Assembly (NCBI RefSeq): GCF_001293685.1
Contig: NZ_BCAG01000006.1
Coordinates: forward strand, 372,001 to 436,000
Source: Desulfatitalea tepidiphila
GTDB lineage: Bacteria > Desulfobacterota > Desulfobacteria > Desulfobacterales > Desulfosarcinaceae
Direction: 5' to 3'
Length of the DNA stretch: 64,000 nt
Below, in pieces: positions 1 through 64,000 of this stretch (positions are counted from its first letter, which is position 1; the number at the start of each line of letters is the position of its first letter). The position numbers were made by a program, and so were the translations under genes. The notes under the pieces are model-generated. The model ran no database searches. It worked only from the letters and a program-made list of their open reading frames with translations, and was not told the origin of the DNA.

Positions 1-1
1 C

Positions 2-427
2 AACTTTCACATCGAGGCCAAGGCGGTCCTGATCGCCGGCGGTGACGCCAGAAACCTCGACGCCGGTTCGGATCAGGCCCTGACGCTGGTTCCCGTGACC
101 GATCCCAGTGCCGTCAAGGCCGGCGGGACATTTGCAGCGACGGTTCTATATAACAACCAACCCCTGGCCGATGCCCCGGTGAAAGCGGCCTATGCCGGGT
201 TTGAACCCAAGAAGGACGAGGGCCAAAAGACCTCGAACAAGGGGCACAGCCACTCGGGCGGGCACTACCCTGTGGAAACCCGGACCGATGGCCAGGGCCG
301 GGTGGAGATCAGCGTGGACCGGCCCGGCTACTGGCTGTTGATCCTCTCCCACAAGCCCGACTACCCAGAAAAAGAAGTTTGCGACGAGTATATGTACAAC
401 GTGACCTATACCCTGGAAGTGCGGTAG
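2..427 (+). CDS. DUF4198-type periplasmic protein, 5' end missing
   Basis: The reading frame is open from the first bases of the window, so the start and any signal peptide lie upstream. The visible 141 residues resemble the C-terminal part of DUF4198 proteins, which accompany nickel/cobalt uptake systems: a beta-rich domain with segments like VKAGGTFAATVLYNNQPL and a final TYTLEVR. A histidine-rich stretch (GHSHSGGH) near residue 80 could bind metal. The next gene starts 8 bp after the stop, so the two are probably cotranscribed. The family call is by eye; the metal role is inferred. Confidence 0.7.
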   Translation, partial: NFHIEAKAVLIAGGDARNLDAGSDQALTLVPVTDPSAVKAGGTFAATVLYNNQPLADAPVKAAYAGFEPKKDEGQKTSNKGHSHSGGHYPVETRTDGQGRVEISVDRPGYWLLILSHKPDYPEKEVCDEYMYNVTYTLEVR

Positions 428-435
428 CGGCGGCG

Positions 436-1824
436 ATGAAAAAACCACTCAACGGCGATGGCCTGCGCCGCGAAATCGGGCTGTTTTCGGCCACGATCCT
501 GGTGATCGCCAACATGGTGGGCACCGGCATCTTCACCACCTCCGGATTTATCCTGGCGGAAGTGGGGTCTGCCGGTGCCCTGCTGTTGTGCTGGCTGTTC
601 GGGGGTATCTTCGCCCTATGCGGCGCGCTGTGCTACGGCGAACTGGGTGCCCGCTTTCCCAGGGCCGGGGGCGAGTATGTCTTCCTGACGGAGAGTTTCG
701 GCCGGCCGGTGGGATTTCTGTCCGGCTGGATCTCCCTGTTCGTCGGCTTTTCAGCGCCCATCGCGGCCGCGGCCATTGCCTTTGCCACTTACAGCTTCCA
801 GGCGTTGTCCATCCCCGTGGGCGATCCGGTGGTCATTGCCATCGGAGAGTGGCGGATCGTTACGCTCTCCTGGTTGAACGCGATTGCCATCGTGGTGGTG
901 ATCCTCTTCTCCCTGGTTCATTACCACAGCCTTCACGTGGGCAGTAATATCCAGAACGGCCTGACCATTTTCAAAATCGCCCTGATCGTTGTTTTCATCT
1001 TGGCCGGCGTGCTGTTCGGCAAGGGGTCGGCGACCAACTTCATGGCCGCTTCCACGACATCGCTGTCGGCCGAAAAGTTTGCCGTGGCACTGATCTTCGT
1101 CTCGTTCGCCTACAGCGGATGGAACGCGGCCGCCTACCTGGGGGCCGAGATCGTCCGGCCCCAGCGCAACATCCCCCTGGCCCTGGCTTTAGGGACCGCC
1201 ACGGTCATCGTTGTCTACCTGCTGCTCAATGGCGTTTATCTCTATGCCCTGCCGCCCGGCCAGATGCAGGGCGTGCTCGAGGTCGGCGCCCGTTCGGCGA
1301 CGGCCCTGTTCGGCGCCAACATCAGCCAGCTGTTCAGCGGCGCCGTGGCCCTGGGCATTCTCTCCGTGCTCAGCGCCATGATCATGACCGGCCCGCGGAT
1401 TTACTATGCCATGTCACGGGACGGACTCTTTTTCAGCATATTCGGACGGCTCAACATGGCGCGCAGGACCCCGGCCGCGGCGATCTTCCTGCAAACGGCG
1501 CTGGCCGTCGTCATGGTGCTCACGGCCTCCTTCGAAACCTTGCTGATCTATATCGGCTTTACCCTGGCGCTGTGTGCCATGTTGACGGTCATGGGATTGA
1601 TGCGCATCCGCCGGCGCAATGAGGCGGCGGCACTCGCCTACAGGACTTTCGGATATCCCGTGACACCCTTGATCTTCATCCTGGGAAACGCCTGGATCAT
1701 CTTCTTCTCCCTGAAGAGCCGGCCGGTGGCCGGCCTGGCCGGCCTGGCCACCATCGCGGCCGGGCTGGCCGTCTATCATTTTTTCCAGCGCTCAAACCCG
1801 GCGAAACCGGAAAGGAATACCTGA
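436..1824 (+). CDS. APC-superfamily amino acid permease
   Basis: 462-residue polytopic inner-membrane protein. The N-terminal segment carries the APC signature (ANMVGTGIFTTSGF), followed by GELGARFPRAGGEYVF, typical of amino acid/polyamine/organocation permeases, and about twelve hydrophobic segments. The ATG at 436 is chosen because the upstream in-frame extension overlaps the preceding gene and looks non-native. It sits between a DUF4198 protein and a NikL-like protein with gaps of 8 and 1 bp, an unusual setting for an amino acid permease. The substrate cannot be told from sequence; a metal-chelating amino acid such as histidine is only a guess. Confidence 0.85.
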   Translation: MKKPLNGDGLRREIGLFSATILVIANMVGTGIFTTSGFILAEVGSAGALLLCWLFGGIFALCGALCYGELGARFPRAGGEYVFLTESFGRPVGFLSGWISLFVGFSAPIAAAAIAFATYSFQALSIPVGDPVVIAIGEWRIVTLSWLNAIAIVVVILFSLVHYHSLHVGSNIQNGLTIFKIALIVVFILAGVLFGKGSATNFMAASTTSLSAEKFAVALIFVSFAYSGWNAAAYLGAEIVRPQRNIPLALALGTATVIVVYLLLNGVYLYALPPGQMQGVLEVGARSATALFGANISQLFSGAVALGILSVLSAMIMTGPRIYYAMSRDGLFFSIFGRLNMARRTPAAAIFLQTALAVVMVLTASFETLLIYIGFTLALCAMLTVMGLMRIRRRNEAAALAYRTFGYPVTPLIFILGNAWIIFFSLKSRPVAGLAGLATIAAGLAVYHFFQRSNPAKPERNT

Positions 1825-1825
1825 T

Positions 1826-2299
1826 ATGCGTGTTTGGACCATCGTAACCGTTCTGTTGTCGACCCTGATCTGGGCCCTGCCTGCCTGGTGCCACGGCGTG
1901 GAGGGACACATTACGCCGGCCCAGGGATATCGGGTCACGGCCATGTACGATGACGGCGAGCCCATGAGCTACGCTGCCGTGGAGATCAAGGGCCCGGATG
2001 CCGACATTGCCTTTCAAACCGGACGAACCGACCGCAACGGCCTCATGATGTTTCGGCCCGACCGCCCCGGCCCCTGGCAGGCGGTTGTCAGCGACGGCAT
2101 GGGCCATCGCCTGGCCCTGGACCTGGTGGTGCCCGAACCGGACGCCGCAACCCGGCCGCCCGATGCGCCCGTGGCGATGTCCCGTCCCTCGGGCAGCCGC
2201 ATCGCCAATACCGTGGCAGGGTTGGGCATCATCTTCGGCCTCATGGGCACATTCTACGGCTGGCGCGGCCGGCGCATGCAACGGCGCGACAACCGCTGA
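1826..2299 (+). CDS. NikL/CbiL-like periplasmic protein with C-terminal anchor
   Basis: 157 residues: signal peptide (residues 1 to about 22), a short carboxypeptidase-regulatory-like beta domain containing DGEPMSYAAVEI, GRTDRNGLMMF and VVSDGMGHR, then a membrane segment (about residues 127-145) and a basic tail. This layout matches the small accessory proteins (NikL/CbiL-like) of nickel/cobalt ECF transporters. Cleavage after AWC would expose HGVEGH, a possible N-terminal metal site. The gene begins 1 bp after the permease stop, so it is cotranscribed. No ECF permease or ATPase lies in the window, so the transporter it serves, if any, is upstream or elsewhere. Confidence 0.6.
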   Translation: MRVWTIVTVLLSTLIWALPAWCHGVEGHITPAQGYRVTAMYDDGEPMSYAAVEIKGPDADIAFQTGRTDRNGLMMFRPDRPGPWQAVVSDGMGHRLALDLVVPEPDAATRPPDAPVAMSRPSGSRIANTVAGLGIIFGLMGTFYGWRGRRMQRRDNR

Positions 2300-2359
2300 A
2301 TTCGCCGGGTCGGCGCCCGGCCCAGCGCCCGCCGCCGGTCACTTTCGGACATATTCTTG

Positions 2360-5300
2360 ATGAAACCGTTCACTGAAAACATGGGACGCCTGCCTCTTCT
2401 GCGCCGCGCTTCCCGGTCATGGGTCTGGCCCGGCACCGCCGCGGTGGTGCTGGCCTGCTTCCTGGTTTCCGGCGCGGCGGGCCTGGTCTACCAGACCCTG
2501 TGGGTGCGCATGATCGACAAAGTGGTCGGCAGTGCGCCCTTTGCCGTGGCCGCCGTGGTCTCCGCCTTCATGGGCGGCCTGGCCCTGGGAAGCTGGGCGG
2601 CCGGTCGAACGATCGACCGCTGGACCGAACGTGGCAAGCTGTTGACCCTCTATGGGGCCATCGAAGTCGGCATCGGCCTCTATGCCTTGTGCTTCGAAAC
2701 CCTGGCCGCGGCCTGCAAGCCGCTCTACGTCCTGGCCTATGCCCACCTGTGGCCCTATCCCTGGGCTTACGCCCTGTTCACCTTTGCGGGTTGCTTTTTA
2801 CTGCTGCTGGTGCCCACCACGCTCATGGGCGCCACTCTGCCGGTGCTTTGCCGCTACCATGTCACCCGGCTCGACGCCCTGGGCACCCGGGCCGGCGCGC
2901 TTTACAGCCTCAACACCATCGGCGCGGCCGCAGGCGCCCTGCTGTGCGGCTTCGTCCTCGTCCCGCGACTGGGGGTGTCGGGAACACTTTACGCGGCCGT
3001 GGCCGCGAATCTCGTTATCGGCGCATGCTGCCTGCTGCTGGCCCGACGACGCACCACCATCAGGGCCGCGGTCTCCCCCGGCGCAGTGAAATCCGAACCC
3101 GGCAAGAGTGCGACACCAACCGATCGGAGCCTCGATCGGGTCCAGCTGTGGGCCCTGACCCTCTTCGCCGTATCGGGTTTTTGCGCCATGGCCTGCGAGG
3201 TATTCTGGACCCGCCTGATCGGCCTGATCATCGGGCCGACCGTCTATGCCTTCAGCGTGGTGGTGGCCACCTTTATCATCGGCCTGGCGGCCGGCGGCAT
3301 GCTGTTCGGCTGGCTGGCCGACCGCCTGAACCGCGACCTCACCCTGCTGCACGTCACCCAGCTGGCGGCCGCCCTCTTGTCCCTGGGGGTCAGCCAGCTG
3401 CTCGGCGACAGCCAGTTCTTCTTCGCCAAGGTGATCCAAAGCCTGCAGCACGAGTACGCCCGATTGATGCAATTCCAGGCCCTGCTCCTGTTCGTGCTTC
3501 TCCTGGGGCCGACCCTCTGCTGGGGAGCCGCCTTCCCCCTGGTCAACCGCATCTGCGCCCGGCAGCTCGCCACCCTGGGCCGATCCATCGGCGGCGCCTA
3601 TGCCGTCAACACCATCGGGGCCATCCTCGGCGCCTTCGGGGCCGGCTTCATTCTCATTCCGCTGGTCGGCAAGGAGATCGGCCTGCGGTTGACCATCGGC
3701 CTGCAATGCGCCATCGCCGGCCTGGGGTGGCTCATTCAAAGCCGGAACGCGCGCCGGCCCTGGGCCGGCCGCCTGACCGCCGCCACCATCCTCCTGTCCA
3801 CCTTGCCGATCGCCTGGCACTTTCCGGACTGGCCGCCCGGCCTGCTCTCGAGGGGCTGGTACCGCGATTTCGGCGCCCTGCAGGACACCCTGGCGCGGAC
3901 CGGTTGGTGGACGGCCCTGAGGCAAGGCAATTCATTGCTCGCCCGCCAGCGCCGTGGACAGGACGTGGTTTTTCAAGGCGAAGGCGTCGGCGGCTTCACC
4001 ACCGTAGAGCGGGAGACCACCAGCCTGGGCACCGTGGAATGGGCCATGTTCAACAGCGGCAAGGCGGATGCCTCCTCCCACGGCGACCGCTCCACCCAGA
4101 CGCTCTCCGGCCACCTGCCCTTGCTCTTTCACCCCGGCGCACGAAATGTCATGGTCCTGGGGCTGGCCAGCGGCATGACGTCGGGCGAGGTGCTGCTCTA
4201 CCCCGTGGAGCGGCTGGACATCCTGGAGATCAATGCCCAGGTGGTCGAAGCCTGCCGGCGCTTTTTTGCGCCCTTCAACCGCGATTGCCTCAACGACCCG
4301 CGCACCCGCCTTATCGTCCAGGACGGGCGCAACCACCTGGCCCTGACCGGCGAGCGCTACGACGTGATCATCTCCGAACCTTCCAACCCCTGGATGGCCG
4401 GCCTGGCCAACCTCTACACCCTGGAATTCTTCCAGCTGGTCCGGCAGCGTCTCACCGACCACGGCATCTTCGCCCAATGGATTCAAGCCTACGAAATGGA
4501 CTGGGAGACCTTCAACCTCCTGGGGCGCACCTTTACCGCAGTGTTCGGCGACGGCGCCCTGTTCAAGGTCGGGCCGGGCGATTATCTGCTCCTGGGGTTC
4601 GCACACCGCGGCGGCCTGGATTGGGATACGGCCCGCAACAACCTCGCCTTCACCCAGCGCTCCGGACACATGGTGATCAGAGACATCGCCAGCCTGGCCC
4701 ACCTGGTGGCCACCGAAGATCTGCCCCACCTGTTCGATCCCGGACCGCTGCACACCGACGACCGGCCCCGGCTCGAGTACGCCGCGCCGCGCCGGCTGTA
4801 TGCCGGCGGCCTGGACCTGGAATTCGCCGCTGCCGACCGACTCCGGCTAACAGCGGCCACCCAAACGCTGCTGACCAGCCATGATCGGGCCGAAAACCTG
4901 CTCAACCTGATCGAACTGGGCGCATCGATCCACCTGCCCCTCTTCGCCCGGCTCGATCCCTCCGGACTCAGCGAGGACCGGCAAGCCCGCTATATGAATA
5001 TCGTAAAAAATTACTGCACCGCCACCCTGGTGCCCGCCTTCCGCCTGTTGGGCAACGACCAGGCCAAACAGGCCTGCGCAGAGATTCAGGTTCGACAGAT
5101 TGAAAGGCACTTGGACCAAAACAACGGACGCCCGGCGGATCACTACAACCTGGGGGTCTCCGTGGCCGCCGCCGGGCGGATCGACGATGCTGTCAATGCC
5201 TTCAAGAAGGCGCTCGACCTGGACCCCGACCATCGGGAAGCCCACACGGCCCTGGGCCTGCTGGCGGCCCAAGGCGGCCGATTCGCCGACGCCCTGCCCC

Positions 5301-5725
5301 ATCTGCGCAAGGCCGCGGCCCTGGCCCCGAACCGGGCCGATGCCCATAAAAACTTGGGGATGGCCGAAGCCCGCGCCGGCAACCCGGCCGCCGCGGCCCA
5401 ACACCTGTCAGCCGCCCTGCGCCTGGCGCCGGACGACGTCGTCGCCCTCAACGAACTGGGCCTGGTCCGGCTGCGCCAGGGGCAGGCTGCGGAAGCGTAC
5501 GCATCGTTTTCGGCCGCATTGGGCATCGATGCCGACAATGCCGAGACCCACCACAACCTGGGGCTGTTGTTCCTCATGCAAGGGAAGCCGGAACAGTCCA
5601 TCCCCTATTTTCAAGCCGCCCTGCGCCTCAGGCCGGACAACGCCGCCACACGCCGCAACCTGCAGGCCGCCCTGGCGTCAAGCGGACAGGACCGGCCGGC
5701 GAACACACGAACCGTCGAAAATTGA
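2360..5725 (+). CDS. MFS / spermidine-synthase-like / TPR fusion protein
   Basis: 1121 residues. The N-terminal half is a multi-span membrane region (about residues 20-500) of the fused MFS/spermidine synthase type. A Rossmann methyltransferase-fold domain follows at about residues 545-790, with VLGLASGMTSGE, LDILEIN and IISEPSNPWMAG. About five TPR units (residues 925-1110, for example HYNLGVSVAAAGRIDDAV) close the protein. The usual catalytic aspartate region of spermidine synthases is replaced by SEPSNPW, so polyamine synthesis is doubtful. The ATG at 2360 is preferred over the TTG one codon upstream. It stands 60 bp after the NikL-like gene and may share its transcript. Substrate unknown. 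Confidence 0.8.
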   Translation: MKPFTENMGRLPLLRRASRSWVWPGTAAVVLACFLVSGAAGLVYQTLWVRMIDKVVGSAPFAVAAVVSAFMGGLALGSWAAGRTIDRWTERGKLLTLYGAIEVGIGLYALCFETLAAACKPLYVLAYAHLWPYPWAYALFTFAGCFLLLLVPTTLMGATLPVLCRYHVTRLDALGTRAGALYSLNTIGAAAGALLCGFVLVPRLGVSGTLYAAVAANLVIGACCLLLARRRTTIRAAVSPGAVKSEPGKSATPTDRSLDRVQLWALTLFAVSGFCAMACEVFWTRLIGLIIGPTVYAFSVVVATFIIGLAAGGMLFGWLADRLNRDLTLLHVTQLAAALLSLGVSQLLGDSQFFFAKVIQSLQHEYARLMQFQALLLFVLLLGPTLCWGAAFPLVNRICARQLATLGRSIGGAYAVNTIGAILGAFGAGFILIPLVGKEIGLRLTIGLQCAIAGLGWLIQSRNARRPWAGRLTAATILLSTLPIAWHFPDWPPGLLSRGWYRDFGALQDTLARTGWWTALRQGNSLLARQRRGQDVVFQGEGVGGFTTVERETTSLGTVEWAMFNSGKADASSHGDRSTQTLSGHLPLLFHPGARNVMVLGLASGMTSGEVLLYPVERLDILEINAQVVEACRRFFAPFNRDCLNDPRTRLIVQDGRNHLALTGERYDVIISEPSNPWMAGLANLYTLEFFQLVRQRLTDHGIFAQWIQAYEMDWETFNLLGRTFTAVFGDGALFKVGPGDYLLLGFAHRGGLDWDTARNNLAFTQRSGHMVIRDIASLAHLVATEDLPHLFDPGPLHTDDRPRLEYAAPRRLYAGGLDLEFAAADRLRLTAATQTLLTSHDRAENLLNLIELGASIHLPLFARLDPSGLSEDRQARYMNIVKNYCTATLVPAFRLLGNDQAKQACAEIQVRQIERHLDQNNGRPADHYNLGVSVAAAGRIDDAVNAFKKALDLDPDHREAHTALGLLAAQGGRFADALPHLRKAAALAPNRADAHKNLGMAEARAGNPAAAAQHLSAALRLAPDDVVALNELGLVRLRQGQAAEAYASFSAALGIDADNAETHHNLGLLFLMQGKPEQSIPYFQAALRLRPDNAATRRNLQAALASSGQDRPANTRTVEN

Positions 5726-5752
5726 AAGATCATTTCACTTTAATAGAAGCCA

Positions 5753-5773
5753 AGACATACGGGGTGTATGTCT
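5753..5773. other. 8-bp stem hairpin after the TPR fusion gene
   Basis: Perfect inverted repeat AGACATAC/GTATGTCT with a 5-nt loop, 28 bp after the stop of the fusion gene and between two convergent genes. No T-tract follows on either strand, so a terminator role is only possible. Confidence 0.35.
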
Positions 5774-5848
5774 AGAATGGAGAGAATGTCATGGGAATGG
5801 CGGAAGAATAACGTTACGACTATTTCAAAAAGACTTAGGAAAGGCCGT

Positions 5849-6517
5849 CTACTTCTGTGAAGTCGCTGCGTCTGCATTTTTCGTTTTCGCAGAGAGAAGC
5901 TTGGACCTGCCGGTGGGCGAGGGGATTTTTATGACATCCGAAAAATAGGAACGCAGTTCCGTTCTCTCGTCCGTTGCAAAACTGCGGTTCTTTCTCGATC
6001 CCATGGTCGTCAGCCGAACATGATAGAGAAATCTTACAACCGGCTTTTCCGGAATCTCGTGCTCCATCATGACGAATGAACCATGGTTCTTGAGGACTCG
6101 CCTGATTTCAGCGAGACCCTTTTTTCTGGCCGTTTCGGTCAGCTCATACATGGCATGGGAACAGGTCACACAGTCGAAGCGTTTGTCCGCGAAGGGCATA
6201 CGGGAGACGTCGGCCTGCACGAGGTGAACGTTTTCCCGGCCCTTTGCCACTCTCTTTCGCCGCGCCTTTTTCAGCATGCCGTGGGAAAAATCCAGGGCCA
6301 CCACCTGGCCGCCATGGCCCTCGACCGCCTCGCCGGCCATCAAGGCGACAGAACCGGTGCCGGTACAGATATCGAGAACCTGATCGCCTGGTTTGATTCC
6401 CGACGAGTCGACCAGAAATCGCCTGAGGGCGGCACTCCGGTCGCTGGCGTGCAGGTCGATGATCAGATCATAAAAGTTTGAAAACACATCATAATAGAAA
6501 CGGCGCAGTCTTCCCAT
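5849..6517 (-). CDS. class I SAM-dependent methyltransferase
   Basis: 223 residues from the ATG at 6517, which has a good upstream Shine-Dalgarno (GGAGGGG); the longer in-frame extension upstream does not look native. Motif I is VLDICTGTGSVAL, followed by VVALDFSHGML (motif II region) and FDCVTCSHAMYEL, typical of UbiE/Methyltransf_11 proteins. The N-terminus (FYYDVFSNFYDLII) resembles UbiE, but a clear MenG homologue exists at 32.3 kb, so this one probably methylates another small molecule. Substrate unknown. It is monocistronic or follows the CbiK-like gene at a distance of about 156 bp. Confidence 0.8.
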   Translation of the reverse strand: MGRLRRFYYDVFSNFYDLIIDLHASDRSAALRRFLVDSSGIKPGDQVLDICTGTGSVALMAGEAVEGHGGQVVALDFSHGMLKKARRKRVAKGRENVHLVQADVSRMPFADKRFDCVTCSHAMYELTETARKKGLAEIRRVLKNHGSFVMMEHEIPEKPVVRFLYHVRLTTMGSRKNRSFATDERTELRSYFSDVIKIPSPTGRSKLLSAKTKNADAATSQK

Positions 6518-6673
6518 CGCTTCACCCCTCCACGGCTCGACAAACACTGCGGACAGGCCAACGTGCCGGCATGGCCCGGCATAGCCTGGCCTACTAGCAT
6601 CGATGCCGACGCGTCGGCAAACGCTGCAAGTACTACGCACAATCCCAATGTTGGTCAATGGCCAAAAAAAAAT

Positions 6674-7129
6674 TCATCTTTGATTCGCGGTGACAACGAG
6701 TCCTGCGCCTTGCTTCATCATGTGGGAGGTGATTCTGGGAATGACCTCCAATGCCGCGGCCATATGACGGCAAAACTGCTCGATAACGGGCGCATAAAAC
6801 CCTAAGCCGCCGCCTTCGAGCACCACCTCGATACCGAACGCCTCGAAATCCGACTTCCACGAGCTTTGATCTCCAGCCAGATCCTCTTCAAAGTGCACCC
6901 CGGCGACGAGTATGAGCGGAACGAGCCGAACCCGGCCATATCCAGCTGCCGCAACGGCCCGCACAATGGCGTCGCCCTGGGGATACCCCTCCTCGACGAC
7001 GCCCACATGCGCCTTGCTGCCGAAGCGTTCCTGAAGCATGTGCGTCAATGCAGTGTAGGTGCACCAGGCAGGATGATCCGTGCCGTGTCCGACGAATACC
7101 ACCGCTTCGTCGGCGCGATTTTCAACCAT
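6674..7129 (-). CDS. CbiK-like cobalt chelatase, C-terminal half only
   Basis: 151 residues matching the C-terminal half of anaerobic sirohydrochlorin cobaltochelatase CbiK: VVFVGHGTDHP carries the first metal-binding His, and VPLILVAGVHFEEDLAGD the second, followed by SWK. Full CbiK is about 260 residues or more with an N-terminal half absent here. Five codons before the ATG there is an in-frame TGA (7145-7147), and 7130-7497 has no convincing N-terminal half in any frame. It could be a functional short chelatase acting as a dimer, like archaeal CbiX-S, or a decaying gene. No strong Shine-Dalgarno is seen before 7129. Confidence 0.65.
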   Translation of the reverse strand: MVENRADEAVVFVGHGTDHPAWCTYTALTHMLQERFGSKAHVGVVEEGYPQGDAIVRAVAAAGYGRVRLVPLILVAGVHFEEDLAGDQSSWKSDFEAFGIEVVLEGGGLGFYAPVIEQFCRHMAAALEVIPRITSHMMKQGAGLVVTANQR

Positions 7130-7497
7130 CCTCGGTGTCCATGGTCAGAACTGTTCCCGACTGGGTATTGCGCCCCCTTCTCCCCAGCACTCTCCCAAGT
7201 ATTCCGCAGAGAGCCTCGCATTTGAGAGCATCATAAAAACGGGGGCACGTCCATGCCTCCAGAAAAAATGTCAATGTCCATGTCGTGAGGCAACGATTTT
7301 TCGGTCAATGAAAAAATTAGAGACATCTTGAAGACCCTATATCGCTATGATAGGAATCCGAGCGAACAGTCCACCTTTCAGGATCTTTTAGGAAAAAGCG
7401 TACCCATCGCCGGCCCAAGTTTACGGTCTTGCCCTTGAATGATGGTTTTGGCAGGAGACTTAAAGGGCAACCCGCAGAAGTATAGGAGATTGCAACC
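7130..7497. other. intergenic region, no gene recognised
   Basis: About 370 bp between the CbiK-like fragment and the SDR gene. Short frames on the minus strand next to 7130 do not resemble the CbiK N-terminal domain (no LLVVSFGTS-like motif). The stretch is more AT-rich than its neighbours and should contain the divergent promoters, but no clear -35/-10 pair stands out. Confidence 0.4.
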
Positions 7498-8316
7498 ATG
7501 CAACTGACCGACAAGGTGGCCCTGGTGCTGGGCAGCGTCAAAGGGATCGGCAAGGCCATCGGCCTGGACCTCGCGCGGGCCGGCGTCCGCGTCGCCTATA
7601 CCTATCACGATTGGCCCGAAAGCCTGCCCTCCCTGAAGGAGGACGCGGCGGCGGCCAACCCGACGCATCTCATCGTACCGGTCGATCTGACCGACCCGGC
7701 GGCCGTGGACGCCCTGGTGCAGCAGGTCATCGAGCGCTTCGGCCGTCTGGATATGTTGATCAACAACATCGAGCGCGGGGGCATGCCGATCGTCCACGGC
7801 AAGTATATCCGTGAGCAATGGGATATGGAACTGGCCACTACGCTGCGGGCCAAACAGTGGACCTTCATGGCCGCGCTGCCCCATCTCAAGCAATCTGGAG
7901 ACGGGGTCGTCATCAACTTCTCTTCCATCGCTGGATTGGTGGGCCGCAGCGGACCGGCGAGCTACCTCTTCAACGAAGGGTACTCTGCCGCCAACCGCGG
8001 CATCTCCCTGCTCACAGAAACCTGGGCGCGATTGGGCGCGCCGACGGTGCGCGTCAACGAAATCATGCTGGGCATCTTCGAGACCCGCCACGCCCAGGGC
8101 ACACGCGGATGGGGCCTGCTCGACGAGGCCCAGCGTCGCGCTGTCACGGATCACACCCTGTTGGGGCGCACCGGACGTTTGGATGACGTGGTCAAGGCGG
8201 TCCGCTTTATCATCGAAGATGCGCCCTTCATGACCGGCAGTGTGTTGCGCCTTGACGGGGGCTATGTATTGGGGGGAGAGAAGATCGCGCCCATGCCGGA
8301 GCCGGCTGAACCGTAG
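7498..8316 (+). CDS. short-chain dehydrogenase/reductase family protein, catalytic Lys missing
   Basis: 272 residues with a classical SDR Rossmann fold: nucleotide-binding GSVKGIGKAIG near the N-terminus, LDMLINN, INFSSIAG with the catalytic Ser, and a C-terminal FMTGSVLRLDGGY. The start has a good ribosome site (AGGAG about 9 bp upstream). The YxxxK motif reads YSAAN (Tyr162, Asn166), so the catalytic lysine that binds the nicotinamide ribose is replaced by asparagine; NNAG is also altered to NNIE. It may be a non-canonical or regulatory SDR. It stands alone between genes on the opposite strand. Substrate unknown. Confidence 0.85.
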   Translation: MQLTDKVALVLGSVKGIGKAIGLDLARAGVRVAYTYHDWPESLPSLKEDAAAANPTHLIVPVDLTDPAAVDALVQQVIERFGRLDMLINNIERGGMPIVHGKYIREQWDMELATTLRAKQWTFMAALPHLKQSGDGVVINFSSIAGLVGRSGPASYLFNEGYSAANRGISLLTETWARLGAPTVRVNEIMLGIFETRHAQGTRGWGLLDEAQRRAVTDHTLLGRTGRLDDVVKAVRFIIEDAPFMTGSVLRLDGGYVLGGEKIAPMPEPAEP

Positions 8317-8479
8317 GTTGGCCTGTGATGTCGAATGAAACGCGCCTAAACATAAGCAGTGCCCATCCACAAATGACCAATTGTCACGATATCGGCGTTG
8401 CGCGAAAAATTTAATCCATAGTCAGAATTCCTTAACTTTCATACTTTCTTACTTTCCGACTTTCCTACCTGTTATTTTA

Positions 8480-9262
8480 TTATCGCACCTTCATCTGATT
8501 GGACGGCTTGCCCCACACGAAGAAACGGATCCACTCGAATCCGAATTCCAGCAAGGCCTCGTCTGATTGGCGTATCTTCTTCACCAACGTGGACTTGACA
8601 TGATAGCGTTTTAGAAAACTGCTGCCGAAGACGAATTCCCGGAAACGGTCGATGTTGTATGCAGCCATGAAGGCCATCTTGGCCCGGGGCCCCCGGGGGC
8701 CTTCGAGGCCCCACGGATCGGCCTGAAACAGCTGCCGGACTTGAGCCCATTTCAGGTTCATTTGATAATGCGTGCCGGCGTCCTGGTCCTTCAGATAGGC
8801 TTCAACGGTCCAGGTCTGGGGTTCTCCCGGCCCTTTGCAAAAATCGAAGGGCCGAAAAAAGTAGACCGGGGTCGTGCGCTTCCGGGCCGAATCGAAAAGC
8901 ACCCCCTGCTCTATGGGAAACAGACGGCATGTGTGCGGACGCGCCGGGTATACCCGACAGCCTTGCGGGGTGAGAAACGGGCAGGGATGGTCGCCTTCTT
9001 CGCTCATGCGCAGCAGCACCTCGGGGAAGTAATGCCCCTCGCGAAGCAAGACGTCCACGTGCTGGTCGATGAACTGGTCCGATGTCATCTCCAGGTGATT
9101 CTTGAGACGCAGCACATCATAGGGATAGAGAAACAGGTTGAGGTGCCGGCAACACTGATTGAAGCAGGACAGTTGCGCGTGGCAGCGAAAGGCAAAGTGC
9201 TCGCCGGGACGAATTTGCCGACCGGGCACCTGTTCGATCTGATCAGGGGCGATGTATTTCAT
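8480..9262 (-). CDS. YkgJ family cysteine cluster protein (260 aa)
   Basis: Contains the CxxxxCC-type signature of the YkgJ/zinc- or iron-chelating family: CFNQCCRHLNLFL near residue 33, then CPFLTPQGCRVYPARPHTCRLFP near residue 95, plus an extra Cys at FDFCKG. Such Cys sets are thought to bind a metal or Fe-S cluster; the function is unknown. It overlaps the end of the upstream YkgJ gene by 20 bp, so translation is probably coupled, and both lie downstream of dgt on the minus strand. The C-terminal region (about residues 180-260) shows no known domain. Confidence 0.85.
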   Translation of the reverse strand: MKYIAPDQIEQVPGRQIRPGEHFAFRCHAQLSCFNQCCRHLNLFLYPYDVLRLKNHLEMTSDQFIDQHVDVLLREGHYFPEVLLRMSEEGDHPCPFLTPQGCRVYPARPHTCRLFPIEQGVLFDSARKRTTPVYFFRPFDFCKGPGEPQTWTVEAYLKDQDAGTHYQMNLKWAQVRQLFQADPWGLEGPRGPRAKMAFMAAYNIDRFREFVFGSSFLKRYHVKSTLVKKIRQSDEALLEFGFEWIRFFVWGKPSNQMKVR

Positions 9263-9866
9263 TTCTCATAGCCGCCAACGGCCCGCCGTCATCGTCCGAA
9301 AGAATGGTGGCGATCATTTCGGCGAGCGTCATTTTGATTTTGTTCCGATAATCCCACAAGGCCCGAACCCGCCTCTCGAGTTGGGCCATGGCCGTGTAGA
9401 GCGGGGTCCGATCGAGGAGCGCCTTGGGCTGCAAGCCGCACTGGCGATCGAACTCACGGCACCCGGGACCGACCTGGCTCTGTCCGCCGGGCCGCTCCAA
9501 CCGATGCGGAACACCATGCAAGCGGCAAATCATGGGACGATGGGCGTAGAGTATGCAGCGTTCGTCTTCATTCAACGGGCACATCTCAGACACCGGTCTG
9601 CCGGCCGCTTCGGTCTGTTGCATTCGATCCCGCACTTCAATGGCCCGCCCGGCCAATCGACGCCGCGTTTCGGCCGAAAGTTGCCCCAATCCCTCTTGGA
9701 GAAACAAATATTCGGTCAGGGTGTGATGATAAAACAGGGTGCGGCAGCAATTCTCCTCGCAGCCATGGCATGTGAAACCGTTTTTTCGCGCGGCTTCCTC
9801 GTAAGCCTGGTCCATTTCGGCATAAAGGGTTGCCAGCGCTGCCATGAGATGGCGATGTTGGTCCAT
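9243..9866 (-). CDS. YkgJ family cysteine cluster protein (207 aa)
   Basis: Second, divergent YkgJ-type protein: FTCHGCEENCCRTLF, then CPLNEDERCILYAHRPMICR and PGCREFDRQCG, the usual spaced cysteines for metal or Fe-S binding. The ATG at 9866 has a Shine-Dalgarno-like AGGAT at a good distance; an in-frame ATG at 9890 directly after dgt is the alternative. It overlaps the next YkgJ gene by 20 bp. The order dgt-ykgJ-ykgJ on one strand suggests one operon. Function unknown. Confidence 0.85.
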   Translation of the reverse strand: MDQHRHLMAALATLYAEMDQAYEEAARKNGFTCHGCEENCCRTLFYHHTLTEYLFLQEGLGQLSAETRRRLAGRAIEVRDRMQQTEAAGRPVSEMCPLNEDERCILYAHRPMICRLHGVPHRLERPGGQSQVGPGCREFDRQCGLQPKALLDRTPLYTAMAQLERRVRALWDYRNKIKMTLAEMIATILSDDDGGPLAAMRNEIHRP

Positions 9867-9891
9867 GGTCGATCCTGTCTTGCCGCTCATC

Positions 9892-10947
9892 TCAACGCAT
9901 CTGGGCAGGGAAAAAAGTGTTGGTGTACAGGGACAAAGCGTATCGATCGGTCATGCAGGCCAACAGGTCGCAAACCCGGCGCTCCCTGGAGGAGCCGTTG
10001 GCATCCAAAGCCGGCAGGCGCATCTTGGCCAGCTCGTCATTCAACAGCGGCTCGTTTTCGAGCAAGTGGTCATACAACTCGGACATGACCTTTTTGGCCT
10101 TGATGAATTCGTTGTGCACCAGCGGCGAACGATAGACGCGCTCGTACAGAAATTCGCGCAGAACCGTCATTGCGCCATAGACCTTGTCGGTCATGTCCCA
10201 CACCATCTGGCCATTGCAGGGCCGGCTGGTGGTGATCAGGTCGGTCATCATGATGGTGATGCGCTCGTCTGGAGTCTTGCCCAACACCCGGGTGCAAACC
10301 TCGGGGACATCACTCTCGGTGATCACGCCACTGCGAATGGCATCGTCCAGATCATGATTCAGATAGGCCATGATATCGGCCACCCGCACCAGGCAACCCT
10401 CGGCAGTAGCCGGCAGCTCGCGGGGGTTGTCGGGCATGATCTTTCCATATCCCTTGGAATGCCTCAAAATGCCGTCGCACACTTCATAAGTGAGATTGAG
10501 CCCCTGGCCTGAATTCTCCAGGATCTGAACCACCCGCACACTCTGGGCCTGGTGGGTGAAGCCCCTGGAAAAAATCTCTTTGAGCACCGCTTCGCCGCCA
10601 TGTCCGAACGGGGTGTGCCCCAGGTCGTGCCCCAAGGCGATGGCCTCGGCCAGGTCCTCGTTGAGAAACATGGCCCGGGCGATGGTTCTGGAAATCTGGG
10701 CCACCTCCAACGTATGGGTCAAGCGCGTGCGATATTCGTCGCCGGACGGATTGAGAAAGACCTGGGTCTTGTACTTGAGCCGCCGGAAGGCGTTGCTGAA
10801 GAGAATCCGGTCCTTGTCGATCTGGAATGCGGTTCGGATCGGGCAGGCCGGTTCGGGCCGCCACCGCCCGCGTGAGTGGGCGCTCAGGCACCCATAGGGC
10901 GACATGAAATTGGCCTCGCGTCTTTCAAATTCCTCACGTAATGTCAT
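9892..10947 (-). CDS. dgt: deoxyguanosinetriphosphate triphosphohydrolase-like protein
   Basis: 351-residue HD-domain phosphohydrolase. The metal-binding motif set is clear: RLTHTLEVAQ (His), then ALGHDLGHTPFGHGGE (HD), and further on CDGILRHSKG and DIMAYLNHDLDDAI. The family hydrolyses dNTPs, classically dGTP to deoxyguanosine and triphosphate, and helps set nucleotide pools. ATG 10947 (MTLREEFERRE) is chosen because the 12 preceding residues are not typical of the family. It is the first gene of a likely three-gene operon with two YkgJ proteins. Confidence 0.9.
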   Translation of the reverse strand: MTLREEFERREANFMSPYGCLSAHSRGRWRPEPACPIRTAFQIDKDRILFSNAFRRLKYKTQVFLNPSGDEYRTRLTHTLEVAQISRTIARAMFLNEDLAEAIALGHDLGHTPFGHGGEAVLKEIFSRGFTHQAQSVRVVQILENSGQGLNLTYEVCDGILRHSKGYGKIMPDNPRELPATAEGCLVRVADIMAYLNHDLDDAIRSGVITESDVPEVCTRVLGKTPDERITIMMTDLITTSRPCNGQMVWDMTDKVYGAMTVLREFLYERVYRSPLVHNEFIKAKKVMSELYDHLLENEPLLNDELAKMRLPALDANGSSRERRVCDLLACMTDRYALSLYTNTFFPAQMR

Positions 10948-10993
10948 GTCTCTGTTCGATCTTCCGGCAGGGCCGACGCTCACACTATCGATT

Positions 10994-11027
10994 TAACAGC
11001 CGCCTGCCAATGTGATATAGGCTGTTA
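10994..11027. promoter_or_regulatory. 8-bp perfect inverted repeat upstream of dgt
   Basis: TAACAGCC and GGCTGTTA face each other across 18 nt, within the divergent region between dgt (minus) and the HsdR-N gene (plus). The spacing would suit either an operator for a dimeric regulator or an mRNA hairpin. No regulator can be assigned. Confidence 0.35.
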
Positions 11028-11135
11028 TGTCGACCATAGGTACCCCATTCCGCCTTGCCAGGCAACTTGAAATTCCGCCCCAAGGCGGACCTGCGCATCG
11101 GTGGTTCAACCCGCTCGTAACAGCAACGGAACGCT

Positions 11136-11690
11136 ATGAATGACCATCACCTCATACTGGGCCAACTGGAAGACGTCCTCACCGGACGTATCGTAGACGA
11201 CACCCACGACGAGCGCTATCGCCAGAAAATTGCGCGTTTACTATTGGAAACAAAGGGGTATGATCGTTCGGAAATTCGTTCGGGACAACCGGTGAAGGTC
11301 ACGGCCGGCGGGAAATCCGCTTTGGTTCCGGTCACTTTCATCGTTCAATGGGACGACCATATGGTCATGGTGCTGCAATACGGTCCCGGGTCGCTGATCA
11401 CGCGGCACCGGCCGGCCCTGGCGCTGGCCAAACTGGTGGCGTCCGACCAGGTTCCCGTGGTGGTCGTCACCAATGGCGAAGAGGCCGACATCCTCGACGG
11501 GGCCACGGGACGCCTAACGGCTTCGGGCCTTGACCAGATTCCTTCGAAAGCTCAGCTCGTTGACCGGCTGAAACATCACCTCTGGGCGCCTGTATCGAAC
11601 CTGCACGCCCAGATGGCGGCCCGGATCGTCATGGCGTTCGAAGTGGATGATCGGTGCCCTTGCGATGGCACCATATGTCGTTTGGAATAG
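11136..11690 (+). CDS. HsdR N-terminal-like (type I restriction R-domain) orphan protein
   Basis: 184 residues resembling the HSDR_N_2 domain, a PD-(D/E)XK nuclease-fold module: an N-terminal helix region (YRQKIARLLLETKGYDRSEI), a central strand pattern LVPVTFIVQWDDHMVMVLQYGPG, and VPVVVVTNGEEADILDGATG. No methylase, specificity subunit or helicase is nearby, so it is not a restriction system; such stand-alone proteins are common and uncharacterised. It is followed 9 bp later by a nucleoside deaminase gene, suggesting cotranscription. Confidence 0.75.
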   Translation: MNDHHLILGQLEDVLTGRIVDDTHDERYRQKIARLLLETKGYDRSEIRSGQPVKVTAGGKSALVPVTFIVQWDDHMVMVLQYGPGSLITRHRPALALAKLVASDQVPVVVVTNGEEADILDGATGRLTASGLDQIPSKAQLVDRLKHHLWAPVSNLHAQMAARIVMAFEVDDRCPCDGTICRLE

Positions 11691-11699
11691 GATCGAATC

Positions 11700-12203
11700 A
11701 TGCACCACGAACGATACATGGAACAGGCCTTGACCCTTGCGCGGCAAGCGCTTGATAAAGATGAGTTTCCGGTGGGCTGCGTCATCGTGTCCGATGGCGA
11801 AATTGTCGCCCAAGGAGAACGGATCCACACCCGGCAGTCCCTTCCCAGCGAGCTGGACCATGCCGAGATCCTCGCCTTGCGGCAGTTGGAGCGAGTTGAT
11901 GCGACCCTGGATCGCCGTCGCATGGTGTTGTACGCCACCCTGGAACCATGCCTGATGTGTTTCGGGGCCATTCTGATCAGCGGCATCGGCACGCTGGTCT
12001 ACGCCTACGAGGATGCCATGGGGGGCGGTACCGCCTGCGACCGCTCCCGGCTGCCCTCGCTTTACAGCGGCAACGGACTGCACATCATATCCGGCATTTG
12101 CCGAAAGGAGAGCCTGTCCCTGTTTCAATCCTTTTATAGAAAACCCCATATCGACTATTGGAAGGACAGCGACCTGGCCAGATACACATTGACACAGACC
12201 TGA
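11700..12203 (+). CDS. nucleoside/tRNA adenosine deaminase family protein
   Basis: 167-residue CDA-fold deaminase with both zinc signatures: HAEILALR (His ligand and catalytic Glu) and LEPCLMCFGAI (two Cys ligands). Overall similarity is to TadA, which converts A34 to inosine in tRNA-Arg, and to guanine/nucleoside deaminases; eye inspection cannot separate them. The C-terminal part after CRKESLSLFQSF is longer than minimal TadA. A likely ribosome site lies within TAGGATCG upstream. Confidence 0.85.
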   Translation: MHHERYMEQALTLARQALDKDEFPVGCVIVSDGEIVAQGERIHTRQSLPSELDHAEILALRQLERVDATLDRRRMVLYATLEPCLMCFGAILISGIGTLVYAYEDAMGGGTACDRSRLPSLYSGNGLHIISGICRKESLSLFQSFYRKPHIDYWKDSDLARYTLTQT

Positions 12204-12251
12204 CGGGGGACCAAGGGATGCTCGTCCACGAATGTTCAACAGGTCAACGTC

Positions 12252-12558
12252 CAGCAATTCTAACTGAAAGTGATTCACCCTGAAGGAAATGCATTACAAA
12301 AGGTGTTTGATAAAAAAATTCGCATGACATCGGAGGTGGCAGGCGTGGGTGGGGCAGGTGGCCAGGGCCACGTGAGCCTGCGCTCTTAGAGCCAGTTAAA
12401 TGCAAACGGCGGACAAGCGGCCCAGACTGTTTGAGCGCAGCGAGTTTCTGGGTCGCCCGCCGTGCATTTTACTGGCTCTTGACCGCTTGGCGTGTGGCAT
12501 CGGCCACCCGTTTCACCCACGCCGGGTTTCAAGGAATGGGATTAGGTTAGAATCACTG
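12252..12558 (+). mobile_element. 307-bp MITE-like inverted-repeat element, copy A
   Basis: Both ends read inward as CAG(C/T)(A/G)ATTCTAAC, and the element is flanked by a perfect 9-bp direct repeat GTCAACGTC (12243-12251 and 12559-12567), the mark of a transposition event. The interior is largely self-complementary, with a strong central stem (GCGGCCCAGA at 12417-12426 pairing with 12447-12456) and further pairing outward. A copy of identical length lies inverted at 53160-53466 and a half copy at 62032-62135. It encodes no transposase, so it must be moved in trans. Confidence 0.8.
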
Positions 12559-12573
12559 GTCAACGTCTTTTTT

Positions 12574-12602
12574 TCTTGCATTTCCGCGGGTGTTTATATA
12601 AT
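12574..12602 (+). promoter_or_regulatory. candidate sigma-70 promoter of infC
   Basis: A perfect -10 hexamer TATAAT (12597-12602) with a weak -35 TCTTGC 17 bp upstream, 7 bp beyond the right target duplication of the mobile element. It would start transcription near 12609 and give a leader of about 110 nt before infC. Confidence 0.5.
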
Positions 12603-12719
12603 GAAATAAACTTTTAGAAGCGTAGCCCTTAAAAATTTTCGCTGATTTCAATGGGCTACATATCGGCAATGGTCGGTAGGGGCCGAAACGACCCAACCCG
12701 TAGTCTAGGAGGTGTTGGC
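12603..12719 (+). promoter_or_regulatory. structured 5' leader of infC
   Basis: Holds an inverted repeat GTAGCCC (12622-12628) / GGGCTAC (12653-12659), a shorter GGTCG/CGACC pair, and a strong Shine-Dalgarno AGGAGG at 12707-12712, seven bases before an in-frame ATA. The ATG at 12651 lies in the hairpin arm and that at 12669 has no Shine-Dalgarno. Confidence 0.5.
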
Positions 12720-13256
12720 ATAGCTCAATATAAATCTGCAAAGGATGATTCGTCGCAACGAACACGATTGAATCAGGGTATTCGTGCAAGGGAAGTTCGC
12801 GTTATCGATCCGGACGGTAACCAACTCGGCATCTTAGCGATCCGTGAGGCCCTTGCGGCTGCTTCGGAATTTGGACTCGATCTTGTCGAGGTGTCTCCCA
12901 CCGCCAATCCACCGGTTTGCAAAATCATGGACTATGGGCGGTACAAATACGAGCAGACCAAAAAACAGCAAGAGGCCAAGAAAAAGCAGACGACCTTTCA
13001 GGTCAAAGAGATCAAGGTGCGACCGAAAACCGGCGACCATGATCTGCAGACCAAACTCGGGCATATCCGCAAGTTCCTTGAGCGTAAGGATAAAGTCAAG
13101 GTGACGGTGATGTTCAGAGGGCGGGAGATCGCCCTTTCCAACCGAGGCAGGGAGCTGCTCGAACAGATCGCCCAGGAAATGGAGGGGCTTGCCATCGTCG
13201 AGCAACTCCCGAAGTTCGAAGGGCGAACCATGATGATGGTGCTGGCGCCGAAATAG
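12720..13256 (+). CDS. infC: translation initiation factor IF-3, probable ATA start
   Basis: 178 residues from the ATA codon. The start of the family domain is clear (TRLNQGIRAREVRVIDPDG), as are the linker rich in Lys/Gln and the C-terminal 30S-binding domain ending in MMMVLAPK. IF-3 binds the 30S subunit and rejects non-canonical start codons. The only strong Shine-Dalgarno (AGGAGG, 7-nt spacing) precedes an ATA. E. coli infC starts with AUU and Myxococcus infC with AUC for autoregulation, so ATA fits the family. In-frame ATGs at 12651 and 12669 are alternatives. It is the first gene before rpmI-rplT-pheST. Confidence 0.9.
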   Translation: MAQYKSAKDDSSQRTRLNQGIRAREVRVIDPDGNQLGILAIREALAAASEFGLDLVEVSPTANPPVCKIMDYGRYKYEQTKKQQEAKKKQTTFQVKEIKVRPKTGDHDLQTKLGHIRKFLERKDKVKVTVMFRGREIALSNRGRELLEQIAQEMEGLAIVEQLPKFEGRTMMMVLAPK

Positions 13257-13331
13257 GATCGGCGATAGAATCACCAGCCGAATGCGAGGTCCCTGAGTCG
13301 GATCCGGTTTGATAATGTCGTTGGCGTGGAT

Positions 13332-13371
13332 TTGGCGCCTCAAATGCGGCGCTCGCGCCAACTGTTTTTTT
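13332..13371 (+). terminator. intrinsic terminator/attenuator between infC and rpmI
   Basis: Stem TTGGCGC/GCGCCAA (13332-13338 with 13355-13361) followed by a run of seven T. It lies 76 bp after infC and 65 bp before rpmI. In a conserved infC-rpmI-rplT operon such a terminator is expected to be partial or regulated; L20-dependent attenuation is known in Bacillus, though upstream of infC there. Confidence 0.65.
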
Positions 13372-13435
13372 AGATCTTGCACATACAAAGCAGAAATGCC
13401 ACCAGACACGGCAACACTATCAGGAGAAACGGACG

Positions 13436-13633
13436 ATGCCCAAAATCAAAACCAATCGCGCGGCTGCCAAGCGGTTTCGTAAAACCGGGAGCGGGAAATA
13501 CGCGTTTTCCAAATCCCATGCCAGCCATATTTTGACCAAGAAGAGCCCCAAACGCAAACGGGGACTGCGGCAGCCACAATTGATCAAGGCCAGCGACATG
13601 AAAGAAGTGCGCCGGTTGCTGCCCAACGGATAA
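13436..13633 (+). CDS. rpmI: 50S ribosomal protein L35
   Basis: 65-residue basic protein with the usual start [14 protein letters not shown] and [11 protein letters not shown], full length for L35. Shine-Dalgarno AGGAGAAA about 8 bp upstream. It sits in the conserved infC-rpmI-rplT order, 11 bp before rplT, and is probably controlled with it. Confidence 0.97.
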
Positions 13634-13644
13634 GGAGAAAGATC

Positions 13645-13992
13645 ATGCGTATCAAAAGAGGATTCAAGGCCCGCCGACGGCGTCAAAAGGTGTTGAAGCT
13701 GGCCAAGGGTTTCCGCGGCGGCCGCAGCAAATTGTTCCGTACGGCCGCCGATTCGGTCGACAAGGCACTCAACTACGCCTACCGGGATCGACGCCAGCGC
13801 AAGCGGGATTTCAGGCGCCTGTGGATCGCCCGCATCAATGCGGCGGTGCGAATGAACGACCTGTCTTACAGCAAATTTATCAGCGGATTGAAAAAGGCCA
13901 ATGTCGCTTTGGACCGCAAGGTGCTGGCTGAGCTTGCCTTGTCCGACCCCACCGGTTTTTCCAGAATCGCTGCATTGGCTTCGCAACAGTAG
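13645..13992 (+). CDS. rplT: 50S ribosomal protein L20
   Basis: 115 residues, normal for L20: [17 protein letters not shown] at the N-terminus, [12 protein letters not shown], and [10 protein letters not shown] in the 23S-binding globular part. L20 assembles early onto 23S rRNA and in several bacteria also represses its own operon. Shine-Dalgarno AAGGAGAAAG upstream. Followed by two short hairpins and pheS. Confidence 0.97.
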
Positions 13993-14022
13993 CCGCTTTT
14001 CCCATCGGGAAAACTACCCATA

Positions 14023-14053
14023 CTGCGGCCGTCCTTTCGAGTGACGGCCGCAG
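14023..14053 (+). other. 11-bp stem hairpin between rplT and pheS
   Basis: CTGCGGCCGTC pairs perfectly with GACGGCCGCAG across 9 nt. A second small hairpin (TTTTCCC/GGGAAAA, 13997-14013) precedes it. No T-tract follows, so RNA processing or partial termination is more likely than a full stop. Confidence 0.5.
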
Positions 14054-14089
14054 GTCATATTGGCAACCATCGAACAAAAAGAGACTATC

Positions 14090-15094
14090 GTGGAGAGTAT
14101 CGATCAAATCCGCGCAGCGGCGCTGAAAGAGATTGACACAGCGACCACCGTCGACGCCGTACAGGACATCAATACCAGGTACCTGGGCCGCAAGGGGCTG
14201 ATGACCCAGGCCTTGCGCGCCGTCTCCCAGTTGCCCGCAGACGATCGACCGGCCGCCGGCCGCAAGGCCAACGAGGTCAAGCAGGCCATTGCCGCGGCCT
14301 GCCTGGCGGCCCTGGAACGCATCGAGAGGGACGGCGCGGACCAGTCGGCGGGAATCGACGTCTCGCTGCCCGGCCGAAAGACTGCCCCCGGATCACGTCA
14401 TCCCATCACCCTCATCACCACCCGCATCTGCGATATCTTCACCAGGATGGGATTCGAAGTGGTGGAAGGCCCGGAAGTGGAAAGCGACTACTACAACTTC
14501 GAGGCCTTGAACATTCCCAAAGACCATCCTGCCCGCGACATGCAGGATACGTTTTACGTGTCGGACGACATCGTCCTGCGCACCCACACCTCTCCCACTC
14601 AGCCGAGGGTCATGGAGAAACGGCAGCCGCCGGTGCGCATCATCGCCCCGGGAAAGGTCTACCGCTGCGATTCGGATATCACCCATACGCCCATGTTCCA
14701 TCAGGTCGAAGGGTTGCTCGTGGACGAAAACGTCTCTTTCGGCGATCTGAAAGGCACCCTGACGAGCTTCGTGCACCAGATGTTCGACACCCAGACCCGG
14801 GTGCGTTTCCGTCCCAGCTTTTTCCCCTTCACCGAACCCAGCGCCGAGGTCGACATCCTCTGTGTCATCTGCCGCGGCAAAGGCTGCCGGGTCTGCTCCC
14901 AGACCGGATGGCTTGAAATCCTCGGATCCGGCATGGTTCACCCGGCCGTTCTGGAAAATGTCGGCTACGATACGGCCCGGTACACCGGCTTCGCCTTCGG
15001 CATGGGGGTCGAACGCATCGCCATGCTCAAATACGGCATCGACGACATCCGCAGATATTATGAAAACGACATCCGCTTCCTCAGACAGTTCTAG
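14090..15094 (+). CDS. pheS: phenylalanyl-tRNA synthetase alpha subunit
   Basis: 334 residues from a GTG at 14090 (ESIDQIRAAALKEI); a TTG at 14060 in frame is the alternative. An N-terminal coiled coil is followed by the class II catalytic core: RHPITLITTRICDIF, motif 2 region (FHQVEGLLVDENVSF), FFPFTEPSAEVD, and motif 3 (GFAFGMGVERIAMLKYG). With PheT it forms an alpha2beta2 enzyme that charges tRNA-Phe. pheT follows 30 bp later. Confidence 0.96.
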   Translation: MESIDQIRAAALKEIDTATTVDAVQDINTRYLGRKGLMTQALRAVSQLPADDRPAAGRKANEVKQAIAAACLAALERIERDGADQSAGIDVSLPGRKTAPGSRHPITLITTRICDIFTRMGFEVVEGPEVESDYYNFEALNIPKDHPARDMQDTFYVSDDIVLRTHTSPTQPRVMEKRQPPVRIIAPGKVYRCDSDITHTPMFHQVEGLLVDENVSFGDLKGTLTSFVHQMFDTQTRVRFRPSFFPFTEPSAEVDILCVICRGKGCRVCSQTGWLEILGSGMVHPAVLENVGYDTARYTGFAFGMGVERIAMLKYGIDDIRRYYENDIRFLRQF

Positions 15095-15124
15095 CGCGGC
15101 AAATTTGAAGCGAGCAGGTAGATC

Positions 15125-17539
15125 ATGAAAATTAGTTTGAGCTGGTTGCAAGATTATGTTCCGGTAAAAATGGAGGTCGATCGTCTGGCCCACCTGCTGA
15201 CCATGGCGGGTTTGGAGGTCGAAGCGATCGAGGAGCGTTTCGCCTACCTGGACCAGGTGCTCGTCGCCAGGATCCGCGAGATCTCCCCCCATCCCAATGC
15301 CGACAAGCTGAAGCTCTGCACCGTGGACACCGGCCAGGGCACCTGCCGGGTCGTCTGCGGTGCGCCCAATGCAGCCGAGGGCATGCTGGCCCCGCTGGCC
15401 ACAGTCGGCTGCGAACTTCCCAACGGTACCGTGGTTCAAATCGGCACGATTCGGGGGCAAGCTTCGGAAGGCATGCTCTGCAGTGCGGCCGAACTCGCCC
15501 TGGGGGCGGACGACTCGGGCTTGATGGCGCTGGAGGGCGACCTGCCGCCCGGCACGCCGCTGAACCAGGCCCTGAAGCTGACCGACGCGGTTCTCGAGAT
15601 CGGCCTCACCCCCAACCGGCCCGATTGCCTGAGTGTGATCGGCATCGCCCGGGAAGTGGCCGCCCTGGACAGCGCCTCGATCCGGCGCCCGGAGATCCGG
15701 CTGCCCGAAACCCATGGCCGCATCGAACAGATGACCTCGGTGACCATCGAATCCCCGGATCACTGCCCGCGCTATGCGGCCCGGGTGGTGGAAAACATTA
15801 CGGTCGGCCCCTCTCCCTTCTGGCTGCAGGACCGCCTCCGATCCGTGGGTTTGCGGCCGATCAACAATATCGTGGACATCACCAACTTCGTGATGATGGA
15901 AACCGGTCAACCCCTGCACGCTTTCGACTTCGACAGATTGGCCGAAAATCGCATCGTGGTGCGCACCGCCGGTGCCGGCGAACACTTCACCACCTTGGAC
16001 GGCAAGGAGCGCATCCTGGAAGCGGACATGCTGATGATCTGCGACGGCCGGAAGCCGGTGGCCGTGGGCGGCGTGATGGGCGGCCTGAACTCGGAGATAG
16101 ATCCGGGAACCACCCGCGTGCTCATTGAAAGCGCCTACTTCAACCCCATCAGCATCCGCAAGACCGCCAAGCGCCTGGGCATCAACTCCGATGCCTCCCA
16201 TCGTTTCGAGCGGGGGGTGGATCCGAAAGGCACGCGCTATGCGCTGGATCGCGCCGCCCAACTGATGGTTGACATCGGCAACGGGCAACTGGTCGAAGGG
16301 TGCATCGATGTGACCTATGACCTGCCCCAGGCCCCGACATTGGAACTGAGCGTATCGGCGACCAACCGTCTGCTGGGCACGGCGGTCGAACGCGACGAGA
16401 TCGCACGCCTGCTCACGGAAATTGAATTTGAGACAGCCATCAAGGGCGACGACCTGCTGACAGTGGCGACCCCAAGCTTCCGGGTGGATGTCAGCCGTCA
16501 GGAAGACCTCATGGAAGAGGTGGCCCGGCGCATGGGATATGACAACATCCCGGTCACCTTTCCGACCCTGCCTGCGGCCATCCAGCCACCGCCCAAACTG
16601 CTGACCCAACGCCAGCGAATGCGCGACCTGCTGGCCGGTATGGGCTTCACGGAAACGATCAACTACAGTTTCGTGCACAACGATTCCTGCCGACGCTTGC
16701 GGTTGCCTGAAGCAGATCCGCGCTGCCGCCAGTTGGCCATCCTCAACCCGCTGAGCGAAGACCAAGCCGTCATGCGCACCAGCTTGATACCCGGCATGCT
16801 CGAAACCATGCGGCGCAACCTCTCTTACCAGTCCAGAAACCTGAAGCTGTACGAAACCGGCAAGATCTTCATCAGCGAAGGAAACGACCGCCAACCGGTT
16901 GAAAAGGACATGCTCGTCGCCTTGTGGAGCGGGGATCGCATCGATCAACAGTGGCACACCAGGCCTGTACCGTGCGATTTTTACGATATCAAAGGGGCCG
17001 TGGAGGGGGTACTCGAAGGGTTGCGCGTCGCGCCGGTTCGGTTTACGCGGCTCGAGCCCGAGCAGTGCACCTACTTGCGTTACGGGGTTGCCGCTAAAAT
17101 CATGGTGGCCGGAAATGAGGTGGGCCTCGTCGGCCAGGTCCATCCCAAGGTGTGCGGCGTTTACGAGCTGAAGCAGGACGCGTTCATTTTCGAACTGGAC
17201 CTGGCCCGGCTTCTGCCCCATATTCCGGAAACGATCCAGTTTACGGCGCTGCCCAAGTATCCGCCGACCGCACGGGACACCACCTTGATCCTGGACGAGG
17301 CCATAGAAGCGGCGGAAATGCTCCGTCTGGTGGATCAGATGGACGAATCCCTGGTCGAAGAGGTCCGGCTGTTCGACGTATTCCAGGGTGCCCCCATCAC
17401 CGAGGGCCGCAAAAGCGTCTCGCTGCGCATCGTCTACCGATCGGGGGAAAAAACCTTGGAAGACGAAGAGGTGAACCGCCTGCACAAACGCATTACCGAT
17501 CGGCTGGTAGACCACTTCAATGCAGGCCTGCCCACTTGA
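15125..17539 (+). CDS. pheT: phenylalanyl-tRNA synthetase beta subunit
   Basis: 804 residues, full length. Starts MKISLSWLQDYVPV; the EMAP/OB-type tRNA-binding domain is at about 40-150 (HPNADKLKLCTVDTG), the B3/B4 editing domain at about 200-400 (DITNFVMMETGQPLHAFD), B5 at about 400-475, and the C-terminal ferredoxin-like anticodon-binding domain at about 710-804 (LPKYPPTARDTTLI). The beta subunit holds the editing site against mischarged tyrosine. A minus-strand frame of 1135 residues over this gene is a shadow. Confidence 0.97.
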   Translation: MKISLSWLQDYVPVKMEVDRLAHLLTMAGLEVEAIEERFAYLDQVLVARIREISPHPNADKLKLCTVDTGQGTCRVVCGAPNAAEGMLAPLATVGCELPNGTVVQIGTIRGQASEGMLCSAAELALGADDSGLMALEGDLPPGTPLNQALKLTDAVLEIGLTPNRPDCLSVIGIAREVAALDSASIRRPEIRLPETHGRIEQMTSVTIESPDHCPRYAARVVENITVGPSPFWLQDRLRSVGLRPINNIVDITNFVMMETGQPLHAFDFDRLAENRIVVRTAGAGEHFTTLDGKERILEADMLMICDGRKPVAVGGVMGGLNSEIDPGTTRVLIESAYFNPISIRKTAKRLGINSDASHRFERGVDPKGTRYALDRAAQLMVDIGNGQLVEGCIDVTYDLPQAPTLELSVSATNRLLGTAVERDEIARLLTEIEFETAIKGDDLLTVATPSFRVDVSRQEDLMEEVARRMGYDNIPVTFPTLPAAIQPPPKLLTQRQRMRDLLAGMGFTETINYSFVHNDSCRRLRLPEADPRCRQLAILNPLSEDQAVMRTSLIPGMLETMRRNLSYQSRNLKLYETGKIFISEGNDRQPVEKDMLVALWSGDRIDQQWHTRPVPCDFYDIKGAVEGVLEGLRVAPVRFTRLEPEQCTYLRYGVAAKIMVAGNEVGLVGQVHPKVCGVYELKQDAFIFELDLARLLPHIPETIQFTALPKYPPTARDTTLILDEAIEAAEMLRLVDQMDESLVEEVRLFDVFQGAPITEGRKSVSLRIVYRSGEKTLEDEEVNRLHKRITDRLVDHFNAGLPT

Positions 17540-17644
17540 CCGAAGCGCCAGGCGCGCAGTGGACATGACCACCCGACGGGGATAAGCTTTAGGGGAACGC
17601 CGGTCACCATCGCCGGCACGCTCCAAAAGTAAAAAGGAGCGCTG

Positions 17645-17995
17645 ATGAATGCACCGACAGAAAACCCGCCCGACATTCCGGACAAGCTTTTTTTCCGCAT
17701 CGGCGAAGTGAGCCGCATTGCCCAGGTTCCACCGAGCGTGCTGCGATTCTGGGAAAATGAGTTTCCGCGCATCAAACCGCAGCGCACCGATGCCGGGCAA
17801 AGGCTCTACCGCCGCAGCGACGTCGAATTGATCCTATGGATCAAACACTTGCTTTACGAGCGCAAGTTTACGATAAAAGGCGCCCGCCAGCATCTCAAAA
17901 AAGGCCGCTCCGATGCCGCCGTGGCCCCCGATAAGGATACCGTCATCAAAGAGCTGTACGCTGAATTGAAAGCGATCAGGGACATGCTTGGATAG
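17645..17995 (+). CDS. MerR family transcriptional regulator-like protein
   Basis: 116 residues with an N-terminal winged helix of MerR type: FFRIGEVSRIAQVPPSVLRF then WENEFPRIKP, RTDAGQRLYRRSDVELI, and a helix leading to a short C-terminal tail. No effector-binding cysteines or large C-terminal domain are present. The ribosome site AAAAGGAG is good. A small MerR-like gene directly after pheT recurs in related bacteria; its target is unknown. Confidence 0.85.
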   Translation: MNAPTENPPDIPDKLFFRIGEVSRIAQVPPSVLRFWENEFPRIKPQRTDAGQRLYRRSDVELILWIKHLLYERKFTIKGARQHLKKGRSDAAVAPDKDTVIKELYAELKAIRDMLG

Positions 17996-18020
17996 AATGT
18001 TGACGAACCGATGAAACCGG

Positions 18021-18049
18021 TTGACATCATTGAAAGGCTGTCCTATATA
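18021..18049 (+). promoter_or_regulatory. sigma-70 promoter of tRNA-Gly
   Basis: TTGACA, a 17-bp spacer and TATATA, near consensus, ending 12 bp before the mature tRNA 5' end. Transcription would start at about 18056. Confidence 0.75.
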
Positions 18050-18061
18050 GGGCTTCTGCGA

Positions 18062-18137
18062 GCGGGCATAGCTCAGTTGGTAGAGTACAAGCTTCCCAAG
18101 CTTGGTGTCGCGAGTTCGAATCTCGTTGCCCGCTCCA
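18062..18137 (+). tRNA. tRNA-Gly (anticodon CCC), CCA encoded
   Basis: The acceptor stem GCGGGCA/TGCCCGC closes a normal cloverleaf: D-arm with AGCTCAGTTGGTAGAG, anticodon stem CAAGC/GCTTG around the loop TTCCCAA (anticodon CCC, reading GGG), and T-arm containing GTTCGAATC. The CCA end is encoded at 18135-18137. It is a single tRNA gene with its own promoter, not part of an array. Confidence 0.95.
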
Positions 18138-18278
18138 CCCAAAAGTCCGGTATTTCATCTGAACCGAACTTGGTAAAGTAGAGGCAAAGTAGGTGCGGCT
18201 TTGAACTTGTGATTCAGATGATCGGTTCCAAATAGCGGATACGCGCATCCTTCTTGAGAAGGATCTACTTTACAGGGG

Positions 18279-18307
18279 AACGGGCTTCAAGCCCGTTTTT
18301 GTTTTTT
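18279..18307 (+). terminator. intrinsic terminator before rimP
   Basis: AACGGGC/GCCCGTT stem with a TTCAA loop followed by a T-rich tract. It stops transcription from the tRNA, or acts as an attenuator in the rimP-nusA leader, since the rimP ribosome site begins only a few bases later. Confidence 0.75.
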
Positions 18308-18325
18308 CGCCAGGAGGGCAGGCAG

Positions 18326-18820
18326 ATGGTGGCCGGTAACGACGATAGTGCGCTTTCCGTGGTCGGAATCACGGGCAATCCGATCGTCGGTCGGGTCTGG
18401 CAGGTGGCCGAACCACTGTGCCAAAGCGAGGGCGTAGAGCTGGTGCACGTGGAGTACCAACGCGAACCGGGTGGCCGTACGCTGCGTGTCTACCTGGACA
18501 AGCCCGGTGGTATCACCCTCGACGATTGTGCCCGCATCAGTCGTCAGTTGGGGGATCTGCTGGACGTTGCCCTGGACGTGGAGGAGTCGTATCACATGGA
18601 GGTCTCCTCTCCGGGGATATCGCGCCCCTTGGGCCGGTTAAGCGACTTCGAACGGTATCGCGGACACCGGGTGAAAATTAGAATTGCAAGGGCTTTGAAC
18701 GGTCAAAAAAATTTCACCGGAACGTTGGAAGGTATTGATGGAACGATGGTTCGCCTCAAAATCAACGATCAGAACAGGGACATCGTTTTTGCAGATATCG
18801 TCAAGGCGCATCTTTTATAA
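18326..18820 (+). CDS. rimP: ribosome maturation factor RimP
   Basis: 164 residues from the ATG at 18326, chosen for the strong AGGAGGG seven bases upstream; the frame extends further upstream but across the terminator. Family landmarks: ELVHVEYQREPGGRTLRVYLDKPGG, ISRQLGDLLD, and the highly conserved YHMEVSSPGISRPL. The C-terminal SH3-like domain ends VKAHLL. RimP helps 30S subunit maturation. First gene of the nusA-infB operon, as in most bacteria. Confidence 0.95.
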   Translation: MVAGNDDSALSVVGITGNPIVGRVWQVAEPLCQSEGVELVHVEYQREPGGRTLRVYLDKPGGITLDDCARISRQLGDLLDVALDVEESYHMEVSSPGISRPLGRLSDFERYRGHRVKIRIARALNGQKNFTGTLEGIDGTMVRLKINDQNRDIVFADIVKAHLL

Positions 18821-18837
18821 CACAATGGAGAAAACGC

Positions 18838-20259
18838 ATGTTGATAGCAGACATTAAACGCGTTGTCGAACAAGTGAGCCGCGACAAAGGCATCGACCGC
18901 CAGATTCTCATCCAGGCGTTGGAGGAAGCCTTACGCTCCGCGGCCAGAAAAAAATATGGCGCTAAAATCGATATTGAAGCCAACTACAACGAAGAAACCG
19001 GTGAAATTGAAGTCTTTCAGTTCAAAGAGGTCGTGGAGAAGATCGATGAGCCGGACCTGCAACTGACCCTCGAAGAGGGGCGCCGCCTCGATCCCGATTG
19101 TGAAGTCGGCGACAGCCTGGGAACCAAAATGGATGCCAGCACATTCGGCCGCATCGCCGCCCAATCGGCCAAGCAGGTGATCATCCAAAAACTCAAGGAC
19201 GCCGAACGCGACGCCGTCTATTCCAGCTTCATCGATCGTAAGGGCGAAATCATCAACGGTATCGTTCAGCGATTCGATCGCGGCGACATCATCGTCAACC
19301 TGGGGGCCACCGAAGCGGTCGTGCCGGTGCGCGAACAAGTGCCTCGCGAAAGCTACCGCAGGGGTGACCGGATTCGGGCCCTGATTTTGGATGTACTGTA
19401 TGAAACCCGTGGGCCCCAGATCGTCTTGACCCGGACCCATCCGGAATTTCTGGTGATGCTGTTCAAGACCGAGGTGCCGGAAATCGCCGAGGGCATCGTC
19501 GACATTAAAGGGGCCGCGCGGGAGCCGGGCAGCCGTGCCAAAATCGCCGTGTCGTCGCAGGATTCGGATATCGATCCGGTCGGCGCCTGTGTGGGCATGA
19601 AGGGCAGCCGGGTTCAAAACGTCGTCCAGGAACTGCGGGGTGAAAAAATCGATATCATCCCATGGCACGTCGATGCGGCCAAGTTTGTCTGCAATGCCCT
19701 GGCACCGGCCGAAATCTCCAGGGTGATCATCGACGAGGAAAATCGCTCCATGGAAGTGATCGTACCCGACGAATTTCTTTCGGTGGCTATCGGCAAAAGA
19801 GGTCAAAACGTGCGCCTGGCCTCCAAATTGACCGGTTGGCATCTGGACGTCAACAGTGAAACCCAGTACAACCAAGCCATGCAGAGTGGTTACGATTCCC
19901 TCGTTCAGGTGGACGGTGTCGGGGTGAGCATGGCCGATGCGCTGTTTGAAAAAGGATATTACTCCGCAGAGGAGTTGGCTGCGGCCGATATCGACGATCT
20001 CGTGCAGATTCGCGGCATCGGTGAGGAAAAGGCCAGACAACTGATCGCCAATGCCCAGGAGGCCCTCAAAAAGGCCAAAAAGGTCAAGGCCCAGGCCGCC
20101 GACGCGCCCCAAACGCCCACGGCATCGGAATCGGGCAGCGAGGATGCGGAAACACAGGCAGATACCGAACCGTCGGCCGATGAGGCCGATCCACCTGATG
20201 CGGCACAGGAATCCGCACAGGGGGATACGGATGAAACTGACGTGCCGCCCCAAAATTAG
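18838..20259 (+). CDS. nusA: transcription termination/antitermination factor NusA
   Basis: 473 residues: N-terminal RNA-polymerase-binding domain (1-130), S1 domain (about 135-200, GIVQRFDRGDIIVNLG), two KH domains (about 230-345, with DPVGACVGMKGSRVQNV and SVAIGKRGQNVRLASKL), then one helix-hairpin-helix repeat (IDDLVQIRGIGEEKARQLI) and a long acidic, low-complexity tail of about 50 residues. The tail replaces the second acidic repeat of enterobacterial NusA. Follows rimP by 17 bp. Confidence 0.96.
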   Translation: MLIADIKRVVEQVSRDKGIDRQILIQALEEALRSAARKKYGAKIDIEANYNEETGEIEVFQFKEVVEKIDEPDLQLTLEEGRRLDPDCEVGDSLGTKMDASTFGRIAAQSAKQVIIQKLKDAERDAVYSSFIDRKGEIINGIVQRFDRGDIIVNLGATEAVVPVREQVPRESYRRGDRIRALILDVLYETRGPQIVLTRTHPEFLVMLFKTEVPEIAEGIVDIKGAAREPGSRAKIAVSSQDSDIDPVGACVGMKGSRVQNVVQELRGEKIDIIPWHVDAAKFVCNALAPAEISRVIIDEENRSMEVIVPDEFLSVAIGKRGQNVRLASKLTGWHLDVNSETQYNQAMQSGYDSLVQVDGVGVSMADALFEKGYYSAEELAAADIDDLVQIRGIGEEKARQLIANAQEALKKAKKVKAQAADAPQTPTASESGSEDAETQADTEPSADEADPPDAAQESAQGDTDETDVPPQN

Positions 20260-20321
20260 CCGCAAGCAGAACGGAAGGCTGTGCCGAGCGACGGCAAGGA
20301 CAATCAAGTTAAGGGGGATGG

Positions 20322-23021
20322 ATGATACAAACCAAGAAAAGAGTTTACGAGCTGGCACGCGAGCTCAATATGACCAATAAGGATCTGCTTGATACGATCA
20401 GCCCGCTCGATCTTGGCCTCAACTCCCACATGAGCGCAATCGATGAAGAGATAGAGGAAAAGATTCGACATTTCATCCAAGGCGGTCCCGCACCCGAACT
20501 TGAAGAAAAGCGCGTCAAGCCCACGGTGATTCGCAGACGCCGCAAAGTCGTCGCCGAAACGACCGACGAAACGGCGCCGGCAGAGGCGGAAGAGGCGGTC
20601 GAAGCGCCTGTGGAAGAGACGCCCGAGTCCGAGCCGGTCGAGCCGGTCGCGGAAGAACCGGCGGAGCCGGTGGAAGCGGTCACCGAAGCACCTGAAAAGG
20701 TCGAGGCCGTTATCGAAGAAGTCGCGGAAGCGCCTGCGGCACCGGCCGAAGAGCAAGCACCGGCCCAAACCCCCGAAGCGCCGGAAGGAGAAACCGAAAC
20801 GGTGACGGCCGAGGAGCAGGCACCGGCCGAAGAGACGGTTGCCTCCGCTGAGCCGTCCCGCGAAACGGAGACCACGGCCAAGGCTGCGGCCAAACCCAAG
20901 AAAAAGAAAAAAGAGACGGCGGCCAAAATCATCAAGCTGCCCGAACGCCCTGTGGCGCCGGAACCTGAGCCCGAGGTGGTGCCCGAACCGGTTCCCGAAG
21001 CACCGGTGGTCGTGAAAACCGAAGAAGCCGCTGCGCCGCCCAAGGGCGAGCGGCCTAAGAAAAAGGGCAAGAAGAAGGCGGCCGAAGAAGAAGAGGGCCT
21101 GCAAGACAAAAAGTTCCTGAAAAAGAAAATTTCGTTCCGGAAAAAAGAAGTCGTCGAAGGGGCTGATCTGTACGATCGTGCCAGGCCCAAAAAGGGTCGT
21201 AAGGGCGGCAAGGTCAAAGCCCAGCCGGCGGCCCAAAAAACCCAGATCACCACGGCCAAGGCGATCAAGCGCCGCATCCGGATCGACGACACCATCGTCT
21301 TGTCGGATCTGGCCAAACGCATGGGGATCAAGGCCGGCGACATGATAGCGAAACTGATGGCCATGGGGGTCATGGTGACGGTCAATCAAACCATCGATTA
21401 CGACACGGCCGCACTGGTGGCATCCGAATTCGAGTATGAAGTCGAACGCGCCGCCTTCGAGGAGGAAACCATTTTACAGACCACCCAAACCGATGCACCC
21501 GAAACCTTGCTGCCGAGACCACCGGTGGTGACCATCATGGGGCATGTCGACCACGGCAAAACATCCCTGCTGGATGTGATTCGCAAGTCCCGTGTCACCG
21601 CTGGCGAGGCTGGGGGTATCACCCAACATATCGGCGCTTACCTGGTCGGCACGGAAAAGGGCCAGATCGCCTTTCTGGACACCCCGGGCCATGAGGCGTT
21701 TTCGGCCATGCGCTCCCGCGGTGCCCATATCACCGACATCGTCATTCTGGTGGTGGCCGCCGACGACGGCGTCATGCCCCAAACGGTGGAGGCCATCAAC
21801 CACGCCAAGGCCGCCAAGGTGCCGATCATCGTAGCGGTCAACAAGATAGACAAGCCGGATGCCAATCCGGATCGCGTCCAACGCCAATTGTCCGAAGTGG
21901 GAGTTGCCCCCGAGGATTGGGGCGGAGATACCATTTTTGTCAAGGTTTCGGCTAAGCAGCAAACCGGCATCGACGACTTGATGGAGATGATCCTGCTGCA
22001 GGCTGAACTGCTGGAACTCAAGGCCAATCCCAACAAGCTGGCCGTGGGGCACGTGGTCGAAGCCAAGCTCGATTCCGGGCGCGGCCCGGTAGCGACCGTT
22101 CTCGTTAAGGAGGGAACGTTGCGCGCCGGCGACGCGGTGGTCTGTGGCGTACACTACGGCAAGGTGCGCGCGCTGCTCGATGACTGCGGACAAAAGGTCG
22201 ATGAAGCCGGACCTTCCCACCCGGTAGAGGTGATCGGCCTGTCTGGAGTGCCCATGGCCGGCGATGAAATGGTGGCCCTCAAGGATGAAAAAGATGCCAA
22301 GCAGGTCAGCCAATACCGAATCCAGAAACAGCGTTCCAAAGAACTGGCCAAGACCAGCCGCCTGAGTCTCGAAAAACTCTACGAGCGCATGCAGGAGGGG
22401 GAGGTCAAGGACCTGAACGTCATTATCAAGGCCGACGTGGATGGCTCCATGGAGGCGATTCGCGACTCGTTGCTCAAGCTCTCCAACGAAGAGGTGAACA
22501 TCAACATCATCCACTCGGCCACCGGCACCATTACCGAGTCGGATATCTCTCTGGCGGCGGTTTCTGAGGCCATCATCATCGGCTTCAATGTCCGGGCCAA
22601 TCCCAAGGTCCAGGAGATGGCCAACGAAGAAAATGTCGACATCCGCTACCACAACATCATCTACAATGTCATCAAAGAGGTCAAAGATGCCATCGTGGGC
22701 ATGATGAAATCGACCTTCGAAGAGCATGCCGTGGGGCACGCCGAAGTGCGCGAAGTGTTCCACATTCCCAAAGTGGGCACCATCGCCGGCTGCTATGTGA
22801 CCGATGGCAAAATCGAGAGGGGGCAGCTCTGTCGGCTATTGCGTGACGGTGTCATTATCTATGAAGGCAAAAACACCTCGCTGCGCCGTTTCAAGGACGA
22901 CGTGAAAGAGGTTCAGAGTGGATATGAATGCGGTATCGCTCTGGAAAATTACAATGACATTAAAATCGGCGATGTGATCGAGGCCTACTATCTGGAGGAG
23001 ATCAAGCCGGAAGTCGTTTAG
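20322..23021 (+). CDS. infB: translation initiation factor IF-2
   Basis: 899 residues. The N-terminal IF2_N module ([20 protein letters not shown]) is followed by about 230 residues of Glu/Pro/Ala- and Lys-rich linker, then a second IF2_N, and the G domain at about 400-570: G1 [10 protein letters not shown]3 DTPGHEAF, G4 NKID. Domains II to IV follow to the C-terminus. IF-2 positions initiator tRNA on the 30S subunit and promotes subunit joining. The acidic, repetitive linker is typical of the group. Confidence 0.96.
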
Positions 23022-23024
23022 CGC

Positions 23025-23342
23025 ATGGCTAAAAAATCCTCTGCCCAGGCGCATATGGTGGTGGGCATCGGCGTGCTCACCTTCCGGCTGCACGAGTGCC
23101 GCTCATTGAAAACCAAGCGGGGCATCGTCAAGGCGATTATTCATCAGGTGCGCAACCAGTTTAACGCCTCGGTGGCCGAGGTGGGGGCCAACGACATTCA
23201 TCAGCGCGCCCAGATCGGATTCGCACTGGCCGGCGCGGATCACCAGGTGATCAACGCCAAGATCGACAAGCTCCTCGATTTCGTCGAGGAGCTGGGACTG
23301 GCCGAAATGATCGACAGCGAGATGGAAATTATCCATCTGTAA
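23025..23342 (+). CDS. DUF503 (YlxP-like) protein
   Basis: 105 residues, starting 3 bp after the infB stop. Recognised by VGIGVLTFRLHECRSLKTKR, VRNQFNASVAEVG and the C-terminal LGLAEMIDSEME. YlxP/DUF503 proteins adopt a small alpha/beta fold, are found between infB and rbfA in many bacteria, and are thought to act in ribosome biogenesis. Its exact function is not established. Confidence 0.9.
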   Translation: MAKKSSAQAHMVVGIGVLTFRLHECRSLKTKRGIVKAIIHQVRNQFNASVAEVGANDIHQRAQIGFALAGADHQVINAKIDKLLDFVEELGLAEMIDSEMEIIHL

Positions 23343-23362
23343 CCATAACAAAGCGGGTTGGC

Positions 23363-23725
23363 ATGAGACCATATACGCGCGGCGACCGTGTGGGCGAACT
23401 GATCAAGGAGACCATGGCCGAACTGTTGCAAAAACAGATCAGCGATCCGCGCCTGGCCGGCGTCACCATCACGGGCGTGAAGATGAGCCGCGACCTGCGT
23501 AACGCCAAGATCTATTTTGCCACCCCCCAAGGGGCGGACACGAGCCAGGCTGCATCGGACGGCTTTGCAAAGGCCCATGGATTTGTCAAGCGCGAGCTTG
23601 CCCAACGCCTGGGTTTGCGATATATGCCGGACCTTAAATTTTTTTACGATACAACCATTGACTACAGTGCCCGCATCGAGCAGTTGTTAAAAGCGGTGAA
23701 AAAAAATGATGCAAACCATCATTAA
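23363..23725 (+). CDS. rbfA: ribosome-binding factor A
   Basis: 120 residues with the KH-like RbfA fold: RVGELIKETMAELLQKQISD, DPRLAGVTITGVKMSRDLR and LRYMPDLKFFYDTTID. RbfA assists 16S rRNA 5' processing and 30S maturation, especially in the cold. The 3' end overlaps nrnA by 20 bp, giving coupled translation. Confidence 0.94.
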   Translation: MRPYTRGDRVGELIKETMAELLQKQISDPRLAGVTITGVKMSRDLRNAKIYFATPQGADTSQAASDGFAKAHGFVKRELAQRLGLRYMPDLKFFYDTTIDYSARIEQLLKAVKKNDANHH

Positions 23726-24701
23726 TCAACTCAAGCGACACCAGACCTTCATGCTGGCCTCCCACATCCACCCGGATGGAGATGCCATCGGATCGGTGCT
23801 GGCCCTCGGATTGGCGCTAAAAGCCATGGGCAAAAAGGTCCAACTGTTCAACCCGAGCCCCATCCCCATGGTCTATCGCTTCCTGCCTTCGGTGCAGGAG
23901 ATCAAACAGACCCTGGACCCGGACGCCCGATTCGACGTGGCCCTGGTCCTCGATTGCGGCGATATCGATCGCATCGGTGCCGAAGCGGTCGCCATATGTA
24001 AAAAATGTTTGGTCATCAACATCGACCACCACATCACCAACACCCGTTTCGGCGATCTTCAGTTCATCGATGTCAATGCCTGCGCCACTGCCGAGATCCT
24101 CTATCATTTGATCCAGAAGCTGCCGGTGCCGATCGATTGCGCCATGGCGACCGCCATCTACACCGGCATTTTGACCGATACCGGCTCGTTTCGTTTTTCC
24201 AACACCAACCGGTCGGCATTCGCCATCTGCGAAAAGATGATCGGCCTGGGGGCGGATCCTTACCAGGTCGCCCAACACGTATACGGCACCTATTCGCTGG
24301 GCCGGATCAAACTGCTCAACCTGGCCTTGGATTCGCTGGAGATTTCACCCAATGGAAAACTGTCCGTCATGACGCTCAGCCAACGCATGCTGCGCGAAAC
24401 TGGCACACAGGCCGAAGATATCGATGGCATCATCAACTATGCCCGCCGCATTGAGGATGTCAAAGTGGCCGCGCTGATTCATGAGTTGTGCGACAATGGC
24501 GCCGCCACCCGGGGCAAAGCGCGATACCACGTGAGCCTGCGCTCGGACAGCGGTGTCGATGTGGCTAAAATCGCCGCCCAATTCGGCGGCGGCGGGCATG
24601 CCGAGGCGGCAGGATTCAGTATCGACAGCACCCTGACCGACCTCAAAAAGCAGCTCATGCAACTTTCCGAAGCCTTCAGCGACGCATGCGAAGCGGTCTG
24701 A
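23706..24701 (+). CDS. nrnA: DHH-family oligoribonuclease/pAp phosphatase NrnA
   Basis: 331 residues of the DHH/DHHA1 type. Metal motifs: ASHIHPDGDAIGSVLA (HxDxDxxGS), VLDCGD, NIDHHITN (DHH), and in the C-terminal DHHA1 domain FGGGGHAEAAGFS. NrnA degrades nano-RNAs and dephosphorylates 3'-phosphoadenosine 5'-phosphate. The position between rbfA and truB is standard for many bacteria. It overlaps both neighbours. Confidence 0.93.
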   Translation: MMQTIINQLKRHQTFMLASHIHPDGDAIGSVLALGLALKAMGKKVQLFNPSPIPMVYRFLPSVQEIKQTLDPDARFDVALVLDCGDIDRIGAEAVAICKKCLVINIDHHITNTRFGDLQFIDVNACATAEILYHLIQKLPVPIDCAMATAIYTGILTDTGSFRFSNTNRSAFAICEKMIGLGADPYQVAQHVYGTYSLGRIKLLNLALDSLEISPNGKLSVMTLSQRMLRETGTQAEDIDGIINYARRIEDVKVAALIHELCDNGAATRGKARYHVSLRSDSGVDVAKIAAQFGGGGHAEAAGFSIDSTLTDLKKQLMQLSEAFSDACEAV

Positions 24702-25584
24702 ACGGCATCGTCGTCGTCGATAAACCGGCGGGCATGAGCTCGGCCAAGGTGGTGGCCGAAGTCAAAAAAAAATGGGAGCCGCCCGAGTGGGGCATACCGG
24801 AACGCTGGACCCCTTCGCCACCGGCGTACTGATATGTTGTATCAATCAAGCCACCCGCTTGGCGCGCTTCTTTTTGCACGGTGGAAAACGGTACGAGGCC
24901 GTCATGCGGCTGGGTTCGACGACCGACACCCAGGATGCCACGGGCCGTATCGTCGCCACGGCGCCCCTGCCCGATCTGGATGAATCGTCTCTGGCGTCGG
25001 TGTTTCGGGGTTTGGAAGGGCCACAATGGCAGCATCCACCGGTGTTCGCGGCCCTTAAGCACCAAGGCACGCCGTTGTACAAGCTGGCCCGTCGTGGCAA
25101 ACCGGTCCAAAAGCCGCCCCGTCAGGTCACCATTTCGACCCTGCGCATCCTGCAGGTCGCGTTGCCCGATGTCCGTTTTGAGGTGGCCTGTTCCGCCGGC
25201 ACCTATGTGCGCACCTTATGCCACGACATCGGCCAGACGTTGGGATGCGGTGGCCATTTGGCCGAGCTGCGCCGTACGGAAAGCAGCGGCTTCGGTCTCG
25301 ATCAGGCCGTAACGCTCGACCGACTCGGGGAGCTCGACCCATGGCAGGTGCTGATCCCCATGGCCGAGGCATTGAAAGGCATGCCGTCCGTGACGGCCGA
25401 TGACCAGATGATCGCCCATATGGAACAGGGCCGCCCGCTCAAGCCCGAATGGTTCAAGGAGCGCGACCCCATGGGCTCACCGGCCGACACCCTGATGATC
25501 GTTGATCGGGCCAACACGTTAAGGGCGCTGATCGAGTGGTCCCCGGAAGACGGCACCTACGTTTATGGTTGTGTTTTTAAATAA
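24686..25584 (+). CDS. truB: tRNA pseudouridine(55) synthase TruB, frameshifted at A9 tract
   Basis: TruB makes pseudouridine 55 in the T-loop of tRNA. The N-terminus (ATG 24686, reading NGIVVVDKPAGMSS then KVVAEVKK) is in one frame; the rest (from 24772: GAARVGHTGTLDPFATG with the catalytic Asp, then YEAVMRLGSTTDTQDATG and GTYVRTLCHDIG) is in another. The two meet at nine consecutive A (24764-24772). One additional A, or the loss of two, would restore a single normal-length frame. Either a homopolymer error, a real mutation, or slippage that makes the full protein. The downstream ORF alone would lack the first 29 or so residues, including the DKP motif. Overlaps nrnA by 16 bp. Confidence 0.85.
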
Positions 25585-25633
25585 TTCATAGCAAACTCAT
25601 CAAACTGGTTGATCAATAAGGAGGAGCACGAAA

Positions 25634-25903
25634 GTGGTATTCACAACAGAGGATAAAAAGCAGCTGATTGAGCAATATAAACTGCATGACACCGACACCG
25701 GTAGCCCGGAAGTTCAAATCGGGTTGCTCACCCATCGGATTTCTTATCTCACCGAGCACCTGAAAATTCACAAGAAAGATCATCATTCACGCCGCGGGTT
25801 GTTGATGTTGGTGGGCCGCCGTCGTCGCTTGCTCAACTACGTCAAAAAGAACGATGTGCAACGCTATCGCACGATTATCGACACATTAGGACTTCGCCGA
25901 TAG
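25634..25903 (+). CDS. rpsO: 30S ribosomal protein S15
   Basis: 89 residues, GTG start with AAGGAGGAG just upstream. Typical S15: [35 protein letters not shown] and [14 protein letters not shown]15 binds the 16S central domain. In E. coli S15 represses its own mRNA and is cotranscribed with pnp, the same order seen here. Confidence 0.97.
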
Positions 25904-25936
25904 CCATCCAGTCCGCGGATCACGCCTGCGGCCATA

Positions 25937-25980
25937 GACCGGAGCGCCAACGCATCCGAAAGGGTGCGGTGTCGCCGGTC
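25937..25980 (+). ncRNA. GAAA-capped hairpin between rpsO and pnp
   Basis: A long imperfect stem: GACCGG...CCGGTC at the base and CGCATCC/GGGTGCG under a GAAA tetraloop. No T-tract follows, so it is not a simple terminator. In E. coli an RNase III hairpin in this same gap starts PNPase autoregulation; this is the likely counterpart by position, not by sequence match. Confidence 0.5.
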
Positions 25981-26088
25981 GTCGCTGCATTGAATTGAAC
26001 GGCGGCCCAATACCATTAGGTACGGTGCCGCAACTCGCAGCTGATTGTGTGTTTCATGAAAGGCCGCAATATTTTAAGGAGAAATTGA

Positions 26089-28188
26089 ATGGAAATAAAT
26101 GTAAAAACCGATGTTGGGGGAAAGCCGCTCACGATCCAATCCGGGAAAGTGGCCAAGCAGGCCGACGGCGCGGTCGTCGTCCAATACGGTGACACCATCG
26201 TACTGGTCACGGCCGTGGCCGCCAACGACGAACGGCCGGCCGACTTTCTACCCCTTTCGGTTGAGTATCAGGAAAAAATTTACGCCGCCGGCCGAATCCC
26301 CGGCAACTATTTCAGGCGTGAAATCGGACGCCCCAGTGAAAAAGAGACGCTCACCGCACGATTGATCGACCGACCGATCCGGCCGCTGTTCCCTAAAAAA
26401 TGGCGCTATGAAACCCAGGTGATCGCCACGGTGCTTTCCATGGACCAGGAGAACGATCCGGACGTCCTGGCCGTGGTCGGTGCCTCGGCGGCCCTGACCA
26501 TTTCCGACATCCACTTCGACGGCCCCATTGCCTGTGTCCGCGTGGGACGCATCGATGGCCAATTCGTCGCCAATCCGACGCTGAGCCAGATCGAATCCTC
26601 GGATATCAACCTCGTCGTGGCCGGATCCAAGACCGGTGTGGTCATGGTGGAGGGCGGCGCACAGATCATCACCGAGGACGATATGCTCGAGGCGCTGTTC
26701 TTCGGCCACGAAGCCCTGAAACCGATTATCGACATCCAGGAAGAGCTTCGGGCCGCTTTAGGCAAAGCCAAGCGCCCCTTCGCGCCACCGGCAACGGACG
26801 AGGCCCTGGCCGCCCAATTGGAGGCGATCGCCAGCGAACGCATTCGTCAAGCGCTGGATATCCATGACAAAATGGCGCGACACAGCGCCATGCGCGCACT
26901 GAAGGCGGAGATTGTCGATGGCCTGGGAGACGCCTACACCGAGCGCCGCGCCGAATGCATGGAAATTTTGGGAGATCTGCTCAAAAAAATCTCACGACAG
27001 ATGATCCTCAAGGAGGGACTGCGTATCGGAGGACGCAAGTTTGATGAAATCCGCCCGATCACCTGTGAAGTCGGGCTGCTTCCCCGTCCCCACGGCAGCG
27101 CCCTTTTTACGCGAGGCGAGACCCAGGTACTCGGCGTGCTCACTTTAGGATCGGGCCCGGATGAGCAGCGCGTGGAAACCCTCAGCGGAGAAGAGATGCG
27201 CCCCTTCATGCTGCATTACAACTTTCCACCTTACTCGGTGGGCGAAGTCAAACGCGTCGGGGGCCCCAGCCGCCGCGATATCGGTCACGGTGGCTTGTCC
27301 ACCCGCGCCATCGAAAAGATCCTGCCGGATCGGGAAAATTTCGATTACACGATCCGGTTGGTCTCCGAGGTACTGGAATCCAACGGCTCCTCATCCATGG
27401 GCACCGTTTGCGCCGGGACCATGGCGCTGATGGACGGCGGCGTACCGATCAAGGCGCCGGTTTCGGGAATTGCCATGGGCCTGGTCAAGGAGGGAGATCA
27501 AGTGGTGATTCTCTCCGATATCCTGGGCGACGAAGACCACACCGGCGACATGGATTTCAAGGTCACCGGCACCCGGGAAGGTATCACTGCGCTTCAGATG
27601 GACATCAAGATCAAGGAGCTGTCCCGGGACATCATGCAGAGGGCCCTGGCCCAGGCACGCGCCGGAAGGCTGCATATTCTCGACAAAATGCTCGAAGCCA
27701 TCGGCCAGCCCCGACAGGACATTTCTCAATACGCCCCCAAAATCTTGACGATCAAGATCAACCCCGACAAGATCCGCGACCTCATCGGTCCGGGCGGCAA
27801 GGTGGTCCGCGCCATTCAGGCCGAAACCAACACCCGCATCGAAATCGATGACAGCGGTCTGGTCAAAATTGCAGCCACCAACGAGGCCGAGGGGAAACTG
27901 GCCCTGGAGCAGGTGCAGGCCATCGCCATGGAGCCCGAAGAAGGGGCCATTTATGAAGGCAAGGTCGTCAAGACCACCGATTTCGGAGCCTTCGTGCAAT
28001 TGGCGCCGGGCACCGACGGATTGGTCCACATCTCCCAGTTGGCCAACCGGCGGGTGGCCAAAGTCACCGATGTGGTCAAGGAAGGCGACATCGTCCGCGT
28101 CAAGGTCCTGGAGGTGTCCCAGGACGGCCGCATCCGGCTCAGTCTGAAGGCGGCCCTGGAAGAGGAAAAGAACCAAGGTGGTCAATAA
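26089..28188 (+). CDS. pnp: polyribonucleotide nucleotidyltransferase (PNPase)
   Basis: 699 residues: two RNase PH domains (about 1-220 and 310-550, the second with [20 protein letters not shown] and [13 protein letters not shown]), the linking alpha-helical domain, then KH (about 553-615, [12 protein letters not shown]) and S1 (about 620-690, [17 protein letters not shown]). It phosphorolytically degrades mRNA from the 3' end. Shine-Dalgarno AAGGAGAAA upstream. The stop overlaps the next gene by 11 bp. Confidence 0.97.
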
Positions 28189-29434
28189 AACCCGACTTCC
28201 CAACGGCATCCGCATCGTCTCGAAGCATATGCCTCACGTTCGATCGGTCTCCATGGGAGTGTGGGTCGACGTGGGGGCCAGGGACGAATCCGACGAACAA
28301 AGCGGGCTGTCTCACTTTATCGAACACATGATCTTTAAAGGGACGGCCCGCCGAAGCGCTTATGAAATCGCCAAGGCCTTCGATGCCGTCGGCGGCCACA
28401 CCAACGCCTTCACCTCCACGGAAAATACCTGCTACCATGCGCGCGTCATGGATGCCCACCTGGAGACCATGGTCGATATCCTGTCGGACATCTTCCTCAA
28501 TTCCGTGTTTGCCCCCGAAGAGGTGGAGCGCGAACGGCCGGTCATTTTTCAGGAGATCGGCATGGTCGAAGACTCACCCGAGGAGTTCGTGCATGTGCTG
28601 GCCGGCGGGGATTTCTGGGGCGATCATCCCTTGGGCCGCTCGATCCTGGGTACCCGGGAACACGTGATGGGCTTTTCCGCCGAGACCATCAAAGACTATT
28701 TTCAGCGCCTGTACCATCCGGAGCGCATCGTCATCTCGGCAGCCGGCAATGTGGATCATGACCATTTTACCGACCTCGTCGGACCGACCTTCGCCACCAT
28801 CCACAACGGCCATCCGCTGCCCACCCGCACCACCCCGGACATCCATCCCAAAACCAGCTGCCAGGCGCGTACCCTGGAACAGGTCCACATCTGCCTGTCG
28901 ACCCAGGGTCTTTCCGTCACCGATCCGCGTCGGTTCGCGTTTTCCCTGCTGAGCACCATTCTGGGCGGCAACATGAGTTCACGCCTCTTTCAGGAAATAC
29001 GGGAAAGACGCGGCCTGGCCTATTCGGTCTACTCGTTTATGATGTCCTACGTGGATACCGGCATGTTCGGCGTCTACACCGCGGTCAATGCCGAGCAGAT
29101 CCAACGCACCATCGATCTGATCCTTCAGGAGATCCGGAAACTCGGCCGCACGCCCGTATCTGCGGATGAACTGCAGGATGCCAAGGAGTACACCAAGGGC
29201 AACCTGCTGTTGGCCGCCGAAAGCGTCGACAACCAAATGGTGCGGTTGGCCCAGAACGAACTGAATTTCGGCGAATACATCCCGGTGGACAAGGTGGTTC
29301 AAAACATCGAAGCGGTCTCCACAGACGACATCCAGGCCGCCGGCGCCCAACTGTTTCAAAGCGATCAAAGCGCCCTGACCCTGCTCGGGCCGGTCGACAA
29401 GGCAACACGTTTTGAAGCCATTTTCGATGAATAA
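28178..29434 (+). CDS. M16 family zinc metallopeptidase (pitrilysin-like)
   Basis: 418 residues, GTG start inside the end of pnp. The inverted zinc motif HxxEH is intact (His46, Glu49, His50 in SHFIEHMIF), with a distal Glu in the helix around [14 protein letters not shown]. The C-terminal inactive half carries the family [13 protein letters not shown]. Comparable to the PqqL/YmxG-type peptidases that often follow pnp (YmxG in Bacillus). Substrate unknown. Last gene of the large operon before a short inverted repeat. Confidence 0.93.
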
Positions 29435-29480
29435 TGGATCGTTTCATTTTCAGCTTTTGAAATAAAACCATTCGATCCAT
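29434..29480. other. inverted repeat after the M16 gene
   Basis: ATGGATCG/CGATCCAT enclose a smaller TTTCA/TGAAA stem. It starts at the stop codon of the M16 gene and may end the rimP-to-M16 transcript, although no T-tract follows. The gap to dut (29481-29615) is AT-rich and includes two copies of ACTTAAAACTT. Confidence 0.4.
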
Positions 29481-29615
29481 AACAACAATCAAATGACACC
29501 ATTCCTTCACTTTAAACTTAAAACTTTAGACTTAAAACTTTTCTAAAATCTCTTATAACCGGTAAGTTAATAAAATATTTCATACATTTCCTTGATTGCG
29601 TAAAGTAGCGACCCC

Positions 29616-30080
29616 ATGCCACAGGATCCTCTCATTGCCTTCAAACGCCTGAATCCCGAACATGACGACGACCTTCCCTTACCTCGCTACATGACGCCCC
29701 ATGCCGCCGGCATGGACGTCTGTGCCGCGGTCGACGATCCCATCGACCTTGCACCCGGACAGATTGCCTTGATCCCCACCGGCCTGGCCATGGCCATGCC
29801 CCACGGCTACGAAGCCCAGATCCGACCGCGCAGCGGCCTGGCCATCCATCATGGGATCACGGTGGTCAATTCGCCGGGGACCATCGACAGCGACTATCGG
29901 GGAGAGGTCAAGATCGGCTTGATCAATCTGGGCACAGCCCCCTATACAATCCGTCGCGGCGAGCGTATCGCCCAGATGGTGATCCAGCGGGTATGCCGGG
30001 CCCAGATTTCACAGGCCGACGAATTGGACACCACCAAACGCAATGCCGGTGGATTCGGCAGTACTGGATCGGGTGCCTGA
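29616..30080 (+). CDS. dut: deoxyuridine 5'-triphosphate nucleotidohydrolase
   Basis: 154 residues with all five trimeric dUTPase motifs: AAGMDVCA (1), IRPRSGLA (2), [14 protein letters not shown] (3, with catalytic Asp), [11 protein letters not shown] (4) and the C-terminal AGGFGSTG (5). It hydrolyses dUTP to dUMP, keeping uracil out of DNA and feeding dTMP synthesis. The N-terminus is slightly longer than average. The next gene starts 1 bp after the stop. Confidence 0.96.
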
Positions 30081-30081
30081 T

Positions 30082-30897
30082 ATGGATGCAGAGGACGCCC
30101 TGGACGGAGCCGGGCCTTGCGGACTATCGGTGTGCATGCTGGCCAGCGGCAGCAAAGGCAATGCGATCTATGTCAGCGATGGGGCCACGTCGCTGCTGGT
30201 GGATGCAGGGTTGTCCGGTATCGACATCCAGCGCCGGATGGAATGGGCCGGGCTTAGCCCGGAGCGGCTCAGCGCTATCGTCGTTTCCCATGAACACAGC
30301 GATCATATCCGCGGCGTGGGGGTTCTGTCACGGCGTTACAAGCTGCCGGTCTACATCTCCCCGGATACCCTGAAGGCCGCCGGCAGCCAGATGGGACGAC
30401 TGCATGACATCCGGCCATTTCACATTGGCCGTTCGTTTGCTATCAATAATTTGGCGCTCCATCCGTTTGCCACATCCCACGATGCCCAGGATCCGGCCGG
30501 CTTCACCATCTCCCGCAACGGCCAGAAGGTCGGCATCGCCACGGATCTGGGCGTGGCCACCGGAATGGTGCGGCAACATCTCAAAAATTGTACACTGCTC
30601 GTGCTGGAGGCCAACCACGATCCGGACATGCTGGTCAACGGTCCCTATCCCTGGCCGCTCAAACAGCGGATCAATAGCCGTAACGGCCATCTGTCCAACA
30701 AAGACTCCGGCCATCTGCTGGCCGAGATCCAGCACGACGGTCTCTGCCATGTGATCCTGGCGCACTTGAGCGAAACCAACAACACACCGGAAAAAGCACT
30801 GGACACGGTTGAACGCGTCCTGGGCGGCGCCTCGCGATCCTTTCAAATCCACGTGGCATGCCAGGAGCGCTGCGGGAGCCTGTTGATCCTTAAATAG
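30082..30897 (+). CDS. MBL fold metallo-hydrolase (YycJ/WalJ-like)
   Basis: 271 residues from the ATG at 30082, directly after dut. Zinc-binding motif SHEHSDHIRGVGVL (HxHxDH), preceded by the family start MLASGSKGNAIYV; later ligands fit IATDLGVATG and HLSETNN near the C-terminus. It resembles the YycJ/WalJ nuclease-like family, often linked to DNA repair or wall control, but the true substrate is not known. Its end overlaps psd (opposite strand) by 8 bp. Confidence 0.88.
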   Translation: MDAEDALDGAGPCGLSVCMLASGSKGNAIYVSDGATSLLVDAGLSGIDIQRRMEWAGLSPERLSAIVVSHEHSDHIRGVGVLSRRYKLPVYISPDTLKAAGSQMGRLHDIRPFHIGRSFAINNLALHPFATSHDAQDPAGFTISRNGQKVGIATDLGVATGMVRQHLKNCTLLVLEANHDPDMLVNGPYPWPLKQRINSRNGHLSNKDSGHLLAEIQHDGLCHVILAHLSETNNTPEKALDTVERVLGGASRSFQIHVACQERCGSLLILK

Positions 30898-31801
30898 TGC
30901 CTGTCCAGCGTCCAACCCGCTCGCCGTAACGCACCAGGGTTTCGACGCCCCGGCTCGATTTTTCCAGGATATCCGCATCCACGCGGAGACGATCCGGACC
31001 CACCAGAACGATCACCGTGGAGCCGCCGAATTGGAAATAACCCTTTTCCTGGCCACGCCGGCAGCGTCCGCCGGCCGGTTGGTGCTGCACGACGCTGCCC
31101 ACCATCATGGCCCCCACTTCCACCTGGACCGTGGTGCCCCAGCGCGCGCACTCGACCAGGCACCAGTGGCGGTAGTTGGTGCAATGCACATCGGGCTTAT
31201 GGCGCAAGGCCAGCGGATTGACCGAATGAAGCGGGCCTTCGATGACGTGCACCGGCCCCTGAACGCCATCCTCCACATAGCCGAAACGGTGATAGTCGCA
31301 GGGGGCGAGACGATAGACGAGGCAGACGCCGCCGTCAAATAGATCAACCAGACGGGCACCCCCCATCAGCTCGGGAACGGTCATCGAGGCGTCCTTGATG
31401 GTCAGCCGCGTGTCGGCCTCGATTGAAAAAACGCTCAAGCGCGCATCGGCCGGCGATATCATCGCCGTGGCATCGGCGTCGATGGGACGCGCCCCATCTT
31501 TATGCTGTCGGATAAAAAAATCGTTGAAACTGGCGAATCCGTCACGGGGAACCCGAACCTCGGACTGGTCGATGCCATACTGATCCACGAAGGGGGCGAT
31601 TTTACTGCGGCTGCAGGAATGTTGCTGCATCCGGCCGTAAATCTTTGACCAGATCGGCCGGCACAGCAATCGGCTGGTAGCGGCCCGGCCCCAGGGTGTA
31701 CCGTAAAAAAGGTCCATCCATTTACGGCCGTAAACCTGTTCGATCTCCATTCGGCCCGAGCGGCGATTGTAAATGGGTATGTCTTCAGATGCGGACGCCA
31801 T
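30890..31801 (-). CDS. psd: phosphatidylserine decarboxylase-type protein
   Basis: 303 residues. Landmarks: FASFNDFFIRQHKDGARPID, SPADARLSVF, the His-containing CDYHRFGYVEDG, and the self-cleavage/pyruvoyl site YFQFGGSTVIVL (GGST, where Ser becomes the pyruvoyl group). It makes phosphatidylethanolamine from phosphatidylserine at the inner membrane. The ATG at 31801 has a GAGG ribosome site; the longer frame adds an unlikely extension. Together with a DoxX gene and menG it may form a minus-strand unit. Confidence 0.92.
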   Translation of the reverse strand: MASASEDIPIYNRRSGRMEIEQVYGRKWMDLFYGTPWGRAATSRLLCRPIWSKIYGRMQQHSCSRSKIAPFVDQYGIDQSEVRVPRDGFASFNDFFIRQHKDGARPIDADATAMISPADARLSVFSIEADTRLTIKDASMTVPELMGGARLVDLFDGGVCLVYRLAPCDYHRFGYVEDGVQGPVHVIEGPLHSVNPLALRHKPDVHCTNYRHWCLVECARWGTTVQVEVGAMMVGSVVQHQPAGGRCRRGQEKGYFQFGGSTVIVLVGPDRLRVDADILEKSSRGVETLVRYGERVGRWTGTI

Positions 31802-31865
31802 GTTGTTTCCTCGATAGCTGTTTGTCGGTTGATCCACCGTGCGACAGTGGACCGGCCAAGCGCAA

Positions 31866-32276
31866 TCACTTGGTTTCGATTTTCACGGCGACGGCAAATC
31901 GACCTGGACCGGAAAAGAGCAGCCCCAGGCAGACGCACGCCAGGGCACCGGCATACAATGGCAGGGTCTTGTATCCTATATGTATGAAATTGAAAAAATA
32001 AAGGGCATAGACGACGGCCAGAAACAAGGCGCAGACGCGGAACAGATAACCGGTCAGCAACCCCACCGCAGCCAGGATTTCCACGGCCAGGATCACCAGA
32101 CCGACCACTTGAACGGAAAAATCGGCCTGCAAGAAGCGAATTTCACGGCCCACCGAAATCCAGGCCCCCGTTCCATCGATGAGGCGCGGCAGGGCGTAGA
32201 CCAACTGGCTCAAGGCGACGCCCACCCGCATGATCAACAGTCCCAGGTTCATCTGGCGCTCATTGGCACTTTGCAT
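31866..32276 (-). CDS. DoxX-like membrane protein
   Basis: 136 residues with four hydrophobic helices (for example MRVGVALSQLVYALPRLI, VVGLVILAVEILAAVGLL and LPLYAGALACVCLGLLF). The size and helix layout match the DoxX family of small quinone- or sulfur-linked inner-membrane proteins. It lies between menG and psd, so a membrane-lipid or quinone link is reasonable but unproven. Confidence 0.75.
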   Translation of the reverse strand: MQSANERQMNLGLLIMRVGVALSQLVYALPRLIDGTGAWISVGREIRFLQADFSVQVVGLVILAVEILAAVGLLTGYLFRVCALFLAVVYALYFFNFIHIGYKTLPLYAGALACVCLGLLFSGPGRFAVAVKIETK

Positions 32277-32346
32277 ATCCCGTCCTTATCGTTGCAGTTT
32301 TTCGATCACACCCCCGCCTGCCGCATGCTCGACAAGCTCGAATCGA

Positions 32347-33075
32347 TCACGGTTTTTCACCGGTAAACAGCACCGCGATACCCATGGTCATTTTGCGGTA
32401 AACCACCTTACCGAATCCGGCCGACTGCATGATTCCGGCAAAATCTCCGGCCGATGGAAAGTTCGCCACCGAAGCGGGCAGGTAGCTGTAGGCAAACCCA
32501 TGTTTGCTGAACAAGCGGCCCAGCAGGGGTAGCACCCGATGAAAATAAAACATGTAGACGGATCGGAGCATCCCCCTGTCCGGTGACGCCAACTCCAGAA
32601 CCGCCAACCGACCCCCGGGCTTTAACACCTGATAAAGTTGCCGCAGCGCCGTCTCTTTGTCCTGTATGTTTCGGATACCGAAGGCAATGGTGACGGCATC
32701 GAAACGGTCTCGGCCGAACGGCAGCCGAAAAGCGTCGGCGGCGAGCAGGGCAATGCAGTCTCTGGAACCGCGATTGTCAACCTTGGGTCTGGCCAGGTGC
32801 AGCATGCGGGGTGCAAAATCCGCCGCAGCGACGAACACCCCCTCTCCAGTCCGCTGCACGATCTCGAGGGCCACGTCGCCGGTACCGCAAGCCACGTCCA
32901 ATACCCGGGCACCAGGGGCCAACCGCAATCCCTCGACCATCGCCCGCCGCCAGAACACATCCCGGCGCAGGCTCAGCAACCGATTCAAAAAATCGTAGTG
33001 GGGCGCAATGTGGTTAAACATATCACGCACATATGGCAACTCCCGCGATTTCATTGACAACCTAAGCTCTTGCAT
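32347..33075 (-). CDS. menG: demethylmenaquinone methyltransferase (UbiE/MenG)
   Basis: 242 residues. The UbiE N-terminal signature VRDMFNHIAPHYDFLNRLLS, motif I VLDVACGTGDVALEI and the UbiE signature region VTIAFGIRNIQDKETAL are all present; the C-terminus ends KMTMGIAVLFTGEKP. In an anaerobe it most likely makes menaquinone from demethylmenaquinone. An in-frame ATG at 33054 is an alternative start. Upstream of DoxX and psd on the same strand. Confidence 0.9.
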   Translation of the reverse strand: MQELRLSMKSRELPYVRDMFNHIAPHYDFLNRLLSLRRDVFWRRAMVEGLRLAPGARVLDVACGTGDVALEIVQRTGEGVFVAAADFAPRMLHLARPKVDNRGSRDCIALLAADAFRLPFGRDRFDAVTIAFGIRNIQDKETALRQLYQVLKPGGRLAVLELASPDRGMLRSVYMFYFHRVLPLLGRLFSKHGFAYSYLPASVANFPSAGDFAGIMQSAGFGKVVYRKMTMGIAVLFTGEKP

Positions 33076-33278
33076 TAATTTTCGCCATTGATTACGTATG
33101 CCGTTTGCAATGATAAAGCATTCAGTGGGCCGGTGATCCGGCCCATGCGACCACTACGCCGCGGATGGGGTTTTGCCGGCCGTTCCATCGGCAAGGGTCG
33201 TTTGTGGCTTAATATAGCCGGAATCCGTATCCCTAACACACAACAGAGACTCTCAACAAGGATCAATCGGAACGCTTT

Positions 33279-34394
33279 ATGAAAGGGAAAAGAGACTACT
33301 ACGAAGTTCTCGGCGTCGCCAAAAGCGCCTCGGATAACGAACTGAAAACCGCCTATCGAAAATTGGCACTCAAATACCATCCCGACCGGAACCCGGGAGA
33401 CAAAGCGGCCGAGGAAAATTTCAAGGAGGCCGCCGAAGCCTACGAGGTGCTGCGTGATCCCCGCAAACGGCAGATTTACGATCAATATGGTCATCAAGGC
33501 TTGGAAGGCAGCGGTTTTTCCGGATTCGGCGGCTTCGAGGACATCTTTTCCAGCTTTGGCGATATTTTCGAAGACTTTTTCGGTTTCAGCAGCCGACGCG
33601 GCGGTCGCGGGCGCGCCAGCAGGGGTGCGGACCTGCGCTACGATCTGAGTATCACCTTCATGGAAGCGGCCTTCGGCGTGGAAACCACCATCGATCTGGA
33701 TAAGCATGAAACTTGCGATGCCTGTCACGGAACCGGCATCGAACCCGGCACCCAAGCCGAAACCTGTCCTCATTGCCGTGGTGCCGGCCAGATCGGTCGC
33801 AGCCAGGGGTTCTTTACGATCCGTACCACCTGCCCCCACTGCGGCGGCACCGGGCAGGTGATTTCCCACCCGTGCAAAAAATGCAATGGCAAGGGGCAGA
33901 AAAAGATTTCCAAGAAAGTTTCGGTCCGAATCCCAGCCGGGGTCGACAACAACTCACGCCTAAGGCTCAGCGGCGAAGGCGAAGCCGGCGCCATGGGTGG
34001 CCCTCCCGGTGACCTTTACGTTTTTATCCACGTAAAACCGCACGAATTTTTCAGGCGCGACGAAAACGATGTCATCTGCCAGATTCCCATTTCGTTCATC
34101 CAGGCCACCCTGGGCGATCGTATCACCGTACCCACCCTGGAGGGTGAAAAGAGCTTGGATATCCCCAAAGGGACTCAGTTCGGAGATGTATTCCGTTTTC
34201 GCGGTGACGGCATCCCCTCGTTGCGCAATGGCCGCAAAGGCGATCAAATCGTCCAGGTGACCATCAAAACCCCGACCAACCTGAACAAAAAGCAAGAGGC
34301 GCTGCTCAAGGAATTTTCCAAGCTGGAGGACGCCAAGTTGGGCAAGCGGCTGAAAAACATCATTAAAGATACGGCGGCCAAAGCCTTTCAATAG
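33279..34394 (+). CDS. dnaJ: chaperone protein DnaJ
   Basis: 371 residues, full length: J domain (1-70) with the HPD tripeptide ([10 protein letters not shown]), a Gly/Phe-rich linker ([14 protein letters not shown]), four CxxCxGxG zinc motifs ([32 protein letters not shown]) and the C-terminal client-binding domains. It partners with DnaK, which is not in the window. No obvious heat-shock promoter precedes it in the 200-bp divergent region shared with menG. Confidence 0.96.
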
Positions 34395-34420
34395 CCGATC
34401 ATCATAGGAGCAGTGGTACC

Positions 34421-34801
34421 ATGTTCGAACTCAAAATACTGACCCACTTCGCGGCCGCGCATCAACTGCAAATGGTGGCCAAAAAATGTGAAAACCTGCA
34501 CGGACACAACTGGAAGGTTGAGGTTTGCGTGACCGGTGATCGCTTAAACCCGGCCGGCGTGCTGATCGACTTCGGTGAACTCAAGACCCGCGTCAAACAG
34601 ATCATCGATACCCTGGACCACAAATTTCTTAATGAGTTGAATCTCTTCCCCGGCGCGCCATCTTCGGAAAACATTGCCCTCTACATCGCCGAAGCCCTGG
34701 CCAAACGACTTTCCGAAACCGATGTCCGGGTCAGCCGGGTGACGACGTGGGAATCGGAAGACGCCTGTGCCACCTATTATCCGGCTGCGGCGAAAGCCTA
34801 A
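34421..34801 (+). CDS. queD: 6-carboxytetrahydropterin synthase QueD-like
   Basis: 126 residues of the 6-pyruvoyl-tetrahydropterin synthase fold. Zinc ligands: His of FAAAHQL and the two of LHGHNW; the catalytic Cys is in KKCENLHGHN; the C-terminal WESEDACATY holds the substrate-binding Glu. It is expected to act in the queuosine/preQ0 pathway. Its end overlaps murB on the opposite strand by 4 bp. Confidence 0.9.
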   Translation: MFELKILTHFAAAHQLQMVAKKCENLHGHNWKVEVCVTGDRLNPAGVLIDFGELKTRVKQIIDTLDHKFLNELNLFPGAPSSENIALYIAEALAKRLSETDVRVSRVTTWESEDACATYYPAAAKA

Positions 34802-35814
34802 AACCGCACCGGTTCCATTTGCAGGCTCACGCCAAAACGACTCTGGACGCTGTCGCAGATGGCCTCCGACAGGGCGAGCACCTCATCCCGGGTGCCTCCA
34901 CCCCGGTTGACGAGCACCAGGGCCTGCTTCGCATAGACCCCCACCTTGCCCAGCGTGCGCCCTTTCCATCCGCAGGCCTCGATCATCCATGCGGCCGACA
35001 GCTTCCATCCTCCATCGGCTTGGGGAAACGCCACCATTCCCGGTTCATGGCGATTCAACCGTTGCCAGGCGGCCGCATCGACCACCGGGTTTTTAAAAAA
35101 ACTACCGGCGTTTCCCACCTCCGTCGGGTCGGGCAGTTTGGCCCGCCGGACGTCGCACACCCAATCGAAAATCTGCCGAGGCTCGGGCGCATCACCACCC
35201 AACCCTTGGGCGCGACGTTTCAAGTCCGGATAGCCGATCACCGGTTGCCACGGGCGGGGCAGGCGCAACCGGATTCTTGAAACGACGAACCGGCCGGCCA
35301 GTTCCCGTTTAAACACACTGTCACGATAGCCGAAGCCACATTCCTGCCCCGTCATGCGCACGATGCGGCCGGTGTGCATATCGACGGCATCCAGGGCCTC
35401 GAAGCGATCTTTGAGTTCCACGCCATAGGCGCCGATATTCTGAATCGGTGCGGCTCCCGTGGTTCCGGGTATCAGCGCCAGGTTCTCCAACCCCGGCCAC
35501 CCCATGTCCAGGGTCCACGCCACCACGTCGTGCCAGTTTTCGCCCGCGCCGACCTCGATGACCCAGGCATCGTCCGATTCGCTGGCCAGCCGCCTTCCCT
35601 TGATCTCCACTTTGAGGACAAGTGCGGATACACGCGGGGGCAAAATGACGTTGCTGCCACCGCCGAGCACCGACTTGGGTATGCAGGCTAAATCGACTCG
35701 CTGGGCGATGCATTGCACGTCCGCTTCCGTGCGAATGCGGACAAGCCGATCGGCCGTCGCGTGCAGGCCAAAGGTGTTCAATGGTGTCAAATCAACGCTG
35801 TTTTCAATGTCCAT
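34798..35814 (-). CDS. murB: UDP-N-acetylenolpyruvoylglucosamine reductase
   Basis: 338 residues from the ATG at 35814 (MDIENSVDLTPLNTFGL), typical of type I MurB; the frame extends 41 codons upstream without a family match. FAD site VLGGGSNVILP and IPGTTGAAPIQNIGAYG, the YRDSVFK loop, the catalytic Ser in NAGSFFKNPV and the terminal Glu in LQMEPVRF are present. It reduces the enolpyruvyl group to form UDP-MurNAc in peptidoglycan synthesis. Confidence 0.95.
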   Translation of the reverse strand: MDIENSVDLTPLNTFGLHATADRLVRIRTEADVQCIAQRVDLACIPKSVLGGGSNVILPPRVSALVLKVEIKGRRLASESDDAWVIEVGAGENWHDVVAWTLDMGWPGLENLALIPGTTGAAPIQNIGAYGVELKDRFEALDAVDMHTGRIVRMTGQECGFGYRDSVFKRELAGRFVVSRIRLRLPRPWQPVIGYPDLKRRAQGLGGDAPEPRQIFDWVCDVRRAKLPDPTEVGNAGSFFKNPVVDAAAWQRLNRHEPGMVAFPQADGGWKLSAAWMIEACGWKGRTLGKVGVYAKQALVLVNRGGGTRDEVLALSEAICDSVQSRFGVSLQMEPVRF

Positions 35815-35976
35815 GGGCCAAAATGATCGTTCGATAAGAGAATGCAGGGGCGTATCGCCGGCCACGACGATCGCCGGCTTGATTTTTTCATCAGGAGTCC
35901 ATACCCGGGTTCGGACAAAAAGCCAAAGGATTTTCAATCAGTTTTCCCGGCAAATATGTCCTGGGGGTGAATCGGA

Positions 35977-38490
35977 TCAGAGGGTCTGGACGGGTGGGTC
36001 GGAACAAAACACCCAGTGGGAGCTGCTCTCCTTGGCTCTGTACATGGCGAGGTCGGCGCTTTTCATCAGCGCTCCGGCCGATCTTCCGTCCTTGGGAAAG
36101 GAGGCGATGCCGATGCTGGCGCTGACGAAATCGATGACCACCTCGCCGATTTCATAAGGCCGGGCCAAGGCTTCGGCGGTGCGTCGGGCGACCACCTCGG
36201 GCATGACGATATCGGGATTCTTGAGAATGATGGTAAATTCGTCGCCTCCCAGCCGGGCCACCAGATCGGTCTCCCGGACGATGGTCAACAGACGCTTGGC
36301 CACACCCATAAGTAACCGGTCGCCGACTTCATGGCCAAAGGTGTCGTTGACCTGCTTGAATTTGTTCAAATCGAAAAAGAGCAATCCCAACCCGGAACCA
36401 TAACGATCGGCATAACGGATTTCGCTCTCCAGATGTTCGACAAAGGCCTTGCGATTATATAATCCGGTGAGTCCGTCGTGATAGGCCAAATAGATCAACT
36501 CCTGCTCTGCATGGCGTCGCTGGGTAATATCCCGGGTGACCCCCAGGATCCCGACGACAGACCGGCGCTCATCCATCAAAAAGCGGGTGTTCACCTCGGT
36601 CCAGACCGTCGTCCCGTTCTTTCTGACCTGCTCCAGTTCGATGGCGCGGCTCTGTTTCAATGCGGCGCCCGGCGTCCTGGTCCGGGCCAGCTCCTCGGCG
36701 ATGGTCTGCGTTGCAATCTTCAGCGATTCGGGTGTCAACACCGATGGAATCTGAAGGGCCGACATCTCCTGGGGGGAATATCCCAGCAAATGCCGAACCG
36801 AAGGGCTGATGAAAGTGAACCTGCCTTCCATATCGATGGTCCAGATCACGTCGGTGGCGTTTTCAGCGATCAGGCGGTACATCTCTTCGCTCTTGCGCAG
36901 GGCCTGTTCGACTTTCTTGCGATCCTCCATCTCCTGGATCAAAACATGGTTGTTGATCTCCATTTTGGCGGTCATCTCGTTAGCCTGCAAGACCGCGTTC
37001 TCCATGGCCAGGTGTGCCTCGACGAGGTCGCGTTGTGCCGCTGTCAATGAGGATTCAGCCCGTTGCCGCTCTTCGACTTCAGCGGTGAGCGCCTCTGTCT
37101 GGCTCTGGAGGTGATCCTTGAGGCCGGCAATGCGCTGGTACATGCGCGCATTGGACAGCGCCAGTGACAGGGTGCCGGCAATATTTTTTATAAATGCGGC
37201 CTCTTCGGCATACAACGGCCGCTGGTCATGTTTCTGCGGCAAGGCCAGCAAGCCGATCAGGTTTCCGTTATGTTCCAGGGCAATGGCATACATGGCATCG
37301 AGTTTTGCCAGCAATTCCAGAAGGGTCGCCGGCGTCGCGGTCACCGGCACATTCATGTTCCCCGAAAAGGCCTCGAAAATCGACCGCCGGTGACGCAAGT
37401 GATGGTACAGCGATTCCGGCAGCGGAAAGGTCGTGCCGTCGGGCAGGATCAAAGCCCGTTCTGTTGCATCACTGGTCAGAATCTCGATCCGATCGAAGGC
37501 CAGCAGACGGCACACCGCATCATTGACCTTACTAATCAGGCTGCCTGAATCGCCCAACACCAGCATCTCTTTCATGAGTGACACTTCGGCCTGCTGCAAC
37601 TCATTGCGCGTTTTGTAAAGCCAGCGCTGGGCCAGTGCCCGGATGGGAATCACATAGAGGGTGTTGGACAGGTACCAGAGGCTCAAAAAAACGAATTGGG
37701 CGGCCTCCGACGCTTTGGCGATGATCGGGAAAAGCCAGAGGAAAAGCAGCAGGTTGGGCAAAAACACCATGGCATATAAAATGGCGCGAAGGAAAGAGAG
37801 GTGCAACAGGCTCCGCACCTCCGCCAGCCGGTGCTTGAAGACGCCGTAGGCCAGAAGGGCCAGGGGCAAAAAGCTGAAATTGCCCGCCGGATATAAATCC
37901 ACGCCGTGCATGGCGGGAGTATTGAAAAAGGTCAAGATCGTGGCGATGCCGAACGACCAGATCACGTACTTGAAACGCAACCGCAGCGTCGGATGGTTTT
38001 CCCGTTTCATACGGATCACGAAGCTGACCACGGAATAGGCCATCGCGACTGCGCCATACAGGCCGAAAAGTTGAAAGGCCACACCGCCCTTGGCGATAAG
38101 TCCCCATCCGTATTTATACAGGCCGTTGATATAACAGTCGCTCTGGGTACTGACACTGAACAGGCAGCTCAACACGGCCATAACGATCAACACGGCCGGC
38201 CGACGAATTCCGAGCAGATGGTGAAAAAAGGCCACAACCAACACCGGCAGAAAAACGTAAAAGAGATGGACCGTGCGTTCGATGGATAGGATCAACTGGT
38301 CATCGTCGATGAAGTGGTGGCAGATGAAAACCGGTGACAGCAACGAATACCCAATGCAAACCAACGCAAACAAGACGCGTCCCTTGAGCGATACGCGGCG
38401 AAACGAAACCAGGGCGAGGACGGCCAGATAGACGCCGAACAGAAAAGACAACAGAGGCGGTATGATGAATATGGAAAAAGCGTCGATCAT
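35977..38490 (-). CDS. membrane GAF/PAS diguanylate cyclase
   Basis: 837 residues: N-terminal region of about eight membrane helices (about 1-290) resembling the histidine-kinase N-terminal 7TM sensor, a GAF-like domain (about 315-450), a coiled coil (455-530), a PAS domain (about 535-660, with VIWTIDMEGRFTFISPSVRHLLG) and a GGDEF domain (about 670-830). The active site LGGDEF is intact, and the inhibitory RxxD site (RETD) sits five residues before it. It is expected to make cyclic di-GMP in response to a membrane or cytosolic signal. Confidence 0.92.
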   Translation of the reverse strand: MIDAFSIFIIPPLLSFLFGVYLAVLALVSFRRVSLKGRVLFALVCIGYSLLSPVFICHHFIDDDQLILSIERTVHLFYVFLPVLVVAFFHHLLGIRRPAVLIVMAVLSCLFSVSTQSDCYINGLYKYGWGLIAKGGVAFQLFGLYGAVAMAYSVVSFVIRMKRENHPTLRLRFKYVIWSFGIATILTFFNTPAMHGVDLYPAGNFSFLPLALLAYGVFKHRLAEVRSLLHLSFLRAILYAMVFLPNLLLFLWLFPIIAKASEAAQFVFLSLWYLSNTLYVIPIRALAQRWLYKTRNELQQAEVSLMKEMLVLGDSGSLISKVNDAVCRLLAFDRIEILTSDATERALILPDGTTFPLPESLYHHLRHRRSIFEAFSGNMNVPVTATPATLLELLAKLDAMYAIALEHNGNLIGLLALPQKHDQRPLYAEEAAFIKNIAGTLSLALSNARMYQRIAGLKDHLQSQTEALTAEVEERQRAESSLTAAQRDLVEAHLAMENAVLQANEMTAKMEINNHVLIQEMEDRKKVEQALRKSEEMYRLIAENATDVIWTIDMEGRFTFISPSVRHLLGYSPQEMSALQIPSVLTPESLKIATQTIAEELARTRTPGAALKQSRAIELEQVRKNGTTVWTEVNTRFLMDERRSVVGILGVTRDITQRRHAEQELIYLAYHDGLTGLYNRKAFVEHLESEIRYADRYGSGLGLLFFDLNKFKQVNDTFGHEVGDRLLMGVAKRLLTIVRETDLVARLGGDEFTIILKNPDIVMPEVVARRTAEALARPYEIGEVVIDFVSASIGIASFPKDGRSAGALMKSADLAMYRAKESSSHWVFCSDPPVQTL

Positions 38491-38789
38491 GGCACCTGCA
38501 GGATGGTATCCGATTTACGGTTGCGGCTACCCAAGATCAGGTTATCTTACCGACATCATTCGATTTAGAATCATTAACGGCCCCAATTTCCCCCTGGCTT
38601 TTCACCGCCCCCCTTGCACCGCGAACAGCGTTGGTATAGATGACACCTATTGATATCGCCCGATTTGAAATTTCCTGAACCGAAATGTGGGTTTCTCACC
38701 CGAACCCCCTACGACGGGTATCGCGCAACGGCCCCCCCGGGCATGCCACACTGCCGCGATCACGTTCGACGAGGCTGGGAGAAGCGTCG
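38491..38789. other. divergent intergenic region of 299 bp
   Basis: Separates the diguanylate cyclase (minus) and the PAS kinase (plus). It must hold both promoters. No near-consensus promoter, repeat or RNA structure is obvious, apart from a GGGAGAAG ribosome site just before the kinase. Confidence 0.4.
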
Positions 38790-39974
38790 ATGGAAGAGCA
38801 TTCGAAAGCAGATCAGAACGAAGCCCAACGTATCGCTTTGGCACAGAAAACAGAGGAGGTCGCCAGCCTCAGGGACGCCCTGCGCCAAGCCGAAGACAAA
38901 TACCGCGTGCTGGTGGAAAATGCCAACGATGCCATTTTCGTCCTGCAAGACGGCAAGATCCGCTTTGCCAATCCCAAGGCCCTGGCCTTGGGCGGCGTCC
39001 TGGCCGAGGATCTGGAAAAGGTGCCGTTCAGCGAATACCTGCACCCGGAAGAGCGCGACATCGTGGTGCGTCGCCATGAACAGCGCCTGAAGGGTGAAAA
39101 AATCCTGAACATGTACCCGTTGCGCATCGTCACCCGCCAGGGCGACGTTTTCTGGGGAGAAGTCAATGCGGTTCGCATCGAATGGGAAGGCCAGCCCGCC
39201 ACGCTGAACATCATACGTGATATCACCTCCCAGAAACTGATCGAACATCACTATTTCCAAAACGAGAGCCTGGCCACCTTGCGAACCTTGTCGGGCGGCA
39301 TGGCCCATTCCATCAACAACCTCCTGATGGGCATTCAGGGCCGTGTTTCCCTGCTGTATCGCAGCATGGGATTGAACGATGTGCGCCGCGACCACCTGCG
39401 CGGGATCGAGGCGTGCGTGTCGGACGCCGCCAAACTCACCCGCCAGATGCTCGGATTTGCCCAATCCGGCAAATACAACGTCACCAAGCTGAATCTCAAC
39501 GACGTGATCCAGGCGGTGACCCAATCGTTTGTCCACAATGAAAACCACATCACCCTGATTCGTGAGCTGGATTCGGCGCTCTGGCCTGTTGAGGCCGACA
39601 GCCAACAACTGGAACAGGTGGTCATGAACATCATGCTCAATGCATGGCAGTCGATTGTCGACAAAGGCAGAATCCTGGTCAAAACCGAAAATTTCGAATT
39701 GACCGAAGGGCGCGAGCACTATCAGGATGCACGCACCGGCAAGTGTGTCAAACTGACCATCCGCGACTCGGGCATCGGCATGGACGATACGGTGCGCAAA
39801 CGCGCCATCGAACCTTTTTTCACCACCAAGGGTCTCGGTCAACATCGGGGCCTGGGGCTCTCCAGCGCCTATGGCATCATCGCCAACCATAACGGATTCA
39901 TCGATATCGACAGCATCCCGGAAGTCGGTACAACCATCTCGGTCTACCTGCCCGCAGCCGGCGATGCCCAATAA
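38790..39974 (+). CDS. PAS-domain sensor histidine kinase
   Basis: 394 residues from the ATG at 38790, which follows GGGAGAAG; the in-frame extension upstream is not typical. One PAS domain (about 30-150: AIFVLQDGKIRFANPKAL), then a dimerisation helix with the phospho-acceptor His (GGMAHSINNLLMGI), N box VVMNIMLNAWQSI, G1 DSGIGM and G2 GLGLSSAYGI. No transmembrane segment, so it is a soluble kinase. No response regulator is adjacent; the partner is unknown. Confidence 0.9.
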   Translation: MEEHSKADQNEAQRIALAQKTEEVASLRDALRQAEDKYRVLVENANDAIFVLQDGKIRFANPKALALGGVLAEDLEKVPFSEYLHPEERDIVVRRHEQRLKGEKILNMYPLRIVTRQGDVFWGEVNAVRIEWEGQPATLNIIRDITSQKLIEHHYFQNESLATLRTLSGGMAHSINNLLMGIQGRVSLLYRSMGLNDVRRDHLRGIEACVSDAAKLTRQMLGFAQSGKYNVTKLNLNDVIQAVTQSFVHNENHITLIRELDSALWPVEADSQQLEQVVMNIMLNAWQSIVDKGRILVKTENFELTEGREHYQDARTGKCVKLTIRDSGIGMDDTVRKRAIEPFFTTKGLGQHRGLGLSSAYGIIANHNGFIDIDSIPEVGTTISVYLPAAGDAQ

Positions 39975-40116
39975 GTCGTCTGCCGAAAATCTTGATGTCA
40001 CCGTCCGACAGCGACTTTTTACATAGCCATCAAATCTGAAATCCGATTGAATTGCCGGCTCGGATGGTTATGATATTGCTCGATAACCAAAGACCCGAGA
40101 ATGACAAGGAGTGCTC

Positions 40117-41166
40117 ATGTCCACCCGATCCGCAGAAAGCTATAATTTTGAAACCGGTATCTATCGTCCACCGAGCGAAGGGGGAAGTGATTCGCTGCTC
40201 GTGCGTTTCACCCGCAACTGCCCTTGGAATCGTTGCGAATTTTGCGCCATGTATAAAACCGAAAAGTTCGAGCTGCGCAGCGTCGACGAAATAAAAAACG
40301 ATATCGATGCCATTGCCGCCCTGTGCAACGACTTGAAAGGCGGCCGTTCAGACGGCACGGTCCGTCGCGAAACGGTCATCGCGCTGATCGAACGACATCC
40401 GGAACTCAACTACCACCAGGGCTTTGCCATGGTGTACCACTGGCTGCTGTCGGGCGCCAGGACCGCGTTCGTCCAGGACGCCAATAGCCTGATCATGCCG
40501 ACCGGGCAATTGGTCGAGGCGTTGCGCTATTTACGCAAGACCTTCCCCTCCATCGTTCGCGTCACCTCCTATGCTCGCGCCAAAACCTTGTCCCAGAGAA
40601 AGCCCGAAGAGCTGCACGCCATCCGCAAGGCCGGACTGGATCGGGTGCATATCGGCCTGGAAACCGGGGACGACGAGCTGTTGAAAAAGGTGAAGAAAGG
40701 GGTCACCGCCGAAGGTCACATAAAGGGAGGCCAAAAGGCCATGGCCGCCGGTTTCCAAGTGTCCGAATACTGGATGCCCGGGCTGGGCGGCCGGGCCATG
40801 TGGGAAAACCATGCCATCAACACCGCCAGGGTACTCAACGCCATCAACCCCCACTATATCCGGTCGCGGCCTTTCTACACCATACCAGGGACACCCATTC
40901 ACGCGGCGGCCCAGCGGGGCGATTTCCAGATGCTCACCCCCAATGAACAGATGATCGAGCTGCAACGCATGATCGAGGCGCTGGATGTCACTTCGCGGGT
41001 CTGTTTCGATCATGCCGGCAACTACTGGCGGGATCGCGATGGGAACCTGTTGTTTACCCACAGCTACGAGGGATACAAGTTTCCCGAGGAAAAACCAAAG
41101 GTACTCGAACGCATCGCCGAGGGACTCAAGGTCGATCATCAGCGGCCGGAATACCTGAATCTGTAA
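40117..41166 (+). CDS. radical SAM protein
   Basis: 349 residues. The 4Fe-4S/SAM motif CxxxCxxC appears as NCPWNRCEFCAMY near residue 38, followed by a TIM-barrel-like body with VHIGLETGDDELLKKVKKG, typical of Elp3/HemN-like radical SAM enzymes. ATG 40117 is preferred for its AAGGAG ribosome site; GTG 40111 is two codons upstream. No recognisable substrate domain. It precedes an EamA transporter by 25 bp. Confidence 0.88.
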   Translation: MSTRSAESYNFETGIYRPPSEGGSDSLLVRFTRNCPWNRCEFCAMYKTEKFELRSVDEIKNDIDAIAALCNDLKGGRSDGTVRRETVIALIERHPELNYHQGFAMVYHWLLSGARTAFVQDANSLIMPTGQLVEALRYLRKTFPSIVRVTSYARAKTLSQRKPEELHAIRKAGLDRVHIGLETGDDELLKKVKKGVTAEGHIKGGQKAMAAGFQVSEYWMPGLGGRAMWENHAINTARVLNAINPHYIRSRPFYTIPGTPIHAAAQRGDFQMLTPNEQMIELQRMIEALDVTSRVCFDHAGNYWRDRDGNLLFTHSYEGYKFPEEKPKVLERIAEGLKVDHQRPEYLNL

Positions 41167-41191
41167 TCACATCCCTGAAAAGCGGTAATGA

Positions 41192-42040
41192 ATGCAACGA
41201 TCGAGCGCCATCGTTCTGCTCCTGTTGACCGCCCTTTGCTGGAGCAGCGGCGGCTTCTTGATCAAATGGGTCGAGTGGCCGCCCATGGCCGTTTCCGGGC
41301 TGCGCAGCGCCATTGCCGCACTCTTTCTGGCCCTGATCTTCCGGCCCAAGCGCTGGCGCCTGGATCGGTATGTGATCGGCGGCGCGTTCGCCTATGCGGT
41401 CTGCGTCACCTCTTTTGTCCTGGCCAACAAGTGGACCACGGCCGCCAACGCCATCTTGCTGCAATACACGGCGCCGGTGCACGTCGCCTTTTTCGGGTAC
41501 TGGTTCCTGGGAGAAAAACCCCATCGGCTGGACTGGTATGCCCTCTGCCTGGTGATCATGGGCATGGTGCTCTTTTTTGCCGAAGATCTTTCAATGGGCA
41601 ATTTGTGGGGTAACCTGGCCGCCCTGATATCGGGCATCGGATTTGCCTGGGTGGCCCTCAGCCTGCGCAAACAGAAAGACGGCGACCCGATCCACTCGGT
41701 CATCCTCGGGAACCTGATGGCCGCCGCGGCCGGCTTACCATTCATGTTCGCACAAGCCCCTTCACCTGCCGGATGGACCGGCCTGGTTCTCCTCGGGGTG
41801 GTACAGGTCGGCCTGGCCTACGCCCTGTTCTCCATCGCCATCCGCCATGTGACCGCCTTGGAGGCCTTGCTGGTCCCCACCATCGAACCGATCCTCAATC
41901 CGGTGTGGGTCTTTTTATTGCTGGGGGAGCGGCCGGGTCGATTGGCGATGATCGGCGGTGCCATCATTATCGGTGCGGTGCTGCTGCGAAGCGCGGGGCC
42001 GTGGATACTGAGGAACCGAAGGATGAAATGCCAACCTTGA
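41192..42040 (+). CDS. EamA/DMT family transporter
   Basis: 282 residues with ten predicted membrane helices in two EamA repeats (LTALCWSSGGFLIKW at the start; FLLLGERPGRLAMIGGAIII near the end). Drug/metabolite exporters of this family move amino acids or small metabolites. It lies 25 bp after the radical SAM gene and may be cotranscribed. Confidence 0.88.
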   Translation: MQRSSAIVLLLLTALCWSSGGFLIKWVEWPPMAVSGLRSAIAALFLALIFRPKRWRLDRYVIGGAFAYAVCVTSFVLANKWTTAANAILLQYTAPVHVAFFGYWFLGEKPHRLDWYALCLVIMGMVLFFAEDLSMGNLWGNLAALISGIGFAWVALSLRKQKDGDPIHSVILGNLMAAAAGLPFMFAQAPSPAGWTGLVLLGVVQVGLAYALFSIAIRHVTALEALLVPTIEPILNPVWVFLLLGERPGRLAMIGGAIIIGAVLLRSAGPWILRNRRMKCQP

Positions 42041-42096
42041 AGCAAAGTCTGGAGACTAAGCGGTCTGCCTGTAGATTGGTCAGCGGCCGCTACGGG

Positions 42097-42219
42097 ACGG
42101 CACCGTAAAACGTTCAAGATCAAGGCGCGCGAAATTCCGCGTCCTGAGGCGTACTTGTCGTACGCCGCAAGGACCACGGAATGAGCGCAACGCAGATATT
42201 GGGCGTTTTACGGCGCCGT
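42097..42219. repeat. 123-bp palindromic intergenic element
   Basis: The ends are ACGGCACCGTAAAACG and CGTTTTACGGCGCCGT, inverted with one mismatch; inside lies a second nested palindrome around GGCGTAC/GTACGCC with ATTCCG/CGGAAT arms. It fills the gap between two convergent genes and reaches the stop codon of the M15 gene. It has the form of a REP-like or bidirectional terminator element; no other copy is seen in this window. Confidence 0.6.
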
Positions 42220-43181
42220 CAGAATTGAACGATTTCGAACGCCGGGGTAGCCACAGAAGTTGGCATGGCCTCCCAGTATGACCGGCAAAAAGAAGCGCGC
42301 AAAACATAGCGGCCCGCAGACAGCGTTTGCGGCAGGCGGAAGCGAATCGCCATCATCTCGGCGATGGATGAAAACTGGGGACAAGGGCCGTCGATCTCGA
42401 TGCTGAAATGGGGCCGACCGCAGGCCGCCTTGCGCGGCCCATCGCTAACATCCACCCGCTCCAGGGCAAATTCAGGCGTCACACCGATGGGGAAAGCGGT
42501 CATACGGATAAAGCGCAGCACCACCTCTTCTCCGGGCCGGTAGACATCGAAGTCGGTCACGAGCCCGATCAGCTTGTTGTCATCCGACAGACCGGAGCCG
42601 ACTCCCGAACTGGTCTCATCCCAGAAACGAGCCGGCCCCACGTCCACGTGCACCAGGCGACCATGGTAGTATCCGGCCCCGCCGAAACCCAGCTCCCGGA
42701 CATAGTGCCATACCCGTTCGGAGGCCACTCCCTGGATCTCGATGTCGGCCGCCAGGCCGTATTGGTGTAGACTGGCGGTGGCCGCCAGGCGCCCTTTTTT
42801 TCGCAAATTGGCGTTGTAGGTCGGGCTGCGCCATCCGGAAGCGATCTCGATGCGGGCCTCGGGATCAAAATGATCCTGCAGGTGATCGATAAACTCGATC
42901 AACCGCAGGGAGATGAGGGCCAGCGGATCGTCCAGGGGCGACTCGAACACCAATCGAATGCCCTCGAGGGCCTGCCGGTCATAATGCCCCGCACCCTGGC
43001 GAAAGGTTCCTAAAAAAGAACGGCCGTTCTTGGTGTTGAACAGTTCGATCCGACCGTCTCCGCCATGGACAAAACGGCGGCCATCATCGGCCGCGACACC
43101 ACCGCCCCACATTTGTGCCCCCATGATCCAGGCGATAGCGGCCCAGACCATCGACCTGCCTGCTATTTGACGCACCATCAC
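42219..43181 (-). CDS. M15-like (YcbK/DUF882) peptidoglycan peptidase, secreted
   Basis: 320 residues with a signal peptide (1 to about 30, ending VAA). The central domain (about 95-190) has the M15/YcbK pattern: IASGWRSPTYN, SLHQYGLAADI (His...Asp ligands) and RLVHVDVG (HxD). Such enzymes cut peptide cross-links in murein. The C-terminal 120 residues, including HFSIEIDG, form an additional beta-rich domain not recognised here. It starts 7 bp after the EamA gene on the same strand. Confidence 0.8.
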   Translation of the reverse strand: MMVRQIAGRSMVWAAIAWIMGAQMWGGGVAADDGRRFVHGGDGRIELFNTKNGRSFLGTFRQGAGHYDRQALEGIRLVFESPLDDPLALISLRLIEFIDHLQDHFDPEARIEIASGWRSPTYNANLRKKGRLAATASLHQYGLAADIEIQGVASERVWHYVRELGFGGAGYYHGRLVHVDVGPARFWDETSSGVGSGLSDDNKLIGLVTDFDVYRPGEEVVLRFIRMTAFPIGVTPEFALERVDVSDGPRKAACGRPHFSIEIDGPCPQFSSIAEMMAIRFRLPQTLSAGRYVLRASFCRSYWEAMPTSVATPAFEIVQF

Positions 43182-43187
43182 ATCTCC

Positions 43188-44033
43188 CTACCGTAAACGG
43201 GCCACCAGAACCCCGCCGAAAATCAAGGCCCCGGCCAAAAACAAGGCGGCCGTGACCGGTTCGTCCAGCAGGACAATACCGCCGACCACACCCACCAGTG
43301 GAATGAAATAGATGGCGGAATTGGCCACCGCCGGCCCCAGGGCCGGCACGGCCCGGTTGTAGAAATCGTAGGCCAGGGCCGAACAGACGATGCCCAGAAA
43401 AACGACCTGACCCCAGGCCAGGGCCGTGGGTCGCGGAACGCCGTACCACCAGCACTCGAGCAAGGCTCCCGGCACCAGGGTGATGGCGCCGATCCACATG
43501 ATCCAGCGGGTAATCAACAAATTACTATATCGGCCCGAAACGCGTTCCACCAGAAAGGTGTAGGCAATCCAACAGACCACCGCGCCCATCATCACCATAT
43601 CGCCGGCGAGTGATGCGCTGCCGTCATCTTTTCCCACCAGCATCCCCACCCCGCCGAGGGCCAGCAGGGCGCCCAGCCAGGTATTGACCCCGGGCCACTT
43701 CCGGATGCGCCAGGCCGAAACCAGTTCCGTGCCCAACGGGATGGTGGCGATGATCAGGGAAGCATGCGACGCAGTGGTCATCTTGAGGCCGATGTTTTCG
43801 AAGGCGAAATAGAAGGAGATGCCGCTCAGGGCCAGCGCCCAGATCAACTTACGGTCCGTCGGCCGCAGTGCAGGCGCCATTTTGCGGGTCAAGGGCCACA
43901 AGAGGGCGGCCGCCAGGAAAAAGCGAAGGCTGGCCAGGGTCAGCGGCGGAATCTGCTGCACGGCGCTGCGGGTGACGGAAAAGGAGAGCCCCCACACCAG
44001 GACGCAAAAAACAATATAAACAATCGGCAACAT
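43188..44033 (-). CDS. EamA/DMT family transporter
   Basis: 281 residues with ten membrane helices in two EamA repeats, for example VLVWGLSFSVTRSAVQQIP and the C-terminal IVLLDEPVTAALFLAGALIF. Only weakly similar by eye to the other EamA transporter at 41.2 kb. It follows pyrE and precedes the M15 peptidase, with gaps of 15 and 6 bp. Substrate unknown. Confidence 0.88.
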   Translation of the reverse strand: MLPIVYIVFCVLVWGLSFSVTRSAVQQIPPLTLASLRFFLAAALLWPLTRKMAPALRPTDRKLIWALALSGISFYFAFENIGLKMTTASHASLIIATIPLGTELVSAWRIRKWPGVNTWLGALLALGGVGMLVGKDDGSASLAGDMVMMGAVVCWIAYTFLVERVSGRYSNLLITRWIMWIGAITLVPGALLECWWYGVPRPTALAWGQVVFLGIVCSALAYDFYNRAVPALGPAVANSAIYFIPLVGVVGGIVLLDEPVTAALFLAGALIFGGVLVARLR

Positions 44034-44048
44034 CCCACTACTTAAAAC

Positions 44049-44621
44049 TTAACACTTTAAACTTTTAACTTTTTTAATATTCGCCATCAATTCATCCCGT
44101 GTGATAAGGGCCCGGACATCGGCGACATGCTGCCGGATGTTCTCCACCCCACCCTCCTGGCGATCGACAAGCACCACGGCACGGACCACCTCGAGCCCCT
44201 CTTCGCGGGCCCGTTCGATGGCCTGGATGGTCGATCCGCCGGTGGTGGCCACGTCGTCGATCACCACCACCCGGGCACCCGCGGCCAGGTCGCCCTCGAT
44301 CCAGCGGGCGATGCCATGATCCTTCTTGGCCTTTCGGATGGAAAAGGCCTGGATGGGCTGACCCCTCAACCCGGAGGCGAAGGCCGTGGCCATGGCGATG
44401 GGGTCGGCGCCGAAGGTCAGCCCGCCGACCCCTTCGGGACGGATATCGGCAATGGCGTCAAACATCAGATGCCCGATCAGGTACATGCCCCGGGGATGCA
44501 ATACGGTGGGTTTACAATTGACGTAAAAATGGCTCATGCGCCCGGAGACCAGTTTGAAGGTCGGTTCGGACGAATATTTGAATGATTTTTCGCACAAAAG
44601 GGCGATCAGTTCCGATTTCAT
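44049..44621 (-). CDS. pyrE: orotate phosphoribosyltransferase
   Basis: 190 residues from ATG 44621, preceded by AGGAGCAAGG. PRPP-binding loop [14 protein letters not shown], the orotate-site segment [16 protein letters not shown] and a catalytic Lys region ([10 protein letters not shown]) are present. It converts orotate and PRPP to OMP in pyrimidine synthesis. The leader upstream contains two hairpins. Confidence 0.94.
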
Positions 44622-44659
44622 CCTTGCTCCTATATGCCTCAAGCCGCCGAATTTTCAAG

Positions 44660-44742
44660 AAGTGCTTGATGATAGAGCACTTATGAGATAATAAAGCCTC
44701 CACTGTTTGGAAGAAGCCGTTGGATGGGTTCCAGTGGAGGCT
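44660..44742. promoter_or_regulatory. two hairpins between pyrE and ftsE
   Basis: AAGTGCT/AGCACTT (44660-44682) and AGCCTCCACTG/CAGTGGAGGCT (44695-44705 with 44732-44742), the latter perfect over 11 bp. On the minus strand they would lie in the pyrE mRNA leader, and a short T-rich stretch follows the larger one, so pyrimidine attenuation is possible; on the plus strand they precede ftsE. Confidence 0.45.
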
Positions 44743-44835
44743 AAGCAAGGAAAACTGGGGGCAGCACTCCTTGAACTCAGCGCCGTTCTTAGCAGGCCTG
44801 TCGGTAGCGGTCAATACAATAGGGTTTTGAGATAG

Positions 44836-45522
44836 ATGATCCAAGCCAACAGCGATGCCATCATTCGAATGTTCCATGTCCATAAACGATATGGCAACAA
44901 GTTCGCCCTCAAAGACGTCACCTTGGATATCTTCAAGAACGATTTCTTGTTCGTCACCGGCCGCAGCGGGGCCGGCAAGACGACCCTTCTTAAATTGCTC
45001 TATCTCGGTGAGCCGGTGACCGAGGGCCAGGTGCTGATCGACGGCATGAACCTGTCGCGCATCGGTCAGGGGCGCATCCCCGTGCTCCGGCGTAAATTCG
45101 GCATCATTTTCCAGGACTACAAACTGATTCTGACCAAGACCGTCTATGAAAATGTGGCCCTGGTCCTGGAAGCGGCCGGCCGTAAACCGCGCCTGATCGA
45201 CAAAAAAGTCCGCAGCGTCCTTCGTACCGTGGGCATGGAAGATCGCATGAACGCGTTGCCCCAAAGCCTTTCTGGCGGCGAGCAGCAACGTGTGGCCGTT
45301 GCCCGGGCGGCGGTCGGCGACCCCAAAATCATCCTTGCCGACGAACCCACCGGCAGCCTGGACGAAGAGGCCGCCGAGGTGATCATGACGTTCCTGGATG
45401 ACTTCCACGCCCGCGGGTCCACCGTTATCGTGGCCACCCACGACAAAAAACTGCTCGAACGGCGCAACAGCCGGGTGGTGCAACTAAGGGACGGCCAGCT
45501 GTGGTCCGACGAACTGCACTAG
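44836..45522 (+). CDS. ftsE: cell division ATP-binding protein FtsE
   Basis: 228 residues of ABC ATPase: Walker A GRSGAGKTT, Q-loop FQDYKLIL, signature LSGGEQQRVAVARA, Walker B IILADEPTG, and His switch VATHD. FtsE with FtsX forms a complex that drives wall hydrolysis at division. It begins the envelope operon that runs to the deacetylase; ftsX follows 15 bp later. Confidence 0.95.
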   Translation: MIQANSDAIIRMFHVHKRYGNKFALKDVTLDIFKNDFLFVTGRSGAGKTTLLKLLYLGEPVTEGQVLIDGMNLSRIGQGRIPVLRRKFGIIFQDYKLILTKTVYENVALVLEAAGRKPRLIDKKVRSVLRTVGMEDRMNALPQSLSGGEQQRVAVARAAVGDPKIILADEPTGSLDEEAAEVIMTFLDDFHARGSTVIVATHDKKLLERRNSRVVQLRDGQLWSDELH

Positions 45523-45537
45523 GGGCCGAGATCTGAA

Positions 45538-46413
45538 ATGAGACGGTTTTTCAAGCGCGCCATCAACGACCTGAGGGAAAATCAATTTCTGGCCGCCATC
45601 ACGGTCGTGACCATCGCCCTGTCGATCCTGATCGCTTCGGCATTTGCACTCTTTTTCATCAATGCCGGCGAGTTGCTGACCCAATGGCAAAAAGGCATCC
45701 GCATGATGGTCTATCTGAAGCCCGGTGTCACCGAAGCGGCCAGGCTGGACACCAAATTTCGAATTCAGGGGGTCGCCGGTGTCCAGGAGGCGACCTACAT
45801 CTCCAAGGAAGAGGCCATGGAGCGGCTCAAGGGCCAGATGCCCCACCACTCCGCCCTGTTGGAAAACCTCAAAGAAAATCCCCTGCCGGACGCCTTCGAA
45901 GTGACCCTCGAGGCTGCCGCCCGCGACAGTGTGCAACTCCAGTTTCTTGCCGAACGGATTCAGGCCCTGGAACCCGTCGAGGAGGTGGAATATGGCCAGC
46001 AGTGGATCCAGCGATTCAGCAGCATCATCAACCTGTTCAGCATTGCCGGCTATGGCATCGGCGCCCTGTTTTTCATGGCCACCGTCTTCATCGTGGCCAA
46101 CACGATCCGTCTGGTACTCTATTCCCGACGCGACGAGATTGAAATCATGCGACTGGTGGGTGCCACCGATCGTTTTATCAAGATCCCATTTTACCTGGAA
46201 GGCATGATCCAGGGGGCCCTGGGAACCACCATCGGGCTGGTCGCACTTTACATCGGCTATTTTTCCCTGAGCAGCCACTTCCAGCCCAGCCTGGCCAGCG
46301 GCCTGCTGACCCTGCGCTTTTTCCCTGTTCTGGTCTGTGTTTCGATCGTGGCCGGGGGCACCGTGGTGGGATGGATGGGCTGCTGGATCTCTCTGAAACA
46401 GTTTATGAAATGA
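45538..46413 (+). CDS. ftsX: cell division protein FtsX (permease-like)
   Basis: 291 residues: cytosolic N-terminus, one membrane helix (about 20-42), a periplasmic domain of about 120 residues (EEAMERLKGQMP, ENPLPDAFEVTL), then three helices, with the FtsX-type loop EIEIMRLVGATDRFIKIPF. It transmits FtsE ATPase activity to periplasmic hydrolase activators. The stop overlaps the next start (ATGA). Confidence 0.94.
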   Translation: MRRFFKRAINDLRENQFLAAITVVTIALSILIASAFALFFINAGELLTQWQKGIRMMVYLKPGVTEAARLDTKFRIQGVAGVQEATYISKEEAMERLKGQMPHHSALLENLKENPLPDAFEVTLEAAARDSVQLQFLAERIQALEPVEEVEYGQQWIQRFSSIINLFSIAGYGIGALFFMATVFIVANTIRLVLYSRRDEIEIMRLVGATDRFIKIPFYLEGMIQGALGTTIGLVALYIGYFSLSSHFQPSLASGLLTLRFFPVLVCVSIVAGGTVVGWMGCWISLKQFMK

Positions 46414-47837
46414 ATCGTCCTTTAGTTTATATCGCCATCGTCCTGATCGCCGGCCTGCTCGTCTGGACGGGCAACGCCCCGGCGGCCGAGGTGGGCACGA
46501 TCCAAGTCTCGAACTTGAATGTGCGCTCTGGACCCGCAAAGGAGTATCGGATCGTCTTGCGCCTGGCCAAAGAGAGCCGGGTCAGGGTGTTGGGTCGCAC
46601 AAGGGGGTGGCTAAAAATCGAACACGCCGGGCAGACCGGCTACATCCTTGAGGACGATCGTTACGTCCAGCTGACCACCATCGATGAATCGGCCGTAACG
46701 TCCCTCGCTGCGGACCAGCGCGTGGCTGCCGAAAAACGCGAGGCGTGGCAGCGTGAAGCCGACGATCTCCAGCACAAGCTGACGGCGTCGCGCAAACAAC
46801 TCGACGCCGTCAGCCGCAAGGAGCAGGCGGTGATCGACGAGATCAACGCCTCCGCGCAGGCCCTGGATCGGCACCGCCGGGAGGTGCGCGCCACACGCCA
46901 TGCCCTGGAACAACTCGAAACCAAGACGCAGGAAATCGAAAGGGACTACGCCGCCCTCGACGCGCGAATCGCCGCCGGCCGGGAATACGCGGCCCAGCGC
47001 TTGCGCGCGCTTTACAAACTCAATTGGATCGGCAGGGTGCAGCTGTTGGCCACGGCCCATTCATTCTACGACTTCGTTCAACGCAAGGCGTCCCTGGAAC
47101 GGATCCTCAGCCAGGATGAAGCGGTGCTCGAACGGCTGCGTGCCGATCAGAGCGCCCTGGAACAACTGCTGGAACAGGTCAATGCCAAACGGGCCGAACA
47201 AAAGGCTTTGAGAATCGATCTGAACCAGCGTATCGCCGTGTTAAACGCCGAACAGGAAAAACGGACGACCCTTCTGGGAAACATCCGGGACCAAAAGGAG
47301 CTCGAACAGGCGGCCTTCAAGGCGCTTCGCCAGGCCGCCCTGGACCTGGACAGCACACTGGCCTCGTTCGAGCCGCCCCAGGGGGCCGACACGGCGCGAC
47401 CGGCGCCCGACCGTCTTGGAATCCACCAACGGTTCGATCAATACAAGGGCTTGCTCAGTTGGCCGGTAAAGGGTAAGATCATTTCATTTTTCGGCCCTTA
47501 CCGGGACGAAAAGGCCAATCTGGTCAATTTCCAGAGCGGCATCAATATCAGCGCCGAACGGGGAGAACCGATCCGGTCCGTTTCGGAGGGATACGTCATT
47601 TTCTCGAGCTGGTTCAAAGGGTTCGGCAACATGCTGATCATTGACCATGGCCACCATTACTATACGGTCTATGCCCATCTGGAGGAGGTCTTTAAGGTCA
47701 AGGGCGACCGTATTGACAAAGATGAAGTCATTGCCACGGTTGGCGATTCGGGTTCATTGAGCGGCCCGGCGCTCCATTTCGAAATCAGACACCATGGCAA
47801 ACCAATCGATCCCCTGGAGTGGATCAACAAAGGATAG
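46410..47837 (+). CDS. EnvC-like LytM-domain activator with SH3 and coiled coil
   Basis: 475 residues: signal peptide (1-26), an SH3-type domain (about 30-90, ending GYILED), a long coiled coil (about 100-320) and a C-terminal M23/LytM domain (about 350-475). The zinc ligands are lost: HxxxD is FQSGIN (Gln375, Asn379) and HxH is ALH (Ala454), so it is probably not a hydrolase but an adaptor, as EnvC is. It overlaps ftsX by 4 bp, supporting FtsEX-controlled activation of an amidase. The N-terminal SH3 is an addition relative to E. coli EnvC. Confidence 0.88.
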   Translation: MNRPLVYIAIVLIAGLLVWTGNAPAAEVGTIQVSNLNVRSGPAKEYRIVLRLAKESRVRVLGRTRGWLKIEHAGQTGYILEDDRYVQLTTIDESAVTSLAADQRVAAEKREAWQREADDLQHKLTASRKQLDAVSRKEQAVIDEINASAQALDRHRREVRATRHALEQLETKTQEIERDYAALDARIAAGREYAAQRLRALYKLNWIGRVQLLATAHSFYDFVQRKASLERILSQDEAVLERLRADQSALEQLLEQVNAKRAEQKALRIDLNQRIAVLNAEQEKRTTLLGNIRDQKELEQAAFKALRQAALDLDSTLASFEPPQGADTARPAPDRLGIHQRFDQYKGLLSWPVKGKIISFFGPYRDEKANLVNFQSGINISAERGEPIRSVSEGYVIFSSWFKGFGNMLIIDHGHHYYTVYAHLEEVFKVKGDRIDKDEVIATVGDSGSLSGPALHFEIRHHGKPIDPLEWINKG

Positions 47838-47848
47838 GAGATCCTCCA

Positions 47849-49195
47849 ATGCTTGACTCCCGTAACACCTCCCGCTGGATATGGATCGGCATCGTCGTGT
47901 TGGCAGCCGCCCTCTTCCTGCCCGGGGCCTACCGCAATCTTGCCGCCGACCGCGAAGCGACCTACCAGGGTCTCAAGATATTTTCAGACGTGATTGACAT
48001 CGTCGAAAAAAATTACGTGGACGAAGTCGACCAGAAAAAACTGATCGAAGATGCCATCCAAGGCATGGTGAGCAGCCTGGACCCGCACTCCTCCCTGCTG
48101 ACCCCGGACGCTTTCAAGGAGTTGCAGATCGACACCCAGGGCGAATTTACCGGCATCGGAATTCACGTTACCATGCGAAACAACCTGGTCACCGTCATTT
48201 CCCCCATCGAGGGCACACCTGCCTACCGTGCCGGCATTAAGGCCGGAGATAAAATCATCAAGGTGGACGGCACGCCCACAGACAACCTGACCGATGCCGT
48301 CAAGCGCATGCGCGGTCCTAAAAATACCCCCGTGACCATCACCATTATCCGCGAGGGAGAACCCAAGGCACTGGATTTTAAACTCATCCGCGACGTGATC
48401 CCCATTCACAGCGTGAAATCGATCCTCCTGCAGCCGGGATATGGGTATGTCTGGATCACCCATTTCCGTGAGAACACCTACGATGACCTGACGGCCGCTC
48501 TCGAAAAACTGGAAGCCACCGACCCGCCGCTCAAGGGGCTGATCCTCGATCTGCGCGACAATCCCGGGGGTGTTCTCGGCCAGGCCATCGACATCTCGGA
48601 CCTGTTCATCGACGAAGGCATTATCATGACCAGCAAGGGCCGCCTCCAGCGCCATACCAAGGTCTATCCAGCCACCCCGAGCAATCCGCCGCGCACCTAT
48701 CCGATGGCGGTCCTGATCAACGGGGGGAGCGCCAGCGCCTCTGAAATCGTGGCCGGCGCCCTTCAGGACCACAAACGGGCGGTCGTCATCGGCACCACCT
48801 CCTTCGGCAAGGGCTCGGTGCAGTCCATCGAATCGCTCAGCGACGGTTACGCCTTGAAGCTGACCATTGCCCGCTATTACACCCCCAGCGGCCGCTCGAT
48901 TCAGGCCAAGGGCGTGGAGCCGGACATCGTGGTGACGCACCGGATCATAGAGGAGCAACCCTCTGAAGCAGAACGCCTTTTCAAGGAAAAGGACCTGGCC
49001 AACCACCTGGATGCCGGTAAAGGCGAACAGGTCCCCGATGCCAAAAATGAAGAGACCGAAACGCCGACAGAGGACACGGCCAAAGCCCGCCTGAGCCCTT
49101 TGAGTCCGGAACAACTGGTCAAAGACAGCCAGGTACGCAGAGCTCTCGATATTCTGATCGGATACGATATTTTCAAGAAACTGGGCAATGGCTAA
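47849..49195 (+). CDS. ctpA: carboxyl-terminal processing protease (S41)
   Basis: 448 residues: N-terminal membrane segment (about 12-30), a PDZ domain (about 95-180, GIGIHVTMRNNLVTVISPIEGT) and the S41 protease domain with GGSASASEIVAGALQ (catalytic Ser) and TTSFGKGSVQ (catalytic Lys). Such periplasmic proteases process the C-termini of wall enzymes and lipoproteins. ATG 47849 has GGAGATCC nearby. Next gene overlaps by 8 bp. Confidence 0.93.
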   Translation: MLDSRNTSRWIWIGIVVLAAALFLPGAYRNLAADREATYQGLKIFSDVIDIVEKNYVDEVDQKKLIEDAIQGMVSSLDPHSSLLTPDAFKELQIDTQGEFTGIGIHVTMRNNLVTVISPIEGTPAYRAGIKAGDKIIKVDGTPTDNLTDAVKRMRGPKNTPVTITIIREGEPKALDFKLIRDVIPIHSVKSILLQPGYGYVWITHFRENTYDDLTAALEKLEATDPPLKGLILDLRDNPGGVLGQAIDISDLFIDEGIIMTSKGRLQRHTKVYPATPSNPPRTYPMAVLINGGSASASEIVAGALQDHKRAVVIGTTSFGKGSVQSIESLSDGYALKLTIARYYTPSGRSIQAKGVEPDIVVTHRIIEEQPSEAERLFKEKDLANHLDAGKGEQVPDAKNEETETPTEDTAKARLSPLSPEQLVKDSQVRRALDILIGYDIFKKLGNG

Positions 49196-50198
49196 AAAGA
49201 GCACCAAGGCCAAACGACGTACGAAGCGTTCATCCAAAGGTCCGGATCTACCGCTCCAGCTCCTCAAAATCTTCAGCAGCCTCGCCGTGCTGGTGGTGGT
49301 GGTGTTGGCTGCCGGCGTGGTGGCCAAGTGGCTGATCGGAACAGCCCCGGAACAGCCGAGCGCCGCCGTCCAACCCCACGAGCGTCTGCCCGTACCGGAA
49401 GTGAAATCCCCCCAGTTACCGGTATACGAGGTGTTTCCCAAAGGCACACCTGCAGCCAAACCGCCCACCCGCCTGCCCCAGTTGCCGGGAGCCCGCCCCC
49501 CTCTGGTGGCTATCGTCATCGACGATATCGGCTATGACCGCCGAATCGCAGAACGATTTATGGCGATGGATGTGCCCATGACCTTTTCCATGTTGCCCTA
49601 TGCACCGTTCGGTCGTGAGATCAACGAACAGGCACGCGCCCAGGGGCTTGAAATCATGCTCCATCTACCCATGGAACCCAATGAATACCCGGCCGTCAAG
49701 CCCGGTCCCGGCGCTTTGCTCTCGGAAATGAACCCCGATGAGCTGATCGCTCAGCTCAGGGCAAACCTCGATCAGGTCAAGGGAATAAAAGGTGTCAACA
49801 ATCACATGGGATCCAAAATCTCCGCGTCCTCCGACCGCATGCGCCAGGTCTTCTCGATCCTGAAACAGCACGACCTTTACTATATCGACAGCCGCACCAC
49901 CACCGAGACCGTTGCGAGACCTTCGGCCCAGCTGCTGCAACTGCCCTTTGCCGAACGGGACATCTTCATCGATCATATCGATGATCCGGCCTTCATCCGA
50001 TCCCAACTTAAGCGTCTGATTCACCAGGCCCAGCAACAGGGGTACGCCGTGGGCATCGCACACCCCCATGCCAACACCTGTCAGGTGCTCGAGGAATTTT
50101 TACCCCGCTTCAAGGAAAGTGTCTCGCTGGTGCCGGCCTCCATGGTGGTGAGGCAGGCCATGATAGTGGAATCGCCTCAGGCAAATGCAATAAAATAG
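49188..50198 (+). CDS. divergent polysaccharide deacetylase family protein
   Basis: 336 residues: cytosolic basic start, one membrane segment (about 30-50), a proline-rich linker, then the divergent polysaccharide deacetylase (DUF610/YibQ-like) domain: VAIVIDDIGYD, MPMTFSMLPYA-like DVPMTFSMLPYA, VNNHMGSKI and GIAHPHANTCQVL. YibQ-like proteins often follow EnvC and a CtpA-type protease; the substrate is not settled. Last gene of the ftsEX cluster, closed by a hairpin. Confidence 0.88.
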   Translation: MAKKSTKAKRRTKRSSKGPDLPLQLLKIFSSLAVLVVVVLAAGVVAKWLIGTAPEQPSAAVQPHERLPVPEVKSPQLPVYEVFPKGTPAAKPPTRLPQLPGARPPLVAIVIDDIGYDRRIAERFMAMDVPMTFSMLPYAPFGREINEQARAQGLEIMLHLPMEPNEYPAVKPGPGALLSEMNPDELIAQLRANLDQVKGIKGVNNHMGSKISASSDRMRQVFSILKQHDLYYIDSRTTTETVARPSAQLLQLPFAERDIFIDHIDDPAFIRSQLKRLIHQAQQQGYAVGIAHPHANTCQVLEEFLPRFKESVSLVPASMVVRQAMIVESPQANAIK

Positions 50199-50236
50199 TG
50201 CCCACCCACAAATTTGCCTATTCGTGGATGGGCACT
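50197..50236. terminator. bidirectional hairpin after the deacetylase gene
   Basis: AGTGCCCACCCAC pairs with GTGGATGGGCACT (one G-T type mismatch) across a 14-nt loop, between two convergent genes. The minus strand has a T-rich tract after it. The left half, AGTGCCCAYCCACAAAT, recurs at 8358-8374. Confidence 0.6.
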
Positions 50237-50246
50237 GATAAGATGA

Positions 50247-50696
50247 TTAAACCCCTTGTACCGGCAGAGGCGCGGCGGCGGAAGCATCCACCTCTGCATA
50301 GAGACGGGTCAGCGCCTTGTTGAAAAACGGCGGTTGCGGCGTACTTTTCAGCTTTTCCGTAATTTTGCACAGCTCCTGACCGATATCCTGGGAACACCCA
50401 TTTTCGGAACATCTCAACAGCCGAATCAAGGCATCACTGGCCAATATTCTAGCATCGTAGTAAAGGTTGTCGTCGGCAAGGATATTCAACACCTGACAAA
50501 ACAAGGCCTCACACGGGGTTTGAATCTGAGCGGCACATTTGAGCGCCTCCTCTCGAAGCCGCCAGTTCCCCTTGTATCGAAGAATCCGTATCAAGCCGGA
50601 CTGGCAATCCGATAGCCGGTTTTCTTGCGCCAGAAGTTCCAACTGATCCAGTACCGGCCCCCAATCGCGCAAATTGCCAAAGGGGTCTTTATCCAT
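50247..50696 (-). CDS. hypothetical protein, helical
   Basis: 149 residues, no known motif. The central part (REEALKCAAQ, ILASDALIRLL) looks like short helical repeats, similar to HEAT-type packing, and it contains six cysteines. It starts with a proper Met and is followed in the minus direction by a shared hairpin. It lies after a small gene on the same strand (50720-50944), and the gap of 23 bp suggests cotranscription. Function unknown. Confidence 0.65.
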   Translation of the reverse strand: MDKDPFGNLRDWGPVLDQLELLAQENRLSDCQSGLIRILRYKGNWRLREEALKCAAQIQTPCEALFCQVLNILADDNLYYDARILASDALIRLLRCSENGCSQDIGQELCKITEKLKSTPQPPFFNKALTRLYAEVDASAAAPLPVQGV

Positions 50697-50719
50697 TATA
50701 GGCTCCTGTTTTTACAATT

Positions 50720-50944
50720 TTAGTCCACATACGCCTCATACTCGCCATACTTGTCCAATTGACGCTGTGTCAGTCGTCGATCCAGATCTGAAAAACTATT
50801 TTCAACGCTCACCTGTGGCCCGAACAAACGCCGTTCGAGGCTTTTGACCTTGCCTTCGGGGGTGATCACCATAATGGCCTGTTCATCGGGCTCATCGACC
50901 ACAATAAAGTATTTACCCGAAGCGATATTTTTGACCAGTTCCAT
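50720..50944 (-). CDS. small hypothetical protein
   Basis: 74 residues from ATG 50944, which follows a GGGAG ribosome site; a longer frame to 50974 is less likely. The core reads KYFIVVDEPDEQAIMVITPEGKVK in two runs, with a charged C-terminus. No domain recognised. Possibly coupled with the helical protein downstream. Confidence 0.6.
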   Translation of the reverse strand: MELVKNIASGKYFIVVDEPDEQAIMVITPEGKVKSLERRLFGPQVSVENSFSDLDRRLTQRQLDKYGEYEAYVD

Positions 50945-51304
50945 GGTTGCCGGCTCCCTGCCCGAAGTTTTCACAAATCATCCCAACATATTATGTGGGC
51001 CTGGCGAGTCACGAGGCCTCTGAAAAGTGATAAAACCGTAAAAATTGATTTTAAATATTTATCGGATCGACTTCTTGAAGAACATTGTATGCTGCCACCA
51101 TAAAGCAATTGGAATGCCAATTCGGAGATTAAACATAACCACTTGATATCATTAATTTATTTTATTAAATGGGCTTGGAAGGCACCATGGCCCTGGGTCA
51201 AAATCGCCCGTAAAATATATTAATATGATGATAATATTCTGATAATAAAAACAAAAAATGAGCGGGCGATATCGCCCGGCAACGGGCGCCAATGGCACTC
51301 GGAA
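50945..51304. other. AT-rich intergenic region with one terminator
   Basis: About 360 bp, markedly AT-rich compared with its surroundings. It contains the minus-strand terminator at 51246-51280 of the sigma-54 activator gene and should hold the promoter of the 50944 gene. No gene is visible. Confidence 0.5.
51246..51280 (-). terminator. intrinsic terminator of the PAS/sigma-54 activator gene
   Basis: On the minus strand the palindrome GGGCGATATCGCCC (51263-51279 region) is followed by TTTTTTGTTTTTATT. It lies about 25 bp after the stop of the 51305-53122 gene. Confidence 0.8.
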
Positions 51305-53122
51305 TCAGATGGACATCTTACGGAAGAGGGCTCGCCGCGAAATACCCAACAATGCGGCGGCCTGGGTGCGATTGCCCCCGGATTGCTGTAGCGCCTGGTT
51401 GACGAGAAATTTTTCCAATTTTTGAACCGATTTCCGCAGGTCGAGGCCGATGGGCACAGGATCCATTTGGAGTTGGGGTCCAGGAGCCAAAAATTCTAAA
51501 TGCCCCAGGGTGACATATCGCTGCAACACGTTGCGAAGTTCGCGCACATTGCCGGGCCAATCGTATTCCACCAGGAGATCCATAATGCGGCCGGGCACGC
51601 ACGAGGGGTCGGGCAACGGTTTCATCTCATGCAAAAAGTGCTCGACCAGCAGCGGAATGTCCTCTTTGCGCTGGCGCAAAGGGGGCAACTCGATCTGCAC
51701 CACCTGGATGCGGTAAAAAAAATCCTTGCGCATCAATCCAGCCTGCACCCTGTCGCCGAGAGCAGCGTTGGATGCAGATATGATACGAAAATCGCTGTTC
51801 TTTATCTCCGTACCGCCAATGGGCCTGTACCCGCTGCCTTCGATGGCCCGCAACAGCTTGGCTTGCATGTTAACCGTCAGCTCGCTGACCTCGTCCAGAA
51901 ACAAGGTGCCGCCGTCGGCCAAATCCAGGTACCCCGGCGCGTCGGCATGCGCGCCCGTGAAGGCCCCCTTGCAGTGGCCAAAAAATTCGCGCTCGAACAA
52001 AGACTCCTGCATGGCCCCGCAATTGACCGCCACAAATCGCCCCCCACTCCTGGCGCAGTGCTCATGAACGGCCCGCGCCACCAGCTCCTTGCCGGATCCA
52101 GACTCGCCGAATATGGCCAAGCTTGCATCCGTGGCTGCTGCCTTGAGAATGAGTTCGTATACCGCCTGCATTGCCGGTGATCGCCCCAGAATACCGCCCA
52201 GACGATAGCGTTCTTTCAAAGAGGACCTCAGCACCCGGTTCTCATCGTCCAGGGCCTGGGCCTTGCGCTGGGCGGCCATTTGCTGCTCTTTCAGATCGGT
52301 GATGTCCTTGAATGTGGACAGCAGGGCCGGCCGGCCCCTGAAGCTGATCGGACTATGACACACTTGAATCCAGAGGGGCTTGTCGGCTCGCGACAAGGCA
52401 TGGACCTCCTCCTCCCTGGATTCGACGATACGGTCCGCCCTGTCACCGTAGAACCGGGCGATCTCATTGCCGTTACCCAGGGGCGGTTGATGCACCAACC
52501 CTTCGCGCATGGCTTCGGCCGAGGGAATCTGGAACAGCTTGCAGAATGCCGGATTGACATAGCAGAATCGACTGTTTTGAACCAAGGCCACACCTTCCGC
52601 GACCTGCTCGGTCAACACCCGGTACCGCTCCTCGCTCTCCTTGAGCGCCTCCTCCGACTCCTTGAGCCACAGCACCTTGCTCAAGCGCTCGGCGATCGCT
52701 TTCAACAGGCGTTCCTCTTCTTCGAGAAAGGGGCTATCCCCTCTGCCCGGCGGCTCTTGGAGATAATAGACATCCACATCACCGACATGTCGCCCATTGA
52801 GGATGATCCGCGTATTCTGACGCCAGGAGGTGACCTTGAAATTTCGGGTGATATAATGGCGACCGTTCAAAATGATACGTGCGCAGGCATTCTCCGGGTA
52901 TTGCCAGGCCGCCGGGATCAGTTCGACGGCTCGCTGCATGATCCAAGACAAAGAGACGTCCTGATTCTCGGAAAGATTGGAAATGCCGTACAGACAATTG
53001 AGCTCCTTGATACGCTCGGCCAGGGGGTTGGGGCGAGCCGCATCGCAAACGCATGGGTCGGCAGGTTGAGCCGGCTGCTCGGCGCGTTCCATCGGTACCT
53101 TGTCGGGTGAGGGTGTTGGCAT
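51305..53122 (-). CDS. PAS-containing sigma-54-dependent transcriptional activator
   Basis: 605 residues without a receiver domain. A GAF-like N-terminal region (about 30-160), a PAS domain (about 165-290), the AAA+ domain (about 305-540) with Walker A GESGSGKE, the sigma-54 contact loop GAFTGA and Walker B FLDEVSEL, then a Fis-type helix-turn-helix (GGNRTQAAALLGISRRALFR). It should open sigma-54 promoters in response to a small ligand. No target is recognised; its neighbours are divergent. Confidence 0.92.
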   Translation of the reverse strand: MPTPSPDKVPMERAEQPAQPADPCVCDAARPNPLAERIKELNCLYGISNLSENQDVSLSWIMQRAVELIPAAWQYPENACARIILNGRHYITRNFKVTSWRQNTRIILNGRHVGDVDVYYLQEPPGRGDSPFLEEEERLLKAIAERLSKVLWLKESEEALKESEERYRVLTEQVAEGVALVQNSRFCYVNPAFCKLFQIPSAEAMREGLVHQPPLGNGNEIARFYGDRADRIVESREEEVHALSRADKPLWIQVCHSPISFRGRPALLSTFKDITDLKEQQMAAQRKAQALDDENRVLRSSLKERYRLGGILGRSPAMQAVYELILKAAATDASLAIFGESGSGKELVARAVHEHCARSGGRFVAVNCGAMQESLFEREFFGHCKGAFTGAHADAPGYLDLADGGTLFLDEVSELTVNMQAKLLRAIEGSGYRPIGGTEIKNSDFRIISASNAALGDRVQAGLMRKDFFYRIQVVQIELPPLRQRKEDIPLLVEHFLHEMKPLPDPSCVPGRIMDLLVEYDWPGNVRELRNVLQRYVTLGHLEFLAPGPQLQMDPVPIGLDLRKSVQKLEKFLVNQALQQSGGNRTQAAALLGISRRALFRKMSI

Positions 53123-53159
53123 AAGTTTGGATTCTCAGACAACCGCAGTGAAAAAAGAA

Positions 53160-53466
53160 CAGGGATTCTAACTGAATGCTGTTCATTAAACCCGGCGTGG
53201 GTGGAGCAGGTGGCCGATGCCACACGCCAAGCGGTCAAGTGCCGGTAAAATGCACGGCGGGCGGCCCAGAAACTCGCTGCGCTCAAACAGTCTGGGCCGC
53301 TTGTCCGCCGTTTGCATTCAACCAGCACTATTGACCGCAGGCGTATGCGGCCCTGGCCGCCTGCTCCACCCACGCCTGCCATGCCCGTTCCGATGCGAAT
53401 TTCTATATCCAAAAACTCTTGGAAAGCACACCCTTCAAGGTGAATCGCATTCAGTTAGAACCGCTG
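53160..53466 (-). mobile_element. 307-bp MITE-like inverted-repeat element, copy B
   Basis: Same length and sequence type as the copy at 12252-12558 but in opposite orientation. Ends CAGGGATTCTAACTGAATGC and, inward from the right, CAGCGGTTCTAACTGAATGC. The central stem is perfect here: GCGGCCCAGA/TCTGGGCCGC. No clear 9-bp direct repeat flanks it, so it is older or was rearranged. No coding function. Confidence 0.8.
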
Positions 53467-53896
53467 AAAACAGGCAACTCCAAAATAGGATCATCAGCCA
53501 CTGCAGGGGTCAAGCAAAATCGTAACCACCATCCGTGATCTGAGCGGCCGCCTTTTCTTATGCACAAGAGTCACCACTGCTGCTCAATTTTTGAACAGCA
53601 CCTCTTGATGCTGACCGACCGGGCGACGTGCGGCCCATTTCACGTTTTATGATCGAATGTCCGGAATGGGGTGTTGATATATCACCACCGGGTCTTCGGC
53701 AATCCTATGCGGCCGTCGCCGCTGCATCGAAAATTTATTATATAATCAATCTGTTAGATTTTCACTCCATTTATTCATGACTCGGCACGGCTTTTGCCCA
53801 GGGAAGGTTGTCTTGACCGGCGTGCCACGACGTTTCATCGACCGGCATTTAAAAAGTCGGATCGTGCGGCTCAACGCACCAAAAAAGGGGGACATT
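53467..53896 (+). promoter_or_regulatory. upstream region of the 53.9-kb gene with TATAAT
   Basis: A perfect -10 hexamer TATAAT at 53741-53746 lies in an AT-rich stretch about 150 bp before the gene; no good -35 is at 17 bp, so activator dependence is possible. The rest, apart from the element end, shows no gene. Confidence 0.35.
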
Positions 53897-55818
<1,922 letters not shown>

Positions 55819-55845
55819 TCGTTCCATTTCATATTCGACACAAGA

Positions 55846-55883
55846 CATGATGGGCGGCCTGTGCGATCGGGTCGCCCATCATG
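55846..55883. other. 11-bp inverted repeat after gdhA
   Basis: CATGATGGGCG/CGCCCATCATG, a perfect stem with a 16-nt loop, about 30 bp after gdhA. No T-tract, so it could be a weak terminator or an mRNA stabiliser before the next gene. Confidence 0.5.
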
Positions 55884-55925
55884 CGACGGCCGCACCTTCG
55901 CCGCTGCCGAAGGGATCATGATCCG

Positions 55926-58514
55926 ATGGCATACTACGCCCACGTCAGCACCGGTTGGAAGAGCCTGGACAGCATCATCGATCACCTGCGCCGCGGCGAT
56001 AACGTGGTGTGGCAGGTGGACGACATCGATGCCTACCGCAAACTGGTCTCCAATTTCGTCAACCATGCCATCGCCAACCAGGAGCGGGTGGTCTACATGC
56101 GTTTCGGGCGACATGGACCACTGCTCGAAGAGCGCCCCAACCTGCGCATCTACACGCTGAATGTGGCCGCCGGTTTCGAATCCTTCTCTTCGGAGGTGCA
56201 CAGTATCATCACCCGGGAGGGCAAAGACATCTTCTATGTCTTCGACTCGCTCTCCGACCTGCTGCACGAGTGGGCCACCGATCTGATGATCGTCAATTTC
56301 TTCTTCGTCACATGCCCCTATCTTTTCGAATTGAATACCATCGCCTATTTCGCGATATTGAGGAACTGCCATTCGTTCAAGGCCATCGCCCGTATCCGGG
56401 AGACAACCCAGATCCTCATCGATGTTTACAGCTACCAACGCAAACTGGTCGTCCATCCGATCAAGATCCAGGACCGCTACTCGCCCACCATGTTTTTCCC
56501 GCACATCAAGGAGCGCGACCAGCTCGTGCCGGTGATCAACAGCGTGGAAGCCACCCAGTTGTTCTCCCATCTGCTGCGCGAGAAAGCCGTGGATGCCCAG
56601 CGGATTCTGGATTACTGGGACCGCATCTTCATGCAGGCCGAAAGCCTGGTGGCATCCCAGGCCACCCCCGCCGAAAAAATGGACAAGGTCGAGCAACTCA
56701 GCCGCCTGGTGCTGAGCCGCAACAAACGGGTGCTGGAGCTGATCCGCCGCTACATGTCCCTGGAAGATTTGCTGCAGATCAAGGAGCGGTTGATCGGCAC
56801 GGGTTTTATCGGCGGAAAGGCTTTGGGCATGCTGCTGTCGCGCAATATCCTGATCCGCGACAACGGCTTGAACTGGCCACGCATTTTAGAGCACCACGAT
56901 TCGTTTTATATCGGATCGGATGTCTTCTACTCCTACATCGTTCAGAACGGCTGGTGGAAGCTGTTCATGGCCCACAAGACCCGGGAGGGATACTTTTCCA
57001 AGGCCGCCGAGTTGAAAGAGAATATCCTCAGGGGCACCTTTCCGGAAAGCATCCGTGAACGGTTTCAGCTCATGCTCGAATACTTCGGCCAGTCCCCGAT
57101 AATCGTGCGCTCCAGCAGCCTTCTGGAAGACGCGTTCGGCAGCGCCTTTGCCGGCAAGTACGACAGCTTCTTCTGCGTAAACCAGGCCTCTCCCGACGAA
57201 CGCTACGAGAAATTCGAAGAGGCCATCAAACAAATCTACGCCAGCACGATGAACGAGGATGCCCTGGCCTACCGTCTCCAACGCGGCCTCGATCAAATGG
57301 ACGAGCAGATGGCCATCCTCGTGCAGCGCGTTTCGGGCGCAAATCGCAAAAGCTACTTCTTTCCCGAAATGGCCGGCGTGGGTCTCTCCCACAATCCCTA
57401 TGTCTGGAAAAAGAACATGGACCCGGCGGCCGGCATGCTGCGCATCGTCATGGGGCTCGGCACCCGGGCGGTCAACCGGGTCGAGGACGACTATCCGCGC
57501 ATCGTGGCCATGGACGATCCGGTGGTCAAACCGCTGACCGGCATCTGGGACCTTAAGAAGTATTCCCAGCACTACGTGGATTACCTCAACCTGGAGGAAA
57601 ACGAGCTGCAGACCACCGCCCTGCGGCAGCTGCTGGCCAAAGAACTCGAGATCCATCTGGAATCCATCGCGGTCCGGGATACCGAAACCCACCATTATGC
57701 CGGTGAAGGGGTGCGGCCCGACCAGGACCAGTGGATTTTGACCTTTGACCATTTTTTCACCCACACCGACTTCATCCCGACCATGGCCGCCATGCTCAAG
57801 CGGCTGGAAAAGGCCTATACTACGCCCGTGGAGGTGGAATTCACCGTGAATTACGATGCAGCGGAGGAGATCCAGATCAACCTGCTGCAGTGCCGCCCCT
57901 TCCAGACCATCGGCAACCATGGCCATGTGGCCCTGCCGGAAAAAGTTCCCGCCGAAAGAATCTTTATTAGAACAGAGGGCAACTTCATGGGGGGCAACGT
58001 GTCCCTGCCCATCGCGGCCATCATTTGGGTCGACCCGGCCGCCTACGCGGCTTTGGGCATGTCGGAAAAATACAGCGTGGCCCGGTTGATCGGTAGACTC
58101 AACCGCCAGGTGGCCGACCGCCGCACCCGTACCACCATGCTCATGGGACCGGGCCGGTGGGGCACGAAAACGCCGGCCATGGGCGTTCCGGTGAATTTTT
58201 CGGAAATCAACCACATCGACGTCCTGGTGGAAATCAGCTATCGGGCCGGCAGCCTGATTCCCGACCTCTCCTTCGGCACCCATTTTTTTCATGATCTGAC
58301 CGAAGCCAACGTCTTTTATGCAGCCCTTTATCCGGAAAGGGCGGATGTCGTCTTCAATCCAGGATGGCTCGATGGCCGGCCGAATGCCCTGTCCCGGTTC
58401 GAATCCGGCCCTGAATGGATTGAAGAGGTCGTGAAGGTGTATTTGCTGGAAGAAAAAGAGCTGATCCTTCAGTCGGATGTTCAAACCCAGAAAATGATCT
58501 GCTATCGGATTTGA
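55926..58514 (+). CDS. degenerate KaiC/RecA-like domain fused to PEP-synthase-type ATP-grasp domain
   Basis: 862 residues from ATG 55926. Residues 1-200 follow a KaiC/RadA plan (STGWKSLDSIIDHLRRGDNV, Walker B-like IFYVFDSLSD at 102-111), but Walker A is lost (WQVDDIDAYRKL). Residues about 285-660 are the PEP/pyruvate-binding ATP-grasp domain of PEP synthase: IVRSSSLLEDAFGSAFAGKY, AGVGLSHNPY and LLQCRPF. The swivelling phospho-His domain and PEP-binding barrel of PpsA are absent. Residues 660-862 hold a C-terminal domain with MLMGPGRWGTKTPAMG, unrecognised. It follows gdhA. It cannot be a normal PEP synthase; perhaps a phosphotransferase or regulator. Confidence 0.85.
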   Translation: MAYYAHVSTGWKSLDSIIDHLRRGDNVVWQVDDIDAYRKLVSNFVNHAIANQERVVYMRFGRHGPLLEERPNLRIYTLNVAAGFESFSSEVHSIITREGKDIFYVFDSLSDLLHEWATDLMIVNFFFVTCPYLFELNTIAYFAILRNCHSFKAIARIRETTQILIDVYSYQRKLVVHPIKIQDRYSPTMFFPHIKERDQLVPVINSVEATQLFSHLLREKAVDAQRILDYWDRIFMQAESLVASQATPAEKMDKVEQLSRLVLSRNKRVLELIRRYMSLEDLLQIKERLIGTGFIGGKALGMLLSRNILIRDNGLNWPRILEHHDSFYIGSDVFYSYIVQNGWWKLFMAHKTREGYFSKAAELKENILRGTFPESIRERFQLMLEYFGQSPIIVRSSSLLEDAFGSAFAGKYDSFFCVNQASPDERYEKFEEAIKQIYASTMNEDALAYRLQRGLDQMDEQMAILVQRVSGANRKSYFFPEMAGVGLSHNPYVWKKNMDPAAGMLRIVMGLGTRAVNRVEDDYPRIVAMDDPVVKPLTGIWDLKKYSQHYVDYLNLEENELQTTALRQLLAKELEIHLESIAVRDTETHHYAGEGVRPDQDQWILTFDHFFTHTDFIPTMAAMLKRLEKAYTTPVEVEFTVNYDAAEEIQINLLQCRPFQTIGNHGHVALPEKVPAERIFIRTEGNFMGGNVSLPIAAIIWVDPAAYAALGMSEKYSVARLIGRLNRQVADRRTRTTMLMGPGRWGTKTPAMGVPVNFSEINHIDVLVEISYRAGSLIPDLSFGTHFFHDLTEANVFYAALYPERADVVFNPGWLDGRPNALSRFESGPEWIEEVVKVYLLEEKELILQSDVQTQKMICYRI

Positions 58515-58678
58515 TCCAGATGATGAAAATCCTCTTCGGACCGTCGAAGCGCGACGGTTTGGGGTTGATCTTATACGGCCCTTCCCATAATCGATAGAGA
58601 CACGCACTCTAAAAAAGACCGTTGGCCCGATACGGGCGCGATGCTTAAAGGTTTATCCAGACCAGGAGCCCCTTTGGA

Positions 58679-60550
58679 TTGAGGTTCATCGAAACCATAC
58701 TCACGCTGAAAGCCAAACTGGTGTTCCTGTTTCTCACCCTGGCCATCGGCCCACTGATCGTCATCGGTGCCTTTTCCATCGACACCACCGAAGCGCTGAT
58801 CAAGCGGCTGGTGCTGCGCCAGCTGGAAAATGTCGCGGCCGATAAAGCCGCGATCCTGGAAAGATGGCTGGACGAACGCAAACAGGATCTGCAAGTCATC
58901 GCCGGCACATCGATCCTCAAAAGTATGGATCCGACGGCCATCGTCCCCTACCTGGCGCTCATTCAAGAACACTACGGGGTTTACAGGAACATAACGGTCG
59001 TTTCCGCCGACGACGAGATGATCGTCAGCACCGAGGGCCCCTATTCCGCAATTGATTTTATCCGCAACCATTCCGGCGGCCGGGATGGGCTCTTCATGTC
59101 CAACATCAGCTACCTGTCCGAAGAAAAGGAATCCATTTTTTACATCGCCGCCCCGATTTTCCATCTGAATCGACGCCTCGGCATGGTCTACGGCACTGTC
59201 GGCACCCACAGCATCATCAACACCATTTTGCGTGTCTCTCTGGGCCAAACCGGCGAATGTTATCTCGTGGACAACGAAGGACGCTTTCTCGTCCACAAGG
59301 AGCCGCGTCGGATTTTGTCCGAAAACATCTCCCAATCGGCGAGCTTCAAAAACATCTTCGGAAACCGGGACCGCATTGACGACACCTATCTGGACTACCG
59401 CAACATCGAGGTGCTGGGCACCTCTCAGAAGGTGGGCGGCACAGACTGGTACATCGTCGTCGAGCAGGACCGCGAAGAGGCCTTCCAAAGTGTGGAAAAA
59501 CTGAAAAACCAAGTCTATTTGACCCTTTTGCTGGCCGCCAGCAGCGCATTGTTACTGACCTGGGTGATTTCCTTCCACGTGGTGCGTCCGATCCGGGCGC
59601 TCAGCCGTTCGGCCCAGACCCTGGCCAATGCGGATGAAGATATCGGCGACATACCCGACGCCCGAACCAACCGCCAGGACGAAATCGGCCTCCTGTGCCG
59701 GGCGTTCACCGACATGGCGCTCAAGATCCGGGAGCGGCAGGACAACCTGGAACATCAGTTCAACCTCAAGGAGGCCGAACTGAAAGAGACCGGCCACACC
59801 CTCAAACAGTTCCAGCTCATCGCCGAACGATCGGAAAAGTTTGCCGCGCTGGGACGTCTGGGCGCCGCCGTGGCCCATGAAATCCGTACGCCCCTCACCT
59901 CGCTCAAGCTCTTCTTGGAGTCGGTCGAAGCCGAAATCGAAATTTCGCCTGAATACGCCGAAGATTTTACGGTGGCCATGGGACAAATCGCACGCATTGA
60001 AGCGGCCATCAACCGTCTACTCGAATTTACCAAGCCCAAGGATATGTTCTTTACGCGACTCGACGTCGGGCGCTTGATCACCGACGTGGTATCGATCATC
60101 AAGCCGCTGGCCAACAAACAGGAGTGTACGATTAAGATTGATGTCGAGGAGGCGTTGCCCCCTATTGACGCGGACCAGAAGTTGCTCGAAGAGGCCCTGA
60201 TCAACCTGTTCATCAACGCCCTGGAGGCCATGCCCGATCACGGCCGCATTGCCGTATCGGCGGCACGGGACACCTTCGAAGCGGAAGGGGGCTTGCGTTC
60301 CTGTATCCGAATCGATATCTCGGATTCGGGCCAGGGGATTGCCGATCAACAGCTCGACCTGATTTTCGATCCGTTTTTCACCACCAAAGCGGCAGGAACC
60401 GGCCTGGGACTCCCTATGGTCCTCAATACCATCAAGCGTCATGGCGGTGAAATCCGGGTCTGCAACCAGGTCGGCGGTACCGTGTTTTCACTGTTTTTAC
60501 CCATCACCGCCCCAACACCGGAAGCCTATGGAAAAGATTCTGCTCATTGA
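58679..60550 (+). CDS. Cache-HAMP sensor histidine kinase
   Basis: 623 residues with TTG as start. Membrane helix (about 12-30), periplasmic double-Cache-like domain (about 35-270, with GQTGECYLVDNEGRFLVHKE), second helix (about 280-300), HAMP (about 300-355), coiled coil, HisKA with AVAHEIRTPLTSLKLFL and an ATPase domain with INLFINALEAMP, DSGQGIAD and GTGLGLPMV. It senses a small extracytoplasmic ligand. The next gene overlaps by 23 bp and encodes the partner regulator. Confidence 0.92.
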   Translation: MRFIETILTLKAKLVFLFLTLAIGPLIVIGAFSIDTTEALIKRLVLRQLENVAADKAAILERWLDERKQDLQVIAGTSILKSMDPTAIVPYLALIQEHYGVYRNITVVSADDEMIVSTEGPYSAIDFIRNHSGGRDGLFMSNISYLSEEKESIFYIAAPIFHLNRRLGMVYGTVGTHSIINTILRVSLGQTGECYLVDNEGRFLVHKEPRRILSENISQSASFKNIFGNRDRIDDTYLDYRNIEVLGTSQKVGGTDWYIVVEQDREEAFQSVEKLKNQVYLTLLLAASSALLLTWVISFHVVRPIRALSRSAQTLANADEDIGDIPDARTNRQDEIGLLCRAFTDMALKIRERQDNLEHQFNLKEAELKETGHTLKQFQLIAERSEKFAALGRLGAAVAHEIRTPLTSLKLFLESVEAEIEISPEYAEDFTVAMGQIARIEAAINRLLEFTKPKDMFFTRLDVGRLITDVVSIIKPLANKQECTIKIDVEEALPPIDADQKLLEEALINLFINALEAMPDHGRIAVSAARDTFEAEGGLRSCIRIDISDSGQGIADQQLDLIFDPFFTTKAAGTGLGLPMVLNTIKRHGGEIRVCNQVGGTVFSLFLPITAPTPEAYGKDSAH

Positions 60551-61979
60551 CGACGACGAAGGCCTGAATCACTTTTTAAGCCGCTTTTTCAAGCGCAAGG
60601 GGTATGATGTCACCAGTTGCCTGAACGGCCGCACGGCGCTGGAAACCATCGCCAGGGAACCCTTCGATCTGATTCTGCTGGACTACAAGATGCCCGGACA
60701 AAACGGCCTGGACATCTTGAAGGAGATTAAGAGCGCCCAGGTAAAAACGCCGGTCGTGATCATGACCGCCTATGGCAACACGGATACGGCCATCGAGGCC
60801 ATGAAGCGGGGGGCCTACGACTACTTGAACAAACCGTTCGAGCGAGACGAACTCAGCCGCATCGTAGCCGAGGCACTGGAACTCAACCGGCAGATGAAAG
60901 AGGTGGTCTGCCTGCCCGATCCGGCCACCGCCGATGCATCCAGTGCCCCAAAAGGCGCCTTGAGAATTGTGGGCCGCAGCAGGACCATGCAGGCGGTTTA
61001 CAAAATCATCGGCCAGATCGCAGAAAAGGATGTTTCCGTGCTGATCAGCGGGGAGAGCGGTACGGGCAAGGAACTGGTCGCCCGAGCGATTTACCATCAC
61101 AGCCGGCGAAAAGACAACCCCTTCATGGCCATCAATTGCGCGGCGATCCCCGAACATCTCTTTGAGAGCGAGCTCTTCGGCTATGAACCCGGCGCCTTCA
61201 CCGGGGCTCAACGCACCAAGATCGGCAAGATCGAACGATGTGACGGCGGCACCTGCTTCCTGGACGAAATCGGCGACATGTCCATGGCCCTGCAGGCCAA
61301 ACTGCTGCGCGTGCTGCAGGAAGGCGAATTCGAAAGGGTCGGCGGCAAGGAGACCCTCAAGGTGGATGCCCGCATCATTGCAGCCACCAACAAGGAACTG
61401 GCCCAGGAGGTCCAAAACGGCCGTTTCCGCGAAGATCTGTACTGGCGATTGAAGGTGATCACCATCCACCTGCCCCCTTTGCGAAAACGCATGGAGGATA
61501 TCGCGGAATTGGTGGATTGCTTTGTCCTTCGGTTCAGCCGGGAATATGCCAAACCCATCCGGCTCGTATCCGAAGAGGTCCTGGAGCTGTTCCGCGCCTA
61601 TCCGTGGCCGGGCAACGTGCGCGAACTGGAAAACTGCATCCGGCGGGCCGTGATTCTGTGCGCCGGCGACATTATCACCGAAGATCATATCGAATTGCAG
61701 GCATTTCCCCAAGCCCACTCGGCGCAAATCGCCGATCGCGACCAACTGATGGCGCGCCTGAAGGAGAAGCTGCAGGACGTGTTGCCGGATATCCTTCGCC
61801 TGTCGGAAGAAGGGGTCCATGCCAACGTCATCGATATGGTGGAAGAAACGATCATTTTGAAAGCCCTGGAAGCATGCGGCAACAACCAGGTCCGGGCGGC
61901 CCGAATGCTGGGCATCAGCCGCAACACGCTGCGTCACCGCCTCAAAAAATATCAGCGAAAAGACTCCCGCCAGGCCTAA
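60528..61979 (+). CDS. NtrC-family sigma-54 response regulator
   Basis: 483 residues from ATG 60528: receiver domain (1-120, acceptor Asp52 in LILLDYKMPGQNG), AAA+ domain (about 140-380; GESGTGKE, GAFTGAQRTK, FLDEIGD) and a Fis-type HTH (NQVRAARMLGISRNTLRHRL). Overlaps the kinase gene, forming a two-component pair that activates sigma-54 promoters. Target genes are unknown. Confidence 0.94.
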   Translation: MEKILLIDDDEGLNHFLSRFFKRKGYDVTSCLNGRTALETIAREPFDLILLDYKMPGQNGLDILKEIKSAQVKTPVVIMTAYGNTDTAIEAMKRGAYDYLNKPFERDELSRIVAEALELNRQMKEVVCLPDPATADASSAPKGALRIVGRSRTMQAVYKIIGQIAEKDVSVLISGESGTGKELVARAIYHHSRRKDNPFMAINCAAIPEHLFESELFGYEPGAFTGAQRTKIGKIERCDGGTCFLDEIGDMSMALQAKLLRVLQEGEFERVGGKETLKVDARIIAATNKELAQEVQNGRFREDLYWRLKVITIHLPPLRKRMEDIAELVDCFVLRFSREYAKPIRLVSEEVLELFRAYPWPGNVRELENCIRRAVILCAGDIITEDHIELQAFPQAHSAQIADRDQLMARLKEKLQDVLPDILRLSEEGVHANVIDMVEETIILKALEACGNNQVRAARMLGISRNTLRHRLKKYQRKDSRQA

Positions 61980-62031
61980 CCCTTAGACCATACGGCATTT
62001 AGGACCAACCCATAGGATCGAACTTCAGATA

Positions 62032-62135
62032 TGCCCGCCGAGCATTTTACCGTCACTTGACCGCTTGGCGTGTGGCATCGGACATCTGCTCCAGCCACGC
62101 CGGGTCTAATGAATAACAGTCAGATAGAATCGCTG
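62032..62135 (+). mobile_element. half copy of the MITE-like element, copy C
   Basis: Matches the right-hand third of the 307-bp element (ACTTGACCGCTTGGCGTGTG, then GCCACGCCGGGT and the end AGAATCGCTG). The left part is missing, starting near GCCCGCC. It lies just upstream of the htpG promoter. Confidence 0.7.
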
Positions 62136-62152
62136 ACAGCGCCGATACCCGG

Positions 62153-62180
62153 TTGACAATCGCGTTTTTTCACCCATTAT
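62153..62180 (+). promoter_or_regulatory. htpG promoter, sigma-32-like
   Basis: TTGACA, 14 bp, then CCCATTAT. The second half resembles the heat-shock -10 (CCCCATTT) and the spacing suits sigma-32; as sigma-70 it would be TTGACA with a 16-bp spacer and CATTAT. It begins 18 bp after the half element and ends 56 bp before the htpG start. Confidence 0.5.
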
Positions 62181-62236
62181 TAAGACGAATTTCCGGATCA
62201 AGATCATTTCATGAAAGGAGTCGAAGAGGAGTCGGT

Positions 62237-64000
62237 ATGGAAAGCAAACGACAGACCCACCAGTTCAAGACCGAAGTTCGTCAGGTTCTCAACCTCATCA
62301 TCAATTCCCTCTATTCCAACAAGGAGATCTTCCTGCGGGAACTGATCTCCAACGCATCGGATGCCATCGACAAGCTGCGCTTCAAGTCCCAGACCGAGCT
62401 GGAGCTGCTGGCCGACGACGCCGAATTCAAAATCAAAATCAAGACCGATGGCATCGCCCGGACTCTCGAGGTCAGCGACAACGGCATCGGCATGACCTTT
62501 GACGAGGTCATGGAGAACATCGGCACCATCGCCAAGAGCGGAACGGCTGGTTTCATGGAGATGCTCAAGCAGGCCCAGAGCGCCGAAATGCTCACCCCCG
62601 AGCTCATCGGCCAATTCGGCGTCGGTTTCTACAGCGCCTTTATGGTGGCCGAAAAAATCACCTTGGTCACCCGCGCGGCCGGCGCGCCAAAAGATCAGGC
62701 CGTGCGCTGGGAGTCCAGCGGCGACGGCAGTTTCGATATCGAGGCCACCGAAAAGGACAAGCGCGGCACCACCATCACCTTGCACCTGAAGCAGGCGGAC
62801 AAGGATGAGCCCGATTTTACCGATCAGTGGCAGATCCGCAGGATCATCAAGCAGCACTCCGATTACGTCGCCTACCCCATCGTGATGGACGTGGAAAAAG
62901 AGGTGCCCCTGCCCGACGAGGCGATCATCAAGGACAAGGACGGCAAGCCCATCGGCGAGACCAAACGGCGCGTGGTCGAAGAAGAGACCATCAACTCCAT
63001 GAAGGCCATCTGGGCCCAACCCAAGGACGAGGTCGACGACAAGACCCACGAGGAGTTCTACAAGCACCTGGCCCACGACTGGAACCCGCCCCTGGCCCGG
63101 CTGCATATGAAGCTCGAAGGCACCACCGAGTACGACATGCTGCTTTACATCCCCTCAAAGGCGCCTTTCGACCTTTTTCAGCCCGAACGCAAACACGGTG
63201 TTCAGCTCTACTGCAAGCGGGTCTTCATCATGGACGACTGTAAGGAACTGGTGCCCGAATACCTGCGTTTCGTGAAAGGGGTGGTGGACGCCCCGGATCT
63301 GAACCTCAACGTGAGCCGCGAGATCCTGCAGCAGGACCGGCTGGTGATGAATATCCGCAACAATCTGGTCAAGAAGGTACTGGACCTGCTCACCGACATG
63401 TCGGCCGAGGACTATGAAAAATTTTACGAGGAGTTCGGCGCCGTTCTCAAGGAAGGCATTTATACCGACACCAACAAACGGAATACAATCGCATCGCTGG
63501 CGAGGTACAAGACCACCCGGTCCGAAGGCAAGTGGGTCTCCCTCGACGAATATATCAAGCGGATGCAGCCCGACCAGAAAGAGATCTACTACATCACCGG
63601 CGACGACCTCAACGCGTTGATCAACAGCCCGTTGCTGGAAAAGCTCAAGGACAAATCCTACGAAGTGCTGCTCATGGCCGATCCGGTGGACGAGTGGGCC
63701 ATGCAGGCCCTGACCGAATATGACGGCAAGCCGTTCAAAAGCGCGGAAAAGGGTGATCTGGCGCTGGACAAGGTCGAAGAGGCCAAAAAGGAGGAGTTCA
63801 AGGCCCTCTTCGGTTTCATCAAGGGCCAGCTCGAAGCCAAGGTCAAAGAGGTCAAGGCCTCGGACCGCCTCAAGGAGTCGGTGGCCTGCCTCTCCGGCGA
63901 AGACTACGACATGAGCGCCTACATGGAGAAACTGATGCGCGCGGCCGGGCAGAAGCCGCCGGAGGTCAAACGGGTGCTGGAACTCAACATGGACCATCCG
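62237..64000 (+). CDS. htpG: chaperone protein HtpG (Hsp90), 3' end missing
   Basis: 588 residues visible, of a usual 620-650; the frame is open to the window end. ATP-binding GHKL domain: [33 protein letters not shown] and [14 protein letters not shown]. The middle domain follows ([28 protein letters not shown]) and part of the C-terminal dimerisation domain. It starts after GAGGAG with good spacing. ATP-dependent chaperone of the stress response. Confidence 0.95.

Follow-up and report, generated by a model that had tools for sequence, protein, structure and literature searches.

What does a protein built from a KaiC-like domain and a PEP-synthase-type ATP-grasp domain do beside a glutamate dehydrogenase gene? 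This question is raised by one gene in the 64,000-nucleotide stretch of Desulfatitalea tepidiphila DNA analyzed here (the window). Glutamate dehydrogenase (GDH) links carbon and nitrogen metabolism and, to our knowledge, no protein controlling GDH has been described in sulfate reducers, Spirochaetota, Planctomycetota, or Bacteroidota. Two widespread unannotated families, one of them represented by this gene, are repeatedly found beside gdhA or other ammonia and glutamate genes, and constitute a concrete lead to a GDH controller.

Domain architecture and relatives

The gene is complete, and its product can be divided as follows (positions in the window):

55926..58514, + strand: complete gene, KaiC-like / PEP-synthase-type ATP-grasp / C-terminal domain protein, 862 aa
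55926..56537, + strand: KaiC/RecA-like domain without Walker A, residues 1-204 (KaiC fold and profile matches)
56538..56765, + strand: helical linker, residues 205-280, where conservation is lowest (on average 44% identity to the query)
56766..57926, + strand: PEP-synthase/PPDK-type ATP-grasp, residues 281-667 (PF01326, fold match, conservation)
56817, 57108, 57837, 57888, and 57894, + strand: ATP-grasp residues K298, R395, E638, Q655, and R657, invariant in 54 homologues
57927..58511, + strand: unnamed C-terminal domain, residues 668-862, common to the receiver-type family described below
58281-58283, + strand: invariant H786 of the C-terminal domain, inside a stretch modeled with low local confidence

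An in-frame ATG is also present upstream, at 55881, but the start at 55926 is preferred, since homologues align from its residue 1. The whole three-part architecture is kept, at 39-98% identity, in Desulfobacterota, Spirochaetota, Planctomycetota, Omnitrophota, and Firmicutes, and the existence of full-length relatives in five phyla excludes a chance open reading frame. PPDK_N is the sole Pfam match of the protein, and searches of Pfam and NCBIfam returned no curated family covering its full length, which agrees with the sequence-only reading, in which the architecture was not recognized as a described system. No papers on this architecture or its link with gdhA were found in the open-access literature, where absence is not proof. 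Judged from these relatives, the family is an uncharacterized but widely conserved bacterial protein. In two metagenome assemblies, its gene is broken into two frames (L111 7860-10581 and L117 2256-4801), by sequencing errors or as broken genes.

The structure was modeled with AlphaFold on a 54-sequence alignment (A1), giving a mean pLDDT of 86.6 and a pTM of 0.83; a single-sequence model (pLDDT 33) was discarded. The N-terminus had been described, from the letters alone, as a degenerate KaiC/RecA-like domain that lost Walker A, and both parts of this description stand. Residues 1-219 of the model match KaiC structures of the PDB with Z up to 21.7, at 2.6-3.2 Å over about 190-210 residues (best match: Z 21.7, 2.6 Å, 193 residues), and profile comparison of residues 4-116 with bona fide KaiC domains of related genomes gives E=8e-8. 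The Walker A motif GxxxxGK[S/T] is absent from all 54 N-domains of the alignment; GDNVVWQVD stands at the P-loop position, while a Walker-B-like YVFD is retained, with an Asp (D107) invariant in the 54 members. None of them matches the KaiC family PF06745, up to E=10. Weak matches to PF14417 (MEDS) occur in 4 of the 54 (best E=0.026), and assignment to MEDS is unsupported by profile comparison (E=0.034).

KaiC-like/XRE/cupin regulators of about 430 aa, found in the same genomes, have a homologous N-domain, which also lacks the P-loop and precedes HTH_3 and Cupin_2. With E=6e-32 by profile comparison, they are much closer to the present N-domain than bona fide KaiC (8e-8). These regulators are found across the relatives (L190-L199); the genome studied here has one of them (contig C3, L119 7437-8861), and two loci of Spirochaetota have one immediately upstream of their family member (L097 7989-9272 and L100 3942-5249). 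Inactivated KaiC-like (iKaiC) input domains, such as MEDS and DUF835, are known from archaeal signaling (PMC5847659). They have in common with the present domain the KaiC fold, the loss of the P-loop, and use as an input domain in fusions, whereas here the domain is bacterial and is fused to a dikinase-type ATP-grasp.

A second family, of about 990 aa, combines a receiver-type N-terminal region, which matches Pfam Response_reg (E=1e-8), with an ATP-grasp and the same C-terminal domain. It is uncharacterized as far as could be found, and shares 26-29% identity with the KaiC-type family over the common part. The two families have in common the ATP-grasp, the C-terminal domain, and a place beside gdhA, but differ in the N-terminal region. 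The KaiC-like N-domain occurs both in a transcription factor and in an ATP-grasp protein, and the paralogue has a receiver match; the most natural reading of this P-loop-less domain is therefore that it provides an input. Another relative, of 1127 aa (L019 973-4353, - strand), has the ATP-grasp and the C-terminal domain behind a different N-terminus, and ends in a nucleotidyltransferase-like C-terminal stretch with a weak NCBIfam match to the MntA antitoxin.

The ATP-grasp was said to be the nucleotide-binding half of PEP synthase, which is confirmed by a PF01326 (PPDK_N) match over residues 295-667 (E=5e-52). In addition to the five residues listed above, G410 is invariant in the 54 members, and Q467 is a Gln in 46 of them. 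We take K298, R395, G410, E638, Q655, and R657 to be ATP-site positions of rifampin phosphotransferase (RPH) and PEP synthase; Q467 is presumably an ATP-site position in RPH. The closest solved fold is that of RPH (Z 25.6, 2.9 Å, 294 residues, model against PDB), followed by PEP synthase 2ols (Z 24.1), and comparison with a PEP synthase profile gives E=1.9e-8. With nearly all the ATP-site residues checked invariant and its profile match to PEP synthase, the domain looks catalytically competent, and it is likely to be active.

The C-terminal domain (residues 668-862), previously called unrecognized, indeed has no Pfam match. Its motif reads GPGRWGT..P..GVPV..SEI...E...P..S.GTHFF..L.E, and R744 and E769 are invariant alongside H786. 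The C-terminal domains of the KaiC-type and receiver-type families are related with E=2e-30 (profile comparison), and the GPGR, the Glu, P, S, G, and the His of G[ST]HFF (H786) are invariant in both.

The absence of phospho-His and PEP-binding domains, also proposed earlier, holds, but for the phospho-His domain at the level of recognized motifs only, as it is drawn from PPDK_N being alone in the query and from PF00391 (the phospho-His swivel) matching none of the 54 members, up to E=10. The protein also lacks the canonical GG.T[SC]H / GGXT[SC]HAA phospho-His motif; the published swivel motif is GGXT[SC]HAA (PMC12167813). The PEP/pyruvate-binding barrel PF02896 was not found by Pfam in the query or the 54 members, and the 195 C-terminal residues leave no room for it. 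The further statement that an N-terminal and an unrecognized C-terminal domain replace the missing ones is right about the architecture, but "replaces" is too strong, because the C-terminal domain is common to the second gdhA-linked family and may itself be a swivel (phospho-His) domain that has diverged. A swivel would be compatible with the predicted order of its secondary-structure elements and with H786 standing where a helix begins, and VIA-align aligns the C-terminal part of the model up to residue 466 of 2ols and 866 of 5hv3. The end regions of these rows in 2ols, 5hv3, and 5hv2 are presumably their swivel domains. Nevertheless, profile comparison gives no link between the C-terminal domain and the swivel (E 0.49 and 0.15). 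The histidines are not paired in an anchored alignment, and the model block 781-790, around H786, has a pLDDT of 61.

Compared with PEP synthase/PPDK (COG0574; TIGR01418, PF01326+PF00391+PF02896), the family thus has a homologous ATP-grasp with the main ATP-site residues retained, no recognized swivel or PEP/pyruvate barrel, and an added KaiC-like N-domain. Full-length PEP synthase models score far below their cut-offs (TIGR01418, 53 bits against 740; NF004881, 65 against 883). As judged by recognized domains, the protein is a member neither of PEP synthase/PPDK, for want of a swivel or barrel, nor of the KaiC ATPases, whose fold it has without the Walker A P-loop. We infer that the family works at least partly like a dikinase ATP-grasp. 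HpeI is a PEP-synthase-type ATP-grasp without a swivel domain of its own, which works with a separate His-bearing subunit (PMC12167813), and by analogy it offers a precedent. By sequence, neither the N-domain nor the C-terminal domain is found in RPH or HpeI, and the linked genes concern glutamate here, as opposed to antibiotics or phenols for RPH and HpeHI. Unlike in the two-component dikinase HpeHI, no PF00391 partner is encoded on C6, the contig that holds the window; the PF00391 matches of this genome are all on other contigs.

Association with glutamate and ammonia genes

The neighbors of the gene within the window are the following:

53897..54472, + strand: conserved protein without known family, about 192 aa, upstream of gdhA (start inferred)
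54463..55818, + strand: gdhA, glutamate dehydrogenase, PF00208/PF02812 (start codon inferred)
58703..60550, + strand: dCache-HAMP histidine kinase, a conserved neighbor in Desulfobacterota
60528..61979, + strand: sigma-54 response regulator (REC-AAA-HTH_8), a conserved neighbor in Desulfobacterota

The position after gdhA and before a two-component system is therefore as first described, gdhA ending at 55818, 107 bases upstream of the KaiC/ATP-grasp gene. A GC-rich hairpin without a T run (55849-55880, GATGGGCG...CGCCCATC) is found between the two genes; in a promoter/terminator scan, promoter matches were no more numerous than expected by chance. The 192-aa protein, which has no Pfam or NCBIfam match, is part of the Desulfobacterota cluster and is kept in 19 loci; a hint of similarity to KaiB was dropped (E=0.22).

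KaiC-type relatives were taken from 80 loci of Desulfobacterota, Spirochaetota, Planctomycetota, Omnitrophota, and Firmicutes. The commonest neighbor is gdhA, present within 8 kb in 44 of them (38 under stricter clustering), in same-strand upstream, same-strand downstream, convergent, and divergent arrangements. These conserved neighborhoods strongly support the earlier guess of a link with nitrogen status. About 45% of the loci have no gdhA in the flank examined, some of the contigs being short. In an even sample of the order (146 genomes), a KaiC-type gene occurs in 21 genomes, 13 of which have gdhA within 5 kb, and in one of these 13 (G103) it is flanked by two gdhA genes.

Receiver-type genes behave similarly in part. 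The paralogue of the same genome (L120 6313-9285, - strand) lies 21 bases from a second gdhA (L120 4946-6295, - strand), and such pairs are common in the order: 37 of the 128 receiver-type genes listed in the order sample (in 36 genomes) have gdhA at most 1 kb downstream on the same strand, although most are not beside gdhA. As a genome has one gdhA or two, we estimate that chance adjacency would be well under 1%. A divergent arrangement with gdhA is seen in Parabacteroides distasonis for the receiver-type gene (WP_041525632.1), whose annotation goes no further than "PEP/pyruvate-binding domain-containing protein". Contig C97 of G103 carries a receiver-type gene, a KaiC-type gene, and two gdhA within about 12 kb (7006-19181).

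The association extends to the type of gdhA. A close subtype, defined by at least 76% identity to the gdhA of the window, is found in 14 of the 146 genomes, and 13 of these also have a KaiC-type gene (Fisher p=2e-12, relatedness ignored); in two of the 13, the two genes are far apart. In a GDH tree, KaiC-linked GDHs fall in several lineages, and well supported branches force at least four label changes; the association therefore arose or persisted with more than one gdhA. Divergence of the KaiC/ATP-grasp protein correlates with that of GDH (r=0.75 over all pairs among 30 loci), a correlation that could result from common descent alone.

Some loci without gdhA carry other ammonia or glutamate genes instead:

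L071: gltB and gltD with nadE
L074: carA-carB before, gltB-gltD after
L111: glutamine synthetase III (glnN) before, ammonium transporter (amtB) after
L066: archaeal-type glutamate synthase parts
L089: glutamine-dependent NAD synthase and gltD
L072: carB

In genomes whose locus has no linked gdhA, GDH is encoded elsewhere in all 20 tested, and glutamate synthase in 18 of the 20. Linkage in genomes does not by itself show a physical or regulatory link. The gene might simply travel with gdhA through old shared operons and have an unrelated housekeeping role, a reading that fits the incompleteness of the linkage and the many linked loci that come from related genomes. It is nevertheless very improbable in view of the two families, the several gdhA lineages and phyla, the occurrence of all orientations, and the substitution of gdhA by other ammonia and glutamate genes. 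The KaiC/ATP-grasp protein is, in our judgment, very probably tied to glutamate/ammonia metabolism.

Proposed function and its alternatives

Its consistent place beside genes for ammonia and glutamate assimilation makes it probable that the protein is an enzyme that controls glutamate metabolism. The preferred reading, to which we give about an even chance on the basis of domains and gene context, is a sensor-controlled dikinase-type phosphotransferase that regulates the glutamate/ammonia node. The KaiC-like N-domain would no longer hydrolyze ATP; as a sensor or a docking site for proteins, it would provide an input at the place that the receiver-like region occupies in the other family. Under the control of this domain, the ATP-grasp would take a phosphoryl or pyrophosphoryl group from ATP and place it on a residue of either the C-terminal domain or a partner. 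This transfer would adjust the activity of GDH, or of a different enzyme of the glutamate node, to the nitrogen or energy state. GDH itself is a plausible direct target, at somewhat less than an even chance. The most specific version, which would be a new mode of post-translational control in nitrogen metabolism, seems unlikely: GDH switched by (pyro)phosphorylation, possibly via H786 or a GDH histidine, by a PEP-synthase-derived enzyme with a dead-KaiC or receiver-like input, in several phyla. If the preferred reading is true, a PEP-synthase-type ATP-grasp has been recruited for signaling. This reading is directly testable, as homologues occur in cultivable organisms, namely Parabacteroides distasonis (receiver type) and Desulfatitalea alkaliphila (KaiC type).

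The ATP-grasp could instead act on a small molecule. In this case, it would phosphorylate a compound of the glutamate/glutamine/2-oxoglutarate node, as a pathway enzyme and not a regulator, the C-terminal domain serving as its swivel or substrate domain and the N-domain acting allosterically. The characterized relatives (PEP synthase, PPDK, rifampin phosphotransferase, and HpeHI) all act on small molecules, several metabolic enzymes are found among the neighbors, and the VIA-align rows reach the presumed swivel regions of 2ols and 5hv3. However, the ATP-grasp and C-terminal domain have one of three interchangeable inputs in front of them (a KaiC-like domain, a receiver-like region, or the unrelated N-terminus of L019), which is typical of regulation, the profile link with the swivel is missing, and a second substrate domain is not recognized. 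Such a metabolic role is, on balance, doubtful.

A non-catalytic role is rather improbable. The ATP-grasp would then bind ATP or AMP and report energy charge, the protein binding to GDH or another glutamate enzyme with no phosphotransfer. The missing canonical phospho-His motif, the N-domain being itself a degenerate ATPase, and the linkage with GDH are all consistent with this adenylate sensing. Nevertheless, nearly all the ATP-contact positions checked are invariant (the exception being Q467), which goes beyond the usual demand of mere binding, and the invariant H786, R744, and E769 look like an active or anion-binding site.

Regulation may also lie with the neighbors: the cluster could in fact be regulated by the conserved two-component system, the KaiC/ATP-grasp protein being a metabolic enzyme. 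The window further encodes a PAS-containing sigma-54 activator (51305-53122, - strand), which is divergent from the gdhA cluster and is also found in a few related loci.
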